IMG/VR virus record: IMGVR_UViG_3300025154_000088
Coordinates: 1-64,000 of that record
Source: a virus
Length of the DNA stretch: 64,000 nucleotides
Direction: 5' to 3' (one strand)
Shown: in pieces, positions 1-64,000 of the stretch
How the letters are laid out: each line of letters begins with the position of its first letter
Numbering within the stretch: the first letter of the stretch is position 1
Made by a program: the position numbers and the translations under genes
The notes under the pieces: model-generated
Database searches by the model: none
The model's input: the letters and a program-made list of their open reading frames with translations, nothing else
What the model was told of the DNA's origin: nothing

Positions 1-1568
1 CACAGGGGCAGGCGAACGCTCCGGGGAATTCAGCTCAGTGGTGGATGGGGCAAGGGGATAAACTTCGGGAATGGGGGATTGACCCGGCTGCCCTCCAATC
101 CCTTCCTGCGGGAGCACGGTTTGACCTGAACGACCCTATCACCAGGAACAGGATACAGATTCTTTCGGGGATTTCATCTGGTTCCGGTGGGATCGACGCC
201 GCGATCATGGCAAGCCCGCAGTTTACGTCTGGATACGGTCCGGGCGATTTCAGGCCTGACATGATCACGGATGAAATGAGAAATCAGTATGTGGCCTCTA
301 TGCTTAACAGCCGGGGAGGGAACTGGCTTTCAGATTTGGTCGGGACCATTGTCACGATGGGAACAGCGGGGATTATCGCTTATGGGGCGCTTGGTCCGCT
401 TCTTTCTTCGGCCTTTGCCGGGGCTACTCCTGCGGAAGTATCCGGGGCTTCATCATATCTTGGTGACATGTTCGCCGGGATGAGTGCTGAAGAAATAACG
501 GCCATGATGACGCCTGAACTCGCATCAACTTTATCCGGGGCGGGGGTATCGGCAACGACATTGGGGTTGACAGGAACGGCGGCAACGACTTTTTCAAGTC
601 TTGTTCATACGGCAGGAGATGTCGTTGACACTGTTGGTGACACCGTAGGGGATGTTGTAGATACGGTTACAGACAATGACCTTCTCGGCGGAATTATAGC
701 CGCTCTTCCAGCTCTATCTGGACTTTTTAACTACACCGCCACCCGGGAAGGCTACGAAGCCCAACAAGAGGGAATCAACCAGGCTATCGGGGAGGTCCAG
801 ACCGGCCGGGAGAACGCCCAAAACTTCCTTCTCGCCGGCGGGGTGATGGCCCGGGAGGATATCACAAACGCCGGGACAAGGGCGGATACAGCGGTAACTC
901 AAGCCCGGGACGCAACCCTCGCAGAGCAGACCGCCATGCTCGAAGGCAGCAACGCCCAGCTTTCCCCCTACATGACAGCGGGGGCCGAAGGTGTCAATGC
1001 CCTTCGTGAAAGAACCCTCGCAGGTCCTGGGGAGTTTACGGAATCCCCAGGGTATCAATTCAGGCTCAACGAAGGGGTGAACGCCCTCGACCGTTCAGCT
1101 TCGTCCAGGGGGCTTTTACGATCGGGAGCACAGGACCGGGCGGTTACTCGGTACGGTCAGGACTACGCCTCAAATGAATACCAGAACTTCCTTGACCAGT
1201 ATAATACCAGTTTGGGGCAGTTGACGAACCTTTCAAACATCGGGCTCAACGCGACGAACCAGTCAACGAACCTTGCAAGCCAGTACGCCGGAAGAATGCA
1301 GAACGCAAGGGAACTCGCCGGATCAACCTTGAGTGACAACGCCCTTCGGGTCGGCGGGGCGAACGCCGGCATAGCGACACAGACCGGAACGAACCTTGCT
1401 GAAACCGAAATGCGGGCCGGGGAGACCATCGCCAACGCCAGGGTCGGGGCCGGGACTTCCCGGGGGGCCGGGTATATCGCGGGGGCGAATGCTTTGACAA
1501 ATGGGGTTCAGCAGGGAACCGAAAACTATCTGAATTGGCGCAGAACCCAAAACGGTGCGGTTCGATAA
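1..1568 (+). CDS. Internal virion (DNA-ejection) protein, 5' partial
   Basis: The reading frame is open to the left edge. The first ATG (45) has no usable ribosome site, so the gene probably starts outside the window; 507 residues follow that ATG. The first half is rich in Gly, Ala and Thr with hydrophobic stretches (about residues 95-175 and 225-235). The second half is Gln/Asn/Ala-rich, likely helical, and carries the block SPGYQFRLNEGVNALDRSAS, which I associate with head or ejection proteins of short-tailed phages (recollection, not searched). It is followed at once by two more candidate ejection genes, like the gp7-gp20-gp16 series of P22. The role (injected virion protein helping DNA cross the envelope) is inferred from position and composition. 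Confidence 0.7.
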   Translation, partial: QGQANAPGNSAQWWMGQGDKLREWGIDPAALQSLPAGARFDLNDPITRNRIQILSGISSGSGGIDAAIMASPQFTSGYGPGDFRPDMITDEMRNQYVASMLNSRGGNWLSDLVGTIVTMGTAGIIAYGALGPLLSSAFAGATPAEVSGASSYLGDMFAGMSAEEITAMMTPELASTLSGAGVSATTLGLTGTAATTFSSLVHTAGDVVDTVGDTVGDVVDTVTDNDLLGGIIAALPALSGLFNYTATREGYEAQQEGINQAIGEVQTGRENAQNFLLAGGVMAREDITNAGTRADTAVTQARDATLAEQTAMLEGSNAQLSPYMTAGAEGVNALRERTLAGPGEFTESPGYQFRLNEGVNALDRSASSRGLLRSGAQDRAVTRYGQDYASNEYQNFLDQYNTSLGQLTNLSNIGLNATNQSTNLASQYAGRMQNARELAGSTLSDNALRVGGANAGIATQTGTNLAETEMRAGETIANARVGAGTSRGAGYIAGANALTNGVQQGTENYLNWRRTQNGAVR

Positions 1569-1577
1569 GGAGGCCCA

Positions 1578-2792
1578 ATGCAATTTTTCACGCCCTTACC
1601 AGAAGCCCGAACGGATTGGTCCGGGACATCAAACGCGCTCAGGGGAATGGTTGAGGATAACCGCTACCGGGAGGAGATGGGGTTTAAACGCGAACAGGCC
1701 GGAGCCGAAAACCGAAGGGCAGAGAATTACCTTCGGCTCGCCCAGGATCGGGAGGGAAGACTTGCAAAATCCGAGACCGCCCAAGAGGGTAGGGAGTCCA
1801 CAAAGTTCGGATGGGAAGAACAGGATCGGCAGGTCAAGCAAGCCCTTCAGCAGATGGATTTGATCGTTCGGGTTTCCGGGTCCGTACAAGATCAGGCTTC
1901 CCACGATCAGGCCATAGCGCAGCTTCAGCAGATGAAGGTCGATACGAGCAAAATCCCCCAGGCTTTTGATCAGAATTTCTGGAAACGGCAACAGGATCTT
2001 GCGATTTCCGCAGCGGACAAGATCAAAAGGCAGTGGGCAGTTGAAGACCAAAAAACAGGGCATAAAAACGCCCTTGAGCTTCAGGGAGCCCAAGACTCGG
2101 CCGCTATGGCCCGCGCCCAGGCCGGATATGGAAATGCAAAAACCTTACAGCAAATGCAGGATGAAGCCGCTATGGCCAGGACGGAGAAAACGATTCAGGG
2201 ACAAAAAGATGTCGCTGGAATGAAGATCGAGGATTCTCCAGGCAAACAGGCGAACTACATCAGAGCCCGCGCCCAGGCACTGGAAGAAGCTACTGACTCT
2301 ATGGGGAAGGTAGATCAGAAAAAATTCGAGGATTCCCTTCAGAATATCCTCGGGGGGATGGACGGGAAGATGGCTCCCAAAGGAGGAACGGGAAAGGGGG
2401 GATGGAAAAACTACCTCACCCCTGAAACCCAGTCATCCATGACGGGAGGGAATCAGCCGGCGAAGCCGCCAGCGGTCCAACCCCAGGCCGCTCCCACAGT
2501 TCAGCCGGCCCAGGCTCCAGCGGTGCCACAAAACGCGCTCCGGGCAAAGCCTGAAAACCCGATGGAATTTCAGCAGGGATCCTACACCGCGCCCAATGGT
2601 AAGGTCGTCAACTGGGAAGACATCAAAGACACAGCTCAAAAGATGTGGTCCGCAACCGGAATCGATCAGGCGGCGAATGCCATATGGAAAGGGCTTGGCT
2701 TTGTCGGTGATGCTTCAATCGATTTCGTTAAGTGGCTTGCCGCTCAACAGGCAGAAGCGCGGAAAGGCCTTCCCGCGTACAAGGGGCAATGA
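1578..2792 (+). CDS. Internal virion protein, coiled-coil rich
   Basis: A protein of 404 residues. The start is set by a strong site (AAGGAGG, 7 bases before ATG 1578). Residues 1-260 are rich in Gln, Ala, Arg and Glu with no hydrophobic core, typical of long helices or coiled coil. A Pro/Gln/Ala linker follows (about 285-325), then a compact C-terminal segment. It lies between two other candidate ejection genes and overlaps the next by four bases (ATGA), so translation is probably coupled. By position it matches the second of the P22-type ejection proteins; I see no catalytic motif. An alternative is a tail-tube or needle-associated protein. Confidence 0.6.
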   Translation: MQFFTPLPEARTDWSGTSNALRGMVEDNRYREEMGFKREQAGAENRRAENYLRLAQDREGRLAKSETAQEGRESTKFGWEEQDRQVKQALQQMDLIVRVSGSVQDQASHDQAIAQLQQMKVDTSKIPQAFDQNFWKRQQDLAISAADKIKRQWAVEDQKTGHKNALELQGAQDSAAMARAQAGYGNAKTLQQMQDEAAMARTEKTIQGQKDVAGMKIEDSPGKQANYIRARAQALEEATDSMGKVDQKKFEDSLQNILGGMDGKMAPKGGTGKGGWKNYLTPETQSSMTGGNQPAKPPAVQPQAAPTVQPAQAPAVPQNALRAKPENPMEFQQGSYTAPNGKVVNWEDIKDTAQKMWSATGIDQAANAIWKGLGFVGDASIDFVKWLAAQQAEARKGLPAYKGQ

Positions 2793-5700
2793 TGGATAAC
2801 GAAGTCTCGCGCTGGTTGAAAGACCCTGAATTCCTTTCCCTTCCGGACAATGTGAAATCGGAAGCCATCGGGAATTATTTCGTTGAAAACTATGCGGATG
2901 ACGAATTCTTTAAGGCTCCGGTTGAGATTCAACGGGAAGCGGCCAACGGGTTTATCACCGAGCATTTTTCTTCGGTGAAGCCTGTAGAGACTAAACGGAC
3001 CATGCTCGGAACCGCGGGGGATGTTGGGGTTTCCCTTGCAAAAGGCATTGTCGGGGCCGGAGAGGCGGCGGTGGGCCTTGCGGATATCCCCTCTTTCGGT
3101 CTTGTCGGAAATGCCCTTGAAAAGGTCTTCGGGTACGACCCCAAGACGACTCAGGACGTTCTGGCTTCCCTCTATTCCCCATCCCAACAGAAGGCAAACA
3201 AAGCAGTCGAAGATGCCAAGGGGTTTTTTGGGAAAGCCTCGGCGGCGATTCAGAACCCATCGACCATTGGAATGAATGTTGTCGAATCGACCCCTTCCAT
3301 GCTCGGTGGTGCGGGGATTGCCAGGGGGCTTCTCCAAAAAGGTATGGTCGCCGCTCCTGTCGTCGCCGGGGCAATCGGGGAGGGTCTTGTGGGGGCAGGG
3401 TCTTCTGCGGAACAGACTCGCCAGGAGACCGGAACTCTCTCCCCGAAACAGGCATTATCGGCGGTGGGATCAGGTACAGGAACCGCGGCTTTCGCTCTCG
3501 CCGGTGGACGGATCGCGGAGAAACTTGGGTTTGCCGATATCGACACCATGCTTGCCGGGGGCGGGTTTAAGGAAGGGGCCGGCAACATCATCAAGCGGAT
3601 TGTCGGAGGCGGGATCTCGGAAGGCGTTTTCGAGGAACTTCCTCAATCCATGCAGGAGCAGGTATGGTTGAACGCAGCCCTTGACCGTCCGCTTATGACG
3701 GATGTTCCGGAAGCCGGGGCAGAGGGGATGCTCGCCGGGGCGGTGATGGGCGGCGGTGCGAATATTTTTTCGAGGAAGGCAGAACAGCCGCAAAAGGTTC
3801 CCTCTCCGGGAACTCGAACTAAACCCCCAAAGGTTGAACCCCGTCCAGAGCCCGAAATGGGCATGGATGAAATGGTGAATCAGGGGGTGATGCCGGAGAT
3901 TCCGAAAAGCCCTGAGCAGACCGTGGCCGCGCCTCCTCCACCCAGTGTAACGGGTCCAGTTTCCCCGGCCGACATGGAACCCCCCGAAGAGATCACGTCG
4001 CCGACGGCCCCCCGTCCTGTTTTCATTCCTGCACAACCGAAGCGAAAGCCGACCGACCAGGACCTGGCCCTTGGTGGAATCGATCAGACCCTTGAGAAAT
4101 CCGCCCTCGATACCGCAGAGAGGTACGAAGAAGCCGAACGGCAGGTCGCCGCGTCGAAGGGCGAAAAATCAGGCCTTACCCCAGAGTTGACGGAGCTTGT
4201 CCGTAGAGCCGAAATACAGTACCGCAGGGCCACAAAACAAGGAAAGGAAACCGGGAACTGGGGACCGAAAAACCAGCTTCAAAAAACTCTGACCCAGGCG
4301 AAAAAGGGAGACCCGGAAGCAACCCTTGAGCTTTGGGCACGGTTTGGAGGAGGCATAGAAGAACCCAGGGAAGTTTCCCGGGCACGGGAAGCCATTCAGA
4401 AAAAGACCGCCCGCCAGGAAGCCGAACGGGGAGCGATGGTTGCTCTCGGGTACGATACGAACGACATCAACCGGATGAGCCCGGAGGAAAGAACGAGGGT
4501 TTCCGCCCTTCGGATCCAGAAGCCAGCGGAGGAAGATCCTTTCAGAGCCGTCGAAGACCGATGGGAAGGGCCGAAGGTTCCGGCTGAAGAAGTTGAAAAG
4601 GCGATGAGGCCGGTTATTCCGCCGAAGGCTGAACCGTCCATCCAGGCAGAGGGAGTCGGCCAGTCCGCGCAAGGGAAAACCGAATCCGGGAAGGTAGAGA
4701 CCGGTGGGAAGCCTGCCAAACCTGCCCTTCCACCTCCACAGGAAACAAAGAAAGCCCCGACCACGCCTGAAGAGGTTGTCGCCGCCTATTTCTCTGCACA
4801 TGAAGGTCCAGACGCAGGCTCGGCAGACATGGCGGCCATCAGGAATTACGCAAAGCATCAAATAGGGCCGTTGGCTAAAAGGCTTGAAAAGACACCCTGG
4901 CTGACACATGACGGGTACGCCACAACGGACAGGAAAACCGGGAGAACGCACAACCGATCAAAAGACCTGAAAGCCCTTGTCGATCTTGGGTACGCTCAAA
5001 TGGCTTGGGACAGAGAAGGAAATGCTCATTACGCCAAAGCCGGGGTGAATCTCCCCGAATGGCTGACGCAATCCGAAAATGATGCAGACCTCGAAAAACT
5101 GCCATCGAAAGGCGAAGTCAAGCCCGTTCAGAAAACCGAAGCCACGGGCAAAAAAGCGATTTCCAGGGGCTCCACCTCCAAGACCTACCTTCCAGACGAT
5201 ACGGAGATCGAAACCGAATACGCCGTGGTCGGTGTCGACGACCTGACCACCTCCCATAACGATCAGTTTCAAAAAAACGCAGGCTACCCAGAAGAACTCC
5301 AGCCCAGGGGGAGGGAGAGAAAGGCCCTTCAGCAGCAAGTTGAACGCATGGCCAACACCCTCCAGCCGGAACGCCTCGGGGAAGCTCCTTCGGCATCCCT
5401 CGGAACTTCGATCGCCGGGGAAGACCTCATTGTCGAATCAGGAAACGGGCGGACCATCGCCATCCGGAAAGCCTACGATGGGAGAGAATCCGGAAAGAAA
5501 TACCGGCAATGGCTCGTTGAGAATGCGGAGCGGTTTGGGCTTTCCCGTGGAGCCGTGGAGAAGATCGAAAGGCCGGTCTTGGTCCGGATCCGGAAGACCG
5601 ACATGGACCGGGTGAAGTTCGCTCAAAAGACAGCGACTCCGGATATCGCCGGCATGAGCCCGGTCGAGCTTGCCCGGATGGATGCCGGAAACCTATCGGA

Positions 5701-8700
5701 AGACGACATGATGGTTTTCGCTCCATCTGAAGAGGGGAACCTTAACGCTCAGAGCAATCGGAGGTTTATAAGTCGGTTTTTGGAAAATGTTGGGCTAAAC
5801 GAAGCCTCTGGATACCTTACGGATGAAGGCAACTATAATAAAAAAATAATAGATCGTATTCAGTCGGCTATTTTCTTTAAAGCGTATCGGGATGAGGCTT
5901 TTGTTTCGTGGCAATCTGAAGAGGCGGACCCGGAAATGCGAAACCTCCTCAACGCCCTCACGGTTGCCGCCGGGGAATTCGCCAGGGCCAGGGCGCTCGA
6001 TCCGAAAATGGGCGGCCTCGATGTAACGCCCTATATTCTGGACGCTGTAAGGATCGTTCGGCAGTCTCGAAGGGAGGGACGTTCGGTCCGTGAAATACTT
6101 GACCAGACCCTTATGTTCGAGACAAGGCCTGAGCAGGTAAAGGATATTGCCCGCGTTTTAGATGAAAACATCCGAAGCGGAAAGCAAATGGGTGTTTTCA
6201 TGAAAGAGATGGGAAGGGCCATTCGGGGGGCCCTTACAGGAGAAAAGCAGGCCTCTCTTTTTGGTGTTGACGAATACCCTACGGTCCGTGGTATAATTGA
6301 AAGAAGCGCGGAGAAAGTGAGGCGAAAAGATGACAGAGAAAGACAGGCTGATCTTTTTTCAGAAAATAGCGAAGGTGGCCTTCGACAAGGCGAACGAGGC
6401 ATACCCGGAAGAACCGAAAATGAAGGCAAGCGGGTTTCTTCTGACAGAGAAGAACGTGGAGAAAAAGAAGGAGTAACCAATGGTACTGAGCTTCGGGAAC
6501 CACAAGGGGAATTTGCCTCCTTCAAGACCGGTCAACAGACATTTGACTTTGTATTCACGCCTGCTGAAAAGAGGCGAGCAAAAGAGATCCTTCCCGAAAG
6601 TGATAAACCTCGGGTACTGCATCAAGCCCAAAGGGTTCGAATGGCAACCACCGGAAACATCTGGTGGGACGGAAACGTGGTCCGTAATGCCGAAGACGCT
6701 GCTTCTCTCATAGCCCCGATCCGAAAATCCGCCCAAGAAAACATCTACACCATCGTCACGGACCCCAACGGGACCGTCGTTGAAATCCACAGGTACGGGA
6801 AGGGCGCTAAGGCCTCCGGTCAGTTCGACGAGCTCGAAGTGATGGGCCGGGTCTTCAACGTCGACAACGCTTCAAAGGTCTATTTCATCCACAATCACCC
6901 CGGGGGAAACCCAACCTCAAGCCCTGAAGACAGAAACGCAATCCGAAGGCTTCAGGAGTTTGCGGCCCTTCGTGACATAGATGTCGAGGGGTTGATTGTC
7001 GGTGGGTCCAGGTGGGCGCCGTTCGTATCGTCTGGTAACACCGCGGAGCCAAAGGCCATCCGACCCTCAATTCGGAAAAGCTCCCTTCCAATCAAAGAGC
7101 GGATGCTCATCAAAATCAGAAATTTCGGGAAGGCCAAACAGGTCTTGAACCCGGAACAAGCCGCCAGTGTCATCAATGAAAAATACGGAAACGCCGATGG
7201 ATTTCTATTCATCAGCCCTACCGGGTATGATCTGGGGTTTATGGTGTGGCCGGCTGGAAGACAATTCAGAGTTGCGGCCGACTGGCTGATTAAGACCGGG
7301 GAAAGCCTGAACGCAAACCGCATCATCGTCAATACCAAGAAGGCTTTATCCGATTCAGGAAACGGAAGACGGGATTTCCTCGAAGCGTTCGCAAAGTCAT
7401 ACAAGAACGCCATTCCTTTTGCCGATATCATCGACCAGGGGAAATCCCTGATGGTCATGGACAGGCGGGAATACCTCGAGATCGCCGGCGGATCATTCTC
7501 GAATGGAGTTTCGGACCTCAAGGGAAACAGGACGCTTTATGCCCTTGCCCCCAACTCCCCCCGTGGTGTAAAAGAAGGCATGTCCGGAAAAACGGGGAAG
7601 GGCGACAGAACCACCGGAGAAACCCCGAAGCCCGAAGGTGGGAATCCGTTTAAGGAATCGATAGTTCGGAAGCCAGTATTTCATGGTGGGGATGGACCTA
7701 TCGCTCAATTCTCTAAAGACGGTCCGTCACGCGGCGATCTTGGCATGGCGTATTTTACCGATGATTTAAAAACTGCTGAAAAATATGCGTATCTCGGCGG
7801 AATTCCAAAAACTGAGTACAGCGAAAGTTTTCTAAATGATGACGGCACGGTAAACATTGAAGCTGTCCTTGAGTCGTATGAAGAAGAAGGGATAAAAAGG
7901 AAACCATTTGTTACAAAGGTCTATCTTGACATTAGAAATCCTGTTGACCTTGATTTTATACGCGCCCAAGACATCATTGACGCAGTGGGTGGGGTTGACG
8001 TATTTTTCAAAAGATCTTCCAATTTCGGTATTTTAGATAACCTCAAAGATGCGGCTGAAGAATACGCATCAGAGAACGGGAAAGATATAGATGAGGTTTT
8101 CACTGAATTCCTTGACGATTGGCTGGCAAAAGACTACCGAACAACATCAGGAATTGAAGACGATGAGTCTTTAGCAGATGCTCCACATGCTCATTTTGCA
8201 TTTGCCTATGGGTTTCTTGACGATATTATAAAGCATAATAAAGCAGACGGAATAGCTTACAGAGATGCAGAGTCAAACTCTAATATATATATACCGATAG
8301 ACCCGAAACAAATTAAAATAACCCCTAATTTCTCCAGCCCGGCGGGTGAAGCCGGGCAGTTCTCCACCTCCCCCCAAACCTTTTCCGGCATCACCCCCGC
8401 AGAAGTCCAGACTCTCTTCCAAAATATCGGCCAGGAATCCGGCATCCATTTCGACGGAACCATATGGGTAAAGACCCGTGGCGGATGGGGGTTCACCGTG
8501 AACCTGGTGGACCACATCAGTGCGACCGAAGCGGAGTTCCTTGGGGCATACGGCAGGCTCAATTCAGAGGGTAGGCCGATTGCCGGGAAGTATCAGGACG
8601 GGAAGATTACCATTTCCAAGGTGGGAGACCGCTGGACCCTCGACCATGAAAACTTCCACCTCCTTTCAGACTTCGGCGTGATCACCGAAGACGAACTGGC

Positions 8701-11700
8701 CGCAATCGACCGGCAGCTTCAAAAAAACGGCATCCAGAACCCCGGTAAAGAAGACCGCGCCAAGTGGGTAGAGGACAACCTCTATAACCGCTCCCTTGCC
8801 CGTGGTTTTCAGCGAGTCATGCAGAAGGTGCGTGACTTCATCGACGCTTTTGTGGGTCTGTTCAAGGCCACGGCGCGGGGGACGCTGCGGGGGATGGAAA
8901 GCGGGAAGATCTATTCCCGGGCGCTCCCAGAATCAACCGCTGATGAGGGGATGCCGCTGTTCTCCGAAAAGGCAGAACGCAACTTCGAGTCCTCATTTCC
9001 GGAGCACAACCTTTCCGCCCTGAAAGACATCGCCGGTATCTGGAAGGGCCGCGGTAAAAACTGGGCACCACGGAAGGAAGACACCACCGTTGTCGAGAGG
9101 CTTCTCTCCATCCCGTCCCATTATTTCTCGAAGATCCCGGCCCTCGGAAGAATGTTCGAAGACGGAGTTGGAAGGTCGGATGACTTCTACGGGATGATCA
9201 ACCAGCTCGAACAGGTGGACGGGAAGTCCCTTTTGAAGGGTGTTCTGGAAAAGCTCAAGAGCGATTCCAAGGCCGATTACCAAAAGGTCAAGCGGTACAT
9301 CGTAACTTCCGACCGTGAAGGGAAAGGCTTCAGGGTAAAGAACAAAGAGGGAAAATACATCGCCTTCGAAGATGGAAAGACCGCTATCGGGGAATTTGAC
9401 ACCGAACAACAAGCTTGGAATGCCGCACGAAACGCCGAAAGGGAAAAGCTGATTTCCCAAGGGTTTTCAGACCAGGCCGCAGATGCGGTTGTCGCCGCCC
9501 GGCACATCACAGACAACGGGTTCGACATCCTCATGGCCTCCATGCGGGACATCATCCGCAAGGCCGAAGAGAACGGGACCGAGCTTCCATCAGTCACAAT
9601 CCGTGACGGTTCGAAGACGGTCAAGATTGACCTCAAGGTAGCCCTTGCGAAGATGAACGACATCCGGGGGCATTACTTCCCGCGAATCAGAAAGCCCGGA
9701 AGGTTCTCCATCTACGCCCGAAAGGATGGGGTCAACCCGATTTATGAAAAGTTCGACACCCGGATAGGTCTCGAATCCCGGGCGAACCAGCTTTCAGGGA
9801 TGGGGTACAAGATCGAGAAAGACCTATCGAATGCCATGCCGGAAGACGTCTTTGAAATGGCCGGCGAGATCATCGCAACCCAGGCGATCATAAACCGGGC
9901 CCTAGACCAGATGGATTCAGAGATCAAGGGCGGGGCCTCTCAAGCTCAGCTTGAAAAGCTCCTTCCAGACCTTGAATCCACCTTCGCCAAGATGCTGGCC
10001 GAGGGGGTTGCTGACATCATCAAGGCAAGGGGTGTCAGAGCCCACATGATCGAGCGGAACGACGCCACAGGAAAAGACGTATGGGTAGGCTACGAAGAAG
10101 ACCCGGTGACTGCCCTTGGGCTTTACGTTCGCGGGATTGCCGCGGGCGAAGCGAAGAAGAACCTTGCCATCAAACTTCTAAGGCACTTCACGGGAACCGA
10201 TATATCATGGCAGGAATGGAAGGAAGCTCAAAAGGAAGAGGGTGTTGAAAAGCCTGAATACGCCGACTATGTGGAAATGGTCAAAGACCGAAGGGTCGAT
10301 CCCGTCCAGCAGAAAAACGCCTTCAAGGACGGGAAGGTCTACATGGAAGACCTCCTGAGAAATCAGGAATTCGGGGACCGGATGATCGGAGCCGTCCGGG
10401 GGCTTGCCGCCCTGAAATATCTGGCTGGCAGAGTCGCTGCGCCGGCGGTGAACTTGACCTCCCTCGTGACATCGGTTCTAGCGGTAATGCACGCAAAAGC
10501 TGGAATCTCCTTTGCCAAGGCTCCCATGTTGCTCGCCAGAGCCATGAAGCAATACCTCCAGTTCAAAAGAGATCCTTCAAAACTCAACCCGGAGACCAGG
10601 ACCCTTTTCGAAGAAATCGAAAAACGCGGCTGGCATACCGCGCAATACAATAGAGAAGCCCTGTCCGTTCTTCAGTCGAAAATGGGTCAAGGTTGGGGGA
10701 AGTTCACCGACTTCGCCATGGTCGGGTTTTCCGTGTCGGAGATTATCAACCGGGTGGCCACCATCGCCGGGACATACCAGGGGGTGAAAGGGAAACTTGG
10801 TCACGACGAAGCCCTGAAACTTTCGAAAGAGGTTTCCGACAAGGCGCACGGGGTTTACGGAAAAGCCAATTATCCCTTCCTGGCGAGAGGCGGGAACCCG
10901 GCGGCGAAGATTGCACAGATGTTTTATGTCTTCCGGACCTTTTCCCATACGTACTTGGCGACAATGACCGAGCTCGGGTTCAAGGACAAGGACTATAAAG
11001 GCATGGCGTACATGGCCCTTGCCCCTGCGGTTATCGCCGGCGCCGGCGCGACGGTCTTGACCCCCATCTTGGTTCAGGCTGCGAAAGCCCTTGGGATCGG
11101 CGGAGATGACCCGGAAGAAGAGATTTACAAATGGATCGAAGCCCAGATGGGGGATGAATCGGAACGGTTCGCACGCCTCGGAATCGCCGGTCTGATGGGG
11201 TTAAGCCTCAAGGGGTCTCTTGCGATCGGGATCACCGACATCCCGACAAACCTTTCGGAGCTCATGGGAGCCCCTGGGAGCGTCATGCAGGATCTTTACT
11301 ACGGAGGAAAATCTATCGCCCGGGGAGACATCGGAAAGGGTCTTGAGAAAATGGCGCCCCTGGCCGTGAGCAACGTCCTTAAAGCCTACCGGGAATCAAC
11401 CGAGGGGCTTACCACGGGTTCGAACGCTCCACTTTTCTACGGAAACGAACAGGTCAGGGCAGATGCGACGGAGGCCTTCATCCGGGCTTTATCCTTTAAC
11501 CCTGCTCGAATCGCAACGATCAGGGAGAAACAGTACAAGGAATTCGAGGTTGAAGAACGATACCAGAAGCTTCGGAACGACATCTACGCAAGGATCAAAA
11601 GATTCTATCTTCAGCCCAAGGAGGACCAGACCAAAGCCTCATGGGCTGAAATTATGGGAGAGGTCACGGCTTACAACGACAGGGTAAAGACGCGCGGTCT

Positions 11701-11797
11701 CTATCCGGGCGCTACATACATCACCTTGAAATCGATCAAGGCAAACCTGAAACGGTCCTTCAGGCCGTCAAAAAAAGAACGCTCAAGGGGGGAATGA
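2789..11797 (+). CDS. Giant polyvalent ejection protein (3,002 aa, multi-domain)
   Basis: ATG 2789 overlaps the previous stop (ATGATGG) and follows AAGGGG. Visible modules: residues 70-325, Gly/Ala-rich hydrophobic, resembling membrane-active parts of ejection proteins; 330-420, Pro-rich linker; about 810-1165, a ParB-like (DdrB-type) segment with SGNGRTIAIRKAY; about 1270-1415, a RadC/JAB-like fold with HNHPGG at 1368; about 1629-1845, an ADP-ribosyltransferase-like segment starting PVFHGG and ending IYIPIDPKQIKI; HENFH at 1953, a zinc-metallopeptidase motif; 2050-2900, an unassigned domain typical of large polyvalent proteins; about 2738-2765, a hydrophobic helix. Such proteins are known from phages and plasmids as cargo delivered with the DNA that counters host defences. 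Here it holds the place of P22 gp16. Base composition changes inside the gene (AT-rich near 5755-5905 and 7680-8330), suggesting module swapping. Confidence 0.8.
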   Translation: MMDNEVSRWLKDPEFLSLPDNVKSEAIGNYFVENYADDEFFKAPVEIQREAANGFITEHFSSVKPVETKRTMLGTAGDVGVSLAKGIVGAGEAAVGLADIPSFGLVGNALEKVFGYDPKTTQDVLASLYSPSQQKANKAVEDAKGFFGKASAAIQNPSTIGMNVVESTPSMLGGAGIARGLLQKGMVAAPVVAGAIGEGLVGAGSSAEQTRQETGTLSPKQALSAVGSGTGTAAFALAGGRIAEKLGFADIDTMLAGGGFKEGAGNIIKRIVGGGISEGVFEELPQSMQEQVWLNAALDRPLMTDVPEAGAEGMLAGAVMGGGANIFSRKAEQPQKVPSPGTRTKPPKVEPRPEPEMGMDEMVNQGVMPEIPKSPEQTVAAPPPPSVTGPVSPADMEPPEEITSPTAPRPVFIPAQPKRKPTDQDLALGGIDQTLEKSALDTAERYEEAERQVAASKGEKSGLTPELTELVRRAEIQYRRATKQGKETGNWGPKNQLQKTLTQAKKGDPEATLELWARFGGGIEEPREVSRAREAIQKKTARQEAERGAMVALGYDTNDINRMSPEERTRVSALRIQKPAEEDPFRAVEDRWEGPKVPAEEVEKAMRPVIPPKAEPSIQAEGVGQSAQGKTESGKVETGGKPAKPALPPPQETKKAPTTPEEVVAAYFSAHEGPDAGSADMAAIRNYAKHQIGPLAKRLEKTPWLTHDGYATTDRKTGRTHNRSKDLKALVDLGYAQMAWDREGNAHYAKAGVNLPEWLTQSENDADLEKLPSKGEVKPVQKTEATGKKAISRGSTSKTYLPDDTEIETEYAVVGVDDLTTSHNDQFQKNAGYPEELQPRGRERKALQQQVERMANTLQPERLGEAPSASLGTSIAGEDLIVESGNGRTIAIRKAYDGRESGKKYRQWLVENAERFGLSRGAVEKIERPVLVRIRKTDMDRVKFAQKTATPDIAGMSPVELARMDAGNLSEDDMMVFAPSEEGNLNAQSNRRFISRFLENVGLNEASGYLTDEGNYNKKIIDRIQSAIFFKAYRDEAFVSWQSEEADPEMRNLLNALTVAAGEFARARALDPKMGGLDVTPYILDAVRIVRQSRREGRSVREILDQTLMFETRPEQVKDIARVLDENIRSGKQMGVFMKEMGRAIRGALTGEKQASLFGVDEYPTVRGIIERSAEKVRRKDDRERQADLFSENSEGGLRQGERGIPGRTENEGKRVSSDREERGEKEGVTNGTELREPQGEFASFKTGQQTFDFVFTPAEKRRAKEILPESDKPRVLHQAQRVRMATTGNIWWDGNVVRNAEDAASLIAPIRKSAQENIYTIVTDPNGTVVEIHRYGKGAKASGQFDELEVMGRVFNVDNASKVYFIHNHPGGNPTSSPEDRNAIRRLQEFAALRDIDVEGLIVGGSRWAPFVSSGNTAEPKAIRPSIRKSSLPIKERMLIKIRNFGKAKQVLNPEQAASVINEKYGNADGFLFISPTGYDLGFMVWPAGRQFRVAADWLIKTGESLNANRIIVNTKKALSDSGNGRRDFLEAFAKSYKNAIPFADIIDQGKSLMVMDRREYLEIAGGSFSNGVSDLKGNRTLYALAPNSPRGVKEGMSGKTGKGDRTTGETPKPEGGNPFKESIVRKPVFHGGDGPIAQFSKDGPSRGDLGMAYFTDDLKTAEKYAYLGGIPKTEYSESFLNDDGTVNIEAVLESYEEEGIKRKPFVTKVYLDIRNPVDLDFIRAQDIIDAVGGVDVFFKRSSNFGILDNLKDAAEEYASENGKDIDEVFTEFLDDWLAKDYRTTSGIEDDESLADAPHAHFAFAYGFLDDIIKHNKADGIAYRDAESNSNIYIPIDPKQIKITPNFSSPAGEAGQFSTSPQTFSGITPAEVQTLFQNIGQESGIHFDGTIWVKTRGGWGFTVNLVDHISATEAEFLGAYGRLNSEGRPIAGKYQDGKITISKVGDRWTLDHENFHLLSDFGVITEDELAAIDRQLQKNGIQNPGKEDRAKWVEDNLYNRSLARGFQRVMQKVRDFIDAFVGLFKATARGTLRGMESGKIYSRALPESTADEGMPLFSEKAERNFESSFPEHNLSALKDIAGIWKGRGKNWAPRKEDTTVVERLLSIPSHYFSKIPALGRMFEDGVGRSDDFYGMINQLEQVDGKSLLKGVLEKLKSDSKADYQKVKRYIVTSDREGKGFRVKNKEGKYIAFEDGKTAIGEFDTEQQAWNAARNAEREKLISQGFSDQAADAVVAARHITDNGFDILMASMRDIIRKAEENGTELPSVTIRDGSKTVKIDLKVALAKMNDIRGHYFPRIRKPGRFSIYARKDGVNPIYEKFDTRIGLESRANQLSGMGYKIEKDLSNAMPEDVFEMAGEIIATQAIINRALDQMDSEIKGGASQAQLEKLLPDLESTFAKMLAEGVADIIKARGVRAHMIERNDATGKDVWVGYEEDPVTALGLYVRGIAAGEAKKNLAIKLLRHFTGTDISWQEWKEAQKEEGVEKPEYADYVEMVKDRRVDPVQQKNAFKDGKVYMEDLLRNQEFGDRMIGAVRGLAALKYLAGRVAAPAVNLTSLVTSVLAVMHAKAGISFAKAPMLLARAMKQYLQFKRDPSKLNPETRTLFEEIEKRGWHTAQYNREALSVLQSKMGQGWGKFTDFAMVGFSVSEIINRVATIAGTYQGVKGKLGHDEALKLSKEVSDKAHGVYGKANYPFLARGGNPAAKIAQMFYVFRTFSHTYLATMTELGFKDKDYKGMAYMALAPAVIAGAGATVLTPILVQAAKALGIGGDDPEEEIYKWIEAQMGDESERFARLGIAGLMGLSLKGSLAIGITDIPTNLSELMGAPGSVMQDLYYGGKSIARGDIGKGLEKMAPLAVSNVLKAYRESTEGLTTGSNAPLFYGNEQVRADATEAFIRALSFNPARIATIREKQYKEFEVEERYQKLRNDIYARIKRFYLQPKEDQTKASWAEIMGEVTAYNDRVKTRGLYPGATYITLKSIKANLKRSFRPSKKERSRGE

Positions 11798-12198
11798 ACA
11801 TGGCTGGAACAATGGTTTTCGGGGCTCCTGTAGAAAATAACGATTCTTACACTCGGTCAAGGTCCATCGAAATTACGGCAGCCTGTACGGGTGATGCTTC
11901 GGATGGGACGGTTCCCACCACGGCGATCCCGCTGGATCTTCGGGGGATGTTTCTTTATTCCCTGGAAACCGTGCCGGGGTCTGGTGATGCTGCCCCTTCA
12001 GCGGTTTATGACGTGACGGTTGTAAACTCCAGATCGACCGATCTTTTACAGGGGACAGGAGAAGACAGGAGCGTCACCGTGAAAGAAATCGCCTACCCGT
12101 CTTCGGCTCCTGCTTCAATTATGGGGGCGTGCTCCTTGACCTGCGGATCTTTGGGGGCATCGAATACCGCAACCCTTACGCTTAATTTCAGGAGGTAG
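11794..12198 (+). CDS. Small virion protein, probably beta-rich
   Basis: A protein of 134 residues, rich in Thr, Ser, Val and Ala with few charges, as in a beta-sandwich virion protein. It overlaps the giant gene's stop by four bases (ATGA). A second ATG at 11800 follows a better ribosome site (AGGGGG), so the true product may be two residues shorter. Directly downstream is the tailspike gene, so a tail or spike-associated role is likely. I do not recognise the family. Confidence 0.65.
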   Translation: MNMAGTMVFGAPVENNDSYTRSRSIEITAACTGDASDGTVPTTAIPLDLRGMFLYSLETVPGSGDAAPSAVYDVTVVNSRSTDLLQGTGEDRSVTVKEIAYPSSAPASIMGACSLTCGSLGASNTATLTLNFRR

Positions 12199-12200
12199 CC

Positions 12201-14084
12201 ATGTTCCCATCTTTCTTCTCAATGTGGAAAAGGTTAGCCAGTGGAGTTCTCACCCCCGTCAACTCCAGTGATTCCGTTAATATCCCAGGTTCCGTAACCA
12301 TTGGGGATACGGCCTTTGCCCTGACGTATGCACAGCTCAAGGCAAACGACACAGCCGGGAAATCTTCAGCCCTTGCGGCGGACATCACGCTCACCGAGCA
12401 CTTTACCCCTACAATGCCCATAGACACAAACGGGCATTCGATCACGCTCGGGGCGTACAATCTTATTTTCACTTCTTGCCAGCCGAAAAAATTGACAGAT
12501 GGATGTTTTGTGCAATCAGGAAGTGGGGCTGTGTCTGGGCTGAAAAACTCATCTCCTGATTATTTTGGAGTTACAAATGTAAACGATAATCAGGCATTTG
12601 TAAATGCTATTGCTGCTGGGAATGGCCATATTACATTGACGGCAAGAGAATACACTTTGACGGCCAGCTTGGATTCAGTAACCAATTCAAATATTTATAT
12701 TTCTGGGTCGTTAAGTGCTTTCAAATTCCGAGATGATACTACAACCCAGATGGCTGTAATTAATTTAGACGACACGGCCATCGTTGGTGCATATGCATCA
12801 GGCACCGACACGGTTACATATTCATCCCAACTCAAACAATTAAACAATGTTGTTCTTAAAGCACAAAATAGCGCCAAATATGCAGCTATAGGAAACTTTT
12901 TTTATGCAAAGATACACGATATCCATATTGATGGTTTTACAGATCATGGCATTTGGTCAGTCGGAAGTGTAATATCATCTTTTGAGAATATTTCAGGGTA
13001 TAATGTTGGTGTTGGAAAATCGACTACAGGAGCGCTAAATGCAGATACGTTCATAGATGGGTGTCTATTATTATTGGAGGCGAGCACAACACAAAGTGAC
13101 GGGACACCACACCCATCCGGAGAAGTAGGTAATCATGCATACTGTAGGGTGTTTGCATCTACTAATTTTTCAAGCACACTTCAGATCTCAAACATATTCT
13201 CTGAATTTGCTGCGACGACAACCACATCGTTTAAAACCCTTATTGCGTTTAACGTAAGATCATCTACTCTGACCAATGTGAATGGATATAGTGGGGCATG
13301 GTTTGGATATTGTTCAATTAATCTTGTGTCTCCGCACTTTGAGGTCTATTCTACTGGTGGAGCAGTAGCAGCCGATGGAACCCCGCTATCCTTAGTGTCG
13401 TTTAACTCGTCGATAAAAGAGAGTAACCCGGTATATACAGAAGATGTCAGATATTTGAGAACCACTGCATTTGGAGTTAATACTGACTATTGGGGATATA
13501 GTGCGGCAATAGATAATAAGCATGTTTTTAGCCATGCCCATATTGCCGAAATGACCCTTGGCGATTATAAACCGGACAGTGAATCATATGCAATAACAAG
13601 AGTCCCTGGATTGGGATCAATAAACAATCCGAGAATTGCTTATGATGCAACCACTGGATCAGTTTTGGCAAGCAAGGGAACTACATACACACCCATACTC
13701 GGAATTCCATTGTATGTAAGCGATACTGTAGCGAGTGGGGGATACGAAGATGTCGATTCCTCAATTATTGCGCCATCATCAACTCTTGGCGACACAGTCG
13801 GTAATATGATTTATGATTTAGATGTTCAGATAGTGGATTTAAATTTTGGGAGAGTTTATTACCACGGATCCTGGAAGGCCGTACGGCAGAATGAGGCCGG
13901 GAATTATTCAATCAGGTTCTACGAACTGGGGCATATTGATAATAATGCCCCTGGTGGTGGTTTTACTGTTGCTGAAAACGGAGCTGGACCATATACGTTA
14001 CGCGTATCAAATGGGACAGCGTTTGGCTATACCTATATCGTGTATGGTAGATGTATAGGAGTTACCGGGTCGGCTACTCCGTGA
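12201..14084 (+). CDS. Tailspike / receptor-binding protein
   Basis: A protein of 627 residues behind AGGAGG. The N-terminal 90 residues are GC-rich in codon use like the neighbours and likely dock the protein on the virion. From about residue 95 the gene turns AT-rich, and the protein becomes rich in Ser, Thr, Asn, Gly and aromatics with repeated short strands (for example VINLDDTAIVGAY, IHDIHIDGFTDHG). This is the look of a right-handed beta-helix spike. The last 80 residues return to GC-rich coding and may be a cap or trimerisation domain. In P22-like phages such spikes bind or cut surface polysaccharide. No catalytic residues can be assigned without a structural match. Confidence 0.75.
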   Translation: MFPSFFSMWKRLASGVLTPVNSSDSVNIPGSVTIGDTAFALTYAQLKANDTAGKSSALAADITLTEHFTPTMPIDTNGHSITLGAYNLIFTSCQPKKLTDGCFVQSGSGAVSGLKNSSPDYFGVTNVNDNQAFVNAIAAGNGHITLTAREYTLTASLDSVTNSNIYISGSLSAFKFRDDTTTQMAVINLDDTAIVGAYASGTDTVTYSSQLKQLNNVVLKAQNSAKYAAIGNFFYAKIHDIHIDGFTDHGIWSVGSVISSFENISGYNVGVGKSTTGALNADTFIDGCLLLLEASTTQSDGTPHPSGEVGNHAYCRVFASTNFSSTLQISNIFSEFAATTTTSFKTLIAFNVRSSTLTNVNGYSGAWFGYCSINLVSPHFEVYSTGGAVAADGTPLSLVSFNSSIKESNPVYTEDVRYLRTTAFGVNTDYWGYSAAIDNKHVFSHAHIAEMTLGDYKPDSESYAITRVPGLGSINNPRIAYDATTGSVLASKGTTYTPILGIPLYVSDTVASGGYEDVDSSIIAPSSTLGDTVGNMIYDLDVQIVDLNFGRVYYHGSWKAVRQNEAGNYSIRFYELGHIDNNAPGGGFTVAENGAGPYTLRVSNGTAFGYTYIVYGRCIGVTGSATP

Positions 14085-14091
14085 CCAAGGC

Positions 14092-14147
14092 CCGTAATGA
14101 TGTATTTACAGACGCAAGGCCTGTAATGCTTTTTTACAGAACCTAAA
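14092..14147 (+). repeat. Imperfect direct repeat after the tailspike gene
   Basis: Two copies of about 26 bases (AAGGCCYGTAATG then a T-rich tract then TTACAGA) lie back to back just past the tailspike stop. A dyad GGGCCGT / ACGGCCC with a 15-base loop follows at about 14153-14183, without a T-run. The 166-base gap to the next gene holds nothing else I can name. Confidence 0.45.
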
Positions 14148-14250
14148 AGTTCGGGCCGTCCCGCTGCAACGGAAACGGCCCTGCCCAGGGGATCATGGAC
14201 TTGAGTATCATACCAACCTCTAACAGGAAATATGTGATGGGGATCACAAA

Positions 14251-14637
14251 ATGAATCAGCCTGTTCCGATAGACGAAATAATCTTTGCTCTTCTCAGAAG
14301 TTGGCCGGTGATCCTCTTTATCGGCGGTGTCATCTTCAATGCTGGGGCAACTGTTTACATGGTCCGCGACCATAAAAAACAGATCGCAGCCCTGCACATC
14401 AGAGATGAACTGATCGAGACTGATATGCGGAACAGGCTCTACGATCAAAGGAGTCAACCCATCTATATGCCGGTTGACGTTTGTACCGGATGTAGAGCCA
14501 AATGCGAATCCGACAGGGATAAGGAGTACGACTATCTAACTGGACAGTTGAGTGCCCACGGCTTAAAGCTGGATCGCGTTTTGGAAGCCATGAGTGCCTT
14601 CACCCAGTTCATGAGGCAGTCCGGACAGTCCGTATGA
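14251..14637 (+). CDS. Membrane protein of the lysis region (holin-like)
   Basis: A protein of 128 residues with one clear membrane helix (about residues 17-37, after FALLRSW). A polar tail has a Cys cluster (DVCTGCRAKC) and a helical end. It opens the lysis cassette, directly before a muramidase-like gene and a holin-like gene. One membrane segment and a long soluble tail could suit a spanin-like or class III holin role; the sequence alone does not decide. Its stop overlaps the next start by four bases (ATGA). Confidence 0.55.
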   Translation: MNQPVPIDEIIFALLRSWPVILFIGGVIFNAGATVYMVRDHKKQIAALHIRDELIETDMRNRLYDQRSQPIYMPVDVCTGCRAKCESDRDKEYDYLTGQLSAHGLKLDRVLEAMSAFTQFMRQSGQSV

Positions 14638-14789
14638 GGTCGTGGTGGAAAGCCTGCTGCGTTCCTGTCCGCTCCCTGTTGCTTTCCGGTTCCATCGGTC
14701 GTCTGACGGTGGAGCAGCTTGGGGAATTAATCGACGGTCTTGAATTCCTGAAACGGTTGAAGGTTTTGGAGAAATGCCGTGAATCGTGA
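14634..14789 (+). CDS. 51-residue protein overlapping both lysis neighbours
   Basis: Starts at ATG 14634 inside the preceding stop (ATGA) and ends at 14789, eleven bases into the next gene. The N-terminus is short, basic and hydrophobic (MRSWWKACCVPVRSLLLSGS), followed by an amphipathic helix (LTVEQLGELIDGLEFLKRL). The interlocked overlaps argue for real translation. I do not recognise it; an Rz1-like role is possible but there is no clear lipobox. Confidence 0.5.
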   Translation: MRSWWKACCVPVRSLLLSGSIGRLTVEQLGELIDGLEFLKRLKVLEKCRES

Positions 14790-15234
14790 CGATCTTCGTT
14801 TGTTTATCAGGTCTGTCCTTCGCATGGCCGGGCTCTGGTCTGAAGAGGCAGAAGAACTTTTGATGGGAACCTTCGCCCAGGAATCGGCCCTTGGGAAATA
14901 CCGCCGGCAGATCGGAGGTGGGCCGGGCCGGGGTATCCTCCAGATGGAGCCGGCGACGGAGCGCGATGTTTGGGAAAACTACCTGGACTACCGGAAAAAT
15001 CTCTCGGAAAAGATTCGCCTGATCTCGGGGGTATCGAGGCCGGACTCCGAAGCCCTGGAAAATAATCTTGCCTATCAGGTGTTGATGGCCCGGATTCAAT
15101 ATCTTCGGGCTCCTGAAAAACTTCCGAAGGATCTTGACGGCATGGCGGCACTCTGGAAGAAACGATACAATACCGCCATGGGCAAGGGCACAGAGGAAGA
15201 GTTCATCGAGAATTACCGGGAAATGGTTGCGTAA
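14779..15234 (+). CDS. Endolysin / lytic-transglycosylase-like muramidase
   Basis: A protein of 151 residues. GTG 14779 is chosen because GGAG lies 8 bases upstream. TFAQESALGKY followed by GRGILQMEP is the pattern of lysozyme-like transglycosylases: catalytic Glu in the AQES position, then the G-x-LQ-P strand. No signal peptide is visible, so export would depend on the holin. Placement between two membrane proteins of the lysis cassette supports a cell-wall-degrading role at lysis. Confidence 0.7.
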   Translation: MNRDDLRLFIRSVLRMAGLWSEEAEELLMGTFAQESALGKYRRQIGGGPGRGILQMEPATERDVWENYLDYRKNLSEKIRLISGVSRPDSEALENNLAYQVLMARIQYLRAPEKLPKDLDGMAALWKKRYNTAMGKGTEEEFIENYREMVA

Positions 15235-15246
15235 GGAGGTGCGGCC

Positions 15247-15753
15247 GTGGGTATCATGTCTTCAATTGGTCAGTTTTTCGGTGGGGCGGCCTCTGGTGCA
15301 GCTGCTCCGATTGCAGGGGTTATCGAGCTCGGGAAAGGCCTTGCGGATAAGCTATGGATGGGCAAGGCGGAAGGTGCAAAACTCGACCTTGACCGGGCTG
15401 GAATGCAAAGCGCCTTGACCCTTGGTATTCTTGAACTGAAGCAGGCCGGCCAGATATCAGAATACGCAGATGAGGCCGACCGCCGGAAAGACATCCGGGA
15501 AAGCGGCTGGCTGTCCCGGCAGGTCCGCCCTGTCATCGCCCTGACTTTCCATGGCGCTTTTTGGGCTGCATATTTCTTTGACCCTGGATTCAAAGAGAAA
15601 ATGGGGACCGTGATTGCGGAGCTCATGGGTTCGAAGATCACCGTAGGCGCTATGTATGTCCTGATCGTCTGTTTCTATTTTCTGACCAAGGGCGTCAAGG
15701 ATTATTACATGAGCAAAAATCCATCGGCAGGGGTCATTGACTGTCAGAAGTGA
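15247..15753 (+). CDS. Holin, GTA/3TM-holin-like
   Basis: A protein of 168 residues. GTG 15247 follows AAGGAGG. A Gly/Ala-rich N-terminal amphipathic stretch is followed by a polar helical middle. Then come RQVRPVIALTFHGAFWAAYF and a second hydrophobic helix, ITVGAMYVLIVCFYFLT. This arrangement (RP motif before the membrane part, polar N-terminal half) matches the three-TM holin family seen in gene-transfer agents and phages. It closes the rightward lysis cassette; the next genes are on the other strand. Confidence 0.65.
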   Translation: MGIMSSIGQFFGGAASGAAAPIAGVIELGKGLADKLWMGKAEGAKLDLDRAGMQSALTLGILELKQAGQISEYADEADRRKDIRESGWLSRQVRPVIALTFHGAFWAAYFFDPGFKEKMGTVIAELMGSKITVGAMYVLIVCFYFLTKGVKDYYMSKNPSAGVIDCQK

Positions 15754-15771
15754 TCCGGTGCCGATGTGAGG

Positions 15772-15954
15772 CTACCGGGTTGAAGCCGCCTCCGAATCGT
15801 CTCCGGTAGAATAATCGTATATCACGACTCCAGCACATGCGGGAACATCATGAATCGGAATCCCAAGCCCAAACGGGTCCATGATTTGGGCTCCGCAGTG
15901 GGGGCACTTCCCAGAAATCTCCAGGTCGGTCTGGTCGTATGTCGTTTCAGGCAT
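15772..15954 (-). CDS. Small zinc-ribbon-like protein
   Basis: A protein of 60 residues with ribosome site AAAAGGAGGT. A CPHCG pair near residue 17 and a lone Cys near residue 40 suggest partial metal binding. It is the last gene of the small minus-strand cluster and meets the lysis cassette tail to tail. Function unknown. Confidence 0.6.
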   Translation of the reverse strand: MPETTYDQTDLEISGKCPHCGAQIMDPFGLGIPIHDVPACAGVVIYDYSTGDDSEAASTR

Positions 15955-16141
15955 CGCCTACCTCCTTTTCAACCATCATAAACTTCCGTTCGAACTCCTC
16001 ACGCTCCCTGACGAAGATGGTGTGCTCATCGTCACATGGGCAGTAGATAGCAACACGAAGACCGTCTCTCTCGTTCGTGCAGTCCGCGCCGGCGGCAAGC
16101 CAGCGGTACAGCTTTCCGGTTTTTATTTGGCGGTAGAGCAT
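15947..16141 (-). CDS. Hypothetical small phage protein
   Basis: A protein of 64 residues. The start at 16141 is chosen for AAAGGAGC just upstream. The sequence begins MLYRQIKTGKLYRW and contains YCPCDDEHTIFVREREEFE, a compact alpha/beta-looking protein with an acidic-basic helix. It overlaps genes on both sides by a few bases. Function unknown. Confidence 0.55.
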   Translation of the reverse strand: MLYRQIKTGKLYRWLAAGADCTNERDGLRVAIYCPCDDEHTIFVREREEFERKFMMVEKEVGDA

Positions 16142-16380
16142 GGGGGCTCCTTTCGCTTTAGCGCCTTGAACGCTTCGGCTGCCTCTGATGCTGCATTCTG
16201 TATCCATTCCACTGGGGTTTTCCCTGTGTGGTATGGGTATGTGTCGGCATCATCATACCAATCGCCTGTATGGTGAAACGCCTTTCCGGCACATGCCACG
16301 GCGGACAGGATTTTATCGACTTCTGGTACTCCGGTTGGCCTAAAGCTGTAATAGTATGCGTCCATTCTCAATTCATCCAT
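16123..16380 (-). CDS. Hypothetical phage protein
   Basis: A protein of 85 residues with ribosome site GAAAGGAG. It holds no motif I can name; the C-terminal half (AASEAAEAFKALKRKEPP) is helical. It is part of the minus-strand cluster next to attP. Confidence 0.5.
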   Translation of the reverse strand: MDELRMDAYYYSFRPTGVPEVDKILSAVACAGKAFHHTGDWYDDADTYPYHTGKTPVEWIQNAASEAAEAFKALKRKEPPCSTAK

Positions 16381-16384
16381 CGGC

Positions 16385-16585
16385 CTACTCCTTTCGCGCT
16401 GGGGGTTGCTCCATCAAGGTGTCGTTTTCTACAGCATAACAAAACGACTCGTATGCCTTGCTGAGAAGTCTGTCGTGTTTTCCCTGAAGTTCCTTCCCAG
16501 TTTGGCATTCGCAAAACTGCTGCACCCTTATCCGTCTCCCTGTGAAATAGGTGCCGAGATCTTTACATTGCTTGCAGGTTGCCAT
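16385..16585 (-). CDS. Small Cys-rich zinc-binding protein
   Basis: A protein of 66 residues; the start at 16585 is fixed by GAAAGGAG. MATCKQCKDLG and FCECQTGKE give two Cys pairs, a likely small zinc ribbon, followed by a helix. Unknown function; part of the cluster next to attP. Confidence 0.6.
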   Translation of the reverse strand: MATCKQCKDLGTYFTGRRIRVQQFCECQTGKELQGKHDRLLSKAYESFCYAVENDTLMEQPPARKE

Positions 16586-16601
16586 GGTGCTCCGTCTCCT
16601 T

Positions 16602-16925
16602 TCATCCCTTCTTGGATTCAGCCAGCATTCGGTCAATCTCAGCAGCGATCAATGCACCAGCCCTCACCAGATCCGAAAGCGGGTTTTTGGGTTTCCAGTA
16701 TTTATCCTCAAAAGGCCAACGGAAGCCGTGTTGGGACAGCTCGGCATATTTCTTCCCAAGTTCACCAAAGGAATTCGTTCCAAGCCACGCTGACGCATTG
16801 CAGGCGTAACATGCCCCTGCCAATGCGATATCCCCAGGCTTATGTGTGAGATCGTGCTTTGTGTCATACCCTTCGACTTCGATTTGCCGTCTTCTCTCTG
16901 CGGCTATCATGTCTATGCTGTTCAT
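16602..16925 (-). CDS. Phage protein of the 'ERRRQIEVEGYDTKHD' type
   Basis: A protein of 107 residues with ribosome site GAAAGGAG. The opening AAERRRQIEVEGYDTKHD, followed by ALAGACYACNAS and a conserved Trp-rich middle, is a pattern I know from many phage genomes as a protein of unknown function. The C-terminus (LVRAGALIAAEIDRML) is helical. The family is common in early or accessory phage regions; no activity is claimed. Confidence 0.65.
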   Translation of the reverse strand: MNSIDMIAAERRRQIEVEGYDTKHDLTHKPGDIALAGACYACNASAWLGTNSFGELGKKYAELSQHGFRWPFEDKYWKPKNPLSDLVRAGALIAAEIDRMLAESKKG

Positions 16926-16988
16926 GTTATGCTCCTTTCATCCCTTCGCGTTTGTGGCCCTGCCTTTCCGCCACAGGGCCTTGGGGTG

Positions 16989-17315
16989 TCACAGCTCGCC
17001 GGTTGCCTTGTTGATCAAGTCTTGGAGTTGCGCCCTTGCTTCTTCCAGGTTTTCAACCATGATCCATTCCGATTCGCCCTGCTCCCAAATATGCCGAGAC
17101 ATCCCGCATTCACAGACTTCAACGGCTCCTCCATCGGGCCATGTGAGAACGCTCGTTTTGGTGTGAGTATGGGTGCGGTTTTCTAAAAATGCTATCCCAG
17201 CTTCAACGGTTTCCTTCAAGACTTCAGGTTCGCACGCATCGCAAAGCAGATGAAGGCTTTTGTCTTGAGTTCTGATAACGATGGTTCCGCATCTTGGGCA
17301 GACAGTTATCGGCAT
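16989..17315 (-). CDS. Zinc-ribbon protein
   Basis: A protein of 108 residues; the start at 17315 lies behind AGAGGAGG. CPRCGTIVI and LLCDACEPE form one four-Cys ribbon near the N-terminus, and CECGMSRHIW may form a second site. The C-terminus is a helix. Function unknown. Confidence 0.6.
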   Translation of the reverse strand: MPITVCPRCGTIVIRTQDKSLHLLCDACEPEVLKETVEAGIAFLENRTHTHTKTSVLTWPDGGAVEVCECGMSRHIWEQGESEWIMVENLEEARAQLQDLINKATGEL

Positions 17316-17344
17316 CGCTCCTCCTCTCCGGTTGCAGGTTGCCA

Positions 17345-17506
17345 TCACACCGGATGAACCGGATGATTGACAAAAAGAAGGTAGATCTGCACATCCCTCC
17401 GGTACAGCCCAAACCATTCACCCATGACGGCGTTTGAATAGTCGCTCCCATCATACCCGGATAGCCACGGTCCAGTCTCTGCTCCCATTACATGAAGATG
17501 AAACAT
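17345..17506 (-). CDS. Hypothetical 53-residue protein
   Basis: Starts at ATG 17506 behind a near-perfect ribosome site (AAGGAGGT, 4 bases) and ends at TGA 17345. It is aromatic-rich (WLSGYDGSDYSNAVMGEWF) and ends in a short hydrophobic strand. It fills the space between its two neighbours in the same direction, which supports it. No family recognised. Confidence 0.55.
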   Translation of the reverse strand: MFHLHVMGAETGPWLSGYDGSDYSNAVMGEWFGLYRRDVQIYLLFVNHPVHPV

Positions 17507-17517
17507 GGTTTACCTCC

Positions 17518-17670
17518 TTATTTCTTTTTGTTCCGGTCTTCCAGCCAACAGGCCAGGACCCATTCAATCAGCCCGGTCCTGGTCCTGCCTTCTTTTTTTG
17601 CGGCTTCGGCCAGGGCATCCATCAGGGTCACGGACAGCCGCATGGAGAACATTTTTTTCAGAAGCGACAT
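17518..17670 (-). CDS. Ribbon-helix-helix DNA-binding protein
   Basis: A protein of 50 residues with ribosome site AAGGAGG. A short beta strand (MFSMRLSVTLM) is followed by two helices (DALAEAAKKEGRTRTGLIEW), the Arc/MetJ ribbon-helix-helix layout. As the first gene behind the promoter at 17694-17720 it may repress its own cluster. This is inferred from the fold pattern. Confidence 0.6.
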   Translation of the reverse strand: MSLLKKMFSMRLSVTLMDALAEAAKKEGRTRTGLIEWVLACWLEDRNKKK

Positions 17671-17693
17671 GGCCCCTCCTTCCATGCCCATAG

Positions 17694-17720
17694 AGTATAT
17701 TTTCGTATTTACATTGTCAA
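17694..17720 (-). promoter_or_regulatory. Sigma70-type promoter of the minus-strand accessory cluster
   Basis: On the minus strand TTGACA and TATACT are separated by 15 bases, with an AT-rich upstream tract. Transcription would run into the ribbon-helix-helix gene. The spacing is slightly short, but both boxes are near consensus. It would let this cluster be expressed from an integrated prophage independently of the left operon. Confidence 0.55.
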
Positions 17721-17824
17721 GACAAAAATAAAAATGGAAACACCTCTGATTTAGGGTGTCACGGGGTGGTCTTTTTTGTGGTCTGTTTTCTATGCGATTT
17801 TAAACGGTTACGCATGAAACAACT

Positions 17825-17871
17825 AGCTCTTAATCAGTAGGTTCCGCGTTCGATTCGCGGACGGCCCACCA
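17825..17871 (+). other. attP: attP core: 3' part of a tRNA-Lys (CTT) gene
   Basis: The segment reads as the second half of a tRNA: anticodon loop CTCTTAA (anticodon CTT), variable region, T-arm CCGCG-TTCGATT-CGCGG, acceptor strand ACGGCCC, discriminator A and CCA. The matching 5' acceptor strand (GGGCCGT) is not upstream, so this is not a complete tRNA. It lies 68 bases from the integrase stop. Integrases of this type often use the 3' end of a tRNA gene and carry that end so the gene is restored. Phage genes on both sides mean this is attP, not attL or attR. Confidence 0.8.
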
Positions 17872-17880
17872 TAAATTCAG

Positions 17881-17911
17881 GCACTTGCAAACTTCTGCAG
17901 GTGCTTTTTTT
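17881..17911 (+). terminator. Rho-independent terminator beyond the tRNA fragment
   Basis: The stem GCACTTGC / GCAGGTGC (one G-T pair) has an 8-base loop and is followed by TTTTTTT. The T-run is on the plus strand, the orientation of the tRNA fragment. After integration it would serve as the terminator of the restored tRNA-Lys gene; it would not stop the integrase transcript, which runs the other way. Confidence 0.7.
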
Positions 17912-17939
17912 ATTTCGAACTGACAACATATTGACAACA

Positions 17940-18941
17940 TCAGAGGGAATCGACGGCCCGTTTTTTGCCTGCAAAGGCAATGTGTGTATAAATTTGGGTG
18001 GTTGTGATCTCCTCATGCCCTAAAAGCTCCTGGATGGTCCGGAGGTCCTGCCCGTTCTCCAGCATGTGGGTTGCGAAGGAGTGGCGCAGCATATGGGGAG
18101 TGACTCGCTTCGTGATCCCGGCCCTTTTCATGGCTCCCCAAAGAGCCCGGCGCATGTCTGTAGGAACCCGGCCTGGGTTTTTACGTTTCCGCTGGAGGGA
18201 TGGAAATACCAAATCGCTGACGACATTTTGACAACATAGGTGCTCTTCCATGGCCTTTTTGACTTCTGGATGCATCGGAACAATCCTGGTCTTGCCCCCC
18301 TTCCCTGTCACCCGCATGTAGCCAGGAGCCGGCATCACGTCCTTCGTCTTGAGGTTGAATACCTCGTCCATCCTGAGCCCGCCGTAATAGAGGCAGCACA
18401 GCATCGCCCTGTGATAGGGATCGGAATGGGTGATGATGGCCTCGATTTCGCCTTTTGAGAGGACCTCCGGCAGAGGCCGTCGGTACGGGAGGGGCTTCAT
18501 CCGGATCGGCTCATCGTTGCATTTCCCGTGTTCGTGGGCGTATTTCCAGAGGGCGGACAGGCACAGAAGTTCCAGGTTGATCATCCGCTTTTTGTCCCCG
18601 ATCTCGGAAAGCCTTTTGCCCTTGTATTTTTCGATCAGATCCTTGGTAATGAAATCAAGGTGCATCTGGCCGAAAAACGAGGTTATCGCCCCGTAAAGCA
18701 TCCTGTGTTTATCGCCGTAGGTCCTGGGTCTCTGATTGGTTTTAACGTATTGGAGGTAATCTGGGATGATTTCTGCGATGGTCAGAGCGTCACGGACAGT
18801 CCCGCCAAGCTTTTTCTTGAGTTTGATGTGGAAGAGGTTGGCCTCGGATTCAGTCCCTTCGAACCGGACCCTGTGCCTGCGGTCCCGCCCGATGGAAACA
18901 TCGATCTCCCACCTTCCCTCAGATATTTTCCTCACGGCCAT
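17940..18941 (-). CDS. int: Tyrosine-family integrase
   Basis: A protein of 333 residues. The N-terminal part (1-60) is an arm-type domain, a SAM-like core-binding helix bundle spans about 55-155, and the catalytic domain follows. Catalytic set visible: R190 (YGGLRMDE), Lys in VTGKGGKTR (about 214), H283 and R286 (HMLRH), H309 (LLGHE), nucleophile Y318 (QIYTH). All are present, so it should be active. It would recombine attP with a tRNA-Lys gene. It is the last gene of the left operon and sits right beside the attP core, as is usual. ATG 18941 is preceded by GAGGG. Confidence 0.93.
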   Translation of the reverse strand: MAVRKISEGRWEIDVSIGRDRRHRVRFEGTESEANLFHIKLKKKLGGTVRDALTIAEIIPDYLQYVKTNQRPRTYGDKHRMLYGAITSFFGQMHLDFITKDLIEKYKGKRLSEIGDKKRMINLELLCLSALWKYAHEHGKCNDEPIRMKPLPYRRPLPEVLSKGEIEAIITHSDPYHRAMLCCLYYGGLRMDEVFNLKTKDVMPAPGYMRVTGKGGKTRIVPMHPEVKKAMEEHLCCQNVVSDLVFPSLQRKRKNPGRVPTDMRRALWGAMKRAGITKRVTPHMLRHSFATHMLENGQDLRTIQELLGHEEITTTQIYTHIAFAGKKRAVDSL

Positions 18942-19122
18942 GCCCTCTTTTATTTTTTCGTTTCCGATTGGTCAACTGTAAAATTTTTGCATCGGCCAGG
19001 GAAGACAACTCCTGTGCCGGCCGGTTAGGCACCTGCCCTACCCTGAAAAACTCAAGAAGACGGTCGAGCTTTTCCTCGATCCGTTCAAGGTCTTCCTTTG
19101 TTATATGGGAGGCTGCCTGCAA
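18919..19122 (-). CDS. Small basic helical protein upstream of integrase
   Basis: A protein of 67 residues. TTG 19122 lies behind AGGGGAAT. An acidic-basic coiled helix (TKEDLERIEEKLDRLLEFF) is followed by a very basic tail (LTNRKRKNKRGHGREE). It overlaps the integrase start by 23 bases, so expression is probably coupled. Position suggests a recombination-directionality or accessory factor, but there is no clear winged helix. Confidence 0.5.
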   Translation of the reverse strand: MQAASHITKEDLERIEEKLDRLLEFFRVGQVPNRPAQELSSLADAKILQLTNRKRKNKRGHGREENI

Positions 19123-19159
19123 GTCTATTCCCCTGCCTCTTTCATCGCTGCCCGGTAGG

Positions 19160-19375
19160 CTACAGCATCGTTATGTACCCAAGGTCAAATAACCTTGATC
19201 TCATTGCGGTTTCTGTCACGGCAAACCGGCTGGCCATCTTTGAAACGATTTCATCCTCTTTTCTTTGGACAGTTACAATCTTTTCGAGTTCTCGTTTGAT
19301 AAGGATCTCCGGCATGAGCAAAGACATGGCAAAGGCGTTTGCTTCGGCTTCTTCTTTCAGGTTCATTTCATCCAC
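19160..19375 (-). CDS. ImmA/IrrE-like C-terminal piece without the active site
   Basis: A protein of 71 residues. EEAEANAFAMSLLMP and ASRFAVTETAMRSRLFDLGY match the part of ImmA/IrrE (DUF955) metallopeptidases that follows their HExxH zinc site. Nothing upstream in any minus frame supplies HExxH; the gene before it is a separate zinc-ribbon protein that overlaps it. It may be a decayed anti-repressor protease or a shortened regulator that binds without cutting. Confidence 0.5.
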   Translation of the reverse strand: MDEMNLKEEAEANAFAMSLLMPEILIKRELEKIVTVQRKEDEIVSKMASRFAVTETAMRSRLFDLGYITML

Positions 19376-19569
19376 CCATACGGATCATATCCGGATTTCA
19401 CGAGGTCACATTCACCGTCGCCGTAGACCTGTCGTTTCGCACAGTGTTCGGGATGACCTTTTTCGATCAACACTCTGACCGTTAACCGATCAAGTGCGGT
19501 TTCATCGGTACATAAAAAGCATAGGGTTCCTTCGGTGGTTTCTGCTTCTCCGCATTGAGGACAGATCAT
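19363..19569 (-). CDS. Small zinc-ribbon protein
   Basis: A protein of 68 residues with ribosome site GAAAGGAG. CPQCGEAE and LCFLCTDE form a four-Cys ribbon; EHCAKRQVYGDGEC may add another site. It overlaps the ImmA-like gene by 13 bases. Function unknown. Confidence 0.6.
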   Translation of the reverse strand: MICPQCGEAETTEGTLCFLCTDETALDRLTVRVLIEKGHPEHCAKRQVYGDGECDLVKSGYDPYGWMK

Positions 19570-19572
19570 GCC

Positions 19573-19872
19573 TCACGCTCCTTTCACCGCCCGCCCGTGG
19601 GACAGGACTAAAACCTGCCTATCTGGATGTTCCGCATTGTCGTACTGGTGTTGCTTCCACGACATTATATCCCTGCAAAGGCCGACTGCATCCATCATTG
19701 CCTCTTCGAAAGTCGTGCATATTCTCTGCGCAATGAACTGCGTCATATCTGGGTTGATGTCTACATGAGACGTATTATTCCTAGTACATATTCCGATATA
19801 GAGGCTATACTCCTTGCATTGCGCTACACCAGGAATATATTCTATAATCCTACCCGTAAAATCAGTTTTCAC
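19573..19872 (-). CDS. Hypothetical phage protein
   Basis: A protein of 99 residues. GTG 19872 follows GAAAGGTG. It has mixed alpha/beta composition and no motif I recognise. Same direction and spacing as its neighbours in the left operon. Confidence 0.5.
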   Translation of the reverse strand: MKTDFTGRIIEYIPGVAQCKEYSLYIGICTRNNTSHVDINPDMTQFIAQRICTTFEEAMMDAVGLCRDIMSWKQHQYDNAEHPDRQVLVLSHGRAVKGA

Positions 19873-19885
19873 GAAGTTACACCTT

Positions 19886-20098
19886 TCACTGCCCGCCCGA
19901 TGGACAGGGCTTCGGTATCGGGCACCCGTTAACCTCCCTCGTTCCGCAAAGCCATTCCTGTTTGCCTGTCCTTGTCCGGTATCCTTGCCCCTGGATAAAA
20001 ACCCCCGGGTCTATCCGCGGCCAGTAGCATGGGCGCTTCGGACAAATACCGTCAGAAACATCGACTTTGACTCTCAGCATTTTGTCACGGATCTTCAT
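19886..20098 (-). CDS. Hypothetical Cys/Pro-rich protein
   Basis: A protein of 70 residues with ribosome site GGGGGTG. It opens with a basic strand (MKIRDKMLRVKVDVS), then Pro/Gly-rich loops with four scattered Cys. It overlaps the upstream gene's end. Function unknown. Confidence 0.45.
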   Translation of the reverse strand: MKIRDKMLRVKVDVSDGICPKRPCYWPRIDPGVFIQGQGYRTRTGKQEWLCGTREVNGCPIPKPCPSGGQ

Positions 20099-20415
20099 GA
20101 CACCCCCTGCCGTCGCCGATATTCTTTACTGCACTCAGGCTTTCCGCATGACCATTCCGGAGGACCTGGTGGGCCTGGAATGATCGGTAGATAGATCTCC
20201 TTTCCACATCCGCAGCATGTCAAGACGTTGTGCTTTTCCGGCCCGATATTATAATCTGAGTCGCCCGTGCCTGGACACTTGTACCCTGCCGCGCAACGAT
20301 CCGCAGGTCCGTCACACGGCATCAGGTCGTCAACATCGCATCCGCAGTCGTCATCCCATAGGCCGTCGAAACCGTTGTCTTCCAGGTACTTCTTGATGAT
20401 CTCCTTGACTGTCAC
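20095..20415 (-). CDS. Phage Cys-rich protein (MTVKEIIKKYLEDNGFDGLW type)
   Basis: A protein of 106 residues. GTG 20415 overlaps the HNH gene's stop (GTGA). A short N-terminal helix is followed by DDLMPCDG, which I recall from many phage proteins of unknown function. The second half has CCGCGKEIYLP plus CGKPEC, a likely zinc site. Confidence 0.6.
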   Translation of the reverse strand: MTVKEIIKKYLEDNGFDGLWDDDCGCDVDDLMPCDGPADRCAAGYKCPGTGDSDYNIGPEKHNVLTCCGCGKEIYLPIIPGPPGPPEWSCGKPECSKEYRRRQGVS

Positions 20416-21026
20416 GAGCAGGCTCCCTCCGTGGTGGGCAGTTCGTCCCAGGTCCGGCCGTCGAGAATGCGGCCAGCGGTTTTCTTGCCGACTCGGTGAT
20501 CTTTCAGTGATATTGGCCCACCGGCCTTAAGCCGAGTTTCTCCACGAATCATTTTTGATATGCGTTGAAGTGGAATATCGAAACGAGTTGCAAGGCTCGG
20601 CATGTCTGCACCGCCAGAAGAATATAGCGTCCGAATCTGGAAAACCACTTCATCTGAAATGTTGCTGTAGTGATGGACACTATGGTCATAGCGCTTTTTT
20701 AACTCTATGTTTCCATAACGGTTGTCTGTCTTTTTCTCGTTTTTGTGGTGCAGGACTTCGTCATCTTTCGGCTTTGGGTTGCCAGCAGCGCACCATACCA
20801 AAAGGTGTTCGTGCGCGTAGCCATTGGGATCAGCCAATGGGTGTGTTAGCCCAACCCTGACAAGCTTGTATCCCTTTTCATCTATAAGCGTTTCGTTCCA
20901 TTTATGGTGCGATGGGCCTCTGACATGGTTTTTATGTTTCCCTCTAAGATCAGGCAATTCGTCAACCGAACATCCAAGTTCCTTTGCCCGCTTTAACCTC
21001 CTATAGTGCGTGGTTTTACTTGGCAT
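20412..21026 (-). CDS. HNH endonuclease (homing type) with a Gp37/Gp68-like tail
   Basis: A protein of 204 residues. The HNH nuclease core runs from about residue 60 to 115: HEHLLVW, then VLHHKNEKKTDNRYGNIELK, the usual His-His and Asn-His metal pattern. A helix-turn-helix-like part follows (about 130-165). The last 30 residues (VGKKTAGRILDGRTWDELP) look unlike HNH proteins and resemble the end of longer Gp37/Gp68-family proteins. A Gp37/Gp68 gene lies directly upstream. I infer that the nuclease inserted at the end of such a gene and kept its tail. Confidence 0.7.
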   Translation of the reverse strand: MPSKTTHYRRLKRAKELGCSVDELPDLRGKHKNHVRGPSHHKWNETLIDEKGYKLVRVGLTHPLADPNGYAHEHLLVWCAAGNPKPKDDEVLHHKNEKKTDNRYGNIELKKRYDHSVHHYSNISDEVVFQIRTLYSSGGADMPSLATRFDIPLQRISKMIRGETRLKAGGPISLKDHRVGKKTAGRILDGRTWDELPTTEGACS

Positions 21027-21789
21027 TTGGCATCTCCCTAATCATCAAATCTTCTGGAATTGGGGCCTTTTTCGACATTTGCTTCATAAAAAATGACACC
21101 CCAGCCGCCGCGCACTGATCCCTCAAGGATCTTGCCCAGTCTGGATGCATTGGGCGGGAACCTGGGCCGGTTTCGCCTCCGCAAATCACCCAATCAAGCC
21201 CCTTGCTTGGAATGTCGTTCCCGCCTATCAAGGGTGGAAGTTCGCCAAGATACCAGCTTAGAGTAATAACGCCTAACATCGGTTCCACACTCACGAACCG
21301 AACCGATGCCGGGATCTGGAGTAGATGCGGTATCCTCTTGTCTGCCCACTCCTGATTTTCCACCGTCGTTCCGCACCAGACATGCGGCATGATCTCTGGA
21401 AAATCGTCACCGTAAAGGTACTTGATGCATTCCGCCATTCGTTCCGGCCGCTTGGTCAGGAGAAGAAAGGTGTTATCCTGATGCGCGGCCATGACCCGGA
21501 AGATACTCCGCATTTCTTCACCCCGGATATTTACCGCCTCATGGAAAAGATCGGCCATGGAACAGACGAAAACCAGCTTCCCCGGTGAAAACATGTTGAT
21601 GTCGATCTTGTCCGGGTGAAATGTCCCAGGCCGGAAAGGATCGTCTTCCGGATAGCCGTACCTCCCCGCAAGCCGTTTAGCCATGCGCTCGGCGTAGCAG
21701 TTTTGACAGGCCGGACTGATCTTCGTACAACCAGTTATCGGGTTCCACGTCTCACCGCCCATCAGCCATTCGATCTTTGATTTTCCCAT
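21016..21789 (-). CDS. Gp37/Gp68-family phage protein (radical-SAM-like)
   Basis: A protein of 257 residues; the start at 21789 lies behind AAGGAGC. IEWLMGGETWNPITGCTKIS followed by CQNCYAERMAKRL shows the three-Cys cluster of the Gp37/Gp68 family. VFVCSMADLFHE, LLLTKRPERM, WCGTTVENQ and WVICGGETGPGSRPMHPDW are also typical. The family is widespread in phages; a radical-SAM-type iron-sulfur role is suspected but not settled. It ends in KKAPIPEDLMIREMP, as in the shorter family branch, eleven bases inside the next gene's start. Confidence 0.8.
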   Translation of the reverse strand: MGKSKIEWLMGGETWNPITGCTKISPACQNCYAERMAKRLAGRYGYPEDDPFRPGTFHPDKIDINMFSPGKLVFVCSMADLFHEAVNIRGEEMRSIFRVMAAHQDNTFLLLTKRPERMAECIKYLYGDDFPEIMPHVWCGTTVENQEWADKRIPHLLQIPASVRFVSVEPMLGVITLSWYLGELPPLIGGNDIPSKGLDWVICGGETGPGSRPMHPDWARSLRDQCAAAGVSFFMKQMSKKAPIPEDLMIREMPNAK

Positions 21790-22079
21790 GCTTGCTCCTT
21801 GTTGGTTGAGGACCACCGCGGCCCGTGTTCTTTTCGATGACAATCTGGACATAGCCAGCGGACATTCTGCAGGAGGTCGGATCCCCCTGCCCCTCTGCTT
21901 TTTAGGTGGGCGACATGACCAGTTGAGAAAACATCCATCTGCCCCTCAGCATCCCGGAGAGGCGCGAAAGTCCCGCAGTCCTGGCAGATCCCCCGGAAGT
22001 GCTCGAAGACCTGCCTGCGGAAGGCGGTCTTGGCTTTGCCCTTGAGGCGGGTTCTCTGGGGCTTTGGGCAGGGGGTCAT
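21762..22079 (-). CDS. HNH endonuclease-like protein
   Basis: A protein of 105 residues. ATG 22079 overlaps the methyltransferase stop (ATGA). One zinc knuckle (CQDCG and CPDCH) brackets HVAHLKSRGAGGSDLLQNVR, the HNH arrangement. It is small and lacks other domains. Candidate roles are a packaging-associated or recombination-linked HNH nuclease or a homing remnant; the tight coupling to neighbours favours a regular phage gene. Confidence 0.75.
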   Translation of the reverse strand: MTPCPKPQRTRLKGKAKTAFRRQVFEHFRGICQDCGTFAPLRDAEGQMDVFSTGHVAHLKSRGAGGSDLLQNVRWLCPDCHRKEHGPRWSSTNKEQAWENQRSNG

Positions 22080-22777
22080 GGCTCGCGCTTCCTGATGATT
22101 TGCATGATCTGCTTTCCGATCCACTCCGTATAGGCCGGAGGAATGGCCTGACATATTTCATTCCATTTCATCCAATCGATTCCCATGAGTTCACGAGCCA
22201 GTGCCAGCTTTTTTTCGGTCCCGGTTATATCCCCTCCACGGTTTCGATTGCCCTTGATAGTTCGCTGCCGCGTCCTCGCGTGATCCCCATAGAAACCAAT
22301 AACAGGAAGCCTATGGCGGCATGGGAGTTTGGGCATTCGGATGTTTGACTCAAAAAGCCGGTGCCTGCGTAATTCGTGTGTCCCGTTATTCAAACCAAAA
22401 TGACTTCCGCACAGCATTATCCCTGATATCTCGGTAAACAGACTTGGTGGATGGATTTCAAGCGGAGCACCAACCACGTTTTCTATGACCCATGGCTTTC
22501 CTGAATCGCGCAGTCTTTTTCTGGTGCCATCTATAAAGCACTTATGTTCTTTCGCATTCGGCATGACCTTGAGCGATGAATGAGCTTGACACGGCGGGCT
22601 TGCATGGATCACATCGAATCCATCCAGCGGATACGTAAGCGCATCGGCCTGATGAAATTCAAACGGGTAATTTTTTTGAGGATTGATATCGACTCCTACC
22701 ACTTCAAACCCGGCCCGATGGTAGCCCATTGAGCAGCCCCCAGCCCCTGAAAATAGGTCGAGAAGGCGCGGTTTCAT
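22076..22777 (-). CDS. DNA (cytosine-5) methyltransferase
   Basis: A protein of 233 residues. Motif I LLDLFSGAGG (5-14), motif IV PPCQ (61-64) with the catalytic Cys, motif VI ENV (99-101), and RRHRLFES (137-144, motif VIII-like). It is shorter than usual (over 300), with a very small target-recognition part (about 150-185). No restriction enzyme is next to it, so it is an orphan. It probably methylates phage DNA to avoid host restriction. ATG 22777 overlaps the NinB-like gene's stop (ATGA). Confidence 0.88.
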   Translation of the reverse strand: MKPRLLDLFSGAGGCSMGYHRAGFEVVGVDINPQKNYPFEFHQADALTYPLDGFDVIHASPPCQAHSSLKVMPNAKEHKCFIDGTRKRLRDSGKPWVIENVVGAPLEIHPPSLFTEISGIMLCGSHFGLNNGTHELRRHRLFESNIRMPKLPCRHRLPVIGFYGDHARTRQRTIKGNRNRGGDITGTEKKLALARELMGIDWMKWNEICQAIPPAYTEWIGKQIMQIIRKREP

Positions 22778-23205
22778 GGCTCAACCTTTCCCGGCGGGGG
22801 AATAAAAACCCCGTGCTCTACCGCGCTCCACCGACATATCCGCTCAACATAGCTGGTCTCCCCGCAAAAGAATTCCTCGGTGCTCATTTTCGTGGTGGAT
22901 CCGCCGACGATTACGCCTGGCTGTATTTTGCTTTCGGTTGGGTTAAACATCCGCTTCATATCTTCGTGGCATTCTTCTACCGAATCGTATCCGAAATGAT
23001 CCGCTAAAATAGCCAAAACAACTCCCCAGTAATACCGATTCTGCTCGTTGCTCCGCTTCGTTCGGTGCTTCCGGATCAGAATGTCAACCTTCGTTCCTGT
23101 CTTGAAGGTCCTGGTCCACCGGCGGATGGACTCCCTTTCCCGCTCCAGGAGCTTCAGCTTTCCGGAAACGATGTCCCCGGAAAATATGGGGATGGGCTGG
23201 GTCAT
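22774..23205 (-). CDS. ninB: NinB-like recombination protein
   Basis: A protein of 143 residues. RTKRSNEQNRYYWGVVLAIL, then an HxxMKRMF helix and a late STTKMSTEEF...YVERICRWSA block, follows the order of NinB/Orf family recombination mediators (lambda Orf binds single-stranded DNA and aids RecF-pathway exchange). It lies in the recombination part of the left operon, coupled by overlaps to both neighbours. Confidence 0.7.
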   Translation of the reverse strand: MTQPIPIFSGDIVSGKLKLLERERESIRRWTRTFKTGTKVDILIRKHRTKRSNEQNRYYWGVVLAILADHFGYDSVEECHEDMKRMFNPTESKIQPGVIVGGSTTKMSTEEFFCGETSYVERICRWSAVEHGVFIPPPGKVEP

Positions 23206-23510
23206 TCTTCGATCCCGGCCAGCCTTCGAAGGTCTAATTTTGCGTTAATCATGATGGCGCACCATTCTTTGTAGCCTTCGTAATTGTCGTTGAAAGTAAT
23301 CCGCCAATACCCTGGCATATCCATTTCGATGCATTCAAAATAGTGCCTCACAGCATCGGCGAGCGATTCCCCGGCCTCGTTACGGACCACCACCTGCCCC
23401 TCCCGGAAATCCACCCACTGACCGGCGTAGTAGATCCGGACTTCGCCTGCCGACTTGATAAGCGATGGGCATTGCACCGGCTTAATGTAGATCTCGATTT
23501 TTTCAGGCAT
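23202..23510 (-). CDS. Hypothetical phage protein
   Basis: A protein of 102 residues with ribosome site GAAAGGAAG. The first half is beta-rich (IEIYIKPVQCPSL, VRIYYAGQWVDF) and the second half is helical. No motif recognised. It overlaps the NinB-like gene's start by four bases. Confidence 0.5.
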   Translation of the reverse strand: MPEKIEIYIKPVQCPSLIKSAGEVRIYYAGQWVDFREGQVVVRNEAGESLADAVRHYFECIEMDMPGYWRITFNDNYEGYKEWCAIMINAKLDLRRLAGIEE

Positions 23511-23530
23511 TTTCTTCCTTTCACCACACT

Positions 23531-23725
23531 TCAGTTACCGGCTGGACACCATTTCGGCGTCTTCGGATAGGTTTTAATGCAACCGACTTTCCCGCCTTCA
23601 AAGTTGGTGCAAAAATGGACTGTGTTCTTTGGGAATCTGTCTGTTCGCTCCAAGCTGCGGATGATATGCTTTTCGCATTCTTCGCAGGACATCCATGTCG
23701 ACGTTCTTTCAACCGGTCCGATCAT
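23531..23725 (-). CDS. Small Cys-rich protein
   Basis: A protein of 64 residues. ATG 23725 follows AGGAGG and sits beside the helicase stop. MSCEECEKHIIRSLE and a later VHFCTNF / WCPAGN give four or five Cys in a likely metal site. Function unknown; probably translated with the helicase. Confidence 0.55.
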   Translation of the reverse strand: MIGPVERTSTWMSCEECEKHIIRSLERTDRFPKNTVHFCTNFEGGKVGCIKTYPKTPKWCPAGN

Positions 23726-23726
23726 T

Positions 23727-25394
23727 TCACCATGCCTCCTGTATCGGCCCGGTCCAAACTTGGGCCTTCGTCGGAACCCTCGGCCTGCCGGTCCCCCGGA
23801 TTCGATTTTGTGGGTAGGTAGCAAGAACGTGCCGGCGGACGGCCTCAAGTTCCTGGATGGTCATTTCCGCCCTTGGCTTTCCGAAGTGGGACAGGATCTC
23901 CCGGTTGATCTTCCCCGGGGGCTGGATACGGTTATTCCATTCGTACAGCCGGACGTGTCGTTCGATGGACTCCCGGAGGTCTTGTTCGATCTCGCTCGGG
24001 GTCTTCGGGAAGGGGGTCTGGACTTGGGGCCCGGACCCGTTTCCGCCAAGGTTTAGTTCTCGGCGGGAGGTGAGCCGGGATGCCAGCGGTGTGAAACTCA
24101 GGCGTTTCTCCCCTGATGGAGCCTTATCGAAAAGGGAAAGCTGCTCTTCCTCGTCTGAAAGGGCGCGGGATTTCCGGGCGATAGGAAGCTGATCTGATTC
24201 AATCCGGCGGACGATCTCTCGGAAAAGCGGGTCATCCGGTGCAAAAATGTATCCGCACTGGTTTTCCCATCGACCGGCGGCGGGATCGATCCGGACGGCC
24301 CGGCAGATACATTGCTCTATCCATGGAATTGAGCGGACATGGGTCAGGATGGCTTCATGGGATACGCTTGGAACATCAAGGCCTTCGCTCGCCATGGCTA
24401 TTGATACCAGAATATCGAGACCTCCGTCCTTGAACCGCTTTATGGCCTTGTGCGCGGCCTCGGATTCGTGGGAGGTGGCAATCTCAGAGGCGTACCAGCG
24501 GGCTTTCATCCAAGCGGCAGCAGCCTTAGCGTGCTTCAGGTTAGCCGTCACGACCAGAAACTTTGAACTCGGCACCTTCGCCCTGTGCGCCCGCCAGTGT
24601 TCAAATGCGATTCCGAGAAGCTCCTCGGCGTATTCCGTGCTCAGAGCTGTGTAAATCGCCTTGCTGGCATCGTCTCCGGCCTTGGCCAGGGTTGTGGTTT
24701 TCTCTTTTCCGAATTCATCTTTCCAGGTGGCATGCCCATCGTGAAGGGAGAATTTCAGCGGGATGATTGCCTTTTCGGAGAGGGCATCGGCCCGGCTGTA
24801 TTCGATGATCCTGGTATCCTCTGTATCCTCAAGGACCGGGATCCAGCCGGCAGAAGAGGATTGATAATCAAGGAAGGCGATTCGCTGTTCATCCCCCCTG
24901 GCCATTGTCCCGGTCATCATGATTACGAATTTCGCCGCGGCGACGATGGGCGCCAAGGCTTGATGCCAAATTCCATCCTGTTCGACGTGATGGCCCTCGT
25001 CGAGGATCAGGATGTAACGTCTCAGAAGGAAGTCCTGCAGGACGGTCTTTTGGTCGTCAAGGCCTATGGCCTGGTAGGTCGTAATTATGCCCTCAAGTCC
25101 ACGTAGCGGCGAAGGGGCGTTAGTTGATGCCCGGATGGACAGCCGGTGGCCAAGCATTTCCCGAAAGGCCAAATCCTGAAAATTCCTCTCCCCCTGGTAC
25201 TGCAAGGACCGGCGAGGGCAGACCCAACAAATGGCATCGGCAAGCCCGGCGGTGATCAGCTTCCCGGCGAGGATAGGAATCAGGCTCTTACCTCCCCCAG
25301 GTGTAACTTTGCAGATGATCCGGCGCACTGGGTCCCCTGAGATGATGCCGTCGATGACCTGGGAGAATTCGCGCTGGTGCTTACGGAGCCTCAA
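23727..25394 (-). CDS. Superfamily 2 DNA/RNA helicase
   Basis: A protein of 555 residues. TTG 25394 is chosen: it overlaps the previous stop (TTGA) and has GAAGGAG about 8 bases upstream. Walker A TPGGGKS (31-37), DEGHH as motif II, TGT as motif III, then the second RecA lobe with DILVSIAMASEGLD and AVRIDPAAGR (motifs V and VI). This is the ComFA/UvrB-like DEAD/DEAH group common in phages. It probably unwinds or remodels DNA during recombination or replication. Confidence 0.85.
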   Translation of the reverse strand: MRLRKHQREFSQVIDGIISGDPVRRIICKVTPGGGKSLIPILAGKLITAGLADAICWVCPRRSLQYQGERNFQDLAFREMLGHRLSIRASTNAPSPLRGLEGIITTYQAIGLDDQKTVLQDFLLRRYILILDEGHHVEQDGIWHQALAPIVAAAKFVIMMTGTMARGDEQRIAFLDYQSSSAGWIPVLEDTEDTRIIEYSRADALSEKAIIPLKFSLHDGHATWKDEFGKEKTTTLAKAGDDASKAIYTALSTEYAEELLGIAFEHWRAHRAKVPSSKFLVVTANLKHAKAAAAWMKARWYASEIATSHESEAAHKAIKRFKDGGLDILVSIAMASEGLDVPSVSHEAILTHVRSIPWIEQCICRAVRIDPAAGRWENQCGYIFAPDDPLFREIVRRIESDQLPIARKSRALSDEEEQLSLFDKAPSGEKRLSFTPLASRLTSRRELNLGGNGSGPQVQTPFPKTPSEIEQDLRESIERHVRLYEWNNRIQPPGKINREILSHFGKPRAEMTIQELEAVRRHVLATYPQNRIRGTGRPRVPTKAQVWTGPIQEAW

Positions 25395-25552
25395 CTTTTG
25401 GTCTCCTTCGCGGGGGGCCAATCCTTTTTATACATGTCGCGGAATTCCCCGCACTTCTTCCCCCACTTGGCGATTATTTGCCTGTGGAGCTTGCAGTAAT
25501 TCTTGGTCCCTTCCCATCCGTGATGGGCACAAGTCCCGCATTCCTCGCTCAC
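25391..25552 (-). CDS. 53-residue Cys/His protein
   Basis: Starts at GTG 25552 inside the previous stop (GTGA) with GAGGAA just upstream, and ends at TGA 25391 overlapping the helicase start. CGTCAHHGWEGTKNYCKLH gives a C-x2-C-HH-C pattern, likely zinc binding, followed by a basic helix. The interlocked overlaps on both sides make it a convincing gene. Function unknown. Confidence 0.65.
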   Translation of the reverse strand: MSEECGTCAHHGWEGTKNYCKLHRQIIAKWGKKCGEFRDMYKKDWPPAKETKS

Positions 25553-25818
25553 GATTCCTCCACACTTACGACTTCTTCGTCCTTGATCTCATCCTTGACC
25601 TCATGCCCCCCGCAGCCATTTTTCAAGTCCCAGTTGTCGCACTCACCCATCGGGATAACCTCATGGCCCTGGGCGAGGTGGTCGCAGAGCACGGCCTTGA
25701 TTTCCCTTACCGTCATCGGGGAACCGTCCTCACGGTTGAACATACCCTTGAAATCCTTATCTCCCCAGTTCGTGAGAACGCCTCTGACGCAAATTCCCAT
25801 ATGTAGGCTCTTTGTCAT
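25549..25818 (-). CDS. Hypothetical phage protein
   Basis: A protein of 89 residues behind AGGAGG. MTVREIKAVLCDHL is a helix and NGCGGHEVKDEIKDEEVV an acidic tail. Unknown function; the four-base overlap with the next gene suggests coupled translation. Confidence 0.55.
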   Translation of the reverse strand: MTKSLHMGICVRGVLTNWGDKDFKGMFNREDGSPMTVREIKAVLCDHLAQGHEVIPMGECDNWDLKNGCGGHEVKDEIKDEEVVSVEES

Positions 25819-25826
25819 GGTTCCTC

Positions 25827-28688
25827 CTATTCGATTGAAATGCCGCCGTCGTGAAAAACAAGCTGATGGTCGGCCATATCGGTGCAGTCTGGTTTGTGTG
25901 AAATGAAATAAAGGTTTTCGAATTCTCCCCTTTTCATGAAATTCGGGTAGAGGCTGACGAATCTCTTTGCGTTTTCAACGTCAAGGGCGCCGTCGAGTTC
26001 ATCGCTGAAGGCTGTACGGTAGTCATAATTGCTTTTTTGCTTCGACACGAGCGTCATTCCCAGCCGGAGTGCTTGGATGGGCCATATCTGCTCACCTCCA
26101 GACCTCCAGTCCAACTGGACCTCTTCACCCTCTTTATCGATAATTTTGATCCAGAAAACCTCTTTGCCGGTCTCGGGGTCCTGGGTGTAGATTTTGAGGG
26201 TTCCGAAATCTGAATAAGACAGAAGCTCATTCGTCTCGTACATGATGGCGGGCACAACCGCATCGATTTCCAGCGCCCTAAGCCCCTTCGCCCCGCAGGC
26301 CTCCCGGAGGTAGATCCACTCTGAGGTGTCCCGGTCCCTGCGGGCTTTCTCGGTTTCGAGCTCCACTTTCCGGGCCAGCTTCTTTTCGGCCTCCTGGATA
26401 TCCCGCTGAATACCGGCGATTCGGGTTTCCGTTCCCGCGATTTCTTTTTCCAGGTTTGCTATGGAAGCCCGGACCTTCTCGGCGGATTCCCGGGCGGCGA
26501 CCAGCTTCCCGTCGGCCTCCAGATCGATCTTTCCTTCCTGGTCCCGGGAGAGGCTTTCCATGGACTGAATATTGGCGGTCAGGTCCTTGTCGCGGGCTTC
26601 CCATTTCTGCCGGGCGGCGGCCCCCTCGGTGGCCAGTTCCGCGATCCGGGCTTCCACCTGGGGGATGGAAGCCGCGGCTTTTTCGATCTCCGGGAGACGG
26701 GCGGCGAGCTCGGGTGCCCAAAGGCTGATCTTCTCCGATTCGATACGGATATCCCTGGTGAGGTCGAAAATTGCCAAACCAAGTGTTTCTTCCCTTTTCG
26801 TCCATGCATCCCGGAGGGCGATCCCATCGGCGGTGATTTCAGACAGCCGGGTCTCTGCCGGGGAGAGTTTCCCCCGGGCCTGGTCGATCTCCGGGAGGTT
26901 GGCGGCGAGGTCGGCGGCCTTCCTTTGGGCTTCCATGTACCCGATGGCGGATTCCTTCAGGCCGGCGAGACGGCCTCTGGCGATCTGGAGGTCTGACTGA
27001 ATCTTGACGATTTCGGCCTTCCGTTTCGTCTGGGCGGCGGAGCCGTGTTTCTCGGCTGTGCCGGCCTGCTCGTTCAGGCTGTTGAATTCTGCCTCGGCCC
27101 GGGCGATCACCTCCCTGATGGCCTTGACCCGCAACAAGATTTCATCCTGTTTCGCAGTCAGAGAAGCCTCAAGCTCGGGCAGCCTTTGTTCGGCGTCGAT
27201 GGCACCCTTGACCGCGGCGCATGTGGTCGAAGGACAGACAGTCCCGATGGTGTAGAAAAATCCCTTCCGTTCTTCGGCCCTTCGGTGGCAGTCCCGGACT
27301 TCGGATTCGAGACGGAAAAGTTCTTTGTCGTTCATGACCCGATCGACTTCACGGCCAAGGTCGATCACGGATACGCTTTTTTCTTTCGCCTTGGCCCGGA
27401 GGTCATCGGCAAGCTTGTCCTCGGTCCTGGATTTGTCCCGGTGCTCCATCTCAAGCGCGTGGGCGGTGTCGGTGAGAAGGGTAACGGTTTCCTGTTCGGC
27501 GGTCATCTTTTCGGAGGTCTGCCGGTAAAGCTCGGAGGCCTCTTTTTCGTCCTGGGCGGCCTTGCGGATCCCGGATTCATTTTCCAGAAGCTTTTTCAGG
27601 GAGTCGATTTCGTGTTTGAGGGTGAGGTACTGGGTTTTCAGGGCGCCGGACTTATTCTCGTATTCCCCTTTCTCCCGGTCGTAGTCGGCCTGCATGGCAG
27701 CAAGGCGGGCCTTCAGGTCGGTCACCTTGGCGGCGATGATCTCGTTCCGGGTGACGGCTTCGACGGCGGCCCGGATCTTCGGTTCTTCAGCGAGGACGGC
27801 TTTCAGGTTCTGGGCTTCGGCCAGCTTGGCGCCGTGGGCATCCTTCAACGCCTGCATGGCGGTCTCTGCCTCGGTCTTCAGCCGGTCGTATTCGGTTTGG
27901 GCGGCGGTGATCTGCTTCCGGGTCTCGGATAGTTGGGCAGCCAGGACGGCGTTCCGGTTGACGGCTTCGGCGGCCTCGGTGACGGCCTGGTCGGCCGAAT
28001 AAACGTCCTGCTTCATGTCGAGACGAAGGGCCACGGATTTTACGAGGGAGTTGTCAGCTTCTTCCAGGGCTGCCCGGTGCCGCTGGATCTCATCAGCCAC
28101 ACCATTCAGCCCGGCGATGTCCTGAAGAATTCTGGATGTGATCAGGGAGATGGAGTTTACGGCCTGTTTGCTGGTGGCCTCGTGCTGCTCGAGGACATGG
28201 AGACGGAGAAACTCCGAAAAGAGCTTCTTCAATTCGCCGGTGGTCAGGTCGGAAATCTTTTTTGACCCCTGGGCGGCAAAAACGCTCGAAAAAAAGAGCT
28301 CAGGGGATCCCAGAAGGTCTACAAGATACCGGTCAAAGCTCCGGACTTTCCCGTCAACCTGGGGGACTCCGTTCCGCCACACAAACGCCTCCTGCCGGTC
28401 TGATTCAGCATCGATCTTCACGAGGGTGCGGTATTCGTCGCCGTTGAGCATGAAAGACAGGTGCTTTTCGCTGTCCCGAAGAAAGCAATGCCGGGCGAGG
28501 GTTCCGCTGCGGCTGGCGAGGGTGCGGTACGGACTGAGATTTTCAAGCAGGGTCGATTTCCCCGCGCCATTTTTTCCGCTGAAAGCGATCAGGCCATTCA
28601 AGCCGGATAGGTCAAGGGAGATTTCATCGATTCCCATACCCCGGCGAATCCCAGTAAAGCCCCTGAGTTTTTGGGATAAGATCTTCAT
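25827..28688 (-). CDS. Rad50/SbcC-like ATPase (phage gp46 type)
   Basis: A protein of 953 residues. Walker A SGKNGAGKST (37-46); two long coiled-coil arms (about 180-470 and 490-800, many Glu/Ala/Lys heptads); an apex CPSTTC near 480 in place of the usual CxxC zinc hook; ABC signature SGGEQ (about 863); Walker B-like AFSDELD (about 893); and a final FISHK. With the phosphoesterase gene 1.4 kb upstream it should form an Mre11-Rad50-like end-processing nuclease (T4 gp46-gp47 pair). The gene overlaps the PD-(D/E)XK gene stop (ATGA). Confidence 0.88.
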   Translation of the reverse strand: MKILSQKLRGFTGIRRGMGIDEISLDLSGLNGLIAFSGKNGAGKSTLLENLSPYRTLASRSGTLARHCFLRDSEKHLSFMLNGDEYRTLVKIDAESDRQEAFVWRNGVPQVDGKVRSFDRYLVDLLGSPELFFSSVFAAQGSKKISDLTTGELKKLFSEFLRLHVLEQHEATSKQAVNSISLITSRILQDIAGLNGVADEIQRHRAALEEADNSLVKSVALRLDMKQDVYSADQAVTEAAEAVNRNAVLAAQLSETRKQITAAQTEYDRLKTEAETAMQALKDAHGAKLAEAQNLKAVLAEEPKIRAAVEAVTRNEIIAAKVTDLKARLAAMQADYDREKGEYENKSGALKTQYLTLKHEIDSLKKLLENESGIRKAAQDEKEASELYRQTSEKMTAEQETVTLLTDTAHALEMEHRDKSRTEDKLADDLRAKAKEKSVSVIDLGREVDRVMNDKELFRLESEVRDCHRRAEERKGFFYTIGTVCPSTTCAAVKGAIDAEQRLPELEASLTAKQDEILLRVKAIREVIARAEAEFNSLNEQAGTAEKHGSAAQTKRKAEIVKIQSDLQIARGRLAGLKESAIGYMEAQRKAADLAANLPEIDQARGKLSPAETRLSEITADGIALRDAWTKREETLGLAIFDLTRDIRIESEKISLWAPELAARLPEIEKAAASIPQVEARIAELATEGAAARQKWEARDKDLTANIQSMESLSRDQEGKIDLEADGKLVAARESAEKVRASIANLEKEIAGTETRIAGIQRDIQEAEKKLARKVELETEKARRDRDTSEWIYLREACGAKGLRALEIDAVVPAIMYETNELLSYSDFGTLKIYTQDPETGKEVFWIKIIDKEGEEVQLDWRSGGEQIWPIQALRLGMTLVSKQKSNYDYRTAFSDELDGALDVENAKRFVSLYPNFMKRGEFENLYFISHKPDCTDMADHQLVFHDGGISIE

Positions 28689-29242
28689 GCCGCTTTCCTT
28701 TCTATCTCCGCGACCACCTGGCGAAGTTTCTTGTCAATTTCTTCCTGAATTTTCGGGTTTGCCCGGACTGCAAAAGCCTTTATCCTTCCGCTTTCCCTGC
28801 TCTCGTAAACGACCAGGGATTCATCGAAGTACCCATAGAGCATATACCCCTGCATCTGCCAGTAAACCTTTCGGGGAAGCTTCCCATTTTCCGGGATCCA
28901 GGAATCCATGAGAACGCTTTTGCAGTCGCCAGGGCGGCGATCGAAACGGAAATCTGGGTGGCCCTTAACAATCCCATCGAAGGCGCTTATTTCCCCTCCG
29001 GCAGAAATGAATTCGGGGTGAGTCTTGATCAGCCTTCCCCGAAGATCATCCTCCATCTGATAGCCCTTGTAGCAGCGTAGGCGGATTGTAATGCCGTCTG
29101 CGAATCCAACTCGGTATTGATCGATCAGTTCATCCACCGAAAGAGCACAGTTGGACAGGGAAATGTAATCCCGTATAAGTTCGTAGCGGCTGTACCTCGC
29201 CGTATAGGCTTCAAGACTTTTTGCTATTTGCTCTGCGTTCAT
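28685..29242 (-). CDS. PD-(D/E)XK exonuclease (RecB/Cas4-like)
   Basis: A protein of 185 residues; ATG 29242 lies behind AAGGAAAGAAGG. The core is ISAFDGIVKGHPDFRF, then GDCKSV: the Asp (HPD) and the Asp-x-Lys (DCK) of the nuclease fold, then YWQMQGYMLYGY, the Q-x-x-x-Y motif of RecB-like nucleases. It is likely an exonuclease of the recombination set, paired with the Rad50-like and annealing proteins encoded beside it. Confidence 0.75.
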   Translation of the reverse strand: MNAEQIAKSLEAYTARYSRYELIRDYISLSNCALSVDELIDQYRVGFADGITIRLRCYKGYQMEDDLRGRLIKTHPEFISAGGEISAFDGIVKGHPDFRFDRRPGDCKSVLMDSWIPENGKLPRKVYWQMQGYMLYGYFDESLVVYESRESGRIKAFAVRANPKIQEEIDKKLRQVVAEIERKAA

Positions 29243-29420
29243 CCTTCTTTCCTTTCCTTCCAGCGCACACCGGCCCAATTTTCTTTTTAACGCTGTCCGG
29301 ATCCCGAAGCCTCCGGTTGCATATCCGGCACCGGCATTGCGCCCAATCCGGGAAAAGTTCTTGTTGGGATAGGTGTTCCCATTTGGGGAACATGGGTTGC
29401 TGTCCGGTAGGCGTGTCCAT
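29211..29420 (-). CDS. Small zinc-knuckle protein (DUF6011-like)
   Basis: A protein of 69 residues. CRCRICNRRLRDPDSVKKKI followed by GPVCAG is a pattern seen in small phage proteins grouped as DUF6011 (Cys pairs around an L-x-D-P-x-S loop). It overlaps the nuclease start by 32 bases, more than its neighbours do, so one of the two starts could lie elsewhere. Confidence 0.55.
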   Translation of the reverse strand: MDTPTGQQPMFPKWEHLSQQELFPDWAQCRCRICNRRLRDPDSVKKKIGPVCAGRKGKKDERRANSKKS

Positions 29421-29424
29421 TCAA

Positions 29425-30033
29425 TCATCTGCCCGTTTCTGGTTTCCTGATTCTGAGCGTATCTCCGGTTTTAGGGCAGATGATTTCCCCTTTGTCGAGG
29501 ATCAAATCCATGAGTTTTTTCGTGAGCCAAACATCGGTAAGGCAGTAATCAATCAGGTCTCCGTAGCACTTATCCTGAAATAGTACAGGTGCGCTTGCCC
29601 CATGCCCTGTTTTGCCGATGCATCCAGGGAAATTCGCCCTGATCACGGCATCAAGCCCGTAGCCTGTGTGGGAAGGATATTCAAATGTTGGCCCAAGCCC
29701 TGCGCCTATCCAGATCTCGCGGAGGATGTCGTAGGATTTCAAATCTGGGAATGTATCCGGCAAAAATCGTCCGTTGGCAGAAATGACCTTGTTGTCGAAG
29801 CCGATGTTGTTGAAACCGATGAGCGTGTGACGGGTTTTCGCAAGAATTGAAAACGCAATCAAATTCTCTTCCATGAAAACTCGGTATCTGTCTTCTTTGT
29901 AATCGTAGGCACAAATGCAGGAAATGCCCATGTTCGCGTGGTCATTCCAGCCACCGCAATACTCAACGCCTGCGATTATTTGTTCATTCTTTCCTTGAAT
30001 TGCCTTTGCGATCTCGATGTCATAAATCAGCAT
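29425..30033 (-). CDS. DEDD 3'-5' exonuclease-like protein
   Basis: A protein of 202 residues. Exo I site YDIEIAK (D5, E7), Exo II site IGFNNIGFDNKV, and Exo III site YCLTDVWLTKKL match the ribonuclease-H-like proofreading exonuclease fold. No polymerase domain is attached. It likely trims DNA ends in recombination or replication; it lies between the Mre11-like and PD-(D/E)XK genes. Confidence 0.75.
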   Translation of the reverse strand: MLIYDIEIAKAIQGKNEQIIAGVEYCGGWNDHANMGISCICAYDYKEDRYRVFMEENLIAFSILAKTRHTLIGFNNIGFDNKVISANGRFLPDTFPDLKSYDILREIWIGAGLGPTFEYPSHTGYGLDAVIRANFPGCIGKTGHGASAPVLFQDKCYGDLIDYCLTDVWLTKKLMDLILDKGEIICPKTGDTLRIRKPETGR

Positions 30034-30045
30034 TTCGATGTCCTT

Positions 30046-31275
30046 TCACCCGGCGACTTCCGCCAGGATTTTTTCAGGGGTTTCGGATTCCAGAAGCTGG
30101 GCCTTTTCCAGGACCCCAGGGGGGACTTCCTCACCCCTGAGTCGCGCCATTTCTACGATCTTGTCTGAGAGGGTCGTGCAGTGGATGATTTTCTCACTCC
30201 GGACGGTCTCCCTGGGGACCCGGGTGATTTTGATCTCCACCGACTCGGCGCCGGCGTCCATGTAGGCTTTTTTCAGCGCCTCTCGGTCGATCTCGCCGGC
30301 CTGGTCCTGCCACGCCTTGAGCTCAAGCCGGACGATTGCGCCGGCGGCCTGGTCGGGGCTGGGGAGCGCAATGGGGAGGTTGGCCAGGTCTTCCTGAAGG
30401 TCGGTCTTTACCTGGAAGAATCTGCGAGTCGGGGTCTCGATGAGCTTTGAGTCGGTGAGGCGCGGCCGCGCATCGTCCTCTCCGCAGTTCATGGTGCAAT
30501 CCAGGGTATGGAGGTAGAAGCCATGCGGGTGATTCTCCCCGTGGTCCTTGGCGTAGATCGAAGAGGAGTAGAAACAGCCCGGGAAGACCTCCTGGGGGAA
30601 ATGGATATGGCCGTAGGCGATCAAATCCGCCTGCGCGAGCTCAAGCTGTCCCCGGGTGATTTCGATGTCGTTTCCCGTGAGAACCTGCTTTTCCGATTTT
30701 TTGGAGCCTACAATTTGGCCATGGCCACATAAAATGTGTACCGCGGTCGGGAATTCCGCAGCCCCTGCACCGAATCCCGCAAAAATCCCCGCCATGGCCT
30801 GCCCGACCTGCTGGTCTCCCTGGGAGATGGTTCCGTTGCCTTGCATCCACTGTTTCGTCGGCTGGGGGACCAGGGAAATGATGGCATCCGGAAAGGTCGG
30901 GAAAAAGGTGCTCGTCGCCGGGATGAAGAGCTTTCCAGACTTCAGGCCGATCATCATGGGTTTCGATGCGATAACCACCTGGTGCTCCGCCCGGACGTTC
31001 GCCAGAATCTCCGGAGCGCTCCCATCGTGCGAGTTTGTACCGATCACCCCGACCACCGGCGCGATATCGGCCAGCCTGGAGACGATCCGGAATGCGAGCT
31101 TGGCGGAATCGGATTCCATCTTCACCCCCCTGGCGTCGAAGAAGTCTCCGGCGATTACGATCAAATCCGGGCTCTCGGCCTCGGCCCGGTCGGCCATGAA
31201 GTCAAGGCACTTTGAGCCCTCTCGAATATCCGTGTCGCGTAGGTGCCAGTCGGAAGTTTGCAAAATTCGAAGCAC
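30046..31275 (-). CDS. Mre11/SbcD-like phosphoesterase (phage gp47 type)
   Basis: A protein of 409 residues; GTG 31275 follows AAGGAGA. Metallophosphoesterase motifs: TSDWHL (7-12), IAGDFFDARG (about 42), GTNSHD (about 78, where GNHD is usual), CGHGQI (about 180) and YGHIHFP (about 216). The C-terminal third is the regulatory/capping part. It should act with the Rad50-like ATPase on DNA ends. The altered GNHD motif keeps the Asn and His but inserts residues. Confidence 0.85.
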   Translation of the reverse strand: MLRILQTSDWHLRDTDIREGSKCLDFMADRAEAESPDLIVIAGDFFDARGVKMESDSAKLAFRIVSRLADIAPVVGVIGTNSHDGSAPEILANVRAEHQVVIASKPMMIGLKSGKLFIPATSTFFPTFPDAIISLVPQPTKQWMQGNGTISQGDQQVGQAMAGIFAGFGAGAAEFPTAVHILCGHGQIVGSKKSEKQVLTGNDIEITRGQLELAQADLIAYGHIHFPQEVFPGCFYSSSIYAKDHGENHPHGFYLHTLDCTMNCGEDDARPRLTDSKLIETPTRRFFQVKTDLQEDLANLPIALPSPDQAAGAIVRLELKAWQDQAGEIDREALKKAYMDAGAESVEIKITRVPRETVRSEKIIHCTTLSDKIVEMARLRGEEVPPGVLEKAQLLESETPEKILAEVAG

Positions 31276-31288
31276 GAGCGTTCTCCTT

Positions 31289-31471
31289 TCAATTCCGCAG
31301 AGCCCGGCGCCATGCGGTCTCGGTCATCTTGTGGATGTGGTCAGCGTATGGCTTTCGGATTTCGGGCCGGACCGTCTTCAAAGCCAATTCCGCGTATTTC
31401 TCGGCAACGGCGATCTGGGAACGGGTACGGCAACTCCTGATTGCATTCATGGCACGGATAAGGGGTCTCAT
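31289..31471 (-). CDS. Small basic helical protein
   Basis: A protein of 60 residues; ATG 31471 is preceded by GGAGG. Nearly all helical (RPLIRAMNAIRSCRTRSQ and later EKYAELALKTVRPEIR). It sits between the SSB-tailed protein and the Mre11-like gene in the same direction. No family recognised. Confidence 0.5.
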   Translation of the reverse strand: MRPLIRAMNAIRSCRTRSQIAVAEKYAELALKTVRPEIRKPYADHIHKMTETAWRRALRN

Positions 31472-31482
31472 ATCCACCTCCA

Positions 31483-32559
31483 TCAAAAAGGAATGTCGTT
31501 GTCTTCCATGTCTATAAGTCGGCGGAAAAGGTTATCTTTGTTCCCCTGGGACAGATCCTTCAGGGCGATCACGGGCTTATTCAGGGACGTAAAACACCCG
31601 TCATAGTCATACCCCTTCTGCCGGATCAGCTTTTCCAGTGTCTGTACTTGTTCGTCGGTGGACTGGCTGTTGAAGTCGGCGGCCTGGGATTCGATTTTGT
31701 CGGGGGCTTCGGTCGGCTGACCCTGGGGTTCGTCGCCGTTACCGTGGGGGGCGTCCGGGTCCATGACCTGATAATCACTCTTGGGGATGTCGATTGGTTG
31801 ACAGGCCGGGGCCTGGGTGGCCACCGTCGGGCCGAAGACTCCGGTTGTAGACTGGATGAATGCCGCCAGCATTGCGGTTTTTACGGTAGGGTCAGTGTAG
31901 TCCGGTTGGAAGACGATCCGCGCCAGCACGAAAGGCTTTTGCACTTCAGCGACCGTGTATTCGTTCTTGAGGCCAAGGAGAGCCCGGATCACCCGGTTTC
32001 TGGCTCCGGTTTCGGCCAATTTCAGCCGATGCTTCCTTTTTTGAGGTAGGTCTCGAGTAACGCAGTACTTCACGTAATCGTCAACCGGCTGCTTCTTCGC
32101 CCAATCCTTTCCGCCTTTGACGGCTTTCGCGTGGCGGGAGCGGGCCTGCTCGACCATCTCATCCTCAAGGACTCTGATATCGAGGTCATATTCCGCCTTC
32201 ATCCAGACCACCGTTCCATCAGGTTTCCGGATGCCGCCGACTGCCTGCCATGAGACATAATCATCGTCTGACCGGTCGTCGGTACGTTTGGAGTAATCGA
32301 GGTTCCACATGACGCAGGCGGCCATGGAAAGCTTCTCGATTCCTTTCCCGGAGAGACGGACCTTGCCCCCTCCGTCGTCGCTGTTGCTGGCCGGGTAAAC
32401 GTCTCCCTGCTCTTTTAGGGGGGAGAGTCGGACCACCTCCACAACGGGCTTGTGGAATTCGCTCAATCCCTCCATGGAGACGGCCGGGGTGAGAATGTTC
32501 CATTGCTCCTTCTTTGCAAGGTCCATTGCCTTGCTGTATGTCGCTGGTAGATTTTCCAT
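31483..32559 (-). CDS. Probable single-strand DNA annealing/binding protein with SSB-like tail
   Basis: A protein of 358 residues. GKGIEKLSMAACVMW, KYCVTRDLP and LAETGARNRVIRALLGLKNE give a layout I associate with phage proteins of the recombination module acting on single-stranded DNA. A low-complexity linker (about 255-300) follows. The last eight residues are MEDNDIPF, closely like the acidic DDDIPF tip of bacterial SSB that recruits repair enzymes. It is the second gene of a set of nucleases, so an annealing or ssDNA-binding role is likely. It could instead be a Rad52/Sak-type protein. Confidence 0.55.
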   Translation of the reverse strand: MENLPATYSKAMDLAKKEQWNILTPAVSMEGLSEFHKPVVEVVRLSPLKEQGDVYPASNSDDGGGKVRLSGKGIEKLSMAACVMWNLDYSKRTDDRSDDDYVSWQAVGGIRKPDGTVVWMKAEYDLDIRVLEDEMVEQARSRHAKAVKGGKDWAKKQPVDDYVKYCVTRDLPQKRKHRLKLAETGARNRVIRALLGLKNEYTVAEVQKPFVLARIVFQPDYTDPTVKTAMLAAFIQSTTGVFGPTVATQAPACQPIDIPKSDYQVMDPDAPHGNGDEPQGQPTEAPDKIESQAADFNSQSTDEQVQTLEKLIRQKGYDYDGCFTSLNKPVIALKDLSQGNKDNLFRRLIDMEDNDIPF

Positions 32560-32613
32560 GATTTTCTTTCTATTGGTTGGCCGGGCGGCCCGGCTGCCGC
32601 CCGGGTGTGATTG

Positions 32614-32784
32614 TTAGCCGTGCTGGCCCGGCGGAATGATCGCATCCAGCTCGCTTTCGGAGTCCACTTCCCCGTGCCGGGCGATCTGGGGTTCCTCGAT
32701 CTCTCTTTGTGCTTCACGGATTGCCCTGACAAACTCAGCGGCTGCCAGGGCGAAGACGATCATTCCGAATATCAGGGTTCTCAT
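32614..32784 (-). CDS. 56-residue membrane or secreted protein
   Basis: ATG 32784 overlaps the previous stop (ATGA). The N-terminus MRTLIFGMIVFALAAAEFV is one hydrophobic segment (signal anchor). An acidic helical tail follows. Unknown function; in early phage operons such proteins sometimes act on host membrane systems. Confidence 0.55.
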   Translation of the reverse strand: MRTLIFGMIVFALAAAEFVRAIREAQREIEEPQIARHGEVDSESELDAIIPPGQHG

Positions 32785-32999
32785 GCGGCCTCTTCGATGG
32801 CGAACGGTACGGCGCGGAGTCGGCATCTTTCATATTTGCGCTCAATGGTACGGAGCTCGGAAACCATGTCCCGTAGCTCACAGAGGAAATCCCCCTGTTC
32901 CACGATATCCATTTCCCCCACGGCCTGGTTGAGTACATGGGATGCATCGTAAAGGTGACCGAATCCTTCGGTTATATGGTTTGCGGTTTTCGGTTCCAT
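32781..32999 (-). CDS. Small helical protein
   Basis: A protein of 72 residues; ATG 32999 is preceded by AAAGGAGG. Acidic-basic helices (ASHVLNQAVGEMDIVEQ, LRDMVSELRTIERKYERC). No family recognised. Confidence 0.5.
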   Translation of the reverse strand: MEPKTANHITEGFGHLYDASHVLNQAVGEMDIVEQGDFLCELRDMVSELRTIERKYERCRLRAVPFAIEEAA

Positions 33000-33015
33000 G
33001 TTCCTCCTTTGGATC

Positions 33016-33182
33016 GGCTCCCCCGTTAAGTTCCCTGCTTTCCAGGGGAGCCGTCTTTGCCGGTTACTGCCCGATGCAGGCCGGCGACCATTATCATCTG
33101 GACCCTTTACATTGCGACCTGATATGCCCGGTCGCCCAGCGGTTTCCCCTTGCGGGGTTTGCCCCATCCACGATGGGGGTTA
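33016..33182. other. Intergenic stretch with two inverted repeats
   Basis: Between two minus-strand genes lies about 190 bases with no supported gene. GGCTCCCC (33016) pairs with GGGGAGCC (33045-33052). A second dyad, CCCCAT / ATGGGG, lies near 33162-33178. Neither carries a clean T-run in the direction of transcription, so they may shape mRNA stability or attenuation. Confidence 0.4.
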
Positions 33183-33188
33183 AATCGG

Positions 33189-33443
33189 TTACGTACTCAT
33201 CCGGTTGAGCCTGCGGGACCGGGCAGCGATCTTGTTCTTGATCTTCCGTCTTGCGCGGTAAGCAGGTCCCAGCCTGTGTTCCATGGAAAGCTTCGAAAAT
33301 GTCTGGTTCTTCCTGCCACGCGGCTTGATGTGGGTTGTCTCGGTGCCTTTCAGGACTCTGCCAGCCATGTACTCCTTGAGCTTTTTGGCGGCATTCTTGA
33401 GGCGGTTTCTGTAATCTTCGAACGCTTCTCCTGGCTTTCTCAT
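33189..33443 (-). CDS. Small basic protein
   Basis: A protein of 84 residues; the start at 33443 lies behind AAGGAGC. Very rich in Lys and Arg (YRNRLKNAAKKLKEYM, RARRKIKNKIAARSRRL). Likely nucleic-acid binding; no family recognised. Confidence 0.5.
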   Translation of the reverse strand: MRKPGEAFEDYRNRLKNAAKKLKEYMAGRVLKGTETTHIKPRGRKNQTFSKLSMEHRLGPAYRARRKIKNKIAARSRRLNRMST

Positions 33444-33553
33444 GTGGTCGCTCCTTGCCAATGTGCCTCCTGCGTTTTGGTTCCTTCCGCTTCGGATCTT
33501 CCTTGCCTAAATTCCCCCACCACGATCCCGGAGGATCTTCTATCCAATTCCAT
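33440..33553 (-). CDS. Possible 37-residue protein
   Basis: The only open frame that fills this gap; it ends with an ATGA overlap onto the next start. The ribosome site is weak and the sequence (MELDRRSSGIVVGEFRQ) carries no motif. It may not be a gene. Confidence 0.3.
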   Translation of the reverse strand: MELDRRSSGIVVGEFRQGRSEAEGTKTQEAHWQGATT

Positions 33554-33611
33554 ACCGCTGCGGTTGGCTATGCCGGTTGCTGGCGAGTAGGGAAAGACGG
33601 TTGTCGGGGAG

Positions 33612-33854
33612 TTATTCGGTTCCTTCGGCCAGCTTGATGGCCCTCCGCGCATCGGTTAAGGCGATCCTAAGAGCCTGCCCGAATTCATGCGATGGGACTT
33701 CTTCGTCTACGGTTTCGGATAAGTCCTTCAAGTGCTCCAAGAGGCTCAACGCAACTTCCGCCTTAACGTACAGCCCGCTCATATCCCCAGGCTCAGAGCA
33801 CTTGTAGCCTGTACAGCTTGGCGAAAGTTGGTATGTGAATCTGATAGTTTTCAT
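33612..33854 (-). CDS. Hypothetical phage protein
   Basis: A protein of 80 residues; ATG 33854 follows GAGGAAT. A short beta N-terminus with two Cys (PSCTGYKC) is followed by an acidic helical half. It abuts the zinc-finger gene upstream. Function unknown. Confidence 0.5.
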   Translation of the reverse strand: MKTIRFTYQLSPSCTGYKCSEPGDMSGLYVKAEVALSLLEHLKDLSETVDEEVPSHEFGQALRIALTDARRAIKLAEGTE

Positions 33855-34031
33855 TCATTCCTCGGTCGGAAGGTCTTTGATCTTTTCCTGCACAGGGAAA
33901 AATTCGTTTCTTGGTAAAGGTCTGATCGACATCCGGCATTCATTGTTGATGCACCAGACGACCTTGCCGTTTGTCGCCACCAGACCAAGCCCGCAGGCCG
34001 GGCAGCTATCAGGGAGCCACCAGTTACGCAT
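33855..34031 (-). CDS. Small zinc-finger protein
   Basis: A protein of 58 residues. CPACGLGLV and WCINNECRM form a four-Cys site. ATG 34031 lies inside the last codons of the Rha-type gene, so translation is coupled. Function unknown. Confidence 0.55.
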   Translation of the reverse strand: MRNWWLPDSCPACGLGLVATNGKVVWCINNECRMSIRPLPRNEFFPVQEKIKDLPTEE

Positions 34032-34767
34032 GGATGGGCTCCATCGTTTCAAGGGAAAGCTGAAGCTGTTCTCGGTGCTCGATCTGGTTCATGGGGACAG
34101 GGGTTTTTCCTACCGTCTCAGCGAAGGCAGCAACCTTGTCCCGTGCCAGGACGTAGATTTCCTTGTAGGGCATCGACTTTTCCATGCCTTCACGGATTGC
34201 GTTTTGGGCGATGAATTCTGAGGTCTGAAGAAAGGAGAGCTGCATCCCGGTGAGCATGTCCCGGAAGGTTTGGCCGTATCGGTTTTCGATGATGAAAAGA
34301 GCCTTATTAGTCGCCTTGGAGATCAGGGTGTAATACCATTCGGCCTTTGTCGATCCCTGGGCTTCAGCGTAGGCGATAAAATCCTGAACCGTGTCGGTAA
34401 GTTCGTGCCGGGCGGCTTTGCCCTGGGAGCGGAGTTCCTGCCAAGACTGGTTGGCCTGACGGCGAAGGACTTCTTCCATGGAGTTGAAAGCGGAGATGTA
34501 TTTGATCTTCCATTCAGCGGCCTTTTTCCCTGTGAAACCCATGGCCAGGAAGGTGAACCCGTCGCGGGTCATTTCTATAACAGGCTGTTCCTTGCCCTGC
34601 TGATCGAGGTATGAGGTCTCCGCGAAATTGCGGAGAGCGAAATCTTTTGGAATTTCGAGTTCTCTGATTTTCCGGAGAACGGTATCGTGTCGCTTCCCGA
34701 ATTTTTCGGCAACGAGCAGGCTGGTTGTGGTGGGTCTATTTTTCTTCAGAATTACGAGGTCGGTCAT
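34024..34767 (-). CDS. rha: Rha-family phage regulatory protein
   Basis: A protein of 247 residues; ATG 34767 lies behind GGAGGG. The N-terminal Rha domain (about 12-95) shows KFGKRHDTVLRKIREL, QPVIEMTRDGFTFLAMGFTG and KKAAEWKIKYISAFN, all typical. The C-terminal 150 residues are helical with an EWYYTLISKATNKALF stretch. Rha proteins are early phage regulators whose action differs between phages. It is the first gene of the left operon, right behind a consensus promoter with a repressor operator. Confidence 0.85.
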   Translation of the reverse strand: MTDLVILKKNRPTTTSLLVAEKFGKRHDTVLRKIRELEIPKDFALRNFAETSYLDQQGKEQPVIEMTRDGFTFLAMGFTGKKAAEWKIKYISAFNSMEEVLRRQANQSWQELRSQGKAARHELTDTVQDFIAYAEAQGSTKAEWYYTLISKATNKALFIIENRYGQTFRDMLTGMQLSFLQTSEFIAQNAIREGMEKSMPYKEIYVLARDKVAAFAETVGKTPVPMNQIEHREQLQLSLETMEPIHA

Positions 34768-34794
34768 GGTTCCCTCCGTTGTGGTGTTGGAGGG

Positions 34795-34822
34795 ATTATA
34801 CATTAATGGATTGACGTGTCAA
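34795..34822 (-). promoter_or_regulatory. Leftward early promoter (PL-like)
   Basis: On the minus strand TTGACA and TATAAT, both perfect consensus, are separated by 16 bases. The first gene (Rha-type) starts about 28 bases beyond the -10 box. This would drive the long left operon down to the integrase. The 13-bp operator motif lies 8 bases upstream of the -35 box. Confidence 0.8.
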
Positions 34823-34830
34823 GCGGAAAA

Positions 34831-34843
34831 TACATATATGGAT
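34831..34843. promoter_or_regulatory. Putative repressor operator (left)
   Basis: TACATATATGGAT, built on the 8-bp palindrome CATATATG. An identical 13-mer, inverted, lies inside the rightward promoter at 35679-35691. Two identical copies flanking the repressor gene at the two early promoters fit lambda-like OL and OR. The left copy lies upstream of the -35 box, so how it acts there is unclear. Confidence 0.6.
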
Positions 34844-34853
34844 AAATAAAGAG

Positions 34854-34882
34854 ATAAAAAAACCGCCCCGGAGGGCGGCCTT
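34854..34882 (-). terminator. Terminator of the repressor/secreted-protein transcript
   Basis: On the minus strand a stem of GCCGCCC and GGGCGGT with a short TCCG loop is followed by seven T. It ends the repressor transcript just before the leftward promoter, keeping the two units apart. Confidence 0.85.
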
Positions 34883-34896
34883 TTCAGTTGAGGGTT

Positions 34897-35214
34897 TTAG
34901 AAGGGATCGATTGGTAGGATCATGGCAACTGTGGACAACCCATCGTTGTTGAAATAGATAGCTAAAATTGAGGTTGTCCCAACATAGAGGTCCATATTGG
35001 GGTAGTTGTACTGAGCTGGCCATCCTACATATTGGTCGAGCTCACCACGCCTATATTTGTACCCGTCATGGATGTATGCTGGCGACATGCCTGTAACATG
35101 ATGCACGTCCAAAATGTATAGATCCGTGCCGTAAATAGCCTGGGTCTGCATCTCCTCCTGGGCGTAGGCTACGGAACAAAAAAGGATCATGGCAAAGGCA
35201 ATAATTTTTCCCAT
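34897..35214 (-). CDS. Secreted (periplasmic) protein of the immunity region
   Basis: A protein of 105 residues behind GAAAGGGG. The signal peptide MGKIIAFAMILFCSVAYA ends in an AYA|QE cleavage site. The mature part is rich in Tyr, Asp and His (YGTDLYILDVHHVTGMSPAY). It lies between the repressor and its terminator in the same direction, so it should be made in lysogens. Such genes often block superinfection or alter the envelope, but no family is recognised. Confidence 0.65.
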   Translation of the reverse strand: MGKIIAFAMILFCSVAYAQEEMQTQAIYGTDLYILDVHHVTGMSPAYIHDGYKYRRGELDQYVGWPAQYNYPNMDLYVGTTSILAIYFNNDGLSTVAMILPIDPF

Positions 35215-35237
35215 TTTATTTTCCCCTTTCTGATTTT

Positions 35238-35253
35238 AGTGATTTCGATCACT
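35238..35253. promoter_or_regulatory. Dyad AGTGAT-N4-ATCACT
   Basis: A perfect 6-bp inverted repeat with a TTCG centre in the gap between the repressor stop and the secreted-protein start. The half-sites resemble CRP/FNR-family operators, but it could also be a small RNA hairpin. Little else supports a role. Confidence 0.35.
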
Positions 35254-35257
35254 TTAC

Positions 35258-35653
35258 CTAAAGGCCGTTCTGTTGTAAATGTTTGGATTGAGCCAACTCC
35301 AGATCCACCTCCGTTTTTTTTAACTGTTCCAAGAGCCGGGCCTTGTCGGCCTCAAGCCCCAACACCCTTTCCTCCAAATTGCGGATCTGGTTCAAATAGG
35401 ACGCCTTGAGTTCTTCATCCAACGTGGCACCTCCTTCTATTAATGGTTGCGCCTCGATCCCCCTGCAAATTCTATACCCTAATGCGAACATAATTTTAAC
35501 GAATACAGCGTCTTGCTTCCCTTTAAACACCCTCGATACACTCGGTTGTGTGACATTAGCAAGTTTTGCAAGTTCTGCCTGTGATAAGCCGCACTTTTGG
35601 GCCTCATCCTTAAATATTAACCCAAATGCCTTGATTTGCGATTCATAATCCAT
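35258..35653 (-). CDS. XRE-family phage repressor (CI-like)
   Basis: A protein of 131 residues; ATG 35653 is preferred because CAGGAAA lies 8 bases before it (an upstream ATG at 35674 has no site). An XRE helix-turn-helix spans about 10-60 (LSQAELAKLANVTQPSVSRV). A long coiled-coil C-terminus (about 85-130, NLEERVLGLEADKARLLEQL) likely makes it a dimer. No LexA-like protease domain, so induction would not use RecA self-cleavage. It is flanked by the two early promoters and their shared operator. Confidence 0.75.
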   Translation of the reverse strand: MDYESQIKAFGLIFKDEAQKCGLSQAELAKLANVTQPSVSRVFKGKQDAVFVKIMFALGYRICRGIEAQPLIEGGATLDEELKASYLNQIRNLEERVLGLEADKARLLEQLKKTEVDLELAQSKHLQQNGL

Positions 35654-35667
35654 ATTTGCATTTCCTG

Positions 35668-35695
35668 TTGACATAGAAATCCATATATGTATAAT
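35668..35695 (+). promoter_or_regulatory. Rightward early promoter (PR-like), leaderless start
   Basis: TTGACA and TATAAT, both perfect, are separated by 16 bases, with the operator motif filling most of the spacer. The ATG of the next gene begins 7 bases after the -10 box, where transcription normally starts, so the mRNA would have no leader. There is no ribosome site between them. Confidence 0.8.
35679..35691. promoter_or_regulatory. Putative repressor operator (right)
   Basis: ATCCATATATGTA, the exact inverse of the 13-mer at 34831-34843. It sits between the -35 and -10 boxes, where a bound repressor would block RNA polymerase. Confidence 0.65.
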
Positions 35696-35701
35696 TACCT
35701 C

Positions 35702-35890
35702 ATGAAACTGAATGCATATTTGGAAAAAGAAAAAATCTCCGCGACTCAATTTGCGAAGCTCGCAAACATCCCACAACCCACAATCTGGCGCATTCTCAAC
35801 GGGCAGAATGTTCCAAGCCTGCCTACGGCAATAGAGATCCAGAAGGCCACACAGGGCCAGGTGCGGGTTGAAGATCTTTGCGAACAATAA
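35702..35890 (+). CDS. Cro-like helix-turn-helix regulator
   Basis: A protein of 62 residues. The fold is a single XRE/Cro-type helix-turn-helix (ISATQFAKLANIPQPTIWRI, then NGQNVPSLPTAIEIQKAT). ATG 35702 lies at the expected transcription start and no ribosome site precedes it, so translation is probably leaderless. As first gene of the rightward operon, divergent from the repressor, it fits a Cro role. Confidence 0.75.
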   Translation: MKLNAYLEKEKISATQFAKLANIPQPTIWRILNGQNVPSLPTAIEIQKATQGQVRVEDLCEQ

Positions 35891-35946
35891 TTCAGGTTTG
35901 AATTATCACCGTCAACAGAAAAGTCAACCTGTATTTCGGAGGCCCC

Positions 35947-36240
35947 ATGTCTGAGCAAGTCTTCCATTTCAACCGGCCCGGAAAAATTGTGATTAACGAC
36001 AACAGGGGCCGACCATGTAAACCCCCTCAGCAAAGCAAAGGCCAACCTCACACCGTCAGATTTCTCCCCGAGCTTGAAGACCGGATCGACCGGGCGCGGA
36101 GAGCCGAACGAATCGAGTTTACCGCATTCATCGAAAAAACCGCCGAGGTAGGGACTGTTTACACCTTGGACCAAGTTGAGACCCTCCTTTCAAACCCTGA
36201 TGTTTTTGGACCTTTGCTCGATGCCTGGCGTAAACGATAA
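35947..36240 (+). CDS. Hypothetical early regulator-like protein
   Basis: A protein of 97 residues behind CGGAGG. The middle HTVRFLPELEDRIDRARRAE, followed by a helix, resembles a ribbon-helix-helix unit. The end (YTLDQVETLLSNPDVFGPLL) is helical. It follows the Cro-like gene, so an early regulatory role is likely but not shown. Confidence 0.5.
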   Translation: MSEQVFHFNRPGKIVINDNRGRPCKPPQQSKGQPHTVRFLPELEDRIDRARRAERIEFTAFIEKTAEVGTVYTLDQVETLLSNPDVFGPLLDAWRKR

Positions 36241-36353
36241 ATTTTTTTTGCCTGAATTTGAAGCATACAGCGGTATGCCGCCCGTATGTTTTTCGTATTC
36301 TCAAAAATATGAAACGAAAGAAACTCAACAACTTACACTGAAGGAATAACCCC

Positions 36354-36384
36354 AGGCCGGCCCCCCCAAGGACCGGCCTTTTTC
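36354..36384 (+). terminator. Terminator in the right early operon
   Basis: AGGCCGG pairs with CCGGCCT, followed by TTTTTC. It would stop or attenuate transcription from the PR-like promoter after the first two genes; lambda has a comparable terminator (tR1) after cro. An antiterminator is implied if the replication genes are driven from PR; none is recognised. Confidence 0.75.
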
Positions 36385-36396
36385 TTACCCTCAAAA

Positions 36397-36457
36397 TAGG
36401 GAAATTCCCTATGTAAAATGGGGGACAGGGTAAAGCACCTATGGAATTTGGGGGACA
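36397..36457. repeat. 15-bp palindrome and TGGGGGACA direct repeat
   Basis: TAGGGAAATTCCCTA (36397-36411) is a perfect palindrome with a central A. Two copies of TGGGGGACA follow at 36419-36427 and 36449-36457, 30 bases apart. They lie in the 218-base gap between the terminator and the next small gene. No good promoter boxes are seen beside them. Confidence 0.45.
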
Positions 36458-36458
36458 T

Positions 36459-36539
36459 ATGAGCGACGAAACGATCCTTTGTCTGATCCTTCTTTCGGCC
36501 ATGGCGGCCTACTATGTCGCCGTGATGATCTGGGTGTGA
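36459..36539 (+). CDS. 26-residue membrane peptide
   Basis: ATG 36459 follows GGGGGA; stop at 36539. LCLILLSAMAAYYVAVMIWV is one membrane segment. Small size makes it uncertain, but the next gene starts three bases on. Confidence 0.4.
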   Translation: MSDETILCLILLSAMAAYYVAVMIWV

Positions 36540-36541
36540 TT

Positions 36542-36676
36542 ATGAAATGTCCTGAATGTAACCAGGAAGGAAGCCATGCTCCAGGATGCCCCAGGCGGTT
36601 TAGGGAGCACCCGGAGGACATTCCGACCGCTGAGAAGCGGAGGGAAAGGGAGTTTGAGAGGGAGGGGAAAGAGTGA
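36542..36676 (+). CDS. 44-residue zinc-knuckle protein
   Basis: MKCPECNQEGSHAPGC gives a C-x2-C and His-Cys site; the tail is charged helix. Stop overlaps the next GTG start (GTGA). Function unknown. Confidence 0.5.
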   Translation: MKCPECNQEGSHAPGCPRRFREHPEDIPTAEKRREREFEREGKE

Positions 36677-36849
36677 CCCCGGAAGAAGCCTCATTCAAGT
36701 TGGAAAAGGCTTTTGAGCTTGTCCTATCAGCCTGGGAAGGTTTTCCGAGGGAAGACCATAAGATTTTATGGACATGGCTCAAGACGGCTGAGGACTACGT
36801 TAAGGAAGTCAAAGAGCACTTGGAGGGATCAAATGGCAAAGAAAATTGA
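36673..36849 (+). CDS. 58-residue helical protein
   Basis: GTG 36673 overlaps the previous stop; stop TGA 36847-36849 lies 17 bases inside the methyltransferase gene. All helical and acidic (ASFKLEKAFELVLSAWEGF, TAEDYVKEVKEHLEG). No family recognised; the overlaps and even fill of the gap support it. Confidence 0.5.
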   Translation: MTPEEASFKLEKAFELVLSAWEGFPREDHKILWTWLKTAEDYVKEVKEHLEGSNGKEN

Positions 36850-37579
36850 TGAAAGCACACTGGCAACTCTCAGCCGCGTTACGGTTGAAAAAAACGCTGT
36901 CATTCTAACCTGCGGGCAACTTGACCGGAAGCAGTACCAGGCCGTCAACGAGATCCTGGAAAACATCGGGGGAAAATGGAACCGGAAAGCCAAGGCCCAT
37001 CTGTTCGACGGGGATCCCACCGATAAACTCGAGGCCGTCCTGTTGGCCGGAGAGATCGTACCGCCGAAAAAGTACGGGTTCTTCCCGACACCCCCGGAGA
37101 TCGCCCAGAAGCTGGTGGATCTGGCCGAAGTGGAGACCCACCATAAAATCCTTGAGCCTTCCGCCGGAGACGGGGCAATCATCCGATACATTCCGGAATG
37201 CGCCGAACTCGATTGCGTCGAAATCCTGCCCGACAACATAACGAAACTCAAAGCCCTTGGCTTGGATCCTGCCGAGGGTGACTTTCTTTCAGTTGTCGCA
37301 ATTCCGGCCTACCACAGAATCGTCATGAACCCCCCCTTCGAAAACCAGGCCGACATAGATCACGTTTCCCATGCCTGCAAGTTCCTTTTGCCGGGTGGCC
37401 GCCTCGTTTCCGTCATGTCCGCAGGAGTCATGTTCCGTGAGAACAAAAAGACCATCGGCTTTCGGCAGATGGTTGAGCAGTACGGATGGATGGAGCGACT
37501 TCCGGAGAAGGCTTTCAAGGATTCCGGGACCAACGTCAACACGATAGTCGTCGTGATCGACAAGCCGGAGGAAGCATGA
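36833..37579 (+). CDS. DNA N6-adenine methyltransferase
   Basis: A protein of 248 residues; ATG 36833 lies behind GGAGGG. Motif I EPSAGDG (108-114) binds SAM and motif IV NPPF (166-169) is catalytic, in the amino-methyltransferase order I then IV. The first 75 residues (GQLDRKQYQAVNEILENIGG) precede the catalytic fold and may recognise DNA or a partner. No restriction enzyme is nearby, so it is an orphan, probably protecting phage DNA or marking it for regulation. Confidence 0.82.
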   Translation: MAKKIDESTLATLSRVTVEKNAVILTCGQLDRKQYQAVNEILENIGGKWNRKAKAHLFDGDPTDKLEAVLLAGEIVPPKKYGFFPTPPEIAQKLVDLAEVETHHKILEPSAGDGAIIRYIPECAELDCVEILPDNITKLKALGLDPAEGDFLSVVAIPAYHRIVMNPPFENQADIDHVSHACKFLLPGGRLVSVMSAGVMFRENKKTIGFRQMVEQYGWMERLPEKAFKDSGTNVNTIVVVIDKPEEA

Positions 37580-37980
37580 ATCCCCACCAGAAGGCAAGCC
37601 TTTCCGAAACGGCTCCAAAGAACAACATTCAGGAGGGGAAACCGCAGCCCTCCCTTCTCCCCCTGGACGTGCTCATAAAATACGTCTGCCCGGCCTATCA
37701 GGAGGGACTGATAAAATATGAGCGGGAATCCTGGCGTCTTGGGTTCAATGTCTCAATTTTGATCGATGCAGCCGAAAGGCACATTTCAAAGTTCTGGCAC
37801 GAAGGTGAAGACTGGGACGCCGATGCTGAAAAGCTCGGGATCAAGAAGCACCACCTGGCCGGAGCTGTCTTTTCCCTACTCTCAATTCTCCATACGCTGG
37901 ATACAAGGCCGGAGCTCGACGACAGGATGAAGCATAAAACATTCCCCGGCGGAAACATCCCGCCCATGCCGGGGTCGTGA
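37576..37980 (+). CDS. dATP/dGTP diphosphohydrolase-like protein (DUF5664 type)
   Basis: A protein of 134 residues; ATG 37576 overlaps the previous stop. LLPLDVLIKYVCPAYQEGLI-KY, then WRLGFNVSILIDAAERHI, EDWDADAEKLGIKKHHLAGA: the helical HD-like/MazG-like pattern of phage proteins grouped as DUF5664. Members are linked to purine dNTP hydrolysis, including in phages that alter their DNA bases. The sequence shows only family resemblance; activity is inferred. Confidence 0.6.
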   Translation: MNPHQKASLSETAPKNNIQEGKPQPSLLPLDVLIKYVCPAYQEGLIKYERESWRLGFNVSILIDAAERHISKFWHEGEDWDADAEKLGIKKHHLAGAVFSLLSILHTLDTRPELDDRMKHKTFPGGNIPPMPGS

Positions 37981-38177
37981 GTAACTGCCGGGAGCCTGGT
38001 CCGATAACCCGCTGCACCTGCCCGGATAGACCGAAGGAATGCGACGGGTCCGAAGTTCACCCGTACTTCCCGGAGAGATGTCGGTGGTGGTGGGACGAGA
38101 CGGATATGTGTACCAGATTGCCGGATCTGCCGGAGGAACAAACAACGGAACCTGAATTCAAATGGCCGAGAAAGTGA
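37977..38177 (+). CDS. Small Cys-rich protein
   Basis: A protein of 66 residues; GTG 37977 overlaps the previous stop (GTGA). TRCTCPDRPKECDG and PERCRWWWDETDMCTRL give five to six Cys, likely a metal site. Unknown function. Confidence 0.5.
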   Translation: MSNCREPGPITRCTCPDRPKECDGSEVHPYFPERCRWWWDETDMCTRLPDLPEEQTTEPEFKWPRK

Positions 38178-38185
38178 GGGAAACC

Positions 38186-38281
38186 ATGTTCGCATTCTTC
38201 GGAGGTCTTTTCATCGGAGCGGTTCTTGGTGTTGTCGTTTGCGCTCTCCTATCAGCTTCCAGGGACGGAGGGACCGAATGA
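38186..38281 (+). CDS. 31-residue membrane peptide
   Basis: ATG 38186 follows GAGGG at 8 bases. MFAFFGGLFIGAVLGVVVCA is a Gly-rich membrane segment with a short charged tail, like tiny phage membrane proteins (DUF3789-like). Its stop overlaps the next start. Confidence 0.5.
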   Translation: MFAFFGGLFIGAVLGVVVCALLSASRDGGTE

Positions 38282-39084
38282 ATCCAGAACGCACGGCGGA
38301 GATATGGGCCTCGATGTTCCCATGTCCCCATCACTTGGGCACCCGTATCACCCCTTTGACCTGCTGGACTAGGCAGAAGGAAGTCGCCCCGACCAATGGC
38401 GGGAAGCCGGCCGAGGCCCTGCTCGATCCTGAATGCGAATCCTGCAGCAAGGGCGCAGAAATCCGAGCTCAGGTTGAATCCGGAGAAATCATCCTGCCGG
38501 CGAAGCTCAAGCGAAAGCGCTGGCAGGGAAAGACCCCCTCCATGATGATCACCGCTCCCCAGCCGCAAAACCGCACCTACGCCGTAAGGGAGGAAGCCGT
38601 GAAAGAAACTGTCATGCCAAAACGGAGACCGGGAAGGCCTCCACAACGAAAGGAAACCGAAGTGACTGCACAGATCGCCGCACAGGCCACCAGGAAGACC
38701 GTAGAACCGAAAACCCAGACAGCCTACGCTCCGTGGGCGCAGAAAATTGACCCTTCCTCCACCTCAATGGTCCTCAGCGTGGAGCGGGAAGAAACCATGC
38801 GCTGCAAAGACCCATCCTGTAGGAGGGCCGGTCATGAGATCCCCGTCGGGGAGATGGCGCGAAACATCAAAAACGACAAGCCCACCGGGTACTGTCAGGA
38901 GTGCATGGACCGCCGCAGGACCGCAGGCGTGCAGGCCGCTTTCGACCGCCGGCCAGCTCAAGCAAAGATTGAAGATTTATTCTCCGACTACCCGGAATTA
39001 TGGGCAAAACTTGCAGCAATCGGGAAGAAATATTACCGGACCCCGGAAATGCAGTTGGTGGCCATGGTTGCGGAGGCTGAATGA
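38278..39084 (+). CDS. Hypothetical protein with zinc sites and an AT-hook-like motif
   Basis: A protein of 268 residues starting at ATG 38278. One Cys/His site at each end of the first third (FPCPHHLG, DPECESCSKG), a basic linker with KRRPGRPPQRK like an AT hook (about 118), then CKDPSCRRAGHEIP and GYCQECMDRRR, a second ribbon. The layout suggests a nucleic-acid-binding early protein; family unknown. Confidence 0.5.
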   Translation: MNPERTAEIWASMFPCPHHLGTRITPLTCWTRQKEVAPTNGGKPAEALLDPECESCSKGAEIRAQVESGEIILPAKLKRKRWQGKTPSMMITAPQPQNRTYAVREEAVKETVMPKRRPGRPPQRKETEVTAQIAAQATRKTVEPKTQTAYAPWAQKIDPSSTSMVLSVEREETMRCKDPSCRRAGHEIPVGEMARNIKNDKPTGYCQECMDRRRTAGVQAAFDRRPAQAKIEDLFSDYPELWAKLAAIGKKYYRTPEMQLVAMVAEAE

Positions 39085-39329
39085 TGAAATTCGGAGACAA
39101 GGTGAAATGGAGCTCACAGGCAAACGGATCTCGGAAGGAAAAAACAGGTATTGTTGTGGAGGTTGTGCCTGCTGGTAGGTATCCGAGTGGAGTAGGCCAT
39201 GCAGATGGGAGGCCAAGGGACCATGAATCATATCTGGTTAAGGTCCCGACAAAATCCGGCAAGGGAATGGGTAAATTTTATTGGCCACGGGTAAAGGATT
39301 TGAAGTTGGTAGAGGAGGCGGAGGGGTGA
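39081..39329 (+). CDS. Small SH3-like phage protein
   Basis: A protein of 82 residues. Beta-rich, opening FGDKVKWSS and containing GIVVEVVPAGRYP, like a KOW/SH3 barrel; this fold is common in small phage proteins of unknown role. It overlaps the previous stop by four bases. Confidence 0.55.
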   Translation: MMKFGDKVKWSSQANGSRKEKTGIVVEVVPAGRYPSGVGHADGRPRDHESYLVKVPTKSGKGMGKFYWPRVKDLKLVEEAEG

Positions 39330-39490
39330 AACCGATTCCCATCAAAGACGAAAGGCGGATCAGGATTCTATCCCTTCGCCGGCATCTTCGGTTGATCGAA
39401 TCAAGGCATCCGGAATCAGAAACCAAGGCCGAGATGGTGAAGACTCTGTTGCGCCGCATCGATGCTTTGCGAAATGGAGGAGGTTTATGA
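39326..39490 (+). CDS. 54-residue helical protein
   Basis: GTG 39326 overlaps the previous stop (GTGA) and follows GGAGGCGGAGGG. Basic helices (RIRILSLRRHLRLIESRH, EMVKTLLRRIDALRN). Unknown. Confidence 0.5.
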   Translation: MKPIPIKDERRIRILSLRRHLRLIESRHPESETKAEMVKTLLRRIDALRNGGGL

Positions 39491-39759
39491 AGATTGCGAA
39501 ATACAAAGGGGGGATGTTCGGAGATGGGGCCGGGGATATTTTATCGTGCCGTTTATGTGGTGAGCGCGATTACGACAAACTCTTGGTCCAACGGCTTGGT
39601 ATCGCTGTCGGGATGAGCGGGGATGACTATACGTTCTGTAAAAAATGTTGGGAGGGGAAAAATTTCGGGAAAAGGCTTCTTCAGCTTCTGGGGTATCCAA
39701 AGGGGATGTTTTTAAAGACAGATTGCGTCGAATTAACCGAGATAGACGATGCAAGATAA
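39487..39759 (+). CDS. Small zinc-binding protein
   Basis: A protein of 90 residues behind GGAGG. CRLCGERDYDKLL and FCKKCWEGKNFGK form a four-Cys ribbon; the C-terminus is helical. It overlaps the replication initiator by 11 bases. Confidence 0.55.
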   Translation: MKIAKYKGGMFGDGAGDILSCRLCGERDYDKLLVQRLGIAVGMSGDDYTFCKKCWEGKNFGKRLLQLLGYPKGMFLKTDCVELTEIDDAR

Positions 39760-40555
39760 CACTTTTGTATATCTATGGCGGTCGATTCTTGACACGTCTT
39801 TCTATAAAAAACCACTGACTTGCCATCTTGCCATACACCTTATTCTGTCTGCGGCATGGGCGGACCATAAAACCATTATCGCAGGAAAAGAGGTGTTAAT
39901 CAGGCGTGGTCAAATAGCCACTGGTAGAGAGCGTTTAGCATCCGAGACCGGCCTGAGCCCGCAGAATATAAGGACTTCAATCGAGGTATTGCGGAGATGC
40001 GATTTTTTAACCATCGAATCAACCAAGGTTTGTAGTATTATAACTATCTGTAACTATAGTAATTATCAAACATGCCAACCAAGCATCCAACCAAGCAGCC
40101 AACCAACGACCAACCAACGACCAACCAACGACCAACCACTACATAATGAAAGGTATGAAAGGAATAAAGATAAAGATCTTTCTGCATCTGCCGATGCAGG
40201 AAACGGTGAAGCTTTCTACCTGGACAAAAAAGGCCGGAAGCTCACCGGGAAACGACTCGAATCTTTCAACCTGTTCTGGAAAGCCTGGGGGGATTCCAGA
40301 GGGAAATCCGAAGCCGCTCAATCCTGGTACGATATCCCGCAGTTGACCAATGCCCTTGTCGAACAGATCGTCACCGCAGCATCCAGGTATGCCGAAGAAA
40401 GGCCAAAGATAAAAGCCGTTGGGGGGACTCCAAAAATGGCCCAAGGGTGGCTTTCGGCCCGCAGGTGGGAAGATGAACCTGTTGACGACAAGCCCATCCA
40501 TCGCCCAACCGGAGAGGCCTACAAAGTAAAAACCGCAAAGGACCTGTTTTCATGA
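39749..40555 (+). CDS. Replication initiator (O-like) protein
   Basis: A protein of 268 residues. The N-terminal winged-helix part (about 1-105) is typical of phage replication proteins: VYLWRSILDTSFYKKP, RRGQIATGRERLASETGLS, QNIRTSIEVLRRCDFL. A Gln/Pro/Thr linker (about 110-130) is encoded by tandem DNA repeats, the likely origin. The C-terminal part (about 165-245) should contact the DnaB helicase encoded next. This mirrors lambda O, whose gene contains the origin iterons. The first half is AT-rich compared with its neighbours. Confidence 0.75.
   Translation: MQDNTFVYLWRSILDTSFYKKPLTCHLAIHLILSAAWADHKTIIAGKEVLIRRGQIATGRERLASETGLSPQNIRTSIEVLRRCDFLTIESTKVCSIITICNYSNYQTCQPSIQPSSQPTTNQRPTNDQPLHNERYERNKDKDLSASADAGNGEAFYLDKKGRKLTGKRLESFNLFWKAWGDSRGKSEAAQSWYDIPQLTNALVEQIVTAASRYAEERPKIKAVGGTPKMAQGWLSARRWEDEPVDDKPIHRPTGEAYKVKTAKDLFS
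40029..40137. repeat. ori: Putative replication origin: tandem iterons with AT-rich flank
   Basis: Six copies of CCAACC recur at 40075, 40087, 40099, 40110, 40121 and 40132 in units of 12, 12, 11, 11 and 11 bases (CCAACCAACGA in the last full three). An AT-rich block (40029-40070) abuts them on the left. All lie inside the initiator gene, as the iterons lie inside lambda O. The near-helical 11-bp spacing suits repeated protein binding on one DNA face. Confidence 0.65.
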
Positions 40556-41892
40556 AAAAAGCTCTTCCTGACCAAAAACTTCCACCCCAAAACATCGAGG
40601 TCGAAGAGTCGATCCTGACATCGATCATGCTGTTTCCGGGGGAATGCGATATCGTTTTCGACCTGCTTCAGCCGACGGATTTTTACCGGACCGCCCACCA
40701 GAAGATTTTCGAAGCCGCGAAGAGCCTGAACGAAGAACGAAAACACCCCGACCTTCCCATGATGGTTACGAGGCTCCGGGAAAACGGGTGCCTGGAAGAG
40801 GCTGGGGGTGCGGCATACCTTGCGAGCCTTATCGACGAATCTCCTGTAGCCGTAAACCTCGAATCCTATGCGCTCGTGGTCAAGGGCGCCGCGAAGCTGC
40901 GCCAGTTGATCGGGATCAGCTGCAAGATCACGGAGCGGTGTTTCAACAGCCATGAATCGTTCGATCAGGTCATTGATGACGCCCACCAGGCAATCACATC
41001 CCTCGGGAATGATTCCATCGTGGATAGCTGTGAGCCTATCGGAATTCTGGTCAGCAACGAGATAGACCGGCTTGAAGCCCTTGCGGATGCTAAAACGACC
41101 TGCACGGGGATCCCGTCCGGATTTCGGGACATCGACCTGATGACCTCCGGGTTTCAGGACTCGGATTTGATCCTCCTGGCGGCCCGGCCCTCGATGGGGA
41201 AAACCGCCCTTGCGGTCAACATCGTTTCCAACGTCGCCGCGGCAGGCTATCCGACTCTGGTATTTTCCCTCGAAATGTCAAAGCAGCAACTCACCCGGAG
41301 AATCCTGGCTTCCGATGCCAGGGTGATGACCAACAAATTCTTGAATCCCTCCATGGCAAACCGAGACGATTGGCAACGGATAACTACGTCAGCCTGTAAA
41401 ATCACCGACCTTCCTGTCTGGATCGATGACCGGGCAGGGTTGAAATACCACCAGGTCAGGCAGCAGGCCCGGAAATACCACCATACCGAAGGCGTGAAGC
41501 TGATCGTGATCGATTATCTCCAACTCATGCACGGTGACAAACAGGATGGGCGTGAACGGGAAATTTCGAGTATTTCAGCTGCCCTAAAAGGCCTCGCCAA
41601 GGAATTGAATATCCCGGTCCTGGTACTGTGCCAGCTCAACAGGGATCTTGAGAAACGTCCCAACAAGAGACCTCAGCTTTCGGACCTTCGGGAATCCGGA
41701 TCCCTGGAACAGGATGCGGACGTAGTGGCCTTCATTTACCGGGATGAGGTCTACAACTCTGACGAAACAAACTCGAACCGGGGCATAGCCGAGATTATTT
41801 TTTCAAAACAGCGGAACGGACCGGTGGGGACCGTCAAGCTCGCATATCTGAACTGCTACACACGGTTTGAATCGTTGGCGGAGGTGTCCTGA
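40552..41892 (+). CDS. dnaB: Replicative DNA helicase (DnaB-like)
   Basis: A protein of 446 residues. N-terminal DnaB domain (about 12-110, IEVEESILTSIMLFPGECD), linker, then the RecA-like ATPase: Walker A ARPSMGKTAL (211-220), FSLEMSKQQLTRRIL, Walker B IVIDYLQLM, CQLNRDLEKRP and LRESGSLEQDADVVAFIYR. All core motifs are present and the length is close to bacterial DnaB. It should be loaded by the initiator encoded just before it (ATGA overlap). Confidence 0.92.
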   Translation: MKKALPDQKLPPQNIEVEESILTSIMLFPGECDIVFDLLQPTDFYRTAHQKIFEAAKSLNEERKHPDLPMMVTRLRENGCLEEAGGAAYLASLIDESPVAVNLESYALVVKGAAKLRQLIGISCKITERCFNSHESFDQVIDDAHQAITSLGNDSIVDSCEPIGILVSNEIDRLEALADAKTTCTGIPSGFRDIDLMTSGFQDSDLILLAARPSMGKTALAVNIVSNVAAAGYPTLVFSLEMSKQQLTRRILASDARVMTNKFLNPSMANRDDWQRITTSACKITDLPVWIDDRAGLKYHQVRQQARKYHHTEGVKLIVIDYLQLMHGDKQDGREREISSISAALKGLAKELNIPVLVLCQLNRDLEKRPNKRPQLSDLRESGSLEQDADVVAFIYRDEVYNSDETNSNRGIAEIIFSKQRNGPVGTVKLAYLNCYTRFESLAEVS

Positions 41893-42074
41893 TGGAAAAA
41901 ATCTACCCAATCAACCCGGTCCCCAAGCCCTGCCCAACCTGCGGAATCACCCCGCGGCCCATGCGGAGCTGGACGAATCCGGAATGGGAAATGAACTGCG
42001 GCTGCCGGAACGCGACTGGCTGGACCGAGGAAGAGGCTGAACGGAATTATCGGGCGAAAGCGGAGGGGGCATGA
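41892..42074 (+). CDS. Small Lar-like zinc protein
   Basis: A protein of 60 residues; starts in TGATGG at the helicase stop. PCPTCGITPRPM, then a Trp-rich strand, NCGCRNATGWTEEEAERNY: this order resembles Lar-type restriction-alleviation and related zinc-ribbon phage proteins. The activity is not assured. Confidence 0.5.
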   Translation: MEKIYPINPVPKPCPTCGITPRPMRSWTNPEWEMNCGCRNATGWTEEEAERNYRAKAEGA

Positions 42075-42475
42075 TGGACCGCCTTCAGTTCTTCATTCCA
42101 GGACCGTTACCAGGCCTCAACGAGATGATGGACGCGGCCAAGCGGAAAGTCCCCTGGCTGTCACGGCGCCGAAAGTACCAGGTGACCCAGTGGACTTTGA
42201 TGAAAGACGACTGGACCCGCAGAGTCGCCGCCTGTGTCGGGCACCAGAAAAATCCCGTCTTTGAGCGGTGCCGGGTCTATTGCCTCTGGGTAGAACCGAA
42301 CAGCCGGCGCGATCCAGACAATGTTTTTGCAGCCCGAAAATTCATCCTGGATGGGCTCGTGCATGCTGGTGTGATCCATGATGATTCGAGAAAATACGTT
42401 AAGGGCCTATCAGATGAGTTCGGACCCAACGACAAAAAAATGCCCGGGGTATGGGTAACGGTGGAGGCAGCATGA
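42071..42475 (+). CDS. rusA: RusA-type Holliday junction resolvase
   Basis: A protein of 134 residues. NSRRDPDNVFAARKFILDGL supplies acidic residues D81, D83 and D94; VIHDDSRKY supplies D104/D105. These match the RusA catalytic set. The fold start (FFIPGPLPGLNEMM) also fits. It would cut branched DNA before packaging. It overlaps the previous stop by four bases. Confidence 0.85.
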   Translation: MMDRLQFFIPGPLPGLNEMMDAAKRKVPWLSRRRKYQVTQWTLMKDDWTRRVAACVGHQKNPVFERCRVYCLWVEPNSRRDPDNVFAARKFILDGLVHAGVIHDDSRKYVKGLSDEFGPNDKKMPGVWVTVEAA

Positions 42476-42612
42476 CCAGATTCCGCGAACGGATCATAGG
42501 CAAGGCTCAACGATCAACCCTTCATTGGGGTCAGTTTGCCCATGGGTCGGGAAAATTGATTGTGGGGCATTTGGCGAAGCGTAGCGTATTCCTGAAATTG
42601 GGGGTGGAATAA
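42472..42612 (+). CDS. 46-residue hypothetical protein
   Basis: ATG 42472 overlaps the RusA stop (ATGA); stop TAA 42610-42612 overlaps the next ATG. Basic with a hydrophobic core (LIVGHLAKRSVFLKLG). The overlaps support it; unknown family. Confidence 0.45.
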   Translation: MTRFRERIIGKAQRSTLHWGQFAHGSGKLIVGHLAKRSVFLKLGVE

Positions 42613-42863
42613 TGATCACATGGCAGGGAGTGGCACTTGGGAGCGTGGTCGGTTTCATGGCCTGGTGGGCAGCCTGGATAATCTGGGTGTGCCGTGGAGC
42701 CGGGAAGGGTGCGAAGGTTCAGGCTGATTTCAACCGGGAATTGATGCTCCATTGGCAAAAACAGAACATGCACAATAGCATGATTGAGCTGTTATTCGCG
42801 CGTGTTGTGGATTGTTTGGAAGCCCAAGAGGCGCGGAAGGTTCCGCCGGGAAGCGGGGTGTGA
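42612..42863 (+). CDS. Small membrane protein
   Basis: A protein of 83 residues. ALGSVVGFMAWWAAWIIWVC is one membrane helix; the rest is an amphipathic helical tail. Starts at the overlap TAATG. Function unknown. Confidence 0.55.
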   Translation: MITWQGVALGSVVGFMAWWAAWIIWVCRGAGKGAKVQADFNRELMLHWQKQNMHNSMIELLFARVVDCLEAQEARKVPPGSGV

Positions 42864-43046
42864 ATGAAATGCCCTCGCTGCGGGTGTGACCGGAGGGAAC
42901 TCGAGGTCGAGCGGACAGAGCAGTTCGACACCTGCACCCGGCGCAAGCTGGCCTGCACCGAGTGCGGGTTCACGTTTCGGACTATCGAGACCCCGGTGGG
43001 GGATCCCTGGGTCGAGAAGGCGCCGGAAAACGTCTATTCCGGCTGA
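42864..43046 (+). CDS. Zinc-ribbon protein (NrdR-N-terminus-like)
   Basis: A protein of 60 residues. MKCPRCGCDRRELEVERTEQ and KLACTECGFTFRTIE form a four-Cys ribbon like the first domain of NrdR, without its ATP-cone. Ends 13 bases inside the opposing gene's 3' end. Could be a small transcription regulator. Confidence 0.55.
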   Translation: MKCPRCGCDRRELEVERTEQFDTCTRRKLACTECGFTFRTIETPVGDPWVEKAPENVYSG

Positions 43047-43213
43047 GGCAGGTTTTCGCGGGATAGCCGGACGGCCTCCCGCTGGTTTTTTTCGATGACT
43101 GCCTGCCTGACATATTCCGATAGGCTTTTATGCCCGCAGAGGCCTTGAAGGGCACGGGCCATCTTAATCACCCGCTCGTCGATCATGAGCGGGAAACGGA
43201 CTTGGTTTTTCAT
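43034..43213 (-). CDS. Ribbon-helix-helix DNA-binding protein
   Basis: A protein of 59 residues; the start at 43213 follows GGGAGG. MKNQVRFPLMIDERVIKMAR, then KSLSEYVRQAVIEKNQ: a strand and two helices in the Arc-type order. It faces the right early operon tail to tail and may regulate the early-to-late junction. Confidence 0.6.
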   Translation of the reverse strand: MKNQVRFPLMIDERVIKMARALQGLCGHKSLSEYVRQAVIEKNQREAVRLSRENLPQPE

Positions 43214-43480
43214 TTAGAGCCTCCCATCTATCATGTCCAAAATTTCGTCTCTGGAAAATCCAAAAACAAGCCGGCAGTCGGCATCCGTCCAGACCCATAA
43301 TGCCTGTTGAGTTATGTAACCAGTATTCCCGGCATTTAAAATCGACCATGGCAGACCCATCGGGCACCCTTCTGATAGTCGGTCCACGGCTGCGGTAAAG
43401 GCCGGGCACCATATGTCCGGCCCTTCCATCCTATCGCGGACAATCCGCGACAGGAGTTTCGCGGTCTTCATGCGGTCCAT
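43214..43480 (-). CDS. Hypothetical phage protein
   Basis: A protein of 88 residues behind GGAGGGAGG. It contains PDIWCPAFTAAVDRLSEG and ALWVWTDADCRLVFGFS; Trp-rich, no motif recognised. It abuts the ribbon-helix-helix gene start. Confidence 0.5.
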   Translation of the reverse strand: MDRMKTAKLLSRIVRDRMEGPDIWCPAFTAAVDRLSEGCPMGLPWSILNAGNTGYITQQALWVWTDADCRLVFGFSRDEILDMIDGRL

Positions 43481-43543
43481 CGGTCCTCCCTCCCCGGTCG
43501 CTCCGGGTCATGCCCGATATTGCCCTCGGGCCGGGGCTTTGGC

Positions 43544-43756
43544 TTACAGCTCCTTAATCTCAATCCCGCATTTCCGCCGGATATCTTCGGCGGTCATGCC
43601 GTCGTAATCATGGTCAACGACTCGCTCTTTGCTGCTGGGTGGCTGATGTAGCGTGCCGACGCAACGGTAAGTGTTGTTGCTGTCACGCTCCATGTCGAAG
43701 ATGTAACGGTGACATCTCATGCCACCGTCAAAAAACATGCCTTCAATTCTTCTCAT
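43544..43756 (-). CDS. Hypothetical phage protein
   Basis: A protein of 70 residues; ATG 43756 is preceded by CAGGAGA. Contains CHRYIFDMERDSNNTYRC and a C-terminal MTAEDIRRKCGIEIKEL. Function unknown; first gene of the short minus-strand group between early and late regions. Confidence 0.5.
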   Translation of the reverse strand: MRRIEGMFFDGGMRCHRYIFDMERDSNNTYRCVGTLHQPPSSKERVVDHDYDGMTAEDIRRKCGIEIKEL

Positions 43757-44089
43757 GTTGAAATCTCCTGTTTCGAGCAAACCGCTCAAGGCGGCAATCC
43801 CCTCTAATCGGGTCAAGGCCGGTTTGCCCGCCGGCCTTCGGGGCATGTGTTGTTTGTCTTGCCCTGATATAGAGCAAATCGTGTGCCAAGTGTGCAATGT
43901 GTGTAAAGAAAGTTTTAAGTAGCTGTAATCATTGCTAATAAAAATGTGCAATTTAGCATTGAAGGTGCAATGTTGTGAAATCCTACACCGGTTTGACGCA
44001 AATTGGTGGCAAACTGACAAAAATTGTCAAATGCTACCGGTAGCACTCAGGGGGTTGCCAAAAACCGTAGATACTCTACGCTCGGGTGC
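43757..44089. promoter_or_regulatory. Early/late junction with several dyads
   Basis: About 330 bases between divergent genes. AAGGCCGG / CCGGCCTT (43815-43838) makes an 8-bp stem. TGACAA-AAA-TTGTCA (44015-44029) and GCTACCGGTAGC (44033-44044) are perfect palindromes just before the regulator gene and are likely operators. The left half (43880-43980) is AT-rich. I see no convincing rightward -35/-10 pair, so a dedicated activator may be needed. Confidence 0.5.
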
Positions 44090-44662
44090 ATGAGAGCCAA
44101 TAAAGCCAGTTTTTGGGAAAATCGTGAATATGAGAGCTCAATCCATGCCTACAGAGTCTCGAGGGGTTTAACGCTCAAAAACCTGTCCAAGGCGGCGGAG
44201 GTAAGCATAGGTTATATTTCATCTCTTGCGAACGGGACACGTAGCCCAATATTCGCTATGAGCGGCCACGTAAAGCCCTCGGTGTCGCGGATAGCAAAGG
44301 TTTTGAGGGCGGATGTTGAGGATTTGTTCCCGAGATATTTTTGCAAAATCAAATCCGATTCGGATGTCGATCTGTTGGAAGCGCAACTCAATGAAATTAC
44401 GGTCAGTACGTATTCGCAAGTTTCTGCTGAGGAAATCGTTTCGCGCACCCAAACCAGAGACAAGCTTGGTGAGGTTTTAAATTCCCTTCCGGTTCGCCAG
44501 GCGATGGTCATTAGGTCCAGGTTTTTTTCAATGCAAACATATTCCGAAATAGCTCAATTCCTCAGAGTCACAGTGCCTCGAGTACAGCAGATCGAGGCCA
44601 CGGCGCTCAGAAAGTTAAGGCATCCGTCAAGGGCAAAAATTTTAACGGAATTAACAGCGTAG
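44090..44662 (+). CDS. Putative late regulator: XRE helix-turn-helix plus sigma-region-4-like domain
   Basis: A protein of 190 residues from ATG 44090 (a TTG at 44024 would add 22). The N-terminal half is an XRE domain (VSRGLTLKNLSKAAEVSIGY). The C-terminal half has the sigma-70 region 4 pattern: LNSLPVRQAMVIRSRFFS, then TYSEIAQFLRVTVPRVQQIE and ALRKLRHP. It sits directly before the terminase genes, where late activators are found. It may bind the palindromes upstream and also contact RNA polymerase. Lower GC than its neighbours. Confidence 0.65.
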   Translation: MRANKASFWENREYESSIHAYRVSRGLTLKNLSKAAEVSIGYISSLANGTRSPIFAMSGHVKPSVSRIAKVLRADVEDLFPRYFCKIKSDSDVDLLEAQLNEITVSTYSQVSAEEIVSRTQTRDKLGEVLNSLPVRQAMVIRSRFFSMQTYSEIAQFLRVTVPRVQQIEATALRKLRHPSRAKILTELTA

Positions 44663-44675
44663 CAGGGTTGATACA

Positions 44676-45287
44676 GTGGCAAAGGGAAAGCAAAATGTGA
44701 AGAAACCAAAGGACGCCGGTCGGGTGTCCAAACTGAATGCGTGGTTCCGCGCTTACATCGATCAAGCCAATCCTCAAACCTTCCTCAACAAAACCGAATC
44801 CGCCAGGGTGGCAGGGTACAAGAGCAAATCCGAAGAAGGCCTACGGCACATGGGATGCCAGGCGTTCACAAAACTATCCGTAAAGATTGACAAATGGCTC
44901 GATGAGTCGTCTTTGAGCGAGCAAGCCCTGAAGGTGAAAATGCTCTCCCTCATGGAGGGAAAGCAGACGATTTTTCAGAAAGTCAAGGGGGCCGTTAAGC
45001 AGGAGAATCTGCCGCCAGGGTGGAGGATCGTCACCACTGGCGGAACGGTGAAGATGGGAGAAGATGGGGATGTTTTCGGAGACGGCGACACCCTCCTTGC
45101 CTGCGATGTCGAGTTCCCAGAGCTCCAGCGGCGCACCCTGGACATGGCCATCAAAGTCCGGGGGATGTACGCACCCGAGAAGCGGGAGCACACCGGGAAG
45201 GACGGGGGGCCGATGGAAGTAATCCACAGCGCAGATCCTATGGGACTACTGGCTTTGAAAAATGCTATCGCCGGCACACAAAAATAA
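44676..45287 (+). CDS. terS: Terminase small subunit
   Basis: A protein of 203 residues; GTG 44676. NAWFRAYIDQANPQTFLNKT, then ARVAGYKSKSEEGLRHMG: a helix-turn-helix of the kind that binds the packaging start site. The middle is helical (oligomer) and the C-terminus (MGLLALKNAIA) short. It overlaps the large subunit by 26 bases. A pac-type site may lie in or near this gene, as in P22. Confidence 0.78.
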   Translation: MAKGKQNVKKPKDAGRVSKLNAWFRAYIDQANPQTFLNKTESARVAGYKSKSEEGLRHMGCQAFTKLSVKIDKWLDESSLSEQALKVKMLSLMEGKQTIFQKVKGAVKQENLPPGWRIVTTGGTVKMGEDGDVFGDGDTLLACDVEFPELQRRTLDMAIKVRGMYAPEKREHTGKDGGPMEVIHSADPMGLLALKNAIAGTQK

Positions 45288-46962
45288 CGAGGCCTACGTC
45301 TCGGAGTTGATCGGGTTCCTCCCAGGAGCCACATACAGCCAGGCGCTTGCGGCCTACGGCGCTGTCGTCAATGATCCACATCTTGATCCCTGGGTCGAAG
45401 CTCAGATCGCAGAGATCGACCGGTATTTTCTCATGACGTGGGTGCTCCGCCTTGGGGCACAGATCCCCCGAATTTACCACGAGTGGATTTATGGCCGGGT
45501 TCGTGAGGTTGAGGCCTGCCCGGATGGATGTCTCGATCTATGGGCGCGGGAGCATTGTAAGTCCACCACGATTACGTTCGGTGGGTCCATCCAGGAGATC
45601 ATAAAATCCCAAGGGGAAATCACAATAGGCATTTTCTCTCACAATGCAGCTCACGCCAGGGATAAATTCGTGGTCCGGCTGAAACGGGAGATGGAAAACA
45701 ACCCGAATCTTCCGAGGCTATGGCCGGATGTGTTTTGGGCAAACCCGAAGAAGGAAGCCCCCGTGTGGTCTCGTGACGGAGGTCTGGTCGTCAAACGGAA
45801 AGGAAACCCCGCGGAGGCGACCATCTCCGGGTGGGGGCTTGTCGACGGACAACCTACAGGATCCCATTTCGGGCTGATGATCTACGATGATGTCGTAACC
45901 GAGAAGGCCGTCACATCGCCGGAAATGATTCTGAAAACCACGGAGATGTGGGAGTTGTCCACATTCATGACCCAGGAGCAATCCGGGGAGAAGCCTCCAC
46001 GGGTCTGGTACATCGGCACAAGATACAATTACGCGGACACCTACGGGGTTATGCTGACTCGTGGGGTGGCCACCCCCAGGGTTCACCCAGCGACCCAGGA
46101 CGGGACTCCTGGCGGCAAGCCTGTTTTCCTGACCGAGGCTCAGTGGGCAAAAAAGCGGGCCGATATTTCGGAAAGAACGATAGCCTGTCAGATGCTTCAA
46201 AACCCTCTCGCAGGCGAGCAGCAGGAGTTCAAGCCGGCATGGATTCGGCCCTACGAAGTGAGACCGGAAACGCTGAACGTTTATATCCTGGTGGATCCCG
46301 CAAATTCGAAAAAGAAGGCATCCTGCCGCACAGCAATGGCCGTTGTTGGGGTGGATCATGCCCTGAATAAATATCTCCTTGACGGCCTCTGCCACAAGCT
46401 TGACCTCAACGAGAGGTGGCAGGCCCTGAAGTTTTTCCGGCATAAATGGCTGCGTTCAGCTGGGGTTCAGACGGTACGGGTGGGATACGAGCGTTACGGG
46501 ATGCAGGCCGATATTCAGCACTTCGAGACCATGATGAGGTTCGAAAAGTGCGCGTTTGAGATCGAAGAGGTCAATTGGGCTTACGACTCGGAACAGGCCA
46601 AGGATGACCGGATCCGGCGGTTGATTCCGGACCATCAGAACTGGAGATTCTTCTATCCGATAGGCAAAAACAAAGACGGCCAAATTGAATACGAAATCCA
46701 GGAAACGTCCCTCCAGCGGCAGATGTCCGAACAGGGAAAGGGCTACCTGGTGGCCAGGCCGGTAAAACGAAAAAACGAGGACGGAAGGATTTACAACCTC
46801 GTGGAGTACCTCGTCACCAACGAGTACAATTTTTTCCCGGCGACAACCGCAAAGGACTTCCTGGACGCCATGTCCAGAATCTACGACATGCAAATATCCG
46901 CTCCGATAAAGTTGGATCGGGGCGTTGAACTTGTGCCGGCATTCGCCGGGGAGGTGGGATGA
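45262..46962 (+). CDS. terL: Terminase large subunit
   Basis: A protein of 566 residues. The ATPase P-loop is the deviant AREHCKST (95-102) common in podovirus terminases; a Walker B-like LMIYDDVV lies near 205; WYIGTRYNYADTYG follows. The RNase-H-like nuclease opens at YILVDPANS (about 350) with a later acidic site near LDAMSRIYD. It should cut and pump DNA into the prohead with the portal encoded downstream. Confidence 0.9.
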   Translation: MLSPAHKNNEAYVSELIGFLPGATYSQALAAYGAVVNDPHLDPWVEAQIAEIDRYFLMTWVLRLGAQIPRIYHEWIYGRVREVEACPDGCLDLWAREHCKSTTITFGGSIQEIIKSQGEITIGIFSHNAAHARDKFVVRLKREMENNPNLPRLWPDVFWANPKKEAPVWSRDGGLVVKRKGNPAEATISGWGLVDGQPTGSHFGLMIYDDVVTEKAVTSPEMILKTTEMWELSTFMTQEQSGEKPPRVWYIGTRYNYADTYGVMLTRGVATPRVHPATQDGTPGGKPVFLTEAQWAKKRADISERTIACQMLQNPLAGEQQEFKPAWIRPYEVRPETLNVYILVDPANSKKKASCRTAMAVVGVDHALNKYLLDGLCHKLDLNERWQALKFFRHKWLRSAGVQTVRVGYERYGMQADIQHFETMMRFEKCAFEIEEVNWAYDSEQAKDDRIRRLIPDHQNWRFFYPIGKNKDGQIEYEIQETSLQRQMSEQGKGYLVARPVKRKNEDGRIYNLVEYLVTNEYNFFPATTAKDFLDAMSRIYDMQISAPIKLDRGVELVPAFAGEVG

Positions 46963-47165
46963 AGACTTTCAAAACAGACAAAACCATTGAATTGTTCAAA
47001 ATAACAGAGAACATATGCCCGATATGCGGCGGTGAAATGTATAACGCAGGGGGACAATCTTGGTTTTGTACTCCCTGTGATTCTTATTTCCTCATTGCTG
47101 CGGATAACTCCATAATTGGGAGGGCTGTTGGGAAATGTCAACCTACCGCGAAATTAGCTTCTTAG
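46959..47165 (+). CDS. Small zinc-ribbon protein
   Basis: A protein of 68 residues; ATG overlaps the terminase stop. CPICGGEMYNAGGQSWFCTP gives C-x2-C and C-x2-C(D). Unknown role in the packaging region. Confidence 0.55.
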   Translation: MKTFKTDKTIELFKITENICPICGGEMYNAGGQSWFCTPCDSYFLIAADNSIIGRAVGKCQPTAKLAS

Positions 47166-47284
47166 GGATGGTCCTGGATGCCGATCCGGAGCACTACAAG
47201 CCGGATGTGGCCTATGAGTTCTCGAATGATCGGGAATTCGAATCCACCGACCACACCGATTCAGGGATTTACGAGGCAAGTTGA
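47135..47284 (+). CDS. 49-residue hypothetical protein
   Basis: ATG 47135 lies inside the previous gene's end; stop TGA 47282-47284 overlaps the next ATG. Acidic with SFLGMVLDADPEHYKPDVAY. Supported by its overlaps only. Confidence 0.45.
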   Translation: MSTYREISFLGMVLDADPEHYKPDVAYEFSNDREFESTDHTDSGIYEAS

Positions 47285-47700
47285 TGGGACTGATAGCGAG
47301 TAATCTCGAAAACACGATTCTGGAGAAGGAAGACCATCGCAACACGGCAAGCGACATTGCCCTTTGTGTGGCCGCAAAGGCCAAACTTAACAAGGCATAT
47401 CCGGGGCATATGTGGCAGGTTGAACTCGATGAGGACGTACAGGGAATGTGCAAAATTATAAATTTGGATATTTGTGCGGTCCTCAATTCGAATCTTAGGT
47501 ACGGGTATTGGCTGTACCTGGGGAGGCTTTACGCCGATCCGTCTTTGAAGTGCGTCATGCGGGCAGGCGGGGAGATACTCGAGCGGGCGAACCTCCGGAG
47601 AGGATGGGCGACCGGGGAGGATCCGAAGTATGTGGAGGGGGTGCTTCCGAAGCATCAGCCTGGAGCGGGGCGTCTCAATATGAAATTAAGGTTGGCGTGA
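47284..47700 (+). CDS. Phage protein between terminase and portal
   Basis: A protein of 138 residues. Helical N-terminus, then a block MWQVELDEDVQGMCKIINLD and a C-terminal EILERANLRRGWATGEDPKY. The position suggests a head-related or packaging accessory role. I know similar-looking proteins in this spot in other phages, but not their function. Confidence 0.55.
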   Translation: MGLIASNLENTILEKEDHRNTASDIALCVAAKAKLNKAYPGHMWQVELDEDVQGMCKIINLDICAVLNSNLRYGYWLYLGRLYADPSLKCVMRAGGEILERANLRRGWATGEDPKYVEGVLPKHQPGAGRLNMKLRLA

Positions 47701-47780
47701 TGCCTCTATATTCCAAAATGGCAATGGGAATGCCTCAAAACAGCCTTTTTGACAGATATGTATAGCCAGGATGGAATATA

Positions 47781-49838
47781 ATGCCTAACGAAATCGCAAT
47801 CCCAGACGGCCAGACGGTATCCGAAAAAGATAGCGTTTGGCTTCAGCTTGCCCAACTGGCCTACGATCAGTCCACCAGTTTCATGGACAACAACTACCGG
47901 AAAAACTGGGAGAACGCCCTTCGTCATTTCTCAAATCGGCACCATGCAGGCTCGAAGTACAATTCCCCGGAGTACAGGTACAGGTCGAAGATTTTCCGGC
48001 CCAAGACCAGGGCGGCGATCAGGAGCAACGAAGCCGCCGCGGTAGCCGCTTTTTTCAGCAACCCCGATACCGTTTCAATCGAAAGCCAAAATCCGGACAA
48101 CCCTGAACAGGTGGCAAGCGCAGAGATTACCAAGGAGCTCGTCAACTACAGGTTGGAAAATACAATCCCCTGGTTTCTGACCTGCATCGGGGGGATCCAA
48201 GACGCCATGAAACTGGGGGTGGTGGCTTCCTATCAGGACTGGGAATACGAGGAGAGAACAGATGCCCAGCAGATTCCCCAACAGGATCAGTTCGGAAACC
48301 CGATGGTAGACCCTGCGACCGGCGAGCCGATGATGGCGGAATCGGAAACCATCACGATCCGCAGGGATCAACCAAGGATTCAGCTTCTTCCCATCGAAAA
48401 CGTGAGGATTCACCCAGCCTCTTCATGGATCAATCCGGCACAGTCGAGTCCATACCTTATCGTCCTATGGCCCATGTACGTTCAGGACGTGAAGGCCAAA
48501 ATGCAGGGCGACGACCCAAAGACGGGGAAAAAGCCATGGTTCCAACTTTCGGATGATGAACTCAAGACGGGGAGAAAGTTCGTCTACGATTCAACTCGCT
48601 CCGTTCGAGAAGGCCAAAGGGAAGAGAAGTACGACCAGAACTCAGCCAAGCCCCTGAACGAATACGATATCGTTTGGGTCCATCAAAATTTTGTCCGGAT
48701 CCAGGGCGAGGAAGTCGTTTATTTCACACTGGGGACCGAGCACCTTCTTTCCGAGCCTCAATTTCTCGAAGAAACCTGCCCGATAGGGGAAAGGCCGGTC
48801 GTCATCGGGTGCGCTCTGATCGAAACCCATAAACTCATGCCGGCTGGATACGCGGAGTTGGGGAGCGAAACACAAAAGGAGATCAATGAAATAGCGAATT
48901 CTCGACTGGATAACGTAAAGCTCGTCATGTTGAAACGCTGGCAGATGAAAAGAGGCAAACAGGTTGACACCGGGTCCCTTCTTCGAAACGCAGCCGGATC
49001 TATCACCCTCGTCGACGACCACGACGACCTGAAAGAGATCGCATTCGAAGACGTTACGCAGTCTTCCTACCAGGAGCAGGACCGCCTGAATGTGGATTTC
49101 GATGAGCTCCTTGGTTCGTTTTCAGCCTCTACAATCCAGACGAATCGAAAGCTCAATGAAACCGTGGGCGGCATGTCCATGCTCCGGGGTACGGCAAATT
49201 CCCTTTCAGAGTACACTCTCAAGACATACGGGGAAACGTGGGTTGAGCCTGTCATCAAGCAGCTCGTGAAACTGGAGCAGGCCTACGAGACTGACGAAAC
49301 GGTCCTGACCATCGCGGCGACAAAAGCAAAACTTTGGCAGCGGTTCGGGATCAACGAGATCACCGACAGGCTGATTCGGCAAAACCTTTCCGTCAAAGTG
49401 GATGCAGGGTCCGGTGCGACGGATCCAATGTTCAGGCTGGAGAAATTCCTTCTCGCAGTCGGGAAATATTCGGAGATTGAAGCCCGGCAGATTGAGATGA
49501 TGGCCGCAGGCGGGCAGCCGACATTGAACCTTGAGGAGATACAGGCCGAAATCTTCGGGCGCCTTGGCTACAAATCAGGAAAAAGGTTCTTCATCCCGAA
49601 GCAACAAGAAGACCCCCAGGCGGCGCAACTTGCACAGCAGATCCAAGAGATGCAGGGCATGATTCAACAGCTCCAAGCGGCCCTGCAAGACAAAGAAGCC
49701 GACCGGCAGGCCAAACTCACAGACACCCAGATTCGAGAGCAGGGCCAGAACCAGAGGAAAGCAGCGGAGCTCAATTCCCAGATGCTTTTGAAAACCATGG
49801 ACCTGCGAAACCCGGTAGCCGGTGAAAAAAATGCCTGA
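47781..49838 (+). CDS. Portal protein (P22-like)
   Basis: A protein of 685 residues. SFMDNNYRKNWENALRHFSN near the N-terminus, RRDQPRIQLLPIENVRIHPA in the middle, and a helical, Gln-rich C-terminus (about 610-670, QQLQAALQDKEADRQAKL) like the P22 portal barrel. It forms the ring through which DNA enters and leaves. Placed between terminase and scaffold, as expected. ATG 47781 has only a weak ribosome site. Confidence 0.82.
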   Translation: MPNEIAIPDGQTVSEKDSVWLQLAQLAYDQSTSFMDNNYRKNWENALRHFSNRHHAGSKYNSPEYRYRSKIFRPKTRAAIRSNEAAAVAAFFSNPDTVSIESQNPDNPEQVASAEITKELVNYRLENTIPWFLTCIGGIQDAMKLGVVASYQDWEYEERTDAQQIPQQDQFGNPMVDPATGEPMMAESETITIRRDQPRIQLLPIENVRIHPASSWINPAQSSPYLIVLWPMYVQDVKAKMQGDDPKTGKKPWFQLSDDELKTGRKFVYDSTRSVREGQREEKYDQNSAKPLNEYDIVWVHQNFVRIQGEEVVYFTLGTEHLLSEPQFLEETCPIGERPVVIGCALIETHKLMPAGYAELGSETQKEINEIANSRLDNVKLVMLKRWQMKRGKQVDTGSLLRNAAGSITLVDDHDDLKEIAFEDVTQSSYQEQDRLNVDFDELLGSFSASTIQTNRKLNETVGGMSMLRGTANSLSEYTLKTYGETWVEPVIKQLVKLEQAYETDETVLTIAATKAKLWQRFGINEITDRLIRQNLSVKVDAGSGATDPMFRLEKFLLAVGKYSEIEARQIEMMAAGGQPTLNLEEIQAEIFGRLGYKSGKRFFIPKQQEDPQAAQLAQQIQEMQGMIQQLQAALQDKEADRQAKLTDTQIREQGQNQRKAAELNSQMLLKTMDLRNPVAGEKNA

Positions 49839-50130
49839 ATATTCCCATGAAGACGCGGCCTTGTTTGCTGAAGCGATTCTCGGGAAAGACGCTGAGGAGT
49901 TTTTCAACTCCCAGATCGGGCGGTTTGTCCTGGCGAGATCGATGGAAGAAGTCGAAGACGCAAGGGAAGAGCTCGAAAAACCAGATACCGAAGACGACCC
50001 TGTTAAAATCAAGGCGCTTCTTCGGAAGATTCGAAGCGCGAAGGATGCAATTTCTTGGTTAAACGAAGCCATTATGGCCGGGAATACGGCCGTTCAAATA
50101 CTTGAGCAGCGAAGGGAAGAGGGAGAATAA
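49831..50130 (+). CDS. Small acidic helical protein between portal and scaffold
   Basis: A protein of 99 residues from ATG 49831, overlapping the portal stop by 8 bases. All helical (ALFAEAILGKDAEEFFNS, IKALLRKIRSAKDAISWL). May be a scaffold or portal accessory; not recognised. Confidence 0.6.
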   Translation: MPEYSHEDAALFAEAILGKDAEEFFNSQIGRFVLARSMEEVEDAREELEKPDTEDDPVKIKALLRKIRSAKDAISWLNEAIMAGNTAVQILEQRREEGE

Positions 50131-50132
50131 AA

Positions 50133-51143
50133 ATGGAAAACGACGCTACCCAAAAGGGCGCGGAAGAAGTAACCCCGGAAGTCGAAGCCCCCAAAGTTCG
50201 TACCCTGGCAGAAATCAGGGCCGAACAGACGGAAGCCATTGCAGACCGGAGAGCGGCGGAAAAGGCTGAAGAAGATAAAGAGCCTGAAAAACAGACCGAG
50301 CCGGAACCAGAGAAGGTACAAGAGCCGGCGAAGCCCACCTTCCCCGAAAAGGTGAAGATCAAAGTGGACGGGACGGAACTGGAAGTCCCCGGGGAGGAAG
50401 TGTGGAACGCAGGAATCCAAGCCAAACAGAAATTAAGCGCGGCGGATCGTCGTCTACAAGAGGCCACCGAAGAGCTCCGGAAAGCCCGGGAAGAACGAGC
50501 CCGCGCTCAACTATTTAAGCCACCCGCGAAGGCGGACGCTGAAAAACCTCCTGAACCCGAAAAGAAAGAAGAAATCGACGACACCGACCTGGACGAACTC
50601 GCCCAGGCTTTTCAGTACGGGGAGAAGGAGGAGATCAAGAAAGCCCTGACCAAACTCAGGGAACCGGGACGGCAAACGCCCACCCTGGACGATTCGAAGA
50701 TTGCGGAGTTGGTGGACAAACGGGTTGCAGAGAGAGAAGCGGAAGCCCTCAAAATCAAGAAGGCGGAGGACATCAGGCGGATCAACGATCAGTTTGACCT
50801 CCCACCCGATAAAGGCGGCTTCAAGGATCTTCTCGACGACCCGCAGGCGAAGGAACTCGTTTTGCGCGAGATCGATTTCCGGATTGCTGGCGGCTCCCGC
50901 GGAGATGTTTGGGAGACCTACGAGCAGGCCGGAAAGACCGTGCGGGAGTTTCTTGAAACTCGGAAGAATTTCGGAAAGCCGGCGGCAGTCACCGACCTTG
51001 CACAGCGCAGGGAACGGAAAAAGGCCATCGACACGATTACGCCGGCAGGTGGGCGGGAACCAGGCCCGACACCAGAACCCAAAAAACAGACCACGGCTGA
51101 AATCATCGCAGACATGCGTAAATCTCGACCGGGTCAAGGATAA
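50133..51143 (+). CDS. Scaffold protein
   Basis: A protein of 336 residues. Highly charged with no hydrophobic core: acidic Pro/Glu stretch (about 40-70), coiled-coil helices, and a basic C-terminus (EIIADMRKSRPGQG) that could bind coat. Typical of a scaffold immediately upstream of the major coat gene. No protease motif seen, so it may be re-used or expelled as in P22. Confidence 0.75.
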   Translation: MENDATQKGAEEVTPEVEAPKVRTLAEIRAEQTEAIADRRAAEKAEEDKEPEKQTEPEPEKVQEPAKPTFPEKVKIKVDGTELEVPGEEVWNAGIQAKQKLSAADRRLQEATEELRKAREERARAQLFKPPAKADAEKPPEPEKKEEIDDTDLDELAQAFQYGEKEEIKKALTKLREPGRQTPTLDDSKIAELVDKRVAEREAEALKIKKAEDIRRINDQFDLPPDKGGFKDLLDDPQAKELVLREIDFRIAGGSRGDVWETYEQAGKTVREFLETRKNFGKPAAVTDLAQRRERKKAIDTITPAGGREPGPTPEPKKQTTAEIIADMRKSRPGQG

Positions 51144-51154
51144 GGAGATCAACT

Positions 51155-51925
51155 ATGGCAGGGCAAGTGTGGGCTGTGGACAGCGTGGGCGGGTATATGT
51201 CCGCCGAAAATCTGTCCAAAAAGCTCCGCATGGCCGTTCAGCCTCAGGTGAAGTTTCGGCAGTTTTGCGATGTAAAGGATGCATCTCAGCAGGGGAAGAA
51301 AAAAGGAGATCAATTCCACTGGGACGTTTACCTGGACATCGCCACTCAGGGCACGACCGTCGCGGAGACAAACACGGTCCCGGAATCCAATTTTACCATC
51401 GTTCAGGGCACCCTCACCATCGATGAGGCGGCCCATGCGATTCCGTATTCCGGGAAACTCGACGACCTTTCCGAGCACCCCTTGACGGAGATCATCAATA
51501 AGGTGCTCAAAAACGACGCCAAGAAGTTTTTCGACATCTCGGCGCACGCTCAATTCGACACCTGTCTTCTGCGGGTCTACCCGACCGGCGGGACGGCAAC
51601 CGACGCGGTAACGCTGGCGACCACCGGGACAGTCGGCGGGACCAGCACCAAGGCACTGAACACCGGGCATGTCAAGGCAATCGTGGACCTCATGAAAGAA
51701 CGGAACATCGTTCCCTACACCGGGGATGATTATTACGCGATTTCCTGGCCGTCCACCTACCGGACCTTCAAGAACGCACTGGAGACAATTCACCAGTACA
51801 CCGCCGAAGGCTTCGGGATGATCGCAACCGGTGAAATCGGTCGGTACGAAAACTGCCGGTTCATCGAACAGACCCATGTGGCAAAGGCGGGCACCACCTA
51901 CACGGATTGGTGCTTCTTCTTCGGT
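51155..51925 (+). CDS. Major coat protein, exon 1 (residues 1-257)
   Basis: The coat protein is 312 residues after joining 51155-51925 with 52853-53020. It resembles the N4 gp56-like / P22-gp5-region coat family: VWAVDSVGGYMSAENLSKKL, DQFHWDVYLDIAT, and the long central beta-helical domain. The frame runs on into the intron for 39 codons before a stop, so an unspliced product would end in unrelated residues. Exon 1 ends ..FFFG at a T, the required base before a group I splice site. AAGGAG lies 7 bases before ATG 51155. Confidence 0.87.
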
Positions 51926-52852
51926 AAATTCTTTGCCGCTTGTTGCAGTAATGCAGCAATGATAACCTCGTTAATTGCTGGAAAGCTAAAGGCATTCGTG
52001 CCCATGCCAATCAGCAGCCAAGCTCTGCCGAGTGTGGCATGAGAAGGTTCAACGACTATCCCGAGAGGGAGTACATCGCAAGTGCGATGGAAAAGCGAGG
52101 CATCCGGAAACGGATGAAGATATAGTCTCATCTCATGGGAAACCATGAGCAGTCTTTTAAGACGGTGCAAACAGAGAATGGAATCAATCATTAAAGCCGA
52201 TATGCAAAAATGCAAAGTGTACGCGCTTTCATCCAGTGAAAATGGAAGAATCCGCTATATCGGCCAGACCATACAGTCACTAAGCAGGAGGCTTGCCCAA
52301 CACATAGCAGACGCAAAAAGGTTTGCGGAGAGCAAAAGCTACCTGCACAGGTGGATTCGCAAAACATTGAGGAATGGGTACAACTTGCAAATCAACCTCA
52401 TCGATAGTGATTGTGTGGTGGATTTATCTGAAGCCCAGTGGATTGCCTGTTTCAGAAAAACCACCCCGGATCTTGTAAATACCGAAGATGGCGGCAAGAC
52501 CGGAAAATTAGGACACAAACTCTCTGATGAAACAAAAGCTAAAATGCGAGGCCCGAAGTCCGTTACCCATCGGGTAAATATCAGTAAAGGGCTTAGGGGA
52601 ACGCATTCTGAAAAGAGGTCTTTGTCCCAGGTGGGGAATAGCAAATCGAAAGGCGAATCAAACAGGCACGCTGTTCTTACAGAAAATCAGGTGATTGAAA
52701 TAAAGAGAGAACTTAAATCCGGTTGCGTTGGCTCCGAACTTGCCAGAAAGTACGGGGTCCAGAAATCAGCAATCAGCAAGATAAATGTGGGAAGAAGTTG
52801 GAAACACATCCGGATATAAGGCTCTCCATGACGGGTTTGCACGAAGACCATG
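51926..52852 (+). ncRNA. Group I self-splicing intron in the coat gene
   Basis: Core elements are clear: Q-like AATCAGCAGCCAAGC (about 52009); R element GTTCAACGACTATCCC (about 52048); P8 hairpin CATCCG-GAAA-CGGATG (52101-52116); S element AAGATATAGTC (52117-52127), whose ATAGTC pairs with R's GACTAT (P7); P9 CTCATG / CATGAG just after. P1: exon CGGT pairs with guide GCCG at 51935, giving the conserved U-G pair at the cut. The intron ends in G (52852). Joining at these points restores a 312-residue frame. Length 927 bases. Core sequence resembles subgroup IA of phage introns. Confidence 0.88.
52145..52819 (+). CDS. GIY-YIG intron-encoded homing endonuclease
   Basis: 224 residues from the first ATG, but that start lies in the P9 helix; ATG 52178 or 52202 is likelier. 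GIY-YIG core: KCKVYALSSS and RIRYIGQT, then SRRLAQHIADA and WIACFRK. A NUMOD-like spacer (TKAKMRGPK, VNISKGLRGTHSE) and a C-terminal helix-turn-helix (VIEIKRELKSGCVGSELARK, KSAISKINVGRSWK) recognise DNA. It would cut intron-free coat genes so that repair copies the intron. More AT-rich than its surroundings. Confidence 0.88.
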   Translation: MSSLLRRCKQRMESIIKADMQKCKVYALSSSENGRIRYIGQTIQSLSRRLAQHIADAKRFAESKSYLHRWIRKTLRNGYNLQINLIDSDCVVDLSEAQWIACFRKTTPDLVNTEDGGKTGKLGHKLSDETKAKMRGPKSVTHRVNISKGLRGTHSEKRSLSQVGNSKSKGESNRHAVLTENQVIEIKRELKSGCVGSELARKYGVQKSAISKINVGRSWKHIRI

Positions 52853-53020
52853 GAAGACACAGTCGCAGAAGCAATTGCAGTACCCGAAGAAATGCGTGGA
52901 AAAATCCCCGGCGACTTCGGAAGATCCAAGGGGGTGGCGTGGTACTATCTCGGGGGCTTCGGCCTTGTTCATACCACTGTTGCCCAGGTCCGTGTCGTCA
53001 AATGGGAATCGTTGGCATAA
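52853..53020 (+). CDS. Major coat protein, exon 2 (residues 258-312)
   Basis: Continues the coat frame from EDTVAEAIAVPEEMRGKIPG to GGFGLVHTTVAQVRVVKWES and a TAA at 53018. The GF-x-L-x-HT strand near the end is typical of the C-terminus of N4-gp56-like coat proteins. It has no start signal of its own, so it needs splicing to be made as part of coat. Confidence 0.87.
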   Translation, partial: EDTVAEAIAVPEEMRGKIPGDFGRSKGVAWYYLGGFGLVHTTVAQVRVVKWESLA

Positions 53021-53033
53021 GGGAGGCTAAACC

Positions 53034-53582
53034 ATGAGTTTCTATTCCGACGGAAAATTCGGGCAGAGGAATCGGAAATGGTTTGGCCTCGGAGCGAAAT
53101 GGGGCGGGGAGATGTCTCCCTATATGTACTCCAGCTTCGCAACGCTGACCATTTCCGAAAAGGGAGTCAAGGCGGGCGGATTCTTCCTTGGCACCCACGA
53201 CCCGGGGACACTGACCCATGTGGAAAAGTGGTATCCCCCTGGACCGATCAGCATCAAAAAGATCGGTGTTTTCGTGTGCTCCACCCTCGTCAACGCTTCG
53301 GGTGCGGGAATGAACTTCCAGTTCCTGACCCGGGGGGCTTCGGCATCGGTCATCGGGACCGTGAAGATGGCATCCTGTACCGTGGCGGAAGCGGCCAAGG
53401 CGAGCAAGAGCAGCCTGACCGTCACCCAGTGCAAAGCGGGCGAGTACATCACCATCAAGTCCTTCGAGCCGACGACCTTTAGCGCCACGGCCTCGGAGAA
53501 AAAGGCGACCACCACCGGGCGGGCCGCATTCTTCATCGACTGGGTTCCGAAGTTCGACATCGATGGAAGATGGGACGATTAA
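53034..53582 (+). CDS. Virion protein downstream of coat (possible decoration protein)
   Basis: A protein of 182 residues behind GGGAGG. Beta-rich, Ser/Thr/Ala-rich, few charges (ITIKSFEPTTFSATASEK; GTVKMASCTVAEAAKASKSS). Position right after the coat and its amount of beta structure suggest a head decoration or stabilising protein; no family recognised. Confidence 0.6.
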   Translation: MSFYSDGKFGQRNRKWFGLGAKWGGEMSPYMYSSFATLTISEKGVKAGGFFLGTHDPGTLTHVEKWYPPGPISIKKIGVFVCSTLVNASGAGMNFQFLTRGASASVIGTVKMASCTVAEAAKASKSSLTVTQCKAGEYITIKSFEPTTFSATASEKKATTTGRAAFFIDWVPKFDIDGRWDD

Positions 53583-53658
53583 CCTGACGGGAAACCGTCG
53601 CTACCAGGGCCGGGGGTTCGTGCAGGCCCCCGGCCTCTTCTGGCAATGAAAGGGGAAA

Positions 53659-53853
53659 ATGAAATCCAAGAACAACATTTTCGACCGGCCAAAAGGCCTT
53701 CCGCGTGATTTCCAAGAAGAGATCTATGCAGCGTGTAAGCCAATTTGCGACAAGTATCTTTCGATGAACAAGCCTCATATTTCTAAGGGCAGGCTTAGGA
53801 CTCTTGCGGAAGAGGCGATTATGAAAGCCCTTTTCATGAAGGATGCTGAATAA
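53659..53853 (+). CDS. Small helical protein
   Basis: A protein of 64 residues behind GAAAGGGG. EEIYAACKPICDKYLSMNKP and LRTLAEEAIMKALFM are helices. Opens the run of small and sugar genes. Function unknown. Confidence 0.5.
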   Translation: MKSKNNIFDRPKGLPRDFQEEIYAACKPICDKYLSMNKPHISKGRLRTLAEEAIMKALFMKDAE

Positions 53854-54014
53854 TGCTACTCGACACCAGATTCAAGATCTCCGTCCTCAAGGCCCTCGGG
53901 ATGATCCTTTGGTGGGTGGCATTCAAGATGGACAAACTTCACTCAGGCTCTTACCTCACAACCGTAAAGGAGATAGACGACCTTGCGAACGAACTCAAGA
54001 GCACAAGCTCTTAA
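53853..54014 (+). CDS. 53-residue protein with a membrane-like helix
   Basis: ATG 53853 overlaps the previous stop (TAATG). ISVLKALGMILWWVAFKMDK is a possible membrane segment; the tail is acidic helix. It overlaps the glycosyltransferase start by 32 bases. Confidence 0.5.
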   Translation: MLLDTRFKISVLKALGMILWWVAFKMDKLHSGSYLTTVKEIDDLANELKSTSS

Positions 54015-55074
54015 ACTCGGCTTCGTGGCGGGCCATTGCTGCATTCGTGTGCAGAAAATGGCAATCCCGTTGATGGAGCATTGCGGGCATACGGTCTATC
54101 TGTGCAGCCAGAAACTACCCTCCATGGCGCACAGTTACGACATGTTTTGCCAGGCGTTTTCCATTCATCAGCTTCGGAACTGGATCCGGATTGTCGACCA
54201 CGCTGTAGACCTCTACCACGTTCATAACGAACCGAGTTGGTTTGTAACAGCCATCAAGGAAGTATCCGACAAGCCGGTCATCCTCGACGTTCACGACTCC
54301 TTCCTTGCCCGGGTGACTCCAGAGGAGCACGACAAACACATTGCGGACGGTAAAAACGTCATCCGGATCACCCCGGAGGAAAGAAACAATTTCCAGCTTG
54401 CAGACGGGCTTGTCTTCCCGGCGAGGCCCTTTGCCGACCTTATCATTTCGGAATACGGGCTGAAACAGCCGCACTGCATCCTTCCGAGCTACCTCCCCCA
54501 CAACCTCCACGGATACCAGCAGAACAAGGACTGGTACGGGGGTCTGGTCTACGAGGGCCGGGTGGATCTTCCGGAAAAGATCCAAGAGGAATTCGAGCAT
54601 TCGGCAGGGTTTACCTACACCGATTATTCCGACCTCGCCCGGCAATGCAAAGACATCGGAATCGATTTCCACATCTACGCCAGGGGGGATGAGGCTTTCC
54701 TCAAGGTCTACAAGGATATCGCCGTACCTCACAAGCCCGAGGCCTTCAACGTCCTGATCGAAAAGCTTTCCAGGCATGACTGGGGGCTGGTGGGAAACTC
54801 TTTCCATACCCCGGAATGGGAAGTCGCCCTTCCCAACAAACTCTGGGAATATGTCGCCGCGGGGACTCCGGTAGTCTCGATCAACGCCAAGCATTCATCG
54901 GAGGTCATCGAAGAACACGGGATAGGGATTACGGTCAACTCCATACAGGAACTGGCCGACAGGTGGGCAGAGCATACCGAGATCCGGAAGCACCTCTTGA
55001 AGGTTCGTGGGAAGTTCACCATGGAAAATAACATCCATGTCCTTGAAGACCTTTACCGGGAGGTGCTCCAATGA
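53983..55074 (+). CDS. Glycosyltransferase (GT-B type)
   Basis: 363 residues from TTG 53983, which has AAGGAG 10 bases upstream; an ATG at 54057 would cut off the first strand (LKLGFVAGHCCIRVQ). The fold shows the GT-B halves: VDHAVDLYHVHNEPSWF, KPVILDVHDSF, and in the second half LPNKLWEYVAAGTPVVSINA, the nucleotide-sugar site of GT4-like enzymes. It should move a sugar onto an acceptor. First enzyme of the sugar cassette; tightly followed by a methyltransferase (ATGA overlap). Confidence 0.75.
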   Translation: MRTNSRAQALKLGFVAGHCCIRVQKMAIPLMEHCGHTVYLCSQKLPSMAHSYDMFCQAFSIHQLRNWIRIVDHAVDLYHVHNEPSWFVTAIKEVSDKPVILDVHDSFLARVTPEEHDKHIADGKNVIRITPEERNNFQLADGLVFPARPFADLIISEYGLKQPHCILPSYLPHNLHGYQQNKDWYGGLVYEGRVDLPEKIQEEFEHSAGFTYTDYSDLARQCKDIGIDFHIYARGDEAFLKVYKDIAVPHKPEAFNVLIEKLSRHDWGLVGNSFHTPEWEVALPNKLWEYVAAGTPVVSINAKHSSEVIEEHGIGITVNSIQELADRWAEHTEIRKHLLKVRGKFTMENNIHVLEDLYREVLQ

Positions 55075-55682
55075 CCCCCGAAGAAAACGCCTATTGGGAC
55101 ATGGTGGCCGACACGGCCGTAAGGGGTGAAGTGGATGTCAATTACTGGAAGATCGCCCAGATCGTGCGGAGAGTTCTCAAGTACGACCTTTGGGGGTCTA
55201 CCGTAATCGAGATTGGGGCCGGCATACCGTTTGTCGCCATGAATCTTTTGAACATGGTGAAATTCCAATATAACGGCCTTGAGCCTTCAGCGAGATTCAG
55301 GGACGCAGCCGTGTCGATGTTGGGGATACAACTCAAAGCGGCTTCCGCATACGCATTGCAATGCCGAAGCCAGTCCGCCGATTTCTTTTTCGCCTTTGAC
55401 GTTCTGGAGCATGTTTCACGAGACGACCGAGATCGGTCCTACCAGGAAATCGGAAGGGTGCTCAAGCCCGGAGGGCTGATGCTCATCCACAATCCATGCG
55501 AAGGAAACTACCAGGGCCACAAGAAGAAATTCGAACCGGGATTCAGCCTTCAAGACCTTCAGCTTCTGATCGATACTGCCGGCATGAAGCTGGCAGAGAT
55601 CGAGGTTTACGCCATCACCCTTCCGACCAAAAACGGTCCCGATATCAGGGAATACCAATGGATAACGCTGGTCAAAAAATGA
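55071..55682 (+). CDS. SAM-dependent methyltransferase (class I)
   Basis: A protein of 203 residues. Motif I STVIEIGAGIPFV, acidic FFFAFDVLEHVS, then IGRVLKPGGLMLIHNPCEG: standard for sugar/small-molecule methyltransferases. No nucleic-acid motif. With glycosyltransferases on both sides, it probably methylates a sugar or glycan. Confidence 0.8.
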   Translation: MTPEENAYWDMVADTAVRGEVDVNYWKIAQIVRRVLKYDLWGSTVIEIGAGIPFVAMNLLNMVKFQYNGLEPSARFRDAAVSMLGIQLKAASAYALQCRSQSADFFFAFDVLEHVSRDDRDRSYQEIGRVLKPGGLMLIHNPCEGNYQGHKKKFEPGFSLQDLQLLIDTAGMKLAEIEVYAITLPTKNGPDIREYQWITLVKK

Positions 55683-55693
55683 AAGGAGAAGCT

Positions 55694-57391
55694 GTGAACA
55701 TCAAAGAATATTGGGATCATGAATGGTCCCGTCGCATCGTCGAAGGCGGTGTGCTGATGAACAAAGAGAAATTCAAATACCTTGTCAAGCAGCTTTGGAA
55801 AAGGCCGTATCTGATTCCGCTTCGAAAGCTGGAGGTCGGGTGCGGGTCCGGGGTACATATCAGGGAGCTTTCTTCGCTGTGTAAAGAGTGGTCAGGAAAT
55901 TATACTGGTTTCGATCTGTCCGAAACAGCCGTAAAATTTGCGAAAAGACAGGGGCTGAACGTATGGCACGGCGACATTACCGGAGATAGAAAAATAAGCC
56001 AGTCTCCATACGCCCCGGTGGGTCCGTTTCAGCTTTTCCTCTTCCTGGATGTCCTCGAACACATGACCGACCACCAAGCGGTCGCCGCGAAGGTCCGAGA
56101 ACTTGCCGACCCGGAAGGCTTCATCATCTTCGGCAACGTCCCCCTTTACCGTTCGAAACATGAGACGGAAGGCGGATTCGAGCGGGAGATGGACATCCAT
56201 GTTCTTCGGAAGTTCATGGAGGCCTGCGGAATCGAAAAGTTCGATCACCACGTTTACGGGATCGACGGCTGGCCGTACATGATCTTTGAGGGAGGCGTGG
56301 AGCGCGGGGCTGCAAGAAAGACCGAAGAGACCACGGAGATCAAGGTAACGAAAGAAGAAGCGGCTATCATCAACAGGCCGGTACATTCCGGTCAAACATG
56401 GGCGCCTACCCCAGGGGGCGGCTTCAAGCAATACCTGGAAACCTGGAAAAAAACTCATCCATCCAAAAAAGCCCTTCGCGTTTTGATCCGGACCCCCTGG
56501 GAGAATTCGTGGATTCCGCTTTACGAGAAGGTTTTTTTGGAGCGTGGGCACCAATACGCATGGCAGCGAAAAGATTCAAATTTGGTATTGCTTGAAGATG
56601 GTAGGGCCGCAGAGCCTCCTCATATTGTTCTCCACATGTGGGCAAACGACCCCGGGGCTCTTGACTATTACCCGGACGCGAAGCAAATCGTCTTCATGCG
56701 CAGGTACGAATTCTTCGAAGGCCACTGGCTCAATTACCAGTGGGACCGAGTATCCCATCTCATCTTCTGCAACGACTGGATCAAGGAGCAGACCGAACAA
56801 ATCGCCAAGGATCGGGGGATCAAACTTCCGCCGACGCACCTGATTTACAATGCCGTCGATCTCGATAAATGGACGTTCAAGGAGCGGGGCCCCGGGAACA
56901 AAATCGGCATGGCCTGCCACGTTCACCCGAAGAAGAATCTCCCCCTTGCGCTCCAGATCCTTGCGGCCCTCCCCCGGGAATACGAGCTCCACATCGCCGG
57001 AGCAATTCAGGACGATGCGACGGCCTACTACATTCAGCATGTCGGGAAGGCTTTGGGGCTGAAGGTCAAGCTGCACGGCCACATCCCCCACAGCCAGATG
57101 GATCAATGGTGGGAAGACAAGAACTACTGCCTTTCGACATCGATTTCCGAGGGGAATCCGAACAATGTGATCGAGGCCATGGCGAAAGGGATACAGCCCA
57201 TCGTTCACAACTGGCCGGATGCTGCCCCTCAATTCAAAGGCGAAGGCGTATTCGACAAGGTTTCAAAGGCAGCGACCTACATCATCAATGTGCATTATGA
57301 TTCATCTCTTTACCGTAAAATTGTTGAAGATCATTTCAGCCTCGACAACTACCGCCAAGTCGTAAGCCTGTGCGAGAAGGTGTGCGGATGA
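55694..57391 (+). CDS. Fused methyltransferase-glycosyltransferase
   Basis: A protein of 565 residues; GTG 55694 is chosen for AAAGGAG (an ATG at 55679 is in frame). Residues 1-200: class I methyltransferase (LEVGCGSGVHIRELSSLC, LFLFLDVLEHMTDH). Residues 250-560: GT-B glycosyltransferase (HLIYNAVDLDKWTFKE, PPCH-type loop HVHPKKNLPLALQI, LHGHIPHSQMDQWW, TSISEGNPNNVIEAMAKG), the last being the typical E-x7-E nucleotide-sugar motif. One chain could add a sugar and methylate it. Confidence 0.8.
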   Translation: MNIKEYWDHEWSRRIVEGGVLMNKEKFKYLVKQLWKRPYLIPLRKLEVGCGSGVHIRELSSLCKEWSGNYTGFDLSETAVKFAKRQGLNVWHGDITGDRKISQSPYAPVGPFQLFLFLDVLEHMTDHQAVAAKVRELADPEGFIIFGNVPLYRSKHETEGGFEREMDIHVLRKFMEACGIEKFDHHVYGIDGWPYMIFEGGVERGAARKTEETTEIKVTKEEAAIINRPVHSGQTWAPTPGGGFKQYLETWKKTHPSKKALRVLIRTPWENSWIPLYEKVFLERGHQYAWQRKDSNLVLLEDGRAAEPPHIVLHMWANDPGALDYYPDAKQIVFMRRYEFFEGHWLNYQWDRVSHLIFCNDWIKEQTEQIAKDRGIKLPPTHLIYNAVDLDKWTFKERGPGNKIGMACHVHPKKNLPLALQILAALPREYELHIAGAIQDDATAYYIQHVGKALGLKVKLHGHIPHSQMDQWWEDKNYCLSTSISEGNPNNVIEAMAKGIQPIVHNWPDAAPQFKGEGVFDKVSKAATYIINVHYDSSLYRKIVEDHFSLDNYRQVVSLCEKVCG

Positions 57392-58239
57392 ACTTCGCCC
57401 TCATCGGTGCAGCCGGCTTCGTAGCCCCCAGGCACATGAAGGCCATCAAAGACATCGGCGGGAACCTTGTCGCAGCCCTGGATCCTCATGACGCGGTTGG
57501 GGTGATCGATTCCTATTTCCCCGAGTGCGATTTTTTCACCGAGTTCGAACGATTCGACCGGCACTGTGACAAGCTTCGCCGGCAGGGCAAGGGCATCGAC
57601 TTCGTTTCCATCGCGTCACCGAACTACCTTCACGATTCCCAAGCCAGATGGGCGCTCCGGATGGGGGCCGACGCCATTTGCGAAAAGCCCATCGTGTTGA
57701 ACGAGCGCAACCTCGACGGCCTTCTTGAAATCGAGCGGGAGACCGACCGGAAAGTCTGGGCAGTGCTTCAATGCCGGCTTCATCCGTCAGTATCAGGTAT
57801 CCCAGGGGGATGGAATATCCCCCACATGCCAAATATCGACATCGAATATTCGACTCCCCGCGGCAATTGGTATCGCCATTCCTGGAAAGGGGATGAAAAG
57901 AAGTCCGGGGGAATCGCAACCAACATCGGGGTTCACCTTTTCGATCTTTGTGCCTGGCTTTTCGGGAAAATGGAGAACGTGGTTTCTATCCGTCAGTCCG
58001 AAGACACCATCAAAGGCATTCTCCGGCTTCGCACGTCCGAGGTGTCCTGGCGGCTGAGTATCGACAAGGCAGAGCGACCGAAGCGGATCTTCAGAATCAA
58101 CGGAACCGACTACGACCTGACCAACGGGTTTACCGATCTTCACACGGAAGTCTACCGGAGGATCATCGAAGGAAAAGGCTTCGGAATTGAGGACGCCCGG
58201 GAAGCCATCCGAATCTGTGAGGCTATACGCAATGCCTGA
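57388..58239 (+). CDS. wlbA-like: UDP-GlcNAcA 3-dehydrogenase-like oxidoreductase (WlbA/WbpB type)
   Basis: A protein of 283 residues; ATG 57388 overlaps the previous stop. [20 protein letters not shown] is the NAD site in the WlbA wording; ICEKP holds the catalytic Lys; [20 protein letters not shown] is the substrate loop with its His. WlbA oxidises C3 of UDP-N-acetylglucosaminuronic acid. Slightly shorter than usual (about 315-350). Its product is normally transaminated and then acetylated; the acetyltransferase gene follows. Confidence 0.83.
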
Positions 58240-58744
58240 CATCCACCCTACCGCAATCATCGACAATGGGGCCATCATCGGCCAGGGCTCAAAAATCTGG
58301 CATTTTTGCCACGTCATGAACGGAGCCGTCATCGGGGCCGGATGCACCATCGGGCAGGGGTGTTTTATTGCCCCTGCCGTTTTCATCGGGAACCGGGTGA
58401 AAATCCAAAACGGGGTTTCGGTTTTTACCGGGGTTCACATCGAAGACGATGCTTTCGTAGGTCCTTGCGTAACTTTCACCAACGTCCTGAACCCCAGAGC
58501 TTTCATGGACAAGAAACAGGAGTTCCGGCACACGGTCATCAAGAGGGGAGCCACGATCGGAGCGAACGCTACTCTGGTTTGTGGGGTCACGATTGGGAAA
58601 TACGCCATGATCGGCGCCGGGGCTGTGGTGATCAGAGATGTTCCCGATTTCGCTTTGATGGTCGGAAACCCTGCCCGTCAAATTGGCTGGGTGGACAAGG
58701 AAGGACATTCCAGAAAGGACATGCCGAATGGACAAATGCTCTAA
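58232..58744 (+). CDS. wlbB-like: Sugar N-acetyltransferase (WlbB/WbpD type)
   Basis: A protein of 170 residues; ATG 58232 overlaps the dehydrogenase by 8 bases. Left-handed beta-helix hexapeptides throughout ([35 protein letters not shown]). FTNVLNPRA and [18 protein letters not shown] are typical of WlbB/WbpD, which acetylate the 3-amino group of UDP-2-acetamido-3-amino-2,3-dideoxyglucuronate. Complete by length. Confidence 0.83.
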
Positions 58745-58895
58745 AAAGGAAATGGAAAGGGGCTGGAAGACGGTTCCATCGGAGCCCTACGACCCGGAAG
58801 ACGTTGAGCGGGCCAAACTGGAGAAGGAATACCCCTTCATGAAAAACGAAACAGAGGGCGGCTTTGCCGGCCGGCCGAAAGGATGGGAGAGGTGA
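58728..58895 (+). CDS. 55-residue hypothetical protein
   Basis: ATG 58728 lies inside the acetyltransferase end. Charged, with [20 protein letters not shown] and a Gly-rich tail. It overlaps its neighbour on each side. Unknown. Confidence 0.5.
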
Positions 58896-59203
58896 CGTTC
58901 GAACCAGAACATAAAACCGCTCAAATACAAATAGAGTGGTGGACGTGCCCAGACAAAAAGCACAGACACAGAACGCGAGAAACAGCATTGTGGTGTGCCC
59001 ATAAACAAAGCAGAAAAGGCAAAAAGACCCAAGTCAGGTGGACGGATGACAACTTGGATAAAATCTGTGATCAGCGAGCAGGCGGCATGACCTATGAAGA
59101 AATCGGCTCCTATTGGAACATAAGCCAGTCTCGGGTGCGGCAAATTTTAACGGAAGAGAAAATCAGATATCGAAGAAGAAGAAACAAGGAGATGAAATGC
59201 TGA
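58883..59203 (+). CDS. Small helix-turn-helix protein (sigma-region-4-like)
   Basis: A protein of 106 residues. The second half reads DICDQRAGGMTYEEIG-like: CDQRAGGMTYEEIGSYWNIS followed by QSRVRQILTEEKIRYRR, a helix-turn-helix like sigma region 4 or homing-type DNA-binding modules. The N-terminal half is a Trp/Cys/His segment (WWTCPDKKHRHRTRETALWC) that may bind metal. It lies inside the sugar cassette and may regulate it. Confidence 0.55.
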   Translation: MGEVTFEPEHKTAQIQIEWWTCPDKKHRHRTRETALWCAHKQSRKGKKTQVRWTDDNLDKICDQRAGGMTYEEIGSYWNISQSRVRQILTEEKIRYRRRRNKEMKC

Positions 59204-59718
59204 CACTGAACAAACGAAAGCCGTTCGGAACAGTCCACGGCGTAGGAGAGGCAAGGTTCGAGCAGGACGGGGTTCTATTCGATGCAGGAGAAAAGGGTAT
59301 CGGAGGGCCGAAATACGAACAGCGTCTCGCAGAAATGAAGGCCCGGGAGACCGCCGACGCATCGCAGGGATGTCCTGCCTGTAAAAACTGGATCAGCGGA
59401 GAAGCCTTCGAGTGCGCCGACTGCGGGACTTCCTGGAAGCTCGTTGCCGGGTTTCCCCAATCAAGGTGGGTGGCCACCCCGAAGCAGGCCCCTCCGGCTC
59501 CGGTAGAGCCGATTCCTGTACAGCCGGCCCCTGCTTTCGAATTCCCGGAGCCAACGGAGGTCATCCGCCTTCCCGACGCGGAAAACTTCGACGACCTTTC
59601 CCCGAAGGAGATTGAAAACGCCCTGAAACATTTCGCGGTCGAATTCAACCCCCGGGCTCACATCGGGACGAAACGGCAGATGCTTCGTGAAAAGATGGCC
59701 GAGGAGGGCATGCTGTGA
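59197..59718 (+). CDS. Zinc-ribbon protein with a Pro-rich linker
   Basis: A protein of 173 residues; ATG 59197 lies behind AAGGAG. CPACKNWI and FECADCGTSWKL form a four-Cys ribbon (about 60-85); a Pro/Ala linker follows (about 93-120); the end (SPKEIENALKHFAVEFNPRA, KRQMLREKM) is helical, possibly HeH/SAP-like. Overlaps the next gene by four bases. Function unknown. Confidence 0.55.
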   Translation: MLTLNKRKPFGTVHGVGEARFEQDGVLFDAGEKGIGGPKYEQRLAEMKARETADASQGCPACKNWISGEAFECADCGTSWKLVAGFPQSRWVATPKQAPPAPVEPIPVQPAPAFEFPEPTEVIRLPDAENFDDLSPKEIENALKHFAVEFNPRAHIGTKRQMLREKMAEEGML

Positions 59719-61256
59719 CGTGGAGTCTGGAAAATTCCCAGGGAAACGAATCCCTGAAGATCCGATGGGAGATCGTCCCCTACACGAGGGGAAAGGTTCT
59801 CGATCTGGGGTGCGGGCCATTCAAGGGGTATCCCCATTTTATCGGAGTCGATTCCTGTAAGGATTCTGGCCTGTTTGGGGGAAGGGTCAAACCGGACGTG
59901 GTCTGTGATTGCGAAAACCTTTCAATTTTCGCTTCGCAGTCCATCGACGCTGTTTTTTCCTCTCATCTTCTGGAGCATATCGTCAAATGGGAGGATGCCC
60001 TAAAAGAATGGTGGAGGCTCGTAAAGCACGGCGGGGTCATGGTTCTTTACCTTCCCCACAAGGATTTTTATCCAAACGTCGGTAAAGTCGGATCAAATGT
60101 CGATCACGTTCACGACTTCACCCCTCAAGACATTATCGACTGGATGGAAGGATGCCCTGGCGGGTGGGATCTTCTGGTCAACGAAGAGCGAAACGGAGAA
60201 GATGAATATTCGTTCCTACAGGTTTACAGAAAACGACAGGGCCACCAGAAAAACCATGCCTGGAAAGATCCAAAACCTTCGAAAAGGGCATGTGTCGTTC
60301 GGTACGGAGGGGTTGGGGACATGCTCATGGCATCGTCCATCCTCCCAGGACTGAAAGACCAGGGGTATCACGTCACCTTCAACACGACTCCGAACGGGTA
60401 CGAGATCTTGAAGGAGGATCCCCACGTTGACGAATGGATGATCCAGGACCGGGACCAGGTTCCGAACGGGGCACTTCCGGAATACTGGGGAGCCCTTTCA
60501 AGGAAGTTCGACAAATTCGTGAACCTTTCAGAATCAATCGAGGGGACCCTTCTCGCCATCCCTGGAAGACCGAATCACCGTTGGCCGGACAACCTCCGGA
60601 AAGTTCTTCTCGACGGGAACTACCTCGCCTTCACCCATGCCCTTGCGGGGGTTCCATTCGAACCGAGACAGAAGTTTTATCCGACCGCGAAGGAAAAGGA
60701 GTGGGCGGAGAAATACCGTAAAAAGCTCGGTGGACAGGTGGTCATGTGGGCGCTTTCCGGGTCTTCGGTTCACAAGGCCTGGCCCTATCTCGATGCGGCG
60801 ATAGCCGGCCTGATGATTGAATATCCCCTTGTGAAGGTGGTCCTGGTCGGTGGGGAAACGGAAAAGCTCCTTGAATCAGGATGGGAGAACGAACCAAGGG
60901 TCATCCGGAAATCCGGGGAGTTTTCCATCCGTGAAACCCTGGCCCTCGCCGAGGTCTGCGATCTTGTTGTGGGACCGGAAACGGGAGTCTTGAATTCGGT
61001 CGGGTTTCTGGGTGTTCCGAAAATCGTTTTCCTTTCCCATTCGTCGGTCGAAAATCTCACCCGGGACTGGAAAAACTGCGTCTCTCTTGTCCCCGATGGG
61101 TGTGGATGCTGGCCTTGTCACCAGATGCATTACGGGTTTGAGCACTGCAAAAGGGACGAAGCTACAGGGGTTGCTGAATGCGCGGCGAAGATCCCAATTG
61201 AGGACTTCAGGGACGCCGTTTACCATCTTCTCGGGAAACCGACAGGGATCAGGTGA
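59715..61256 (+). CDS. Fused methyltransferase and GT9-like glycosyltransferase
   Basis: A protein of 513 residues; GTG 59715 overlaps the previous stop. Residues 1-175: small class I methyltransferase (GKVLDLGCGPFKGYP, AVFSSHLLEHIVKWED). Residues 190-510: GT9 heptosyltransferase-like GT-B fold (KRACVVRYGGVGDMLMASSI at the start of the acceptor lobe; LAEVCDLVVGPETGVLNSVG at the donor lobe). GT9 enzymes usually add heptose to LPS core. Second fusion of this kind in the cassette. The next gene is a tail-assembly protein. Confidence 0.8.
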   Translation: MTWSLENSQGNESLKIRWEIVPYTRGKVLDLGCGPFKGYPHFIGVDSCKDSGLFGGRVKPDVVCDCENLSIFASQSIDAVFSSHLLEHIVKWEDALKEWWRLVKHGGVMVLYLPHKDFYPNVGKVGSNVDHVHDFTPQDIIDWMEGCPGGWDLLVNEERNGEDEYSFLQVYRKRQGHQKNHAWKDPKPSKRACVVRYGGVGDMLMASSILPGLKDQGYHVTFNTTPNGYEILKEDPHVDEWMIQDRDQVPNGALPEYWGALSRKFDKFVNLSESIEGTLLAIPGRPNHRWPDNLRKVLLDGNYLAFTHALAGVPFEPRQKFYPTAKEKEWAEKYRKKLGGQVVMWALSGSSVHKAWPYLDAAIAGLMIEYPLVKVVLVGGETEKLLESGWENEPRVIRKSGEFSIRETLALAEVCDLVVGPETGVLNSVGFLGVPKIVFLSHSSVENLTRDWKNCVSLVPDGCGCWPCHQMHYGFEHCKRDEATGVAECAAKIPIEDFRDAVYHLLGKPTGIR

Positions 61257-61259
61257 TTC

Positions 61260-61973
61260 ATGACCACATCCGGATCTTATACAATCACGGTCACGGCGCA
61301 AAACCTCATTGAGGCGGCCATGCAGGCTTTAGGGCTTTTGGCCTCCGGGGAGTCGTCTACGACCGCCGAACAAACCGATGCAATCCGGGTCTTGAATTAC
61401 TGGATCCTCCAGATGAAGGGAAGAAAAAACGGATTTTCGAAGGGCTTAAAAATGTGGCAGCGCGAAACGGCGGAGCTCACCCTGACCGCAACAGCCACCT
61501 ACCTTTTGAAGCCTTCAGGCGGGGCGCTTGCCATCCAGATCCCGGAAGAAATCCTTTCGGCTTCCCTTCGAACCTCGGCGGATATCGATACCCCCATGTC
61601 TGAAATGACCCGGGAAGAATACGATGCCATTTCGAACAAAGCCGCAACCGGTGATCCGACAAGATACCTTTACGAACGGAAACTCACGGACGGGACTTTG
61701 ATTCTCGATAGGGTTCCCTCGGATACGACAAAGACTATTTTTTTCACCTACCGTCAACCGATCGAGATAGTCAGTGCGGCGGCAAACAACCTTGACTGGC
61801 CGGACTACTGGCACCGGGCTGCGGTCTACGCTCTATCCCGGGAGCTCGCTCCGATCTTCGGGGCAATGAAAAACTTTCAAGTCGTGAGCGGGTTCTATGC
61901 GGAGGCCATGGCCCTGGTTGATTCTTTCGAGCCTGAAACCCTTAACCTTTATTTTGAGCCTGGTAGATCATGA
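61260..61973 (+). CDS. Head-tail adaptor (P22 gp4-like)
   Basis: A protein of 237 residues. AQNLIEAAMQALGLLASGES near the N-terminus, RVLNYWILQMKGRKNGF, LDRVPSDTTKTIFFTYRQPI, and WHRAAVYALSRELAPIFG are the usual order for the tail accessory/DNA-stabilising adaptors of P22- and T7-like phages (gp4/gp11 type). Stop overlaps the next start. It should bind the portal ring. Confidence 0.7.
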   Translation: MTTSGSYTITVTAQNLIEAAMQALGLLASGESSTTAEQTDAIRVLNYWILQMKGRKNGFSKGLKMWQRETAELTLTATATYLLKPSGGALAIQIPEEILSASLRTSADIDTPMSEMTREEYDAISNKAATGDPTRYLYERKLTDGTLILDRVPSDTTKTIFFTYRQPIEIVSAAANNLDWPDYWHRAAVYALSRELAPIFGAMKNFQVVSGFYAEAMALVDSFEPETLNLYFEPGRS

Positions 61974-63352
61974 AGCTTCCTTTTCTTGCCCCAGAGGGCG
62001 ATAGCGGGAACTTCCCGATAAATCTCTTCCACCACCCCCAGGCTTTAAGCGGGAAGCCGGGATGGGTGGGAACTCCCGGGGCGAAGGATTTCTGTGACAT
62101 CGGAGCTTCAGTTCCGATCAGGGGCATGAGGGTTGTGGGTTCTGTTCTGTATGCCGTCGCCGGAAACAAATTCTATTCCATCGACGCGAACGGGACCGAA
62201 ACAGAGCAGGGAACCCTCAACACCTCGACCGGATACTGCTGGATCGTCGATTGCGCGACCCAAATCATGATCATTGACGGGACCGACGGGTATACCTACA
62301 CCATAGCAACCGATACCTTTGCTGCCATCGCAGACGCGGATTTTCCGACGACTCCGGGAAGCGCGGCATATCAGGACGGGTATGGAATCGTTACGGTCAA
62401 CGCAGCGGCGACCTTCAACCTTTCGGCACTTCTCGATTTCACCGCTTGGGATGCCCTCGATTACGCCGGAGTTGATGGGTACAGCGATCCCCTCTTAACG
62501 GTGGTTTCGAATCTGAGGGAGCTTTTTCTTTTCGGGACGCAATCCCTCGAGGTGTGGCAGAACACAGGAAACGCGGACTTCCCTTTCGAGAGAATCCCTG
62601 GCGGTGTCATCATGAAGGGGTGCGGTGCTGCGGCTTCGGCCTGCGAGCACAACGATTCGGTTTTTTTTCTGGCCGATGACGCGACGGTCAACATGATTCC
62701 CGCGGGAACCTACAGCCCGAAGATCATCTCGCCACCTGCTTTGAACGACCTCATTTCAGCCTATGCGACGAAATCTGACGCTATCGGCTTCGGAATGACC
62801 TGGAAGGGGGACGACTTTTACGTTCTTTCCTTTCCGACCCAAAATATCACCTGGGTTTTCAATGTCTCGACGGGGCTCTGGCACCAGTGGGCATCCTACG
62901 CCAATAACGGCCGGCACAGGGCGAACTGCTACGCTTTTTTCAGCGGAAAGCACCTCGTGGGGGATTACGCGAACGGGAAAATATTCGAGCTCGATTCAGC
63001 GACCTACACGGACAATACCTCGAATGAAATCACGAGACAGAGGATCTTCGGACCAATCGATTCGGAAGATTTCCCGTGGGTCTTTCACGGATCGGTTGAA
63101 ATCGAGCTCAAGCCAGGAGTCGGAAACGTCAATGACACGGATCCGGTTTTAACCCTCTACTGGTCGGAAGACGACGGAAGGAGTTGGTCGACTGGGGTTG
63201 CGGTGGCCATAGGTCAATCTACGGAGACGACAAAAAGGGTCATCTGGAGACGCCTTGGGAAGTCCAGAAAAAGGCTTTACAAGCTGGTAGGGACCGACAA
63301 GGTACAGCACATCTTTACCGGGTTTTACGCCAACATCGAAAAGGGCGACTGA
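61970..63352 (+). CDS. Packaged-DNA stabilisation protein (P22 gp10-like)
   Basis: A protein of 460 residues. MKLPFLAPEGDSGNFPINLF start; repeats of beta propeller-like blades (LLTVVSNLRELFLFGTQSLE, FGMTWKGDDFYVLSFPT); WVFNVSTGLWHQW. P22 gp10, the tail hub that closes the DNA channel, has this wording. It sits directly after the adaptor, as in P22. Confidence 0.8.
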   Translation: MKLPFLAPEGDSGNFPINLFHHPQALSGKPGWVGTPGAKDFCDIGASVPIRGMRVVGSVLYAVAGNKFYSIDANGTETEQGTLNTSTGYCWIVDCATQIMIIDGTDGYTYTIATDTFAAIADADFPTTPGSAAYQDGYGIVTVNAAATFNLSALLDFTAWDALDYAGVDGYSDPLLTVVSNLRELFLFGTQSLEVWQNTGNADFPFERIPGGVIMKGCGAAASACEHNDSVFFLADDATVNMIPAGTYSPKIISPPALNDLISAYATKSDAIGFGMTWKGDDFYVLSFPTQNITWVFNVSTGLWHQWASYANNGRHRANCYAFFSGKHLVGDYANGKIFELDSATYTDNTSNEITRQRIFGPIDSEDFPWVFHGSVEIELKPGVGNVNDTDPVLTLYWSEDDGRSWSTGVAVAIGQSTETTKRVIWRRLGKSRKRLYKLVGTDKVQHIFTGFYANIEKGD

Positions 63353-64000
63353 TGGCGCTTCCTCCCATTTCAAATGCGCTCGCAAAGCAATACCCAAGGG
63401 CGCTTGTGCTTTGGCTCGATGAACAGAGGAGGGCTGCGGCCGATGCTTCGAATCTCACCGGGACGATAACAACCTCGAACATGACGATCAACCTCGACAC
63501 CGGGGTTATCACGATTCTTGATTCAAGCGGGCTTGTCATAGGAACGGTCGGAGGGATAACGGTTCAACGCTCAAATGAACCCGACTGGGAACTTGTTGAT
63601 TCTACCGACGCACTGAGAATCGAGCTTATTCTTGAATCGTTTCATAGGATGGTTGCAGACGCACAAGCAGGTGCCGAACCCTTTCAGGACGGGTGGCGTG
63701 ATGTTTTAACCGATGAGAGCAGTCTCGATTCAGCCTTGTCGAATCATCAAAGTTATAACGCTGGAGATTATTACGAACCGTCAGCATACCAGGACCTAAA
63801 CCAAACCGGCGGAAGTTCGGCGCTCATAGGCCCTGCCAATAACAAGTCACTTGGACAGGCCATAACTTTTGCAGAAGCTGTATCGATTTCGTCCCTCTGG
63901 TTCAGGGTTAGGCGAGAGGGGACTCCTGGCAATGGAAGCGCGACCGTAGTTGCAAGGATTTACGCGGCATCCGGCACCATTGGAACGTCCGGAGTCCCTA
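63352..64000 (+). CDS. Virion protein after the tail hub, 3' partial
   Basis: ATG 63352 overlaps the previous stop (TGATGG); 216 codons are visible before the edge. MALPPISNALAKQYPRALVL start, then beta-rich Thr/Ser/Asn-rich segments (TGTITTSNMTINLDTGVI). By position it could be the needle (gp26-like), a head-tail or fibre component; not recognised. The gene continues beyond the window. Confidence 0.55.
   Translation, partial: MALPPISNALAKQYPRALVLWLDEQRRAAADASNLTGTITTSNMTINLDTGVITILDSSGLVIGTVGGITVQRSNEPDWELVDSTDALRIELILESFHRMVADAQAGAEPFQDGWRDVLTDESSLDSALSNHQSYNAGDYYEPSAYQDLNQTGGSSALIGPANNKSLGQAITFAEAVSISSLWFRVRREGTPGNGSATVVARIYAASGTIGTSGVP

Follow-up and report, generated by a model that had tools for sequence, protein, structure and literature searches.

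The major capsid gene of an uncultured virus, analysed here in a window of 64,000 of the 65,351 bases of its record, almost certainly carries a mobile group I intron of the IA type, which appears to be one of many that independently invaded this capsid gene. In total, 17 group I or group I-like insertions are found at nine sites in 13 capsid genes, eight of the interrupted positions being additional ones from related phages that go beyond anything claimed in an earlier reading of the window (the sequence-only reading). The detected group I introns of this capsid family can safely be described as strongly concentrated in the capsid gene. On its own, the window intron adds another case to the group I introns of phage structural genes, and the greater weight lies with the comparison among relatives.

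Exon 1 (51155..51925, + strand, 771 nt) covers codons 1-257 and ends in U, as its open frame and its full-length homology to capsid proteins without introns show, and exon 2 (52853..53020, + strand, 168 nt) supplies codons 258-312 and the stop, as shown by the joined frame and the same homology. The earlier proposal that joining 51925 to 52853 rebuilds a 312-residue coat frame holds: the two exons give a 312-aa capsid protein, 312 codons without gap or stop, which aligns end to end with intronless capsids from E. coli, Vibrio and metagenomic phages. Unspliced, the coat frame would run into a stop at 52042, 38 codons into the intron, and yield 295 aa. The GC content of the intron is 46%, versus 56% and 54% in the exons. 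The spliced product is matched by phrog_1357 ‘major head protein’ (5e-16) and reaches 56.1 bits with TIGR04387 (N4-gp56 family), under the cut-off of 60, and is therefore named N4-gp56-like only; it is an N4-gp56-like, HK97-fold major capsid protein. Nearly full-length alignments at 44-48% identity are obtained with the capsid proteins of the E. coli phages PTXU04, Pondi and Bas95 and of Vibrio phages, and homologues from IMG/VR contigs are up to 77% identical. The best structural matches of an AlphaFold model of a 75%-identical homologue—a low-confidence model, pLDDT 49.5—include the NF5, N4, Moo19 and HK97 capsids, and a PDB sequence search with the capsid profile returned no relevant chain. 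An SU10-type portal gene lies upstream (47781-49838), as expected beside a capsid gene.

The intervening 927 nt (51926..52852, + strand, last base G) read from their letters as a complete group I intron of IA layout. The Rfam model RF00028 (gathering score 50) matches 51916-52149 over its full length (1-253) with 103.1 bits and E 1.3e-25, and nowhere else in the 65,351-base record is a group I intron detected; the sequence-only reading had suggested this covariance-model search, and its split of the coat gene by a group I intron is borne out down to the coordinates. The ribozyme core as a whole (51940..52149, + strand) rests on the RF00028 match and a check of helix pairing, and comprises P2 (51940-51959), P3 (51966-51970/52096-52100), P4 (51976-51981/52011-52016), P7 (52054-52058/52123-52127), P7.1 (52059-52070), P7.2 (52074-52089), P8 (52101-52116) and P9 (52132-52149). 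Thus not only P7, P8 and P9, noticed earlier, form in this intron, as P1, P2, P3, P4, P7.1 and P7.2 do so too, giving the conserved P3-P9 core of group I introns, including the guanosine site in P7, together with extra helices P7.1 and P7.2 between P7 and P3. These two helices are the mark of an IA-type intron. Other readings of the insert were rejected, an intein by the in-frame stop at 52042 and the ribozyme core, and a group II intron by the lack of any such match in Rfam.

At the 5′ splice site, P1 (51922..51938, + strand) pairs exon CGGU and the following AAA with UUUGCCG. Exon 1 ends in CGGU, with U51925 as its last base, and the intron starts with AAAUUCUUUGCCG and ends in G52852; CGGU pairs with GCCG, placing the pair U51925·G51935 at the cut, so that the U·G pair and the terminal intron G expected of group I introns are both found where they had been read. 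P10 can form between UCUUU at 51930-51934 and exon 2 GAAGA at 52853-52857 (+ strand), and together P1 and P10 make an exon/guide duplex of nine contiguous pairs across the frame-predicted junction. Such an exon/guide match is not rare by itself, since 2.6% of random U/G junctions within the window reach at least nine pairs. Intronless relatives read uninterrupted through this site as FFFG-EDTV or close variants, and the P1 U·G pair, the 9-bp P1+P10 duplex and these homologues jointly support the predicted placement of the splice sites.

Orthologous introns occur at the identical site, between codons 257 and 258, in two further contigs. In L161, from another metagenome, a 900-nt intron follows the same codon and encodes a 47%-identical protein, which does not reach the threshold of the Pfam GIY-YIG model and is classed as GIY-YIG by its alignment to the window nuclease; its exon GGGU and guide GCCC, versus CGGU and GCCG in the window, represent a compensatory change. 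In L206, whose contig was assigned to a Moraniibacteriota genome bin, the intron is 319 nt long (RF00028, 90.3 bits), with no ORF longer than about 55 codons and no nuclease. Helices were located one by one, as pairwise MAFFT alignment misplaces P8 between the window and L161: P2, P7.2 and P8 differ in their letters across the three introns and pair in all of them, and P3, P7.1 and P9 likewise pair in all three, with letters changing in L206. Nuclease-bearing, nuclease-free and empty alleles would together fit the prediction of a homing cycle, and the same-site orthologs with and without nuclease, along with the intronless homologues, argue for the mobility proposed in the sequence-only reading.

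The putative vehicle of this mobility is a 224-aa GIY-YIG homing endonuclease ORF (52145..52819, + strand) that starts at ATG 52145, within the P9 helix, has an alternative in-frame ATG at 52178, and ends in a C-terminal DNA-binding-like segment. Its match to PF01541 (Pfam GIY-YIG) is modest, 26.1 bits against a cut-off of 22.6, and agrees with the class read from the letters; a phrog homing endonuclease profile also matches (1.3e-9), as does the L161 ORF. With TIGR01453 (NCBIfam group I intron endonuclease) it reaches 24.6 bits, below the cut-off of 56.05, and it is therefore not assigned to that subfamily. The L161 protein is the one close relative found; a search of viral contigs with the window protein gave no other, the best match being 47% identical over 59 C-terminal residues, and a PDB sequence search with a two-sequence nuclease profile gave no relevant chain. 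The group IA introns of T4 td, nrdB and nrdD and their relatives have the P7.1/P7.2 layout and lie in nucleotide-metabolism genes, and the td intron encodes the GIY-YIG nuclease I-TevI; the window intron thus shares its layout and nuclease type with the td intron, whereas the host gene differs and the nucleases are only distantly related, with no match in the PDB search. Among annotated phages, the nearest cores are those of terminase-region introns in Escherichia and Campylobacter myoviruses (e.g., RudolfGeigy, MZ501102; ~71% over 215 bases), with which only ribozyme-core DNA is shared, the gene and the phage group being different.

We propose that the intron splices itself out of the precursor mRNA through the usual two transesterification steps started by guanosine, at little cost to coat production, that the nuclease would cut the coat gene of intronless relatives near codon 257/258 during co-infection, and that repair of the cut allele would copy the intron in. 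Alternatively, the intron may be a splicing-competent but immobile relic, inherited vertically, whose GIY-YIG protein is inactive or unexpressed, a reading that we consider unlikely. In its favour, a near-identical intron was not found in other phages, the missing ORF of the L206 ortholog shows that nucleases do get lost, and each candidate start codon is either part of P9 or preceded by a poor ribosome-binding site. Against this, the nuclease ORF is intact, with a GIY-YIG match above cut-off, and close capsid relatives (up to 77% identity) have no intron at the window site. Moreover, identities between the window and L161 nucleases at codon positions 1/2/3 are 0.57/0.65/0.31—the only measure given, because dS is saturated—and this pattern of change is that of a protein that has been under selection.

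Relatives interrupted at other places in the capsid gene were found by tblastn of the spliced coat protein against retrieved loci, and splice sites were set by the open frame and the best protein alignment, with exon U/intron G preferred or required, so that in the relatives the U/G rule is not independent evidence. Numbered by window capsid codons, the nine sites lie at 13|14 (L003), 35|36 (L008, L011, L128), ~39 (L196, position uncertain), 52|53 (L165), 55|56 (L170), inside codon 82 (L170, L177), 93|94 (L166), 257|258 (window, L161, L206) and inside codon 288 (Vibrio phage 1.232.O, or L084; L161, L166, L177). Four genes (L161, L166, L170, L177) are interrupted twice, the two introns of a gene differing in site and in nuclease type. 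RF00028 scores above gathering in the window, L084, L161 (both introns), L165, L166 (both), L177 (codon 288) and L206, and below it in L008, L128, L170 (codon 82) and L177 (codon 82); the match is weak in L011 (E 8e-6 with the record searched alone, 0.07 in another search) and marginal in L170 at codon 55 (E 0.49), and L003 and L196 were called from splice-site logic together with their LAGLIDADG-like ORFs. Nucleases differ among sites, being GIY-YIG at codon 257, HNH at codon 52 and, in antisense, at codon 93, and LAGLIDADG-like at codons 13, 35, 39, 55 and 82 (several of these assignments are under the Pfam cut-off, and those in L128, L177 and L196 were made by eye from motif and similarity), with none at codon 288. 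The codon 93 intron of L166 (1444-2500) has an HNH nuclease ORF of ~245 aa on the strand opposite to the gene. In the cultured Vibrio phage 1.232.O (MG592596.1), an unannotated, ORF-less group I intron of 313 nt (3863-4175, 83.1 bits) interrupts the capsid gene, and the deposited capsid protein of 290 aa stops inside it, which shows how capsid genes can be cut short by automatic annotation, even when the phage is in culture; an HNH gene (4314-4799) follows the true end of the capsid gene, and a search of viral contigs with this capsid gave no match.

In 133 capsid-bearing records (2.6 Mb, counted without the window and L206), all RF00028 matches with E ≤ 1e-3 fall in the capsid gene; introns included, this gene accounts for about 5% of the bases. 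Because many of the records are short contigs surrounding the gene, and because long inserted ORFs make introns hard to detect wherever they lie, confinement to the capsid gene is the most that could be claimed. Residues at intron sites are more conserved than at random boundaries (mean entropy 0.68 versus 0.95 bits, p 0.02, 102 sequences). In one complete set of capsid loci, nine of 64 contigs have at least one capsid intron.

Spliced introns in phage capsid genes are already published, and the hotspot is the part worth following. In the Cluster J mycobacteriophage LittleE, splicing of a capsid intron was demonstrated by RT-PCR and N-terminal protein sequence (PMC3706429). Like that of the window, this group I-like intron of about 0.8 kb lies in the major capsid gene, has exon U and intron G at its borders, and contains a nuclease ORF; unlike it, it belongs to another capsid family and phage group, its nuclease, encoded on the opposite strand, is given as LAGLIDADG-like/HNH rather than GIY-YIG, and the paper leaves its subgroup unsettled, in contrast with the IA layout found here. 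According to PMC3706429, a gene for a capsid subunit of the lactococcal phage Tuc2009, a siphovirus of low-GC Gram-positive bacteria, is likewise interrupted by a group I intron. The earlier view that introns are rarer in structural genes can thus be kept only in a tempered form. A survey of Bastillevirinae introns places most of them in DNA polymerase genes and does not contain the word capsid, and genes for homing nucleases often occur close to those for capsid and terminase. A literature search, thin on subscription journals, found no paper describing a phage capsid gene that introns interrupt at many positions.

What stands out is how far the detected introns of this capsid family cluster in a single gene that is essential and strongly expressed; they occupy nine positions there, their nucleases are unrelated, and some copies of the gene hold two. 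A bolder reading, which we regard as doubtful, is that homing introns compete for the capsid gene of this phage lineage and are favoured by selection as weapons and shields instead of being merely tolerated. If so, each nuclease would destroy the coat gene of co-infecting relatives, occupancy of a site would protect the phage's own coat gene from one nuclease class, and this contest would have left its mark in the nine sites and their unrelated nucleases. The nuclease-bearing, nuclease-free and empty series is natural material for following the homing cycle in a coat gene, and could test the weapon idea raised for an intron nuclease of phage PhiPA3 (PMC11620839).

The sequence-only reading had also suggested that splicing might limit virion production or act as a control point, setting coat output in time or with host state. 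Although the coat protein is needed in large amounts, and the start of the nuclease gene in P9 could let translation and folding compete, this finds no support and seems very improbable: the great majority of relatives are intronless, so that control by an intron is not needed, the one tested phage capsid intron, that of LittleE, is reported to be efficiently spliced (PMC3706429), and no conserved regulatory feature was seen. Finally, an assembly artefact, conceivable for a metagenomic record, or a free-standing nuclease gene merely breaking the coat gene can be rejected with near certainty, as the insert has a full ribozyme matching its own exons and two independent contigs from other samples (L161, L206) have orthologs at the identical site.

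Elsewhere in the window, a tyrosine-recombinase integrase (17940-18941, − strand; Pfam Phage_integrase, 1e-39) points to a possibly temperate phage. Relatives of the capsid are encoded on contigs from isolates of Paraburkholderia and Pseudothauera (L198, L208, L199), hinting at a proteobacterial host. A 3,021-aa protein (2732-11797, + strand) combines a ddrB-like ParB domain with a RadC-like JAB domain, and directly downstream of the capsid module runs a series of glycosyltransferase-like and methyltransferase-like genes (53983-61256, + strand), one ORF of which (55496-57391) has both domains. In an unrelated virus (L088, record G086), four group I intron matches are found, three of them within 1.4 kb (5215-6627).

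Follow-up and report, generated by a model that had tools for sequence, protein, structure and literature searches.

Glycosyltransferases (GTs) of the GT9 family whose function is known act mostly, and classically, on lipopolysaccharide (LPS), and phage genes that modify LPS are usually dispensable and movable. The best-documented cases of phage virion glycosylation found in the literature come from actinobacteriophages. In the virion operon of mycobacteriophage Corndog, genes for an O-methyltransferase, two GTs and a GlcNAc-transferase are located between the portal and the protease genes, and a modification of the capsid was proposed in 2015 (PMC4351075). Glycans on the Corndog capsid and tail tube were reported later (Freeman 2023, as cited in PMC12363180 and PMC12619734). 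For GT9-type enzymes acting on proteins, the protein heptosyltransferase TibC was shown to have four cysteines near its C-terminus (PMC4358343).

The locus described here is found in a window of 64,000 nucleotides, i.e., the whole stretch of DNA that was analysed, which is part of a 65,351-base virus contig. The window phage is podovirus-like, and a tyrosine integrase encoded in the window suggests that it is temperate. Six co-directional enzyme genes sit between the major capsid protein (MCP) gene and the gene for the head-tail adaptor, and it appears reasonably likely that this MCP-adaptor interval serves the glycosylation of the virion, its core being fixed and its periphery exchangeable.

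Layout of the locus

On the plus strand, the genes follow each other in the order portal, scaffold, intron-split MCP, g53034, enzyme cassette, SU10-type adaptor and a protein in the head-closure position. The cassette runs from a GT4 through a methyltransferase, a methyltransferase-GT fusion, a WbpB-like dehydrogenase and a WbpD-like acetyltransferase to a methyltransferase-GT9 (MT-GT9) fusion, its domains being assigned by Pfam, PDB and NCBIfam searches.

51155–51925, +, MCP exon 1, N4-gp56-like (NCBIfam TIGR04387, E 3e-15, below the curated cut-off; 47–76% identity to 11 relatives; splice point approximate)
51916–52852, +, group I intron (Rfam RF00028, 103 bits at 51916–52149; ends approximate)
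52145–52819, GIY-YIG-like ORF inside the group I intron of the MCP gene
52853–53020, +, MCP exon 2 (45–87%, mostly 67–87%, identity to the MCP C-termini of relatives; start approximate)
53034–53582, +, g53034, a beta-rich protein of 182 aa encoded right behind the MCP, candidate head decoration protein (by its position after the MCP in relatives)
53983–55074, +, GT4-like glycosyltransferase with TTG start (Pfam Glyco_transf_4, E 3.5e-6, and Glyco_trans_1_4, E 2.5e-5, just under the curated cut-offs)
55071–55682, +, class I SAM methyltransferase (Pfam Methyltransf_11, E 9.7e-12)
55679–57391, +, fusion of a methyltransferase (about aa 1–205; Pfam Methyltransf_11, E 7e-10) and a GT-B glycosyltransferase (about aa 310–565; Glycos_transf_1, E 1e-8)
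57388–58239, +, WbpB/WlbA-like sugar-nucleotide dehydrogenase of the Gfo/Idh type (PDB 3o9z, WbpB, E 2e-84; 3oa2, E 3e-80)
58232–58744, +, WbpD/WlbB-like sugar N-acetyltransferase with left-handed beta-helix (PDB 3mqg, E 1e-65)
58728–58895, +, small ORF of 55 aa with a C-terminal motif that by eye resembles that of some relatives
58883–59203, +, small helix-turn-helix protein, sigma-70 region 4-like (Pfam Sigma70_r4, E 8.5e-6)
59197–59718, +, conserved head-operon protein with the motif KPFGxV...YEQDG, kept also in relatives without any GT
59715–61256, +, core MT-GT9 fusion (methyltransferase aa 1 to about 165; domain of GT9 heptosyltransferase fold about aa 190–513)
61260–61973, +, head-tail adaptor of the SU10 adaptor family (Pfam PF24175, E 1.6e-7)
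61970–63352, +, protein in the head-closure position (matching the position of the annotated head-closure protein of a related Vibrio phage)

Neighboring enzyme genes from the GT4 through the acetyltransferase are joined by overlaps of a few bases, and three further ORFs (58728–58895, 58883–59203 and 59197–59718) are interleaved among the cassette enzymes; for the first of these, phmmer gave no homologue. Promoter-like and terminator-like motifs across 47–64 kb were not in excess over shuffled sequence, thus providing no signal there that would part the cassette from the head genes. An earlier, sequence-only reading of this DNA had placed the cassette between coat and tail-assembly genes, and on recheck its coordinates, strand, tight coupling and position were all correct. 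Its count of five enzymes plus two fusions needs revision, as the cassette encodes four single-domain enzymes and two fusions, i.e., six polypeptides.

A conserved GT9 gene in a variable gene neighborhood

Relatives were gathered using the MCP, the GT9 fusion and other cassette proteins as queries; the adaptor used as a query against viral contigs gave no matches. Of the MCP-selected relatives, 45 have a complete interval, and in 42 of these a GT9 gene was located between MCP and adaptor. The MCP was found upstream in all 47 GT9-selected loci having at least 5 kb of upstream sequence, and an adaptor ORF followed downstream of 105 of 109 distinct GT9 genes, in 87 of the 109 within 150 nt. As about 100 distinct relatives have GT9 placed between MCP and adaptor, the core arrangement goes beyond chance. 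A single change on the MCP tree accounts for the presence of GT9, the relatives without a GT grouping together, and GT9 distances and MCP distances are correlated (Mantel r 0.46, 0 of 2000 permutations). Judged by this gene order and phylogeny, the GT9 gene belongs to the core late genes and is retained like a structural gene.

The AlphaFold (AF2) model of MT-GT9 has a pLDDT of 92 and a pTM of 0.88, and a Foldseek search with it returned GT9 proteins as best matches (3tov, E 9e-14; WaaF 1psw, E 6e-12; also WaaC). The Pfam profile PF01075 was matched in 7 of 26 GT9 family members, the window copy not being among the seven. D202, K354 and T423 of the window protein align with D13, K192 and T262 of E. 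coli WaaC, and these catalytic D, K and T residues are kept in every aligned phage GT9 member. E422 stands in place of WaaC D261, and a glutamate occupies this site in all 25 phage sequences; this replacement may mean that the phage GT9 enzymes use another donor than ADP-L,D-heptose. Most members have a core gene whose methyltransferase half looks intact. In four relatives (L004, L005, L019 and L025) the SAM-binding motif is gone or the methyltransferase domain is missing, yet the GT is kept, so that methylation seems to be dispensable where the GT is not.

The enzymes around this core differ from relative to relative. The GT4 of the window has 79% identity to the protein of L025, in which the methyltransferase-GT fusion is present in fused form as well; in L012 the two halves are encoded separately, and in L019, L024 and L026 they occur as single genes. 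Among the relatives, the peripheral enzymes include GT2, GT4, TylF and FkbM methyltransferases, PIG-L deacetylase, sulfotransferase, cupin and radical SAM proteins, the last of these present in two relatives. The six-gene set of the window is one state of a variable region and not a fixed system, the core being MT-GT9 alone. A comparison of cassette conservation and synteny in related phages, which the earlier reading had proposed as a check, shows the MT-GT9 gene conserved in its place and the other enzymes variable. The gap between MCP and adaptor also hosts fibre-like and homing-endonuclease-like ORFs.

At least three types of ORF occupy the position directly behind the MCP, and a profile comparison gave no convincing link between them that would establish homology. 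The window type, g53034, is putatively a head decoration protein on the basis of its position; its AF2 model is weak (mean pLDDT 64.5) with only weak jelly-roll-like matches, and a fold assignment was dropped. A GT4 was found exclusively beside the g53034 type, i.e., in eight of eight relatives and in the window, with 103 loci having neither; g53034 without a GT4 occurs in one locus (L040, a remote match), and in L006 it was found as a short C-terminal piece only. This co-occurrence has a Fisher p of 2e-11, uncorrected for relatedness. On the MCP tree GT4 changes at least four times, giving about four independent contrasts of which three agree, none opposes and one is tied (p 0.25), and the relatedness-corrected test was set aside as support for having too few independent contrasts. 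The association of the two genes fits an action of GT4 on g53034 but also a plain linkage of neighboring genes. dN/dS values among the nearest relatives were discarded due to saturated synonymous sites, the exception being g53034 with 0.05 at a dS of 2.6.

Candidate roles of the encoded enzymes

If the interval serves virion glycosylation, the core MT-GT9 would be made together with the head proteins and would attach a nucleotide-activated sugar to a virion protein, the donor presumably being ADP-heptose or a relative of it supplied by the Gram-negative host. The peripheral enzymes would build and cap a strain-specific glycan: the GT4 probably starts on, or extends the glycan of, the decoration-like g53034, the methyltransferase-GT fusion might extend and methylate it, and the WbpB-like and WbpD-like pair might, with host enzymes, make a 3-acetamido sugar donor. 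A likely benefit, which is speculation, would be a changed exposure of the particle surface affecting stability, adsorption or shielding. The case for a virion-protein acceptor is drawn from gene context and the Corndog precedent. The usual LPS target of GT9 enzymes of known function counts against it.

Alternatively, the enzymes might modify the host LPS late in infection, for example by adding or capping core heptose, thereby blocking superinfection or the binding of progeny to debris, and the position in the head operon would then reflect late timing only. The nearest solved folds of the core enzyme being GT9 proteins that include the LPS heptosyltransferases WaaF and WaaC, the membership of WbpB and WbpD among the O-antigen sugar enzymes and the Gram-negative nature of the cultured hosts of the relatives would all suit such a role. 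The same applies to the four-cysteine module: four cysteines near the C-terminus are invariant in the 26-member alignment of phage GT9 proteins, and in other spacing the module also occurs in WaaF-type enzymes of the hosts. It is missing from WaaF, WaaC and WaaU of E. coli K-12; a stricter spacing pattern was matched in one host TibC-like protein only, and once the spacing is relaxed, it is also seen in Betaproteobacterial WaaF-type enzymes of the host genera. Because host WaaF-type enzymes carry a similar module, it does not discriminate between acceptors and was ruled out as proof of a protein acceptor. However, GT9 does not behave like the usual movable LPS-modifying genes, as nearly all relatives keep it flanked by two head genes, neither a Gtr-type flippase nor a membrane GT is present, and the pairing of GT4 with a single post-MCP protein type would be left unexplained. 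On balance, modification of host LPS appears rather unlikely. The earlier reading had favored a role tied to virion building over a movable lysogenic conversion function, and this preference gains support from the retained position of GT9, from the hydropathy of the cassette proteins, none of which has a membrane segment, and from the lack of any flippase or Gtr-type gene seen in the locus.

The high variability of the peripheral enzymes and the gathering of fibre-like and homing-endonuclease-like ORFs could also indicate loosely associated accessory genes that the late operon tolerates at this gap, with targets varying by phage and no common function. This description does not fit GT9, which is near-universal, changes once on the tree and has its catalytic D, K and T residues conserved, and as an explanation of the locus it is improbable. 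Glycosylation or hypermodification of phage DNA is more improbable still, to a degree that it hardly competes. Phage GTs can modify DNA (Pyle 2024, as cited in PMC12619734), and a partial C5-methylase match in the window as well as the radical SAM protein of two relatives might be taken in its favor. However, no TET/JBP, hydroxymethylase or thymidylate-synthase-like family was detected among the 30 scanned window proteins (small ORFs and a 3021-aa protein were outside the scan), and the genes sit with the head genes and not with replication genes. No GT9 enzyme is known to us to act on DNA.

Going beyond virion glycosylation as the role of the interval, it is conceivable, if a more tentative proposal, that the core MT-GT9 is a dedicated virion-glycosylation enzyme, encoded by an ancestral gene of the head operon in a large phage family with Gram-negative hosts, and that modular enzyme sets around it give rise to glycan types fitted to the respective head decoration protein type, which would amount to particle serotypes. 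The gene evidence suggests that virion glycosylation was long retained in a phage family that is abundant, widespread in the environment and also resident in culturable soil bacteria. If true, the natural variation of the glycan enzymes would offer a comparative system for studying the function of virion glycans, and a branch of the GT9 enzymes that is protein-acting or has a new specificity would be at hand. Relatives occur in genomes of cultured Paraburkholderia, Pseudothauera and Aromatoleum, among them Paraburkholderia sp. C35, P. rhynchosiae WSM 3937, Pseudothauera rhizosphaerae and Aromatoleum anaerobium, making the virion-glycosylation reading practical to test.

Comparison with known systems

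In terms of gene order, the portal, MCP, small proteins and adaptor of the window are arranged as in Escherichia phage PTXU04 (Xuquatrovirus) and Vibrio phage 1.232.O. These phages represent the arrangement without the cassette, as no GT is annotated or detected by profiles in their MCP-adaptor interval. With WaaC and WaaF the phage GT9 shares the GT-B fold and the equivalents of WaaC D13, K192 and T262; it differs from them by the glutamate at the position of WaaC D261, by the fused methyltransferase and by a differently spaced four-cysteine module. Likewise, the GT9 fold and four cysteines in the C-terminal region are shared with TibC-type autotransporter heptosyltransferases. However, the cysteine spacing is x2-x9-x10 in the window and x2-x15-x11 in TibC, there is no autotransporter nearby, and the TibC_1st domain is absent from the Pfam tally of the 26 GT9 members, whereas a host TibC-like protein used as control has it.

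The strong sequence matches to WbpB and WbpD/WlbB connect the window to the UDP-GlcNAc(3NAc)A pathway. Unlike in the full pathway, the WbpA and WbpE steps are absent among the 30 window proteins scanned, in which only the WbpB and WbpD kinds were found, so that a host supply would be needed. Gtr serotype-conversion cassettes, with their GtrA flippase and membrane-bound GTs, differ from the window cassette, in which the hydropathy analysis showed no membrane segment. A tblastn search of both window fusions against 50,697 phage records returned none, or four weak methyltransferase-only matches, and so showed no sequence relationship of the fusions to enzymes of phages known to be glycosylated.

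The sequence-only reading had known of no described system with this set of genes. This is not supported in view of Corndog (cluster O, gp35-gp38), whose virion operon has an O-methyltransferase and GTs and whose proteins were later reported to be glycosylated. As in Corndog, the window has its GT and methyltransferase genes inside the virion structural operon. In contrast to the window, the Corndog type belongs to actinobacterial siphoviruses and has its genes between portal and protease, and the GT9 core and the WbpB/WbpD pair are features of the window that were not described for Corndog. The window locus is most likely a virion-glycosylation module built on an ancestral GT9 core, varying the already described theme of methyltransferases and GTs encoded in a virion operon.

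Conserved protein and introns in the head operon

The head operon encodes a small conserved protein, with equivalents in the relatives, that carries the N-terminal motif KPFGxV...YEQDG:

window 59197-59718, small conserved protein

This protein was also found in relatives and isolates without any glycosyltransferase, and it is likely a head-operon assembly protein. Group I introns are present in the major capsid protein (MCP) genes of the phage family (window 51916-52852 and the relatives' loci L006, L023, L025, L039, L040 and L195) at two distinct insertion positions, one MCP gene of L023 having two group I intron matches, and the intron of the window contains a GIY-YIG-like ORF.

Lifestyle and other regions of the window

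Elsewhere in the window, the following features were located:

window 2732-11797, one 3021-aa ORF, late region
window 17943-18941 (-), tyrosine integrase
window 34027-34803 (-), phage regulatory protein Rha

As tyrosine integrase and Rha are both encoded, the phage is probably temperate. At window 12001-14000 the GC content falls to 0.42-0.45 across a 627-aa ORF, which has no Pfam match and is possibly a recently acquired receptor-binding protein.

Cassette content in relatives and a host enzyme

Two relatives encode radical SAM/SPASM proteins within the sugar- and methyl-transfer cassette:

L006 9009-9992, radical SAM/SPASM protein
L019 13212-14222, radical SAM/SPASM protein

Large fibre-like ORFs also sit in the gap between MCP and head-tail adaptor in the relatives L061, L065, L118, L147 and L180. 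Paraburkholderia sp. C35 (L214) encodes its own protein heptosyltransferase similar to TibC, the GT9-fold enzyme.
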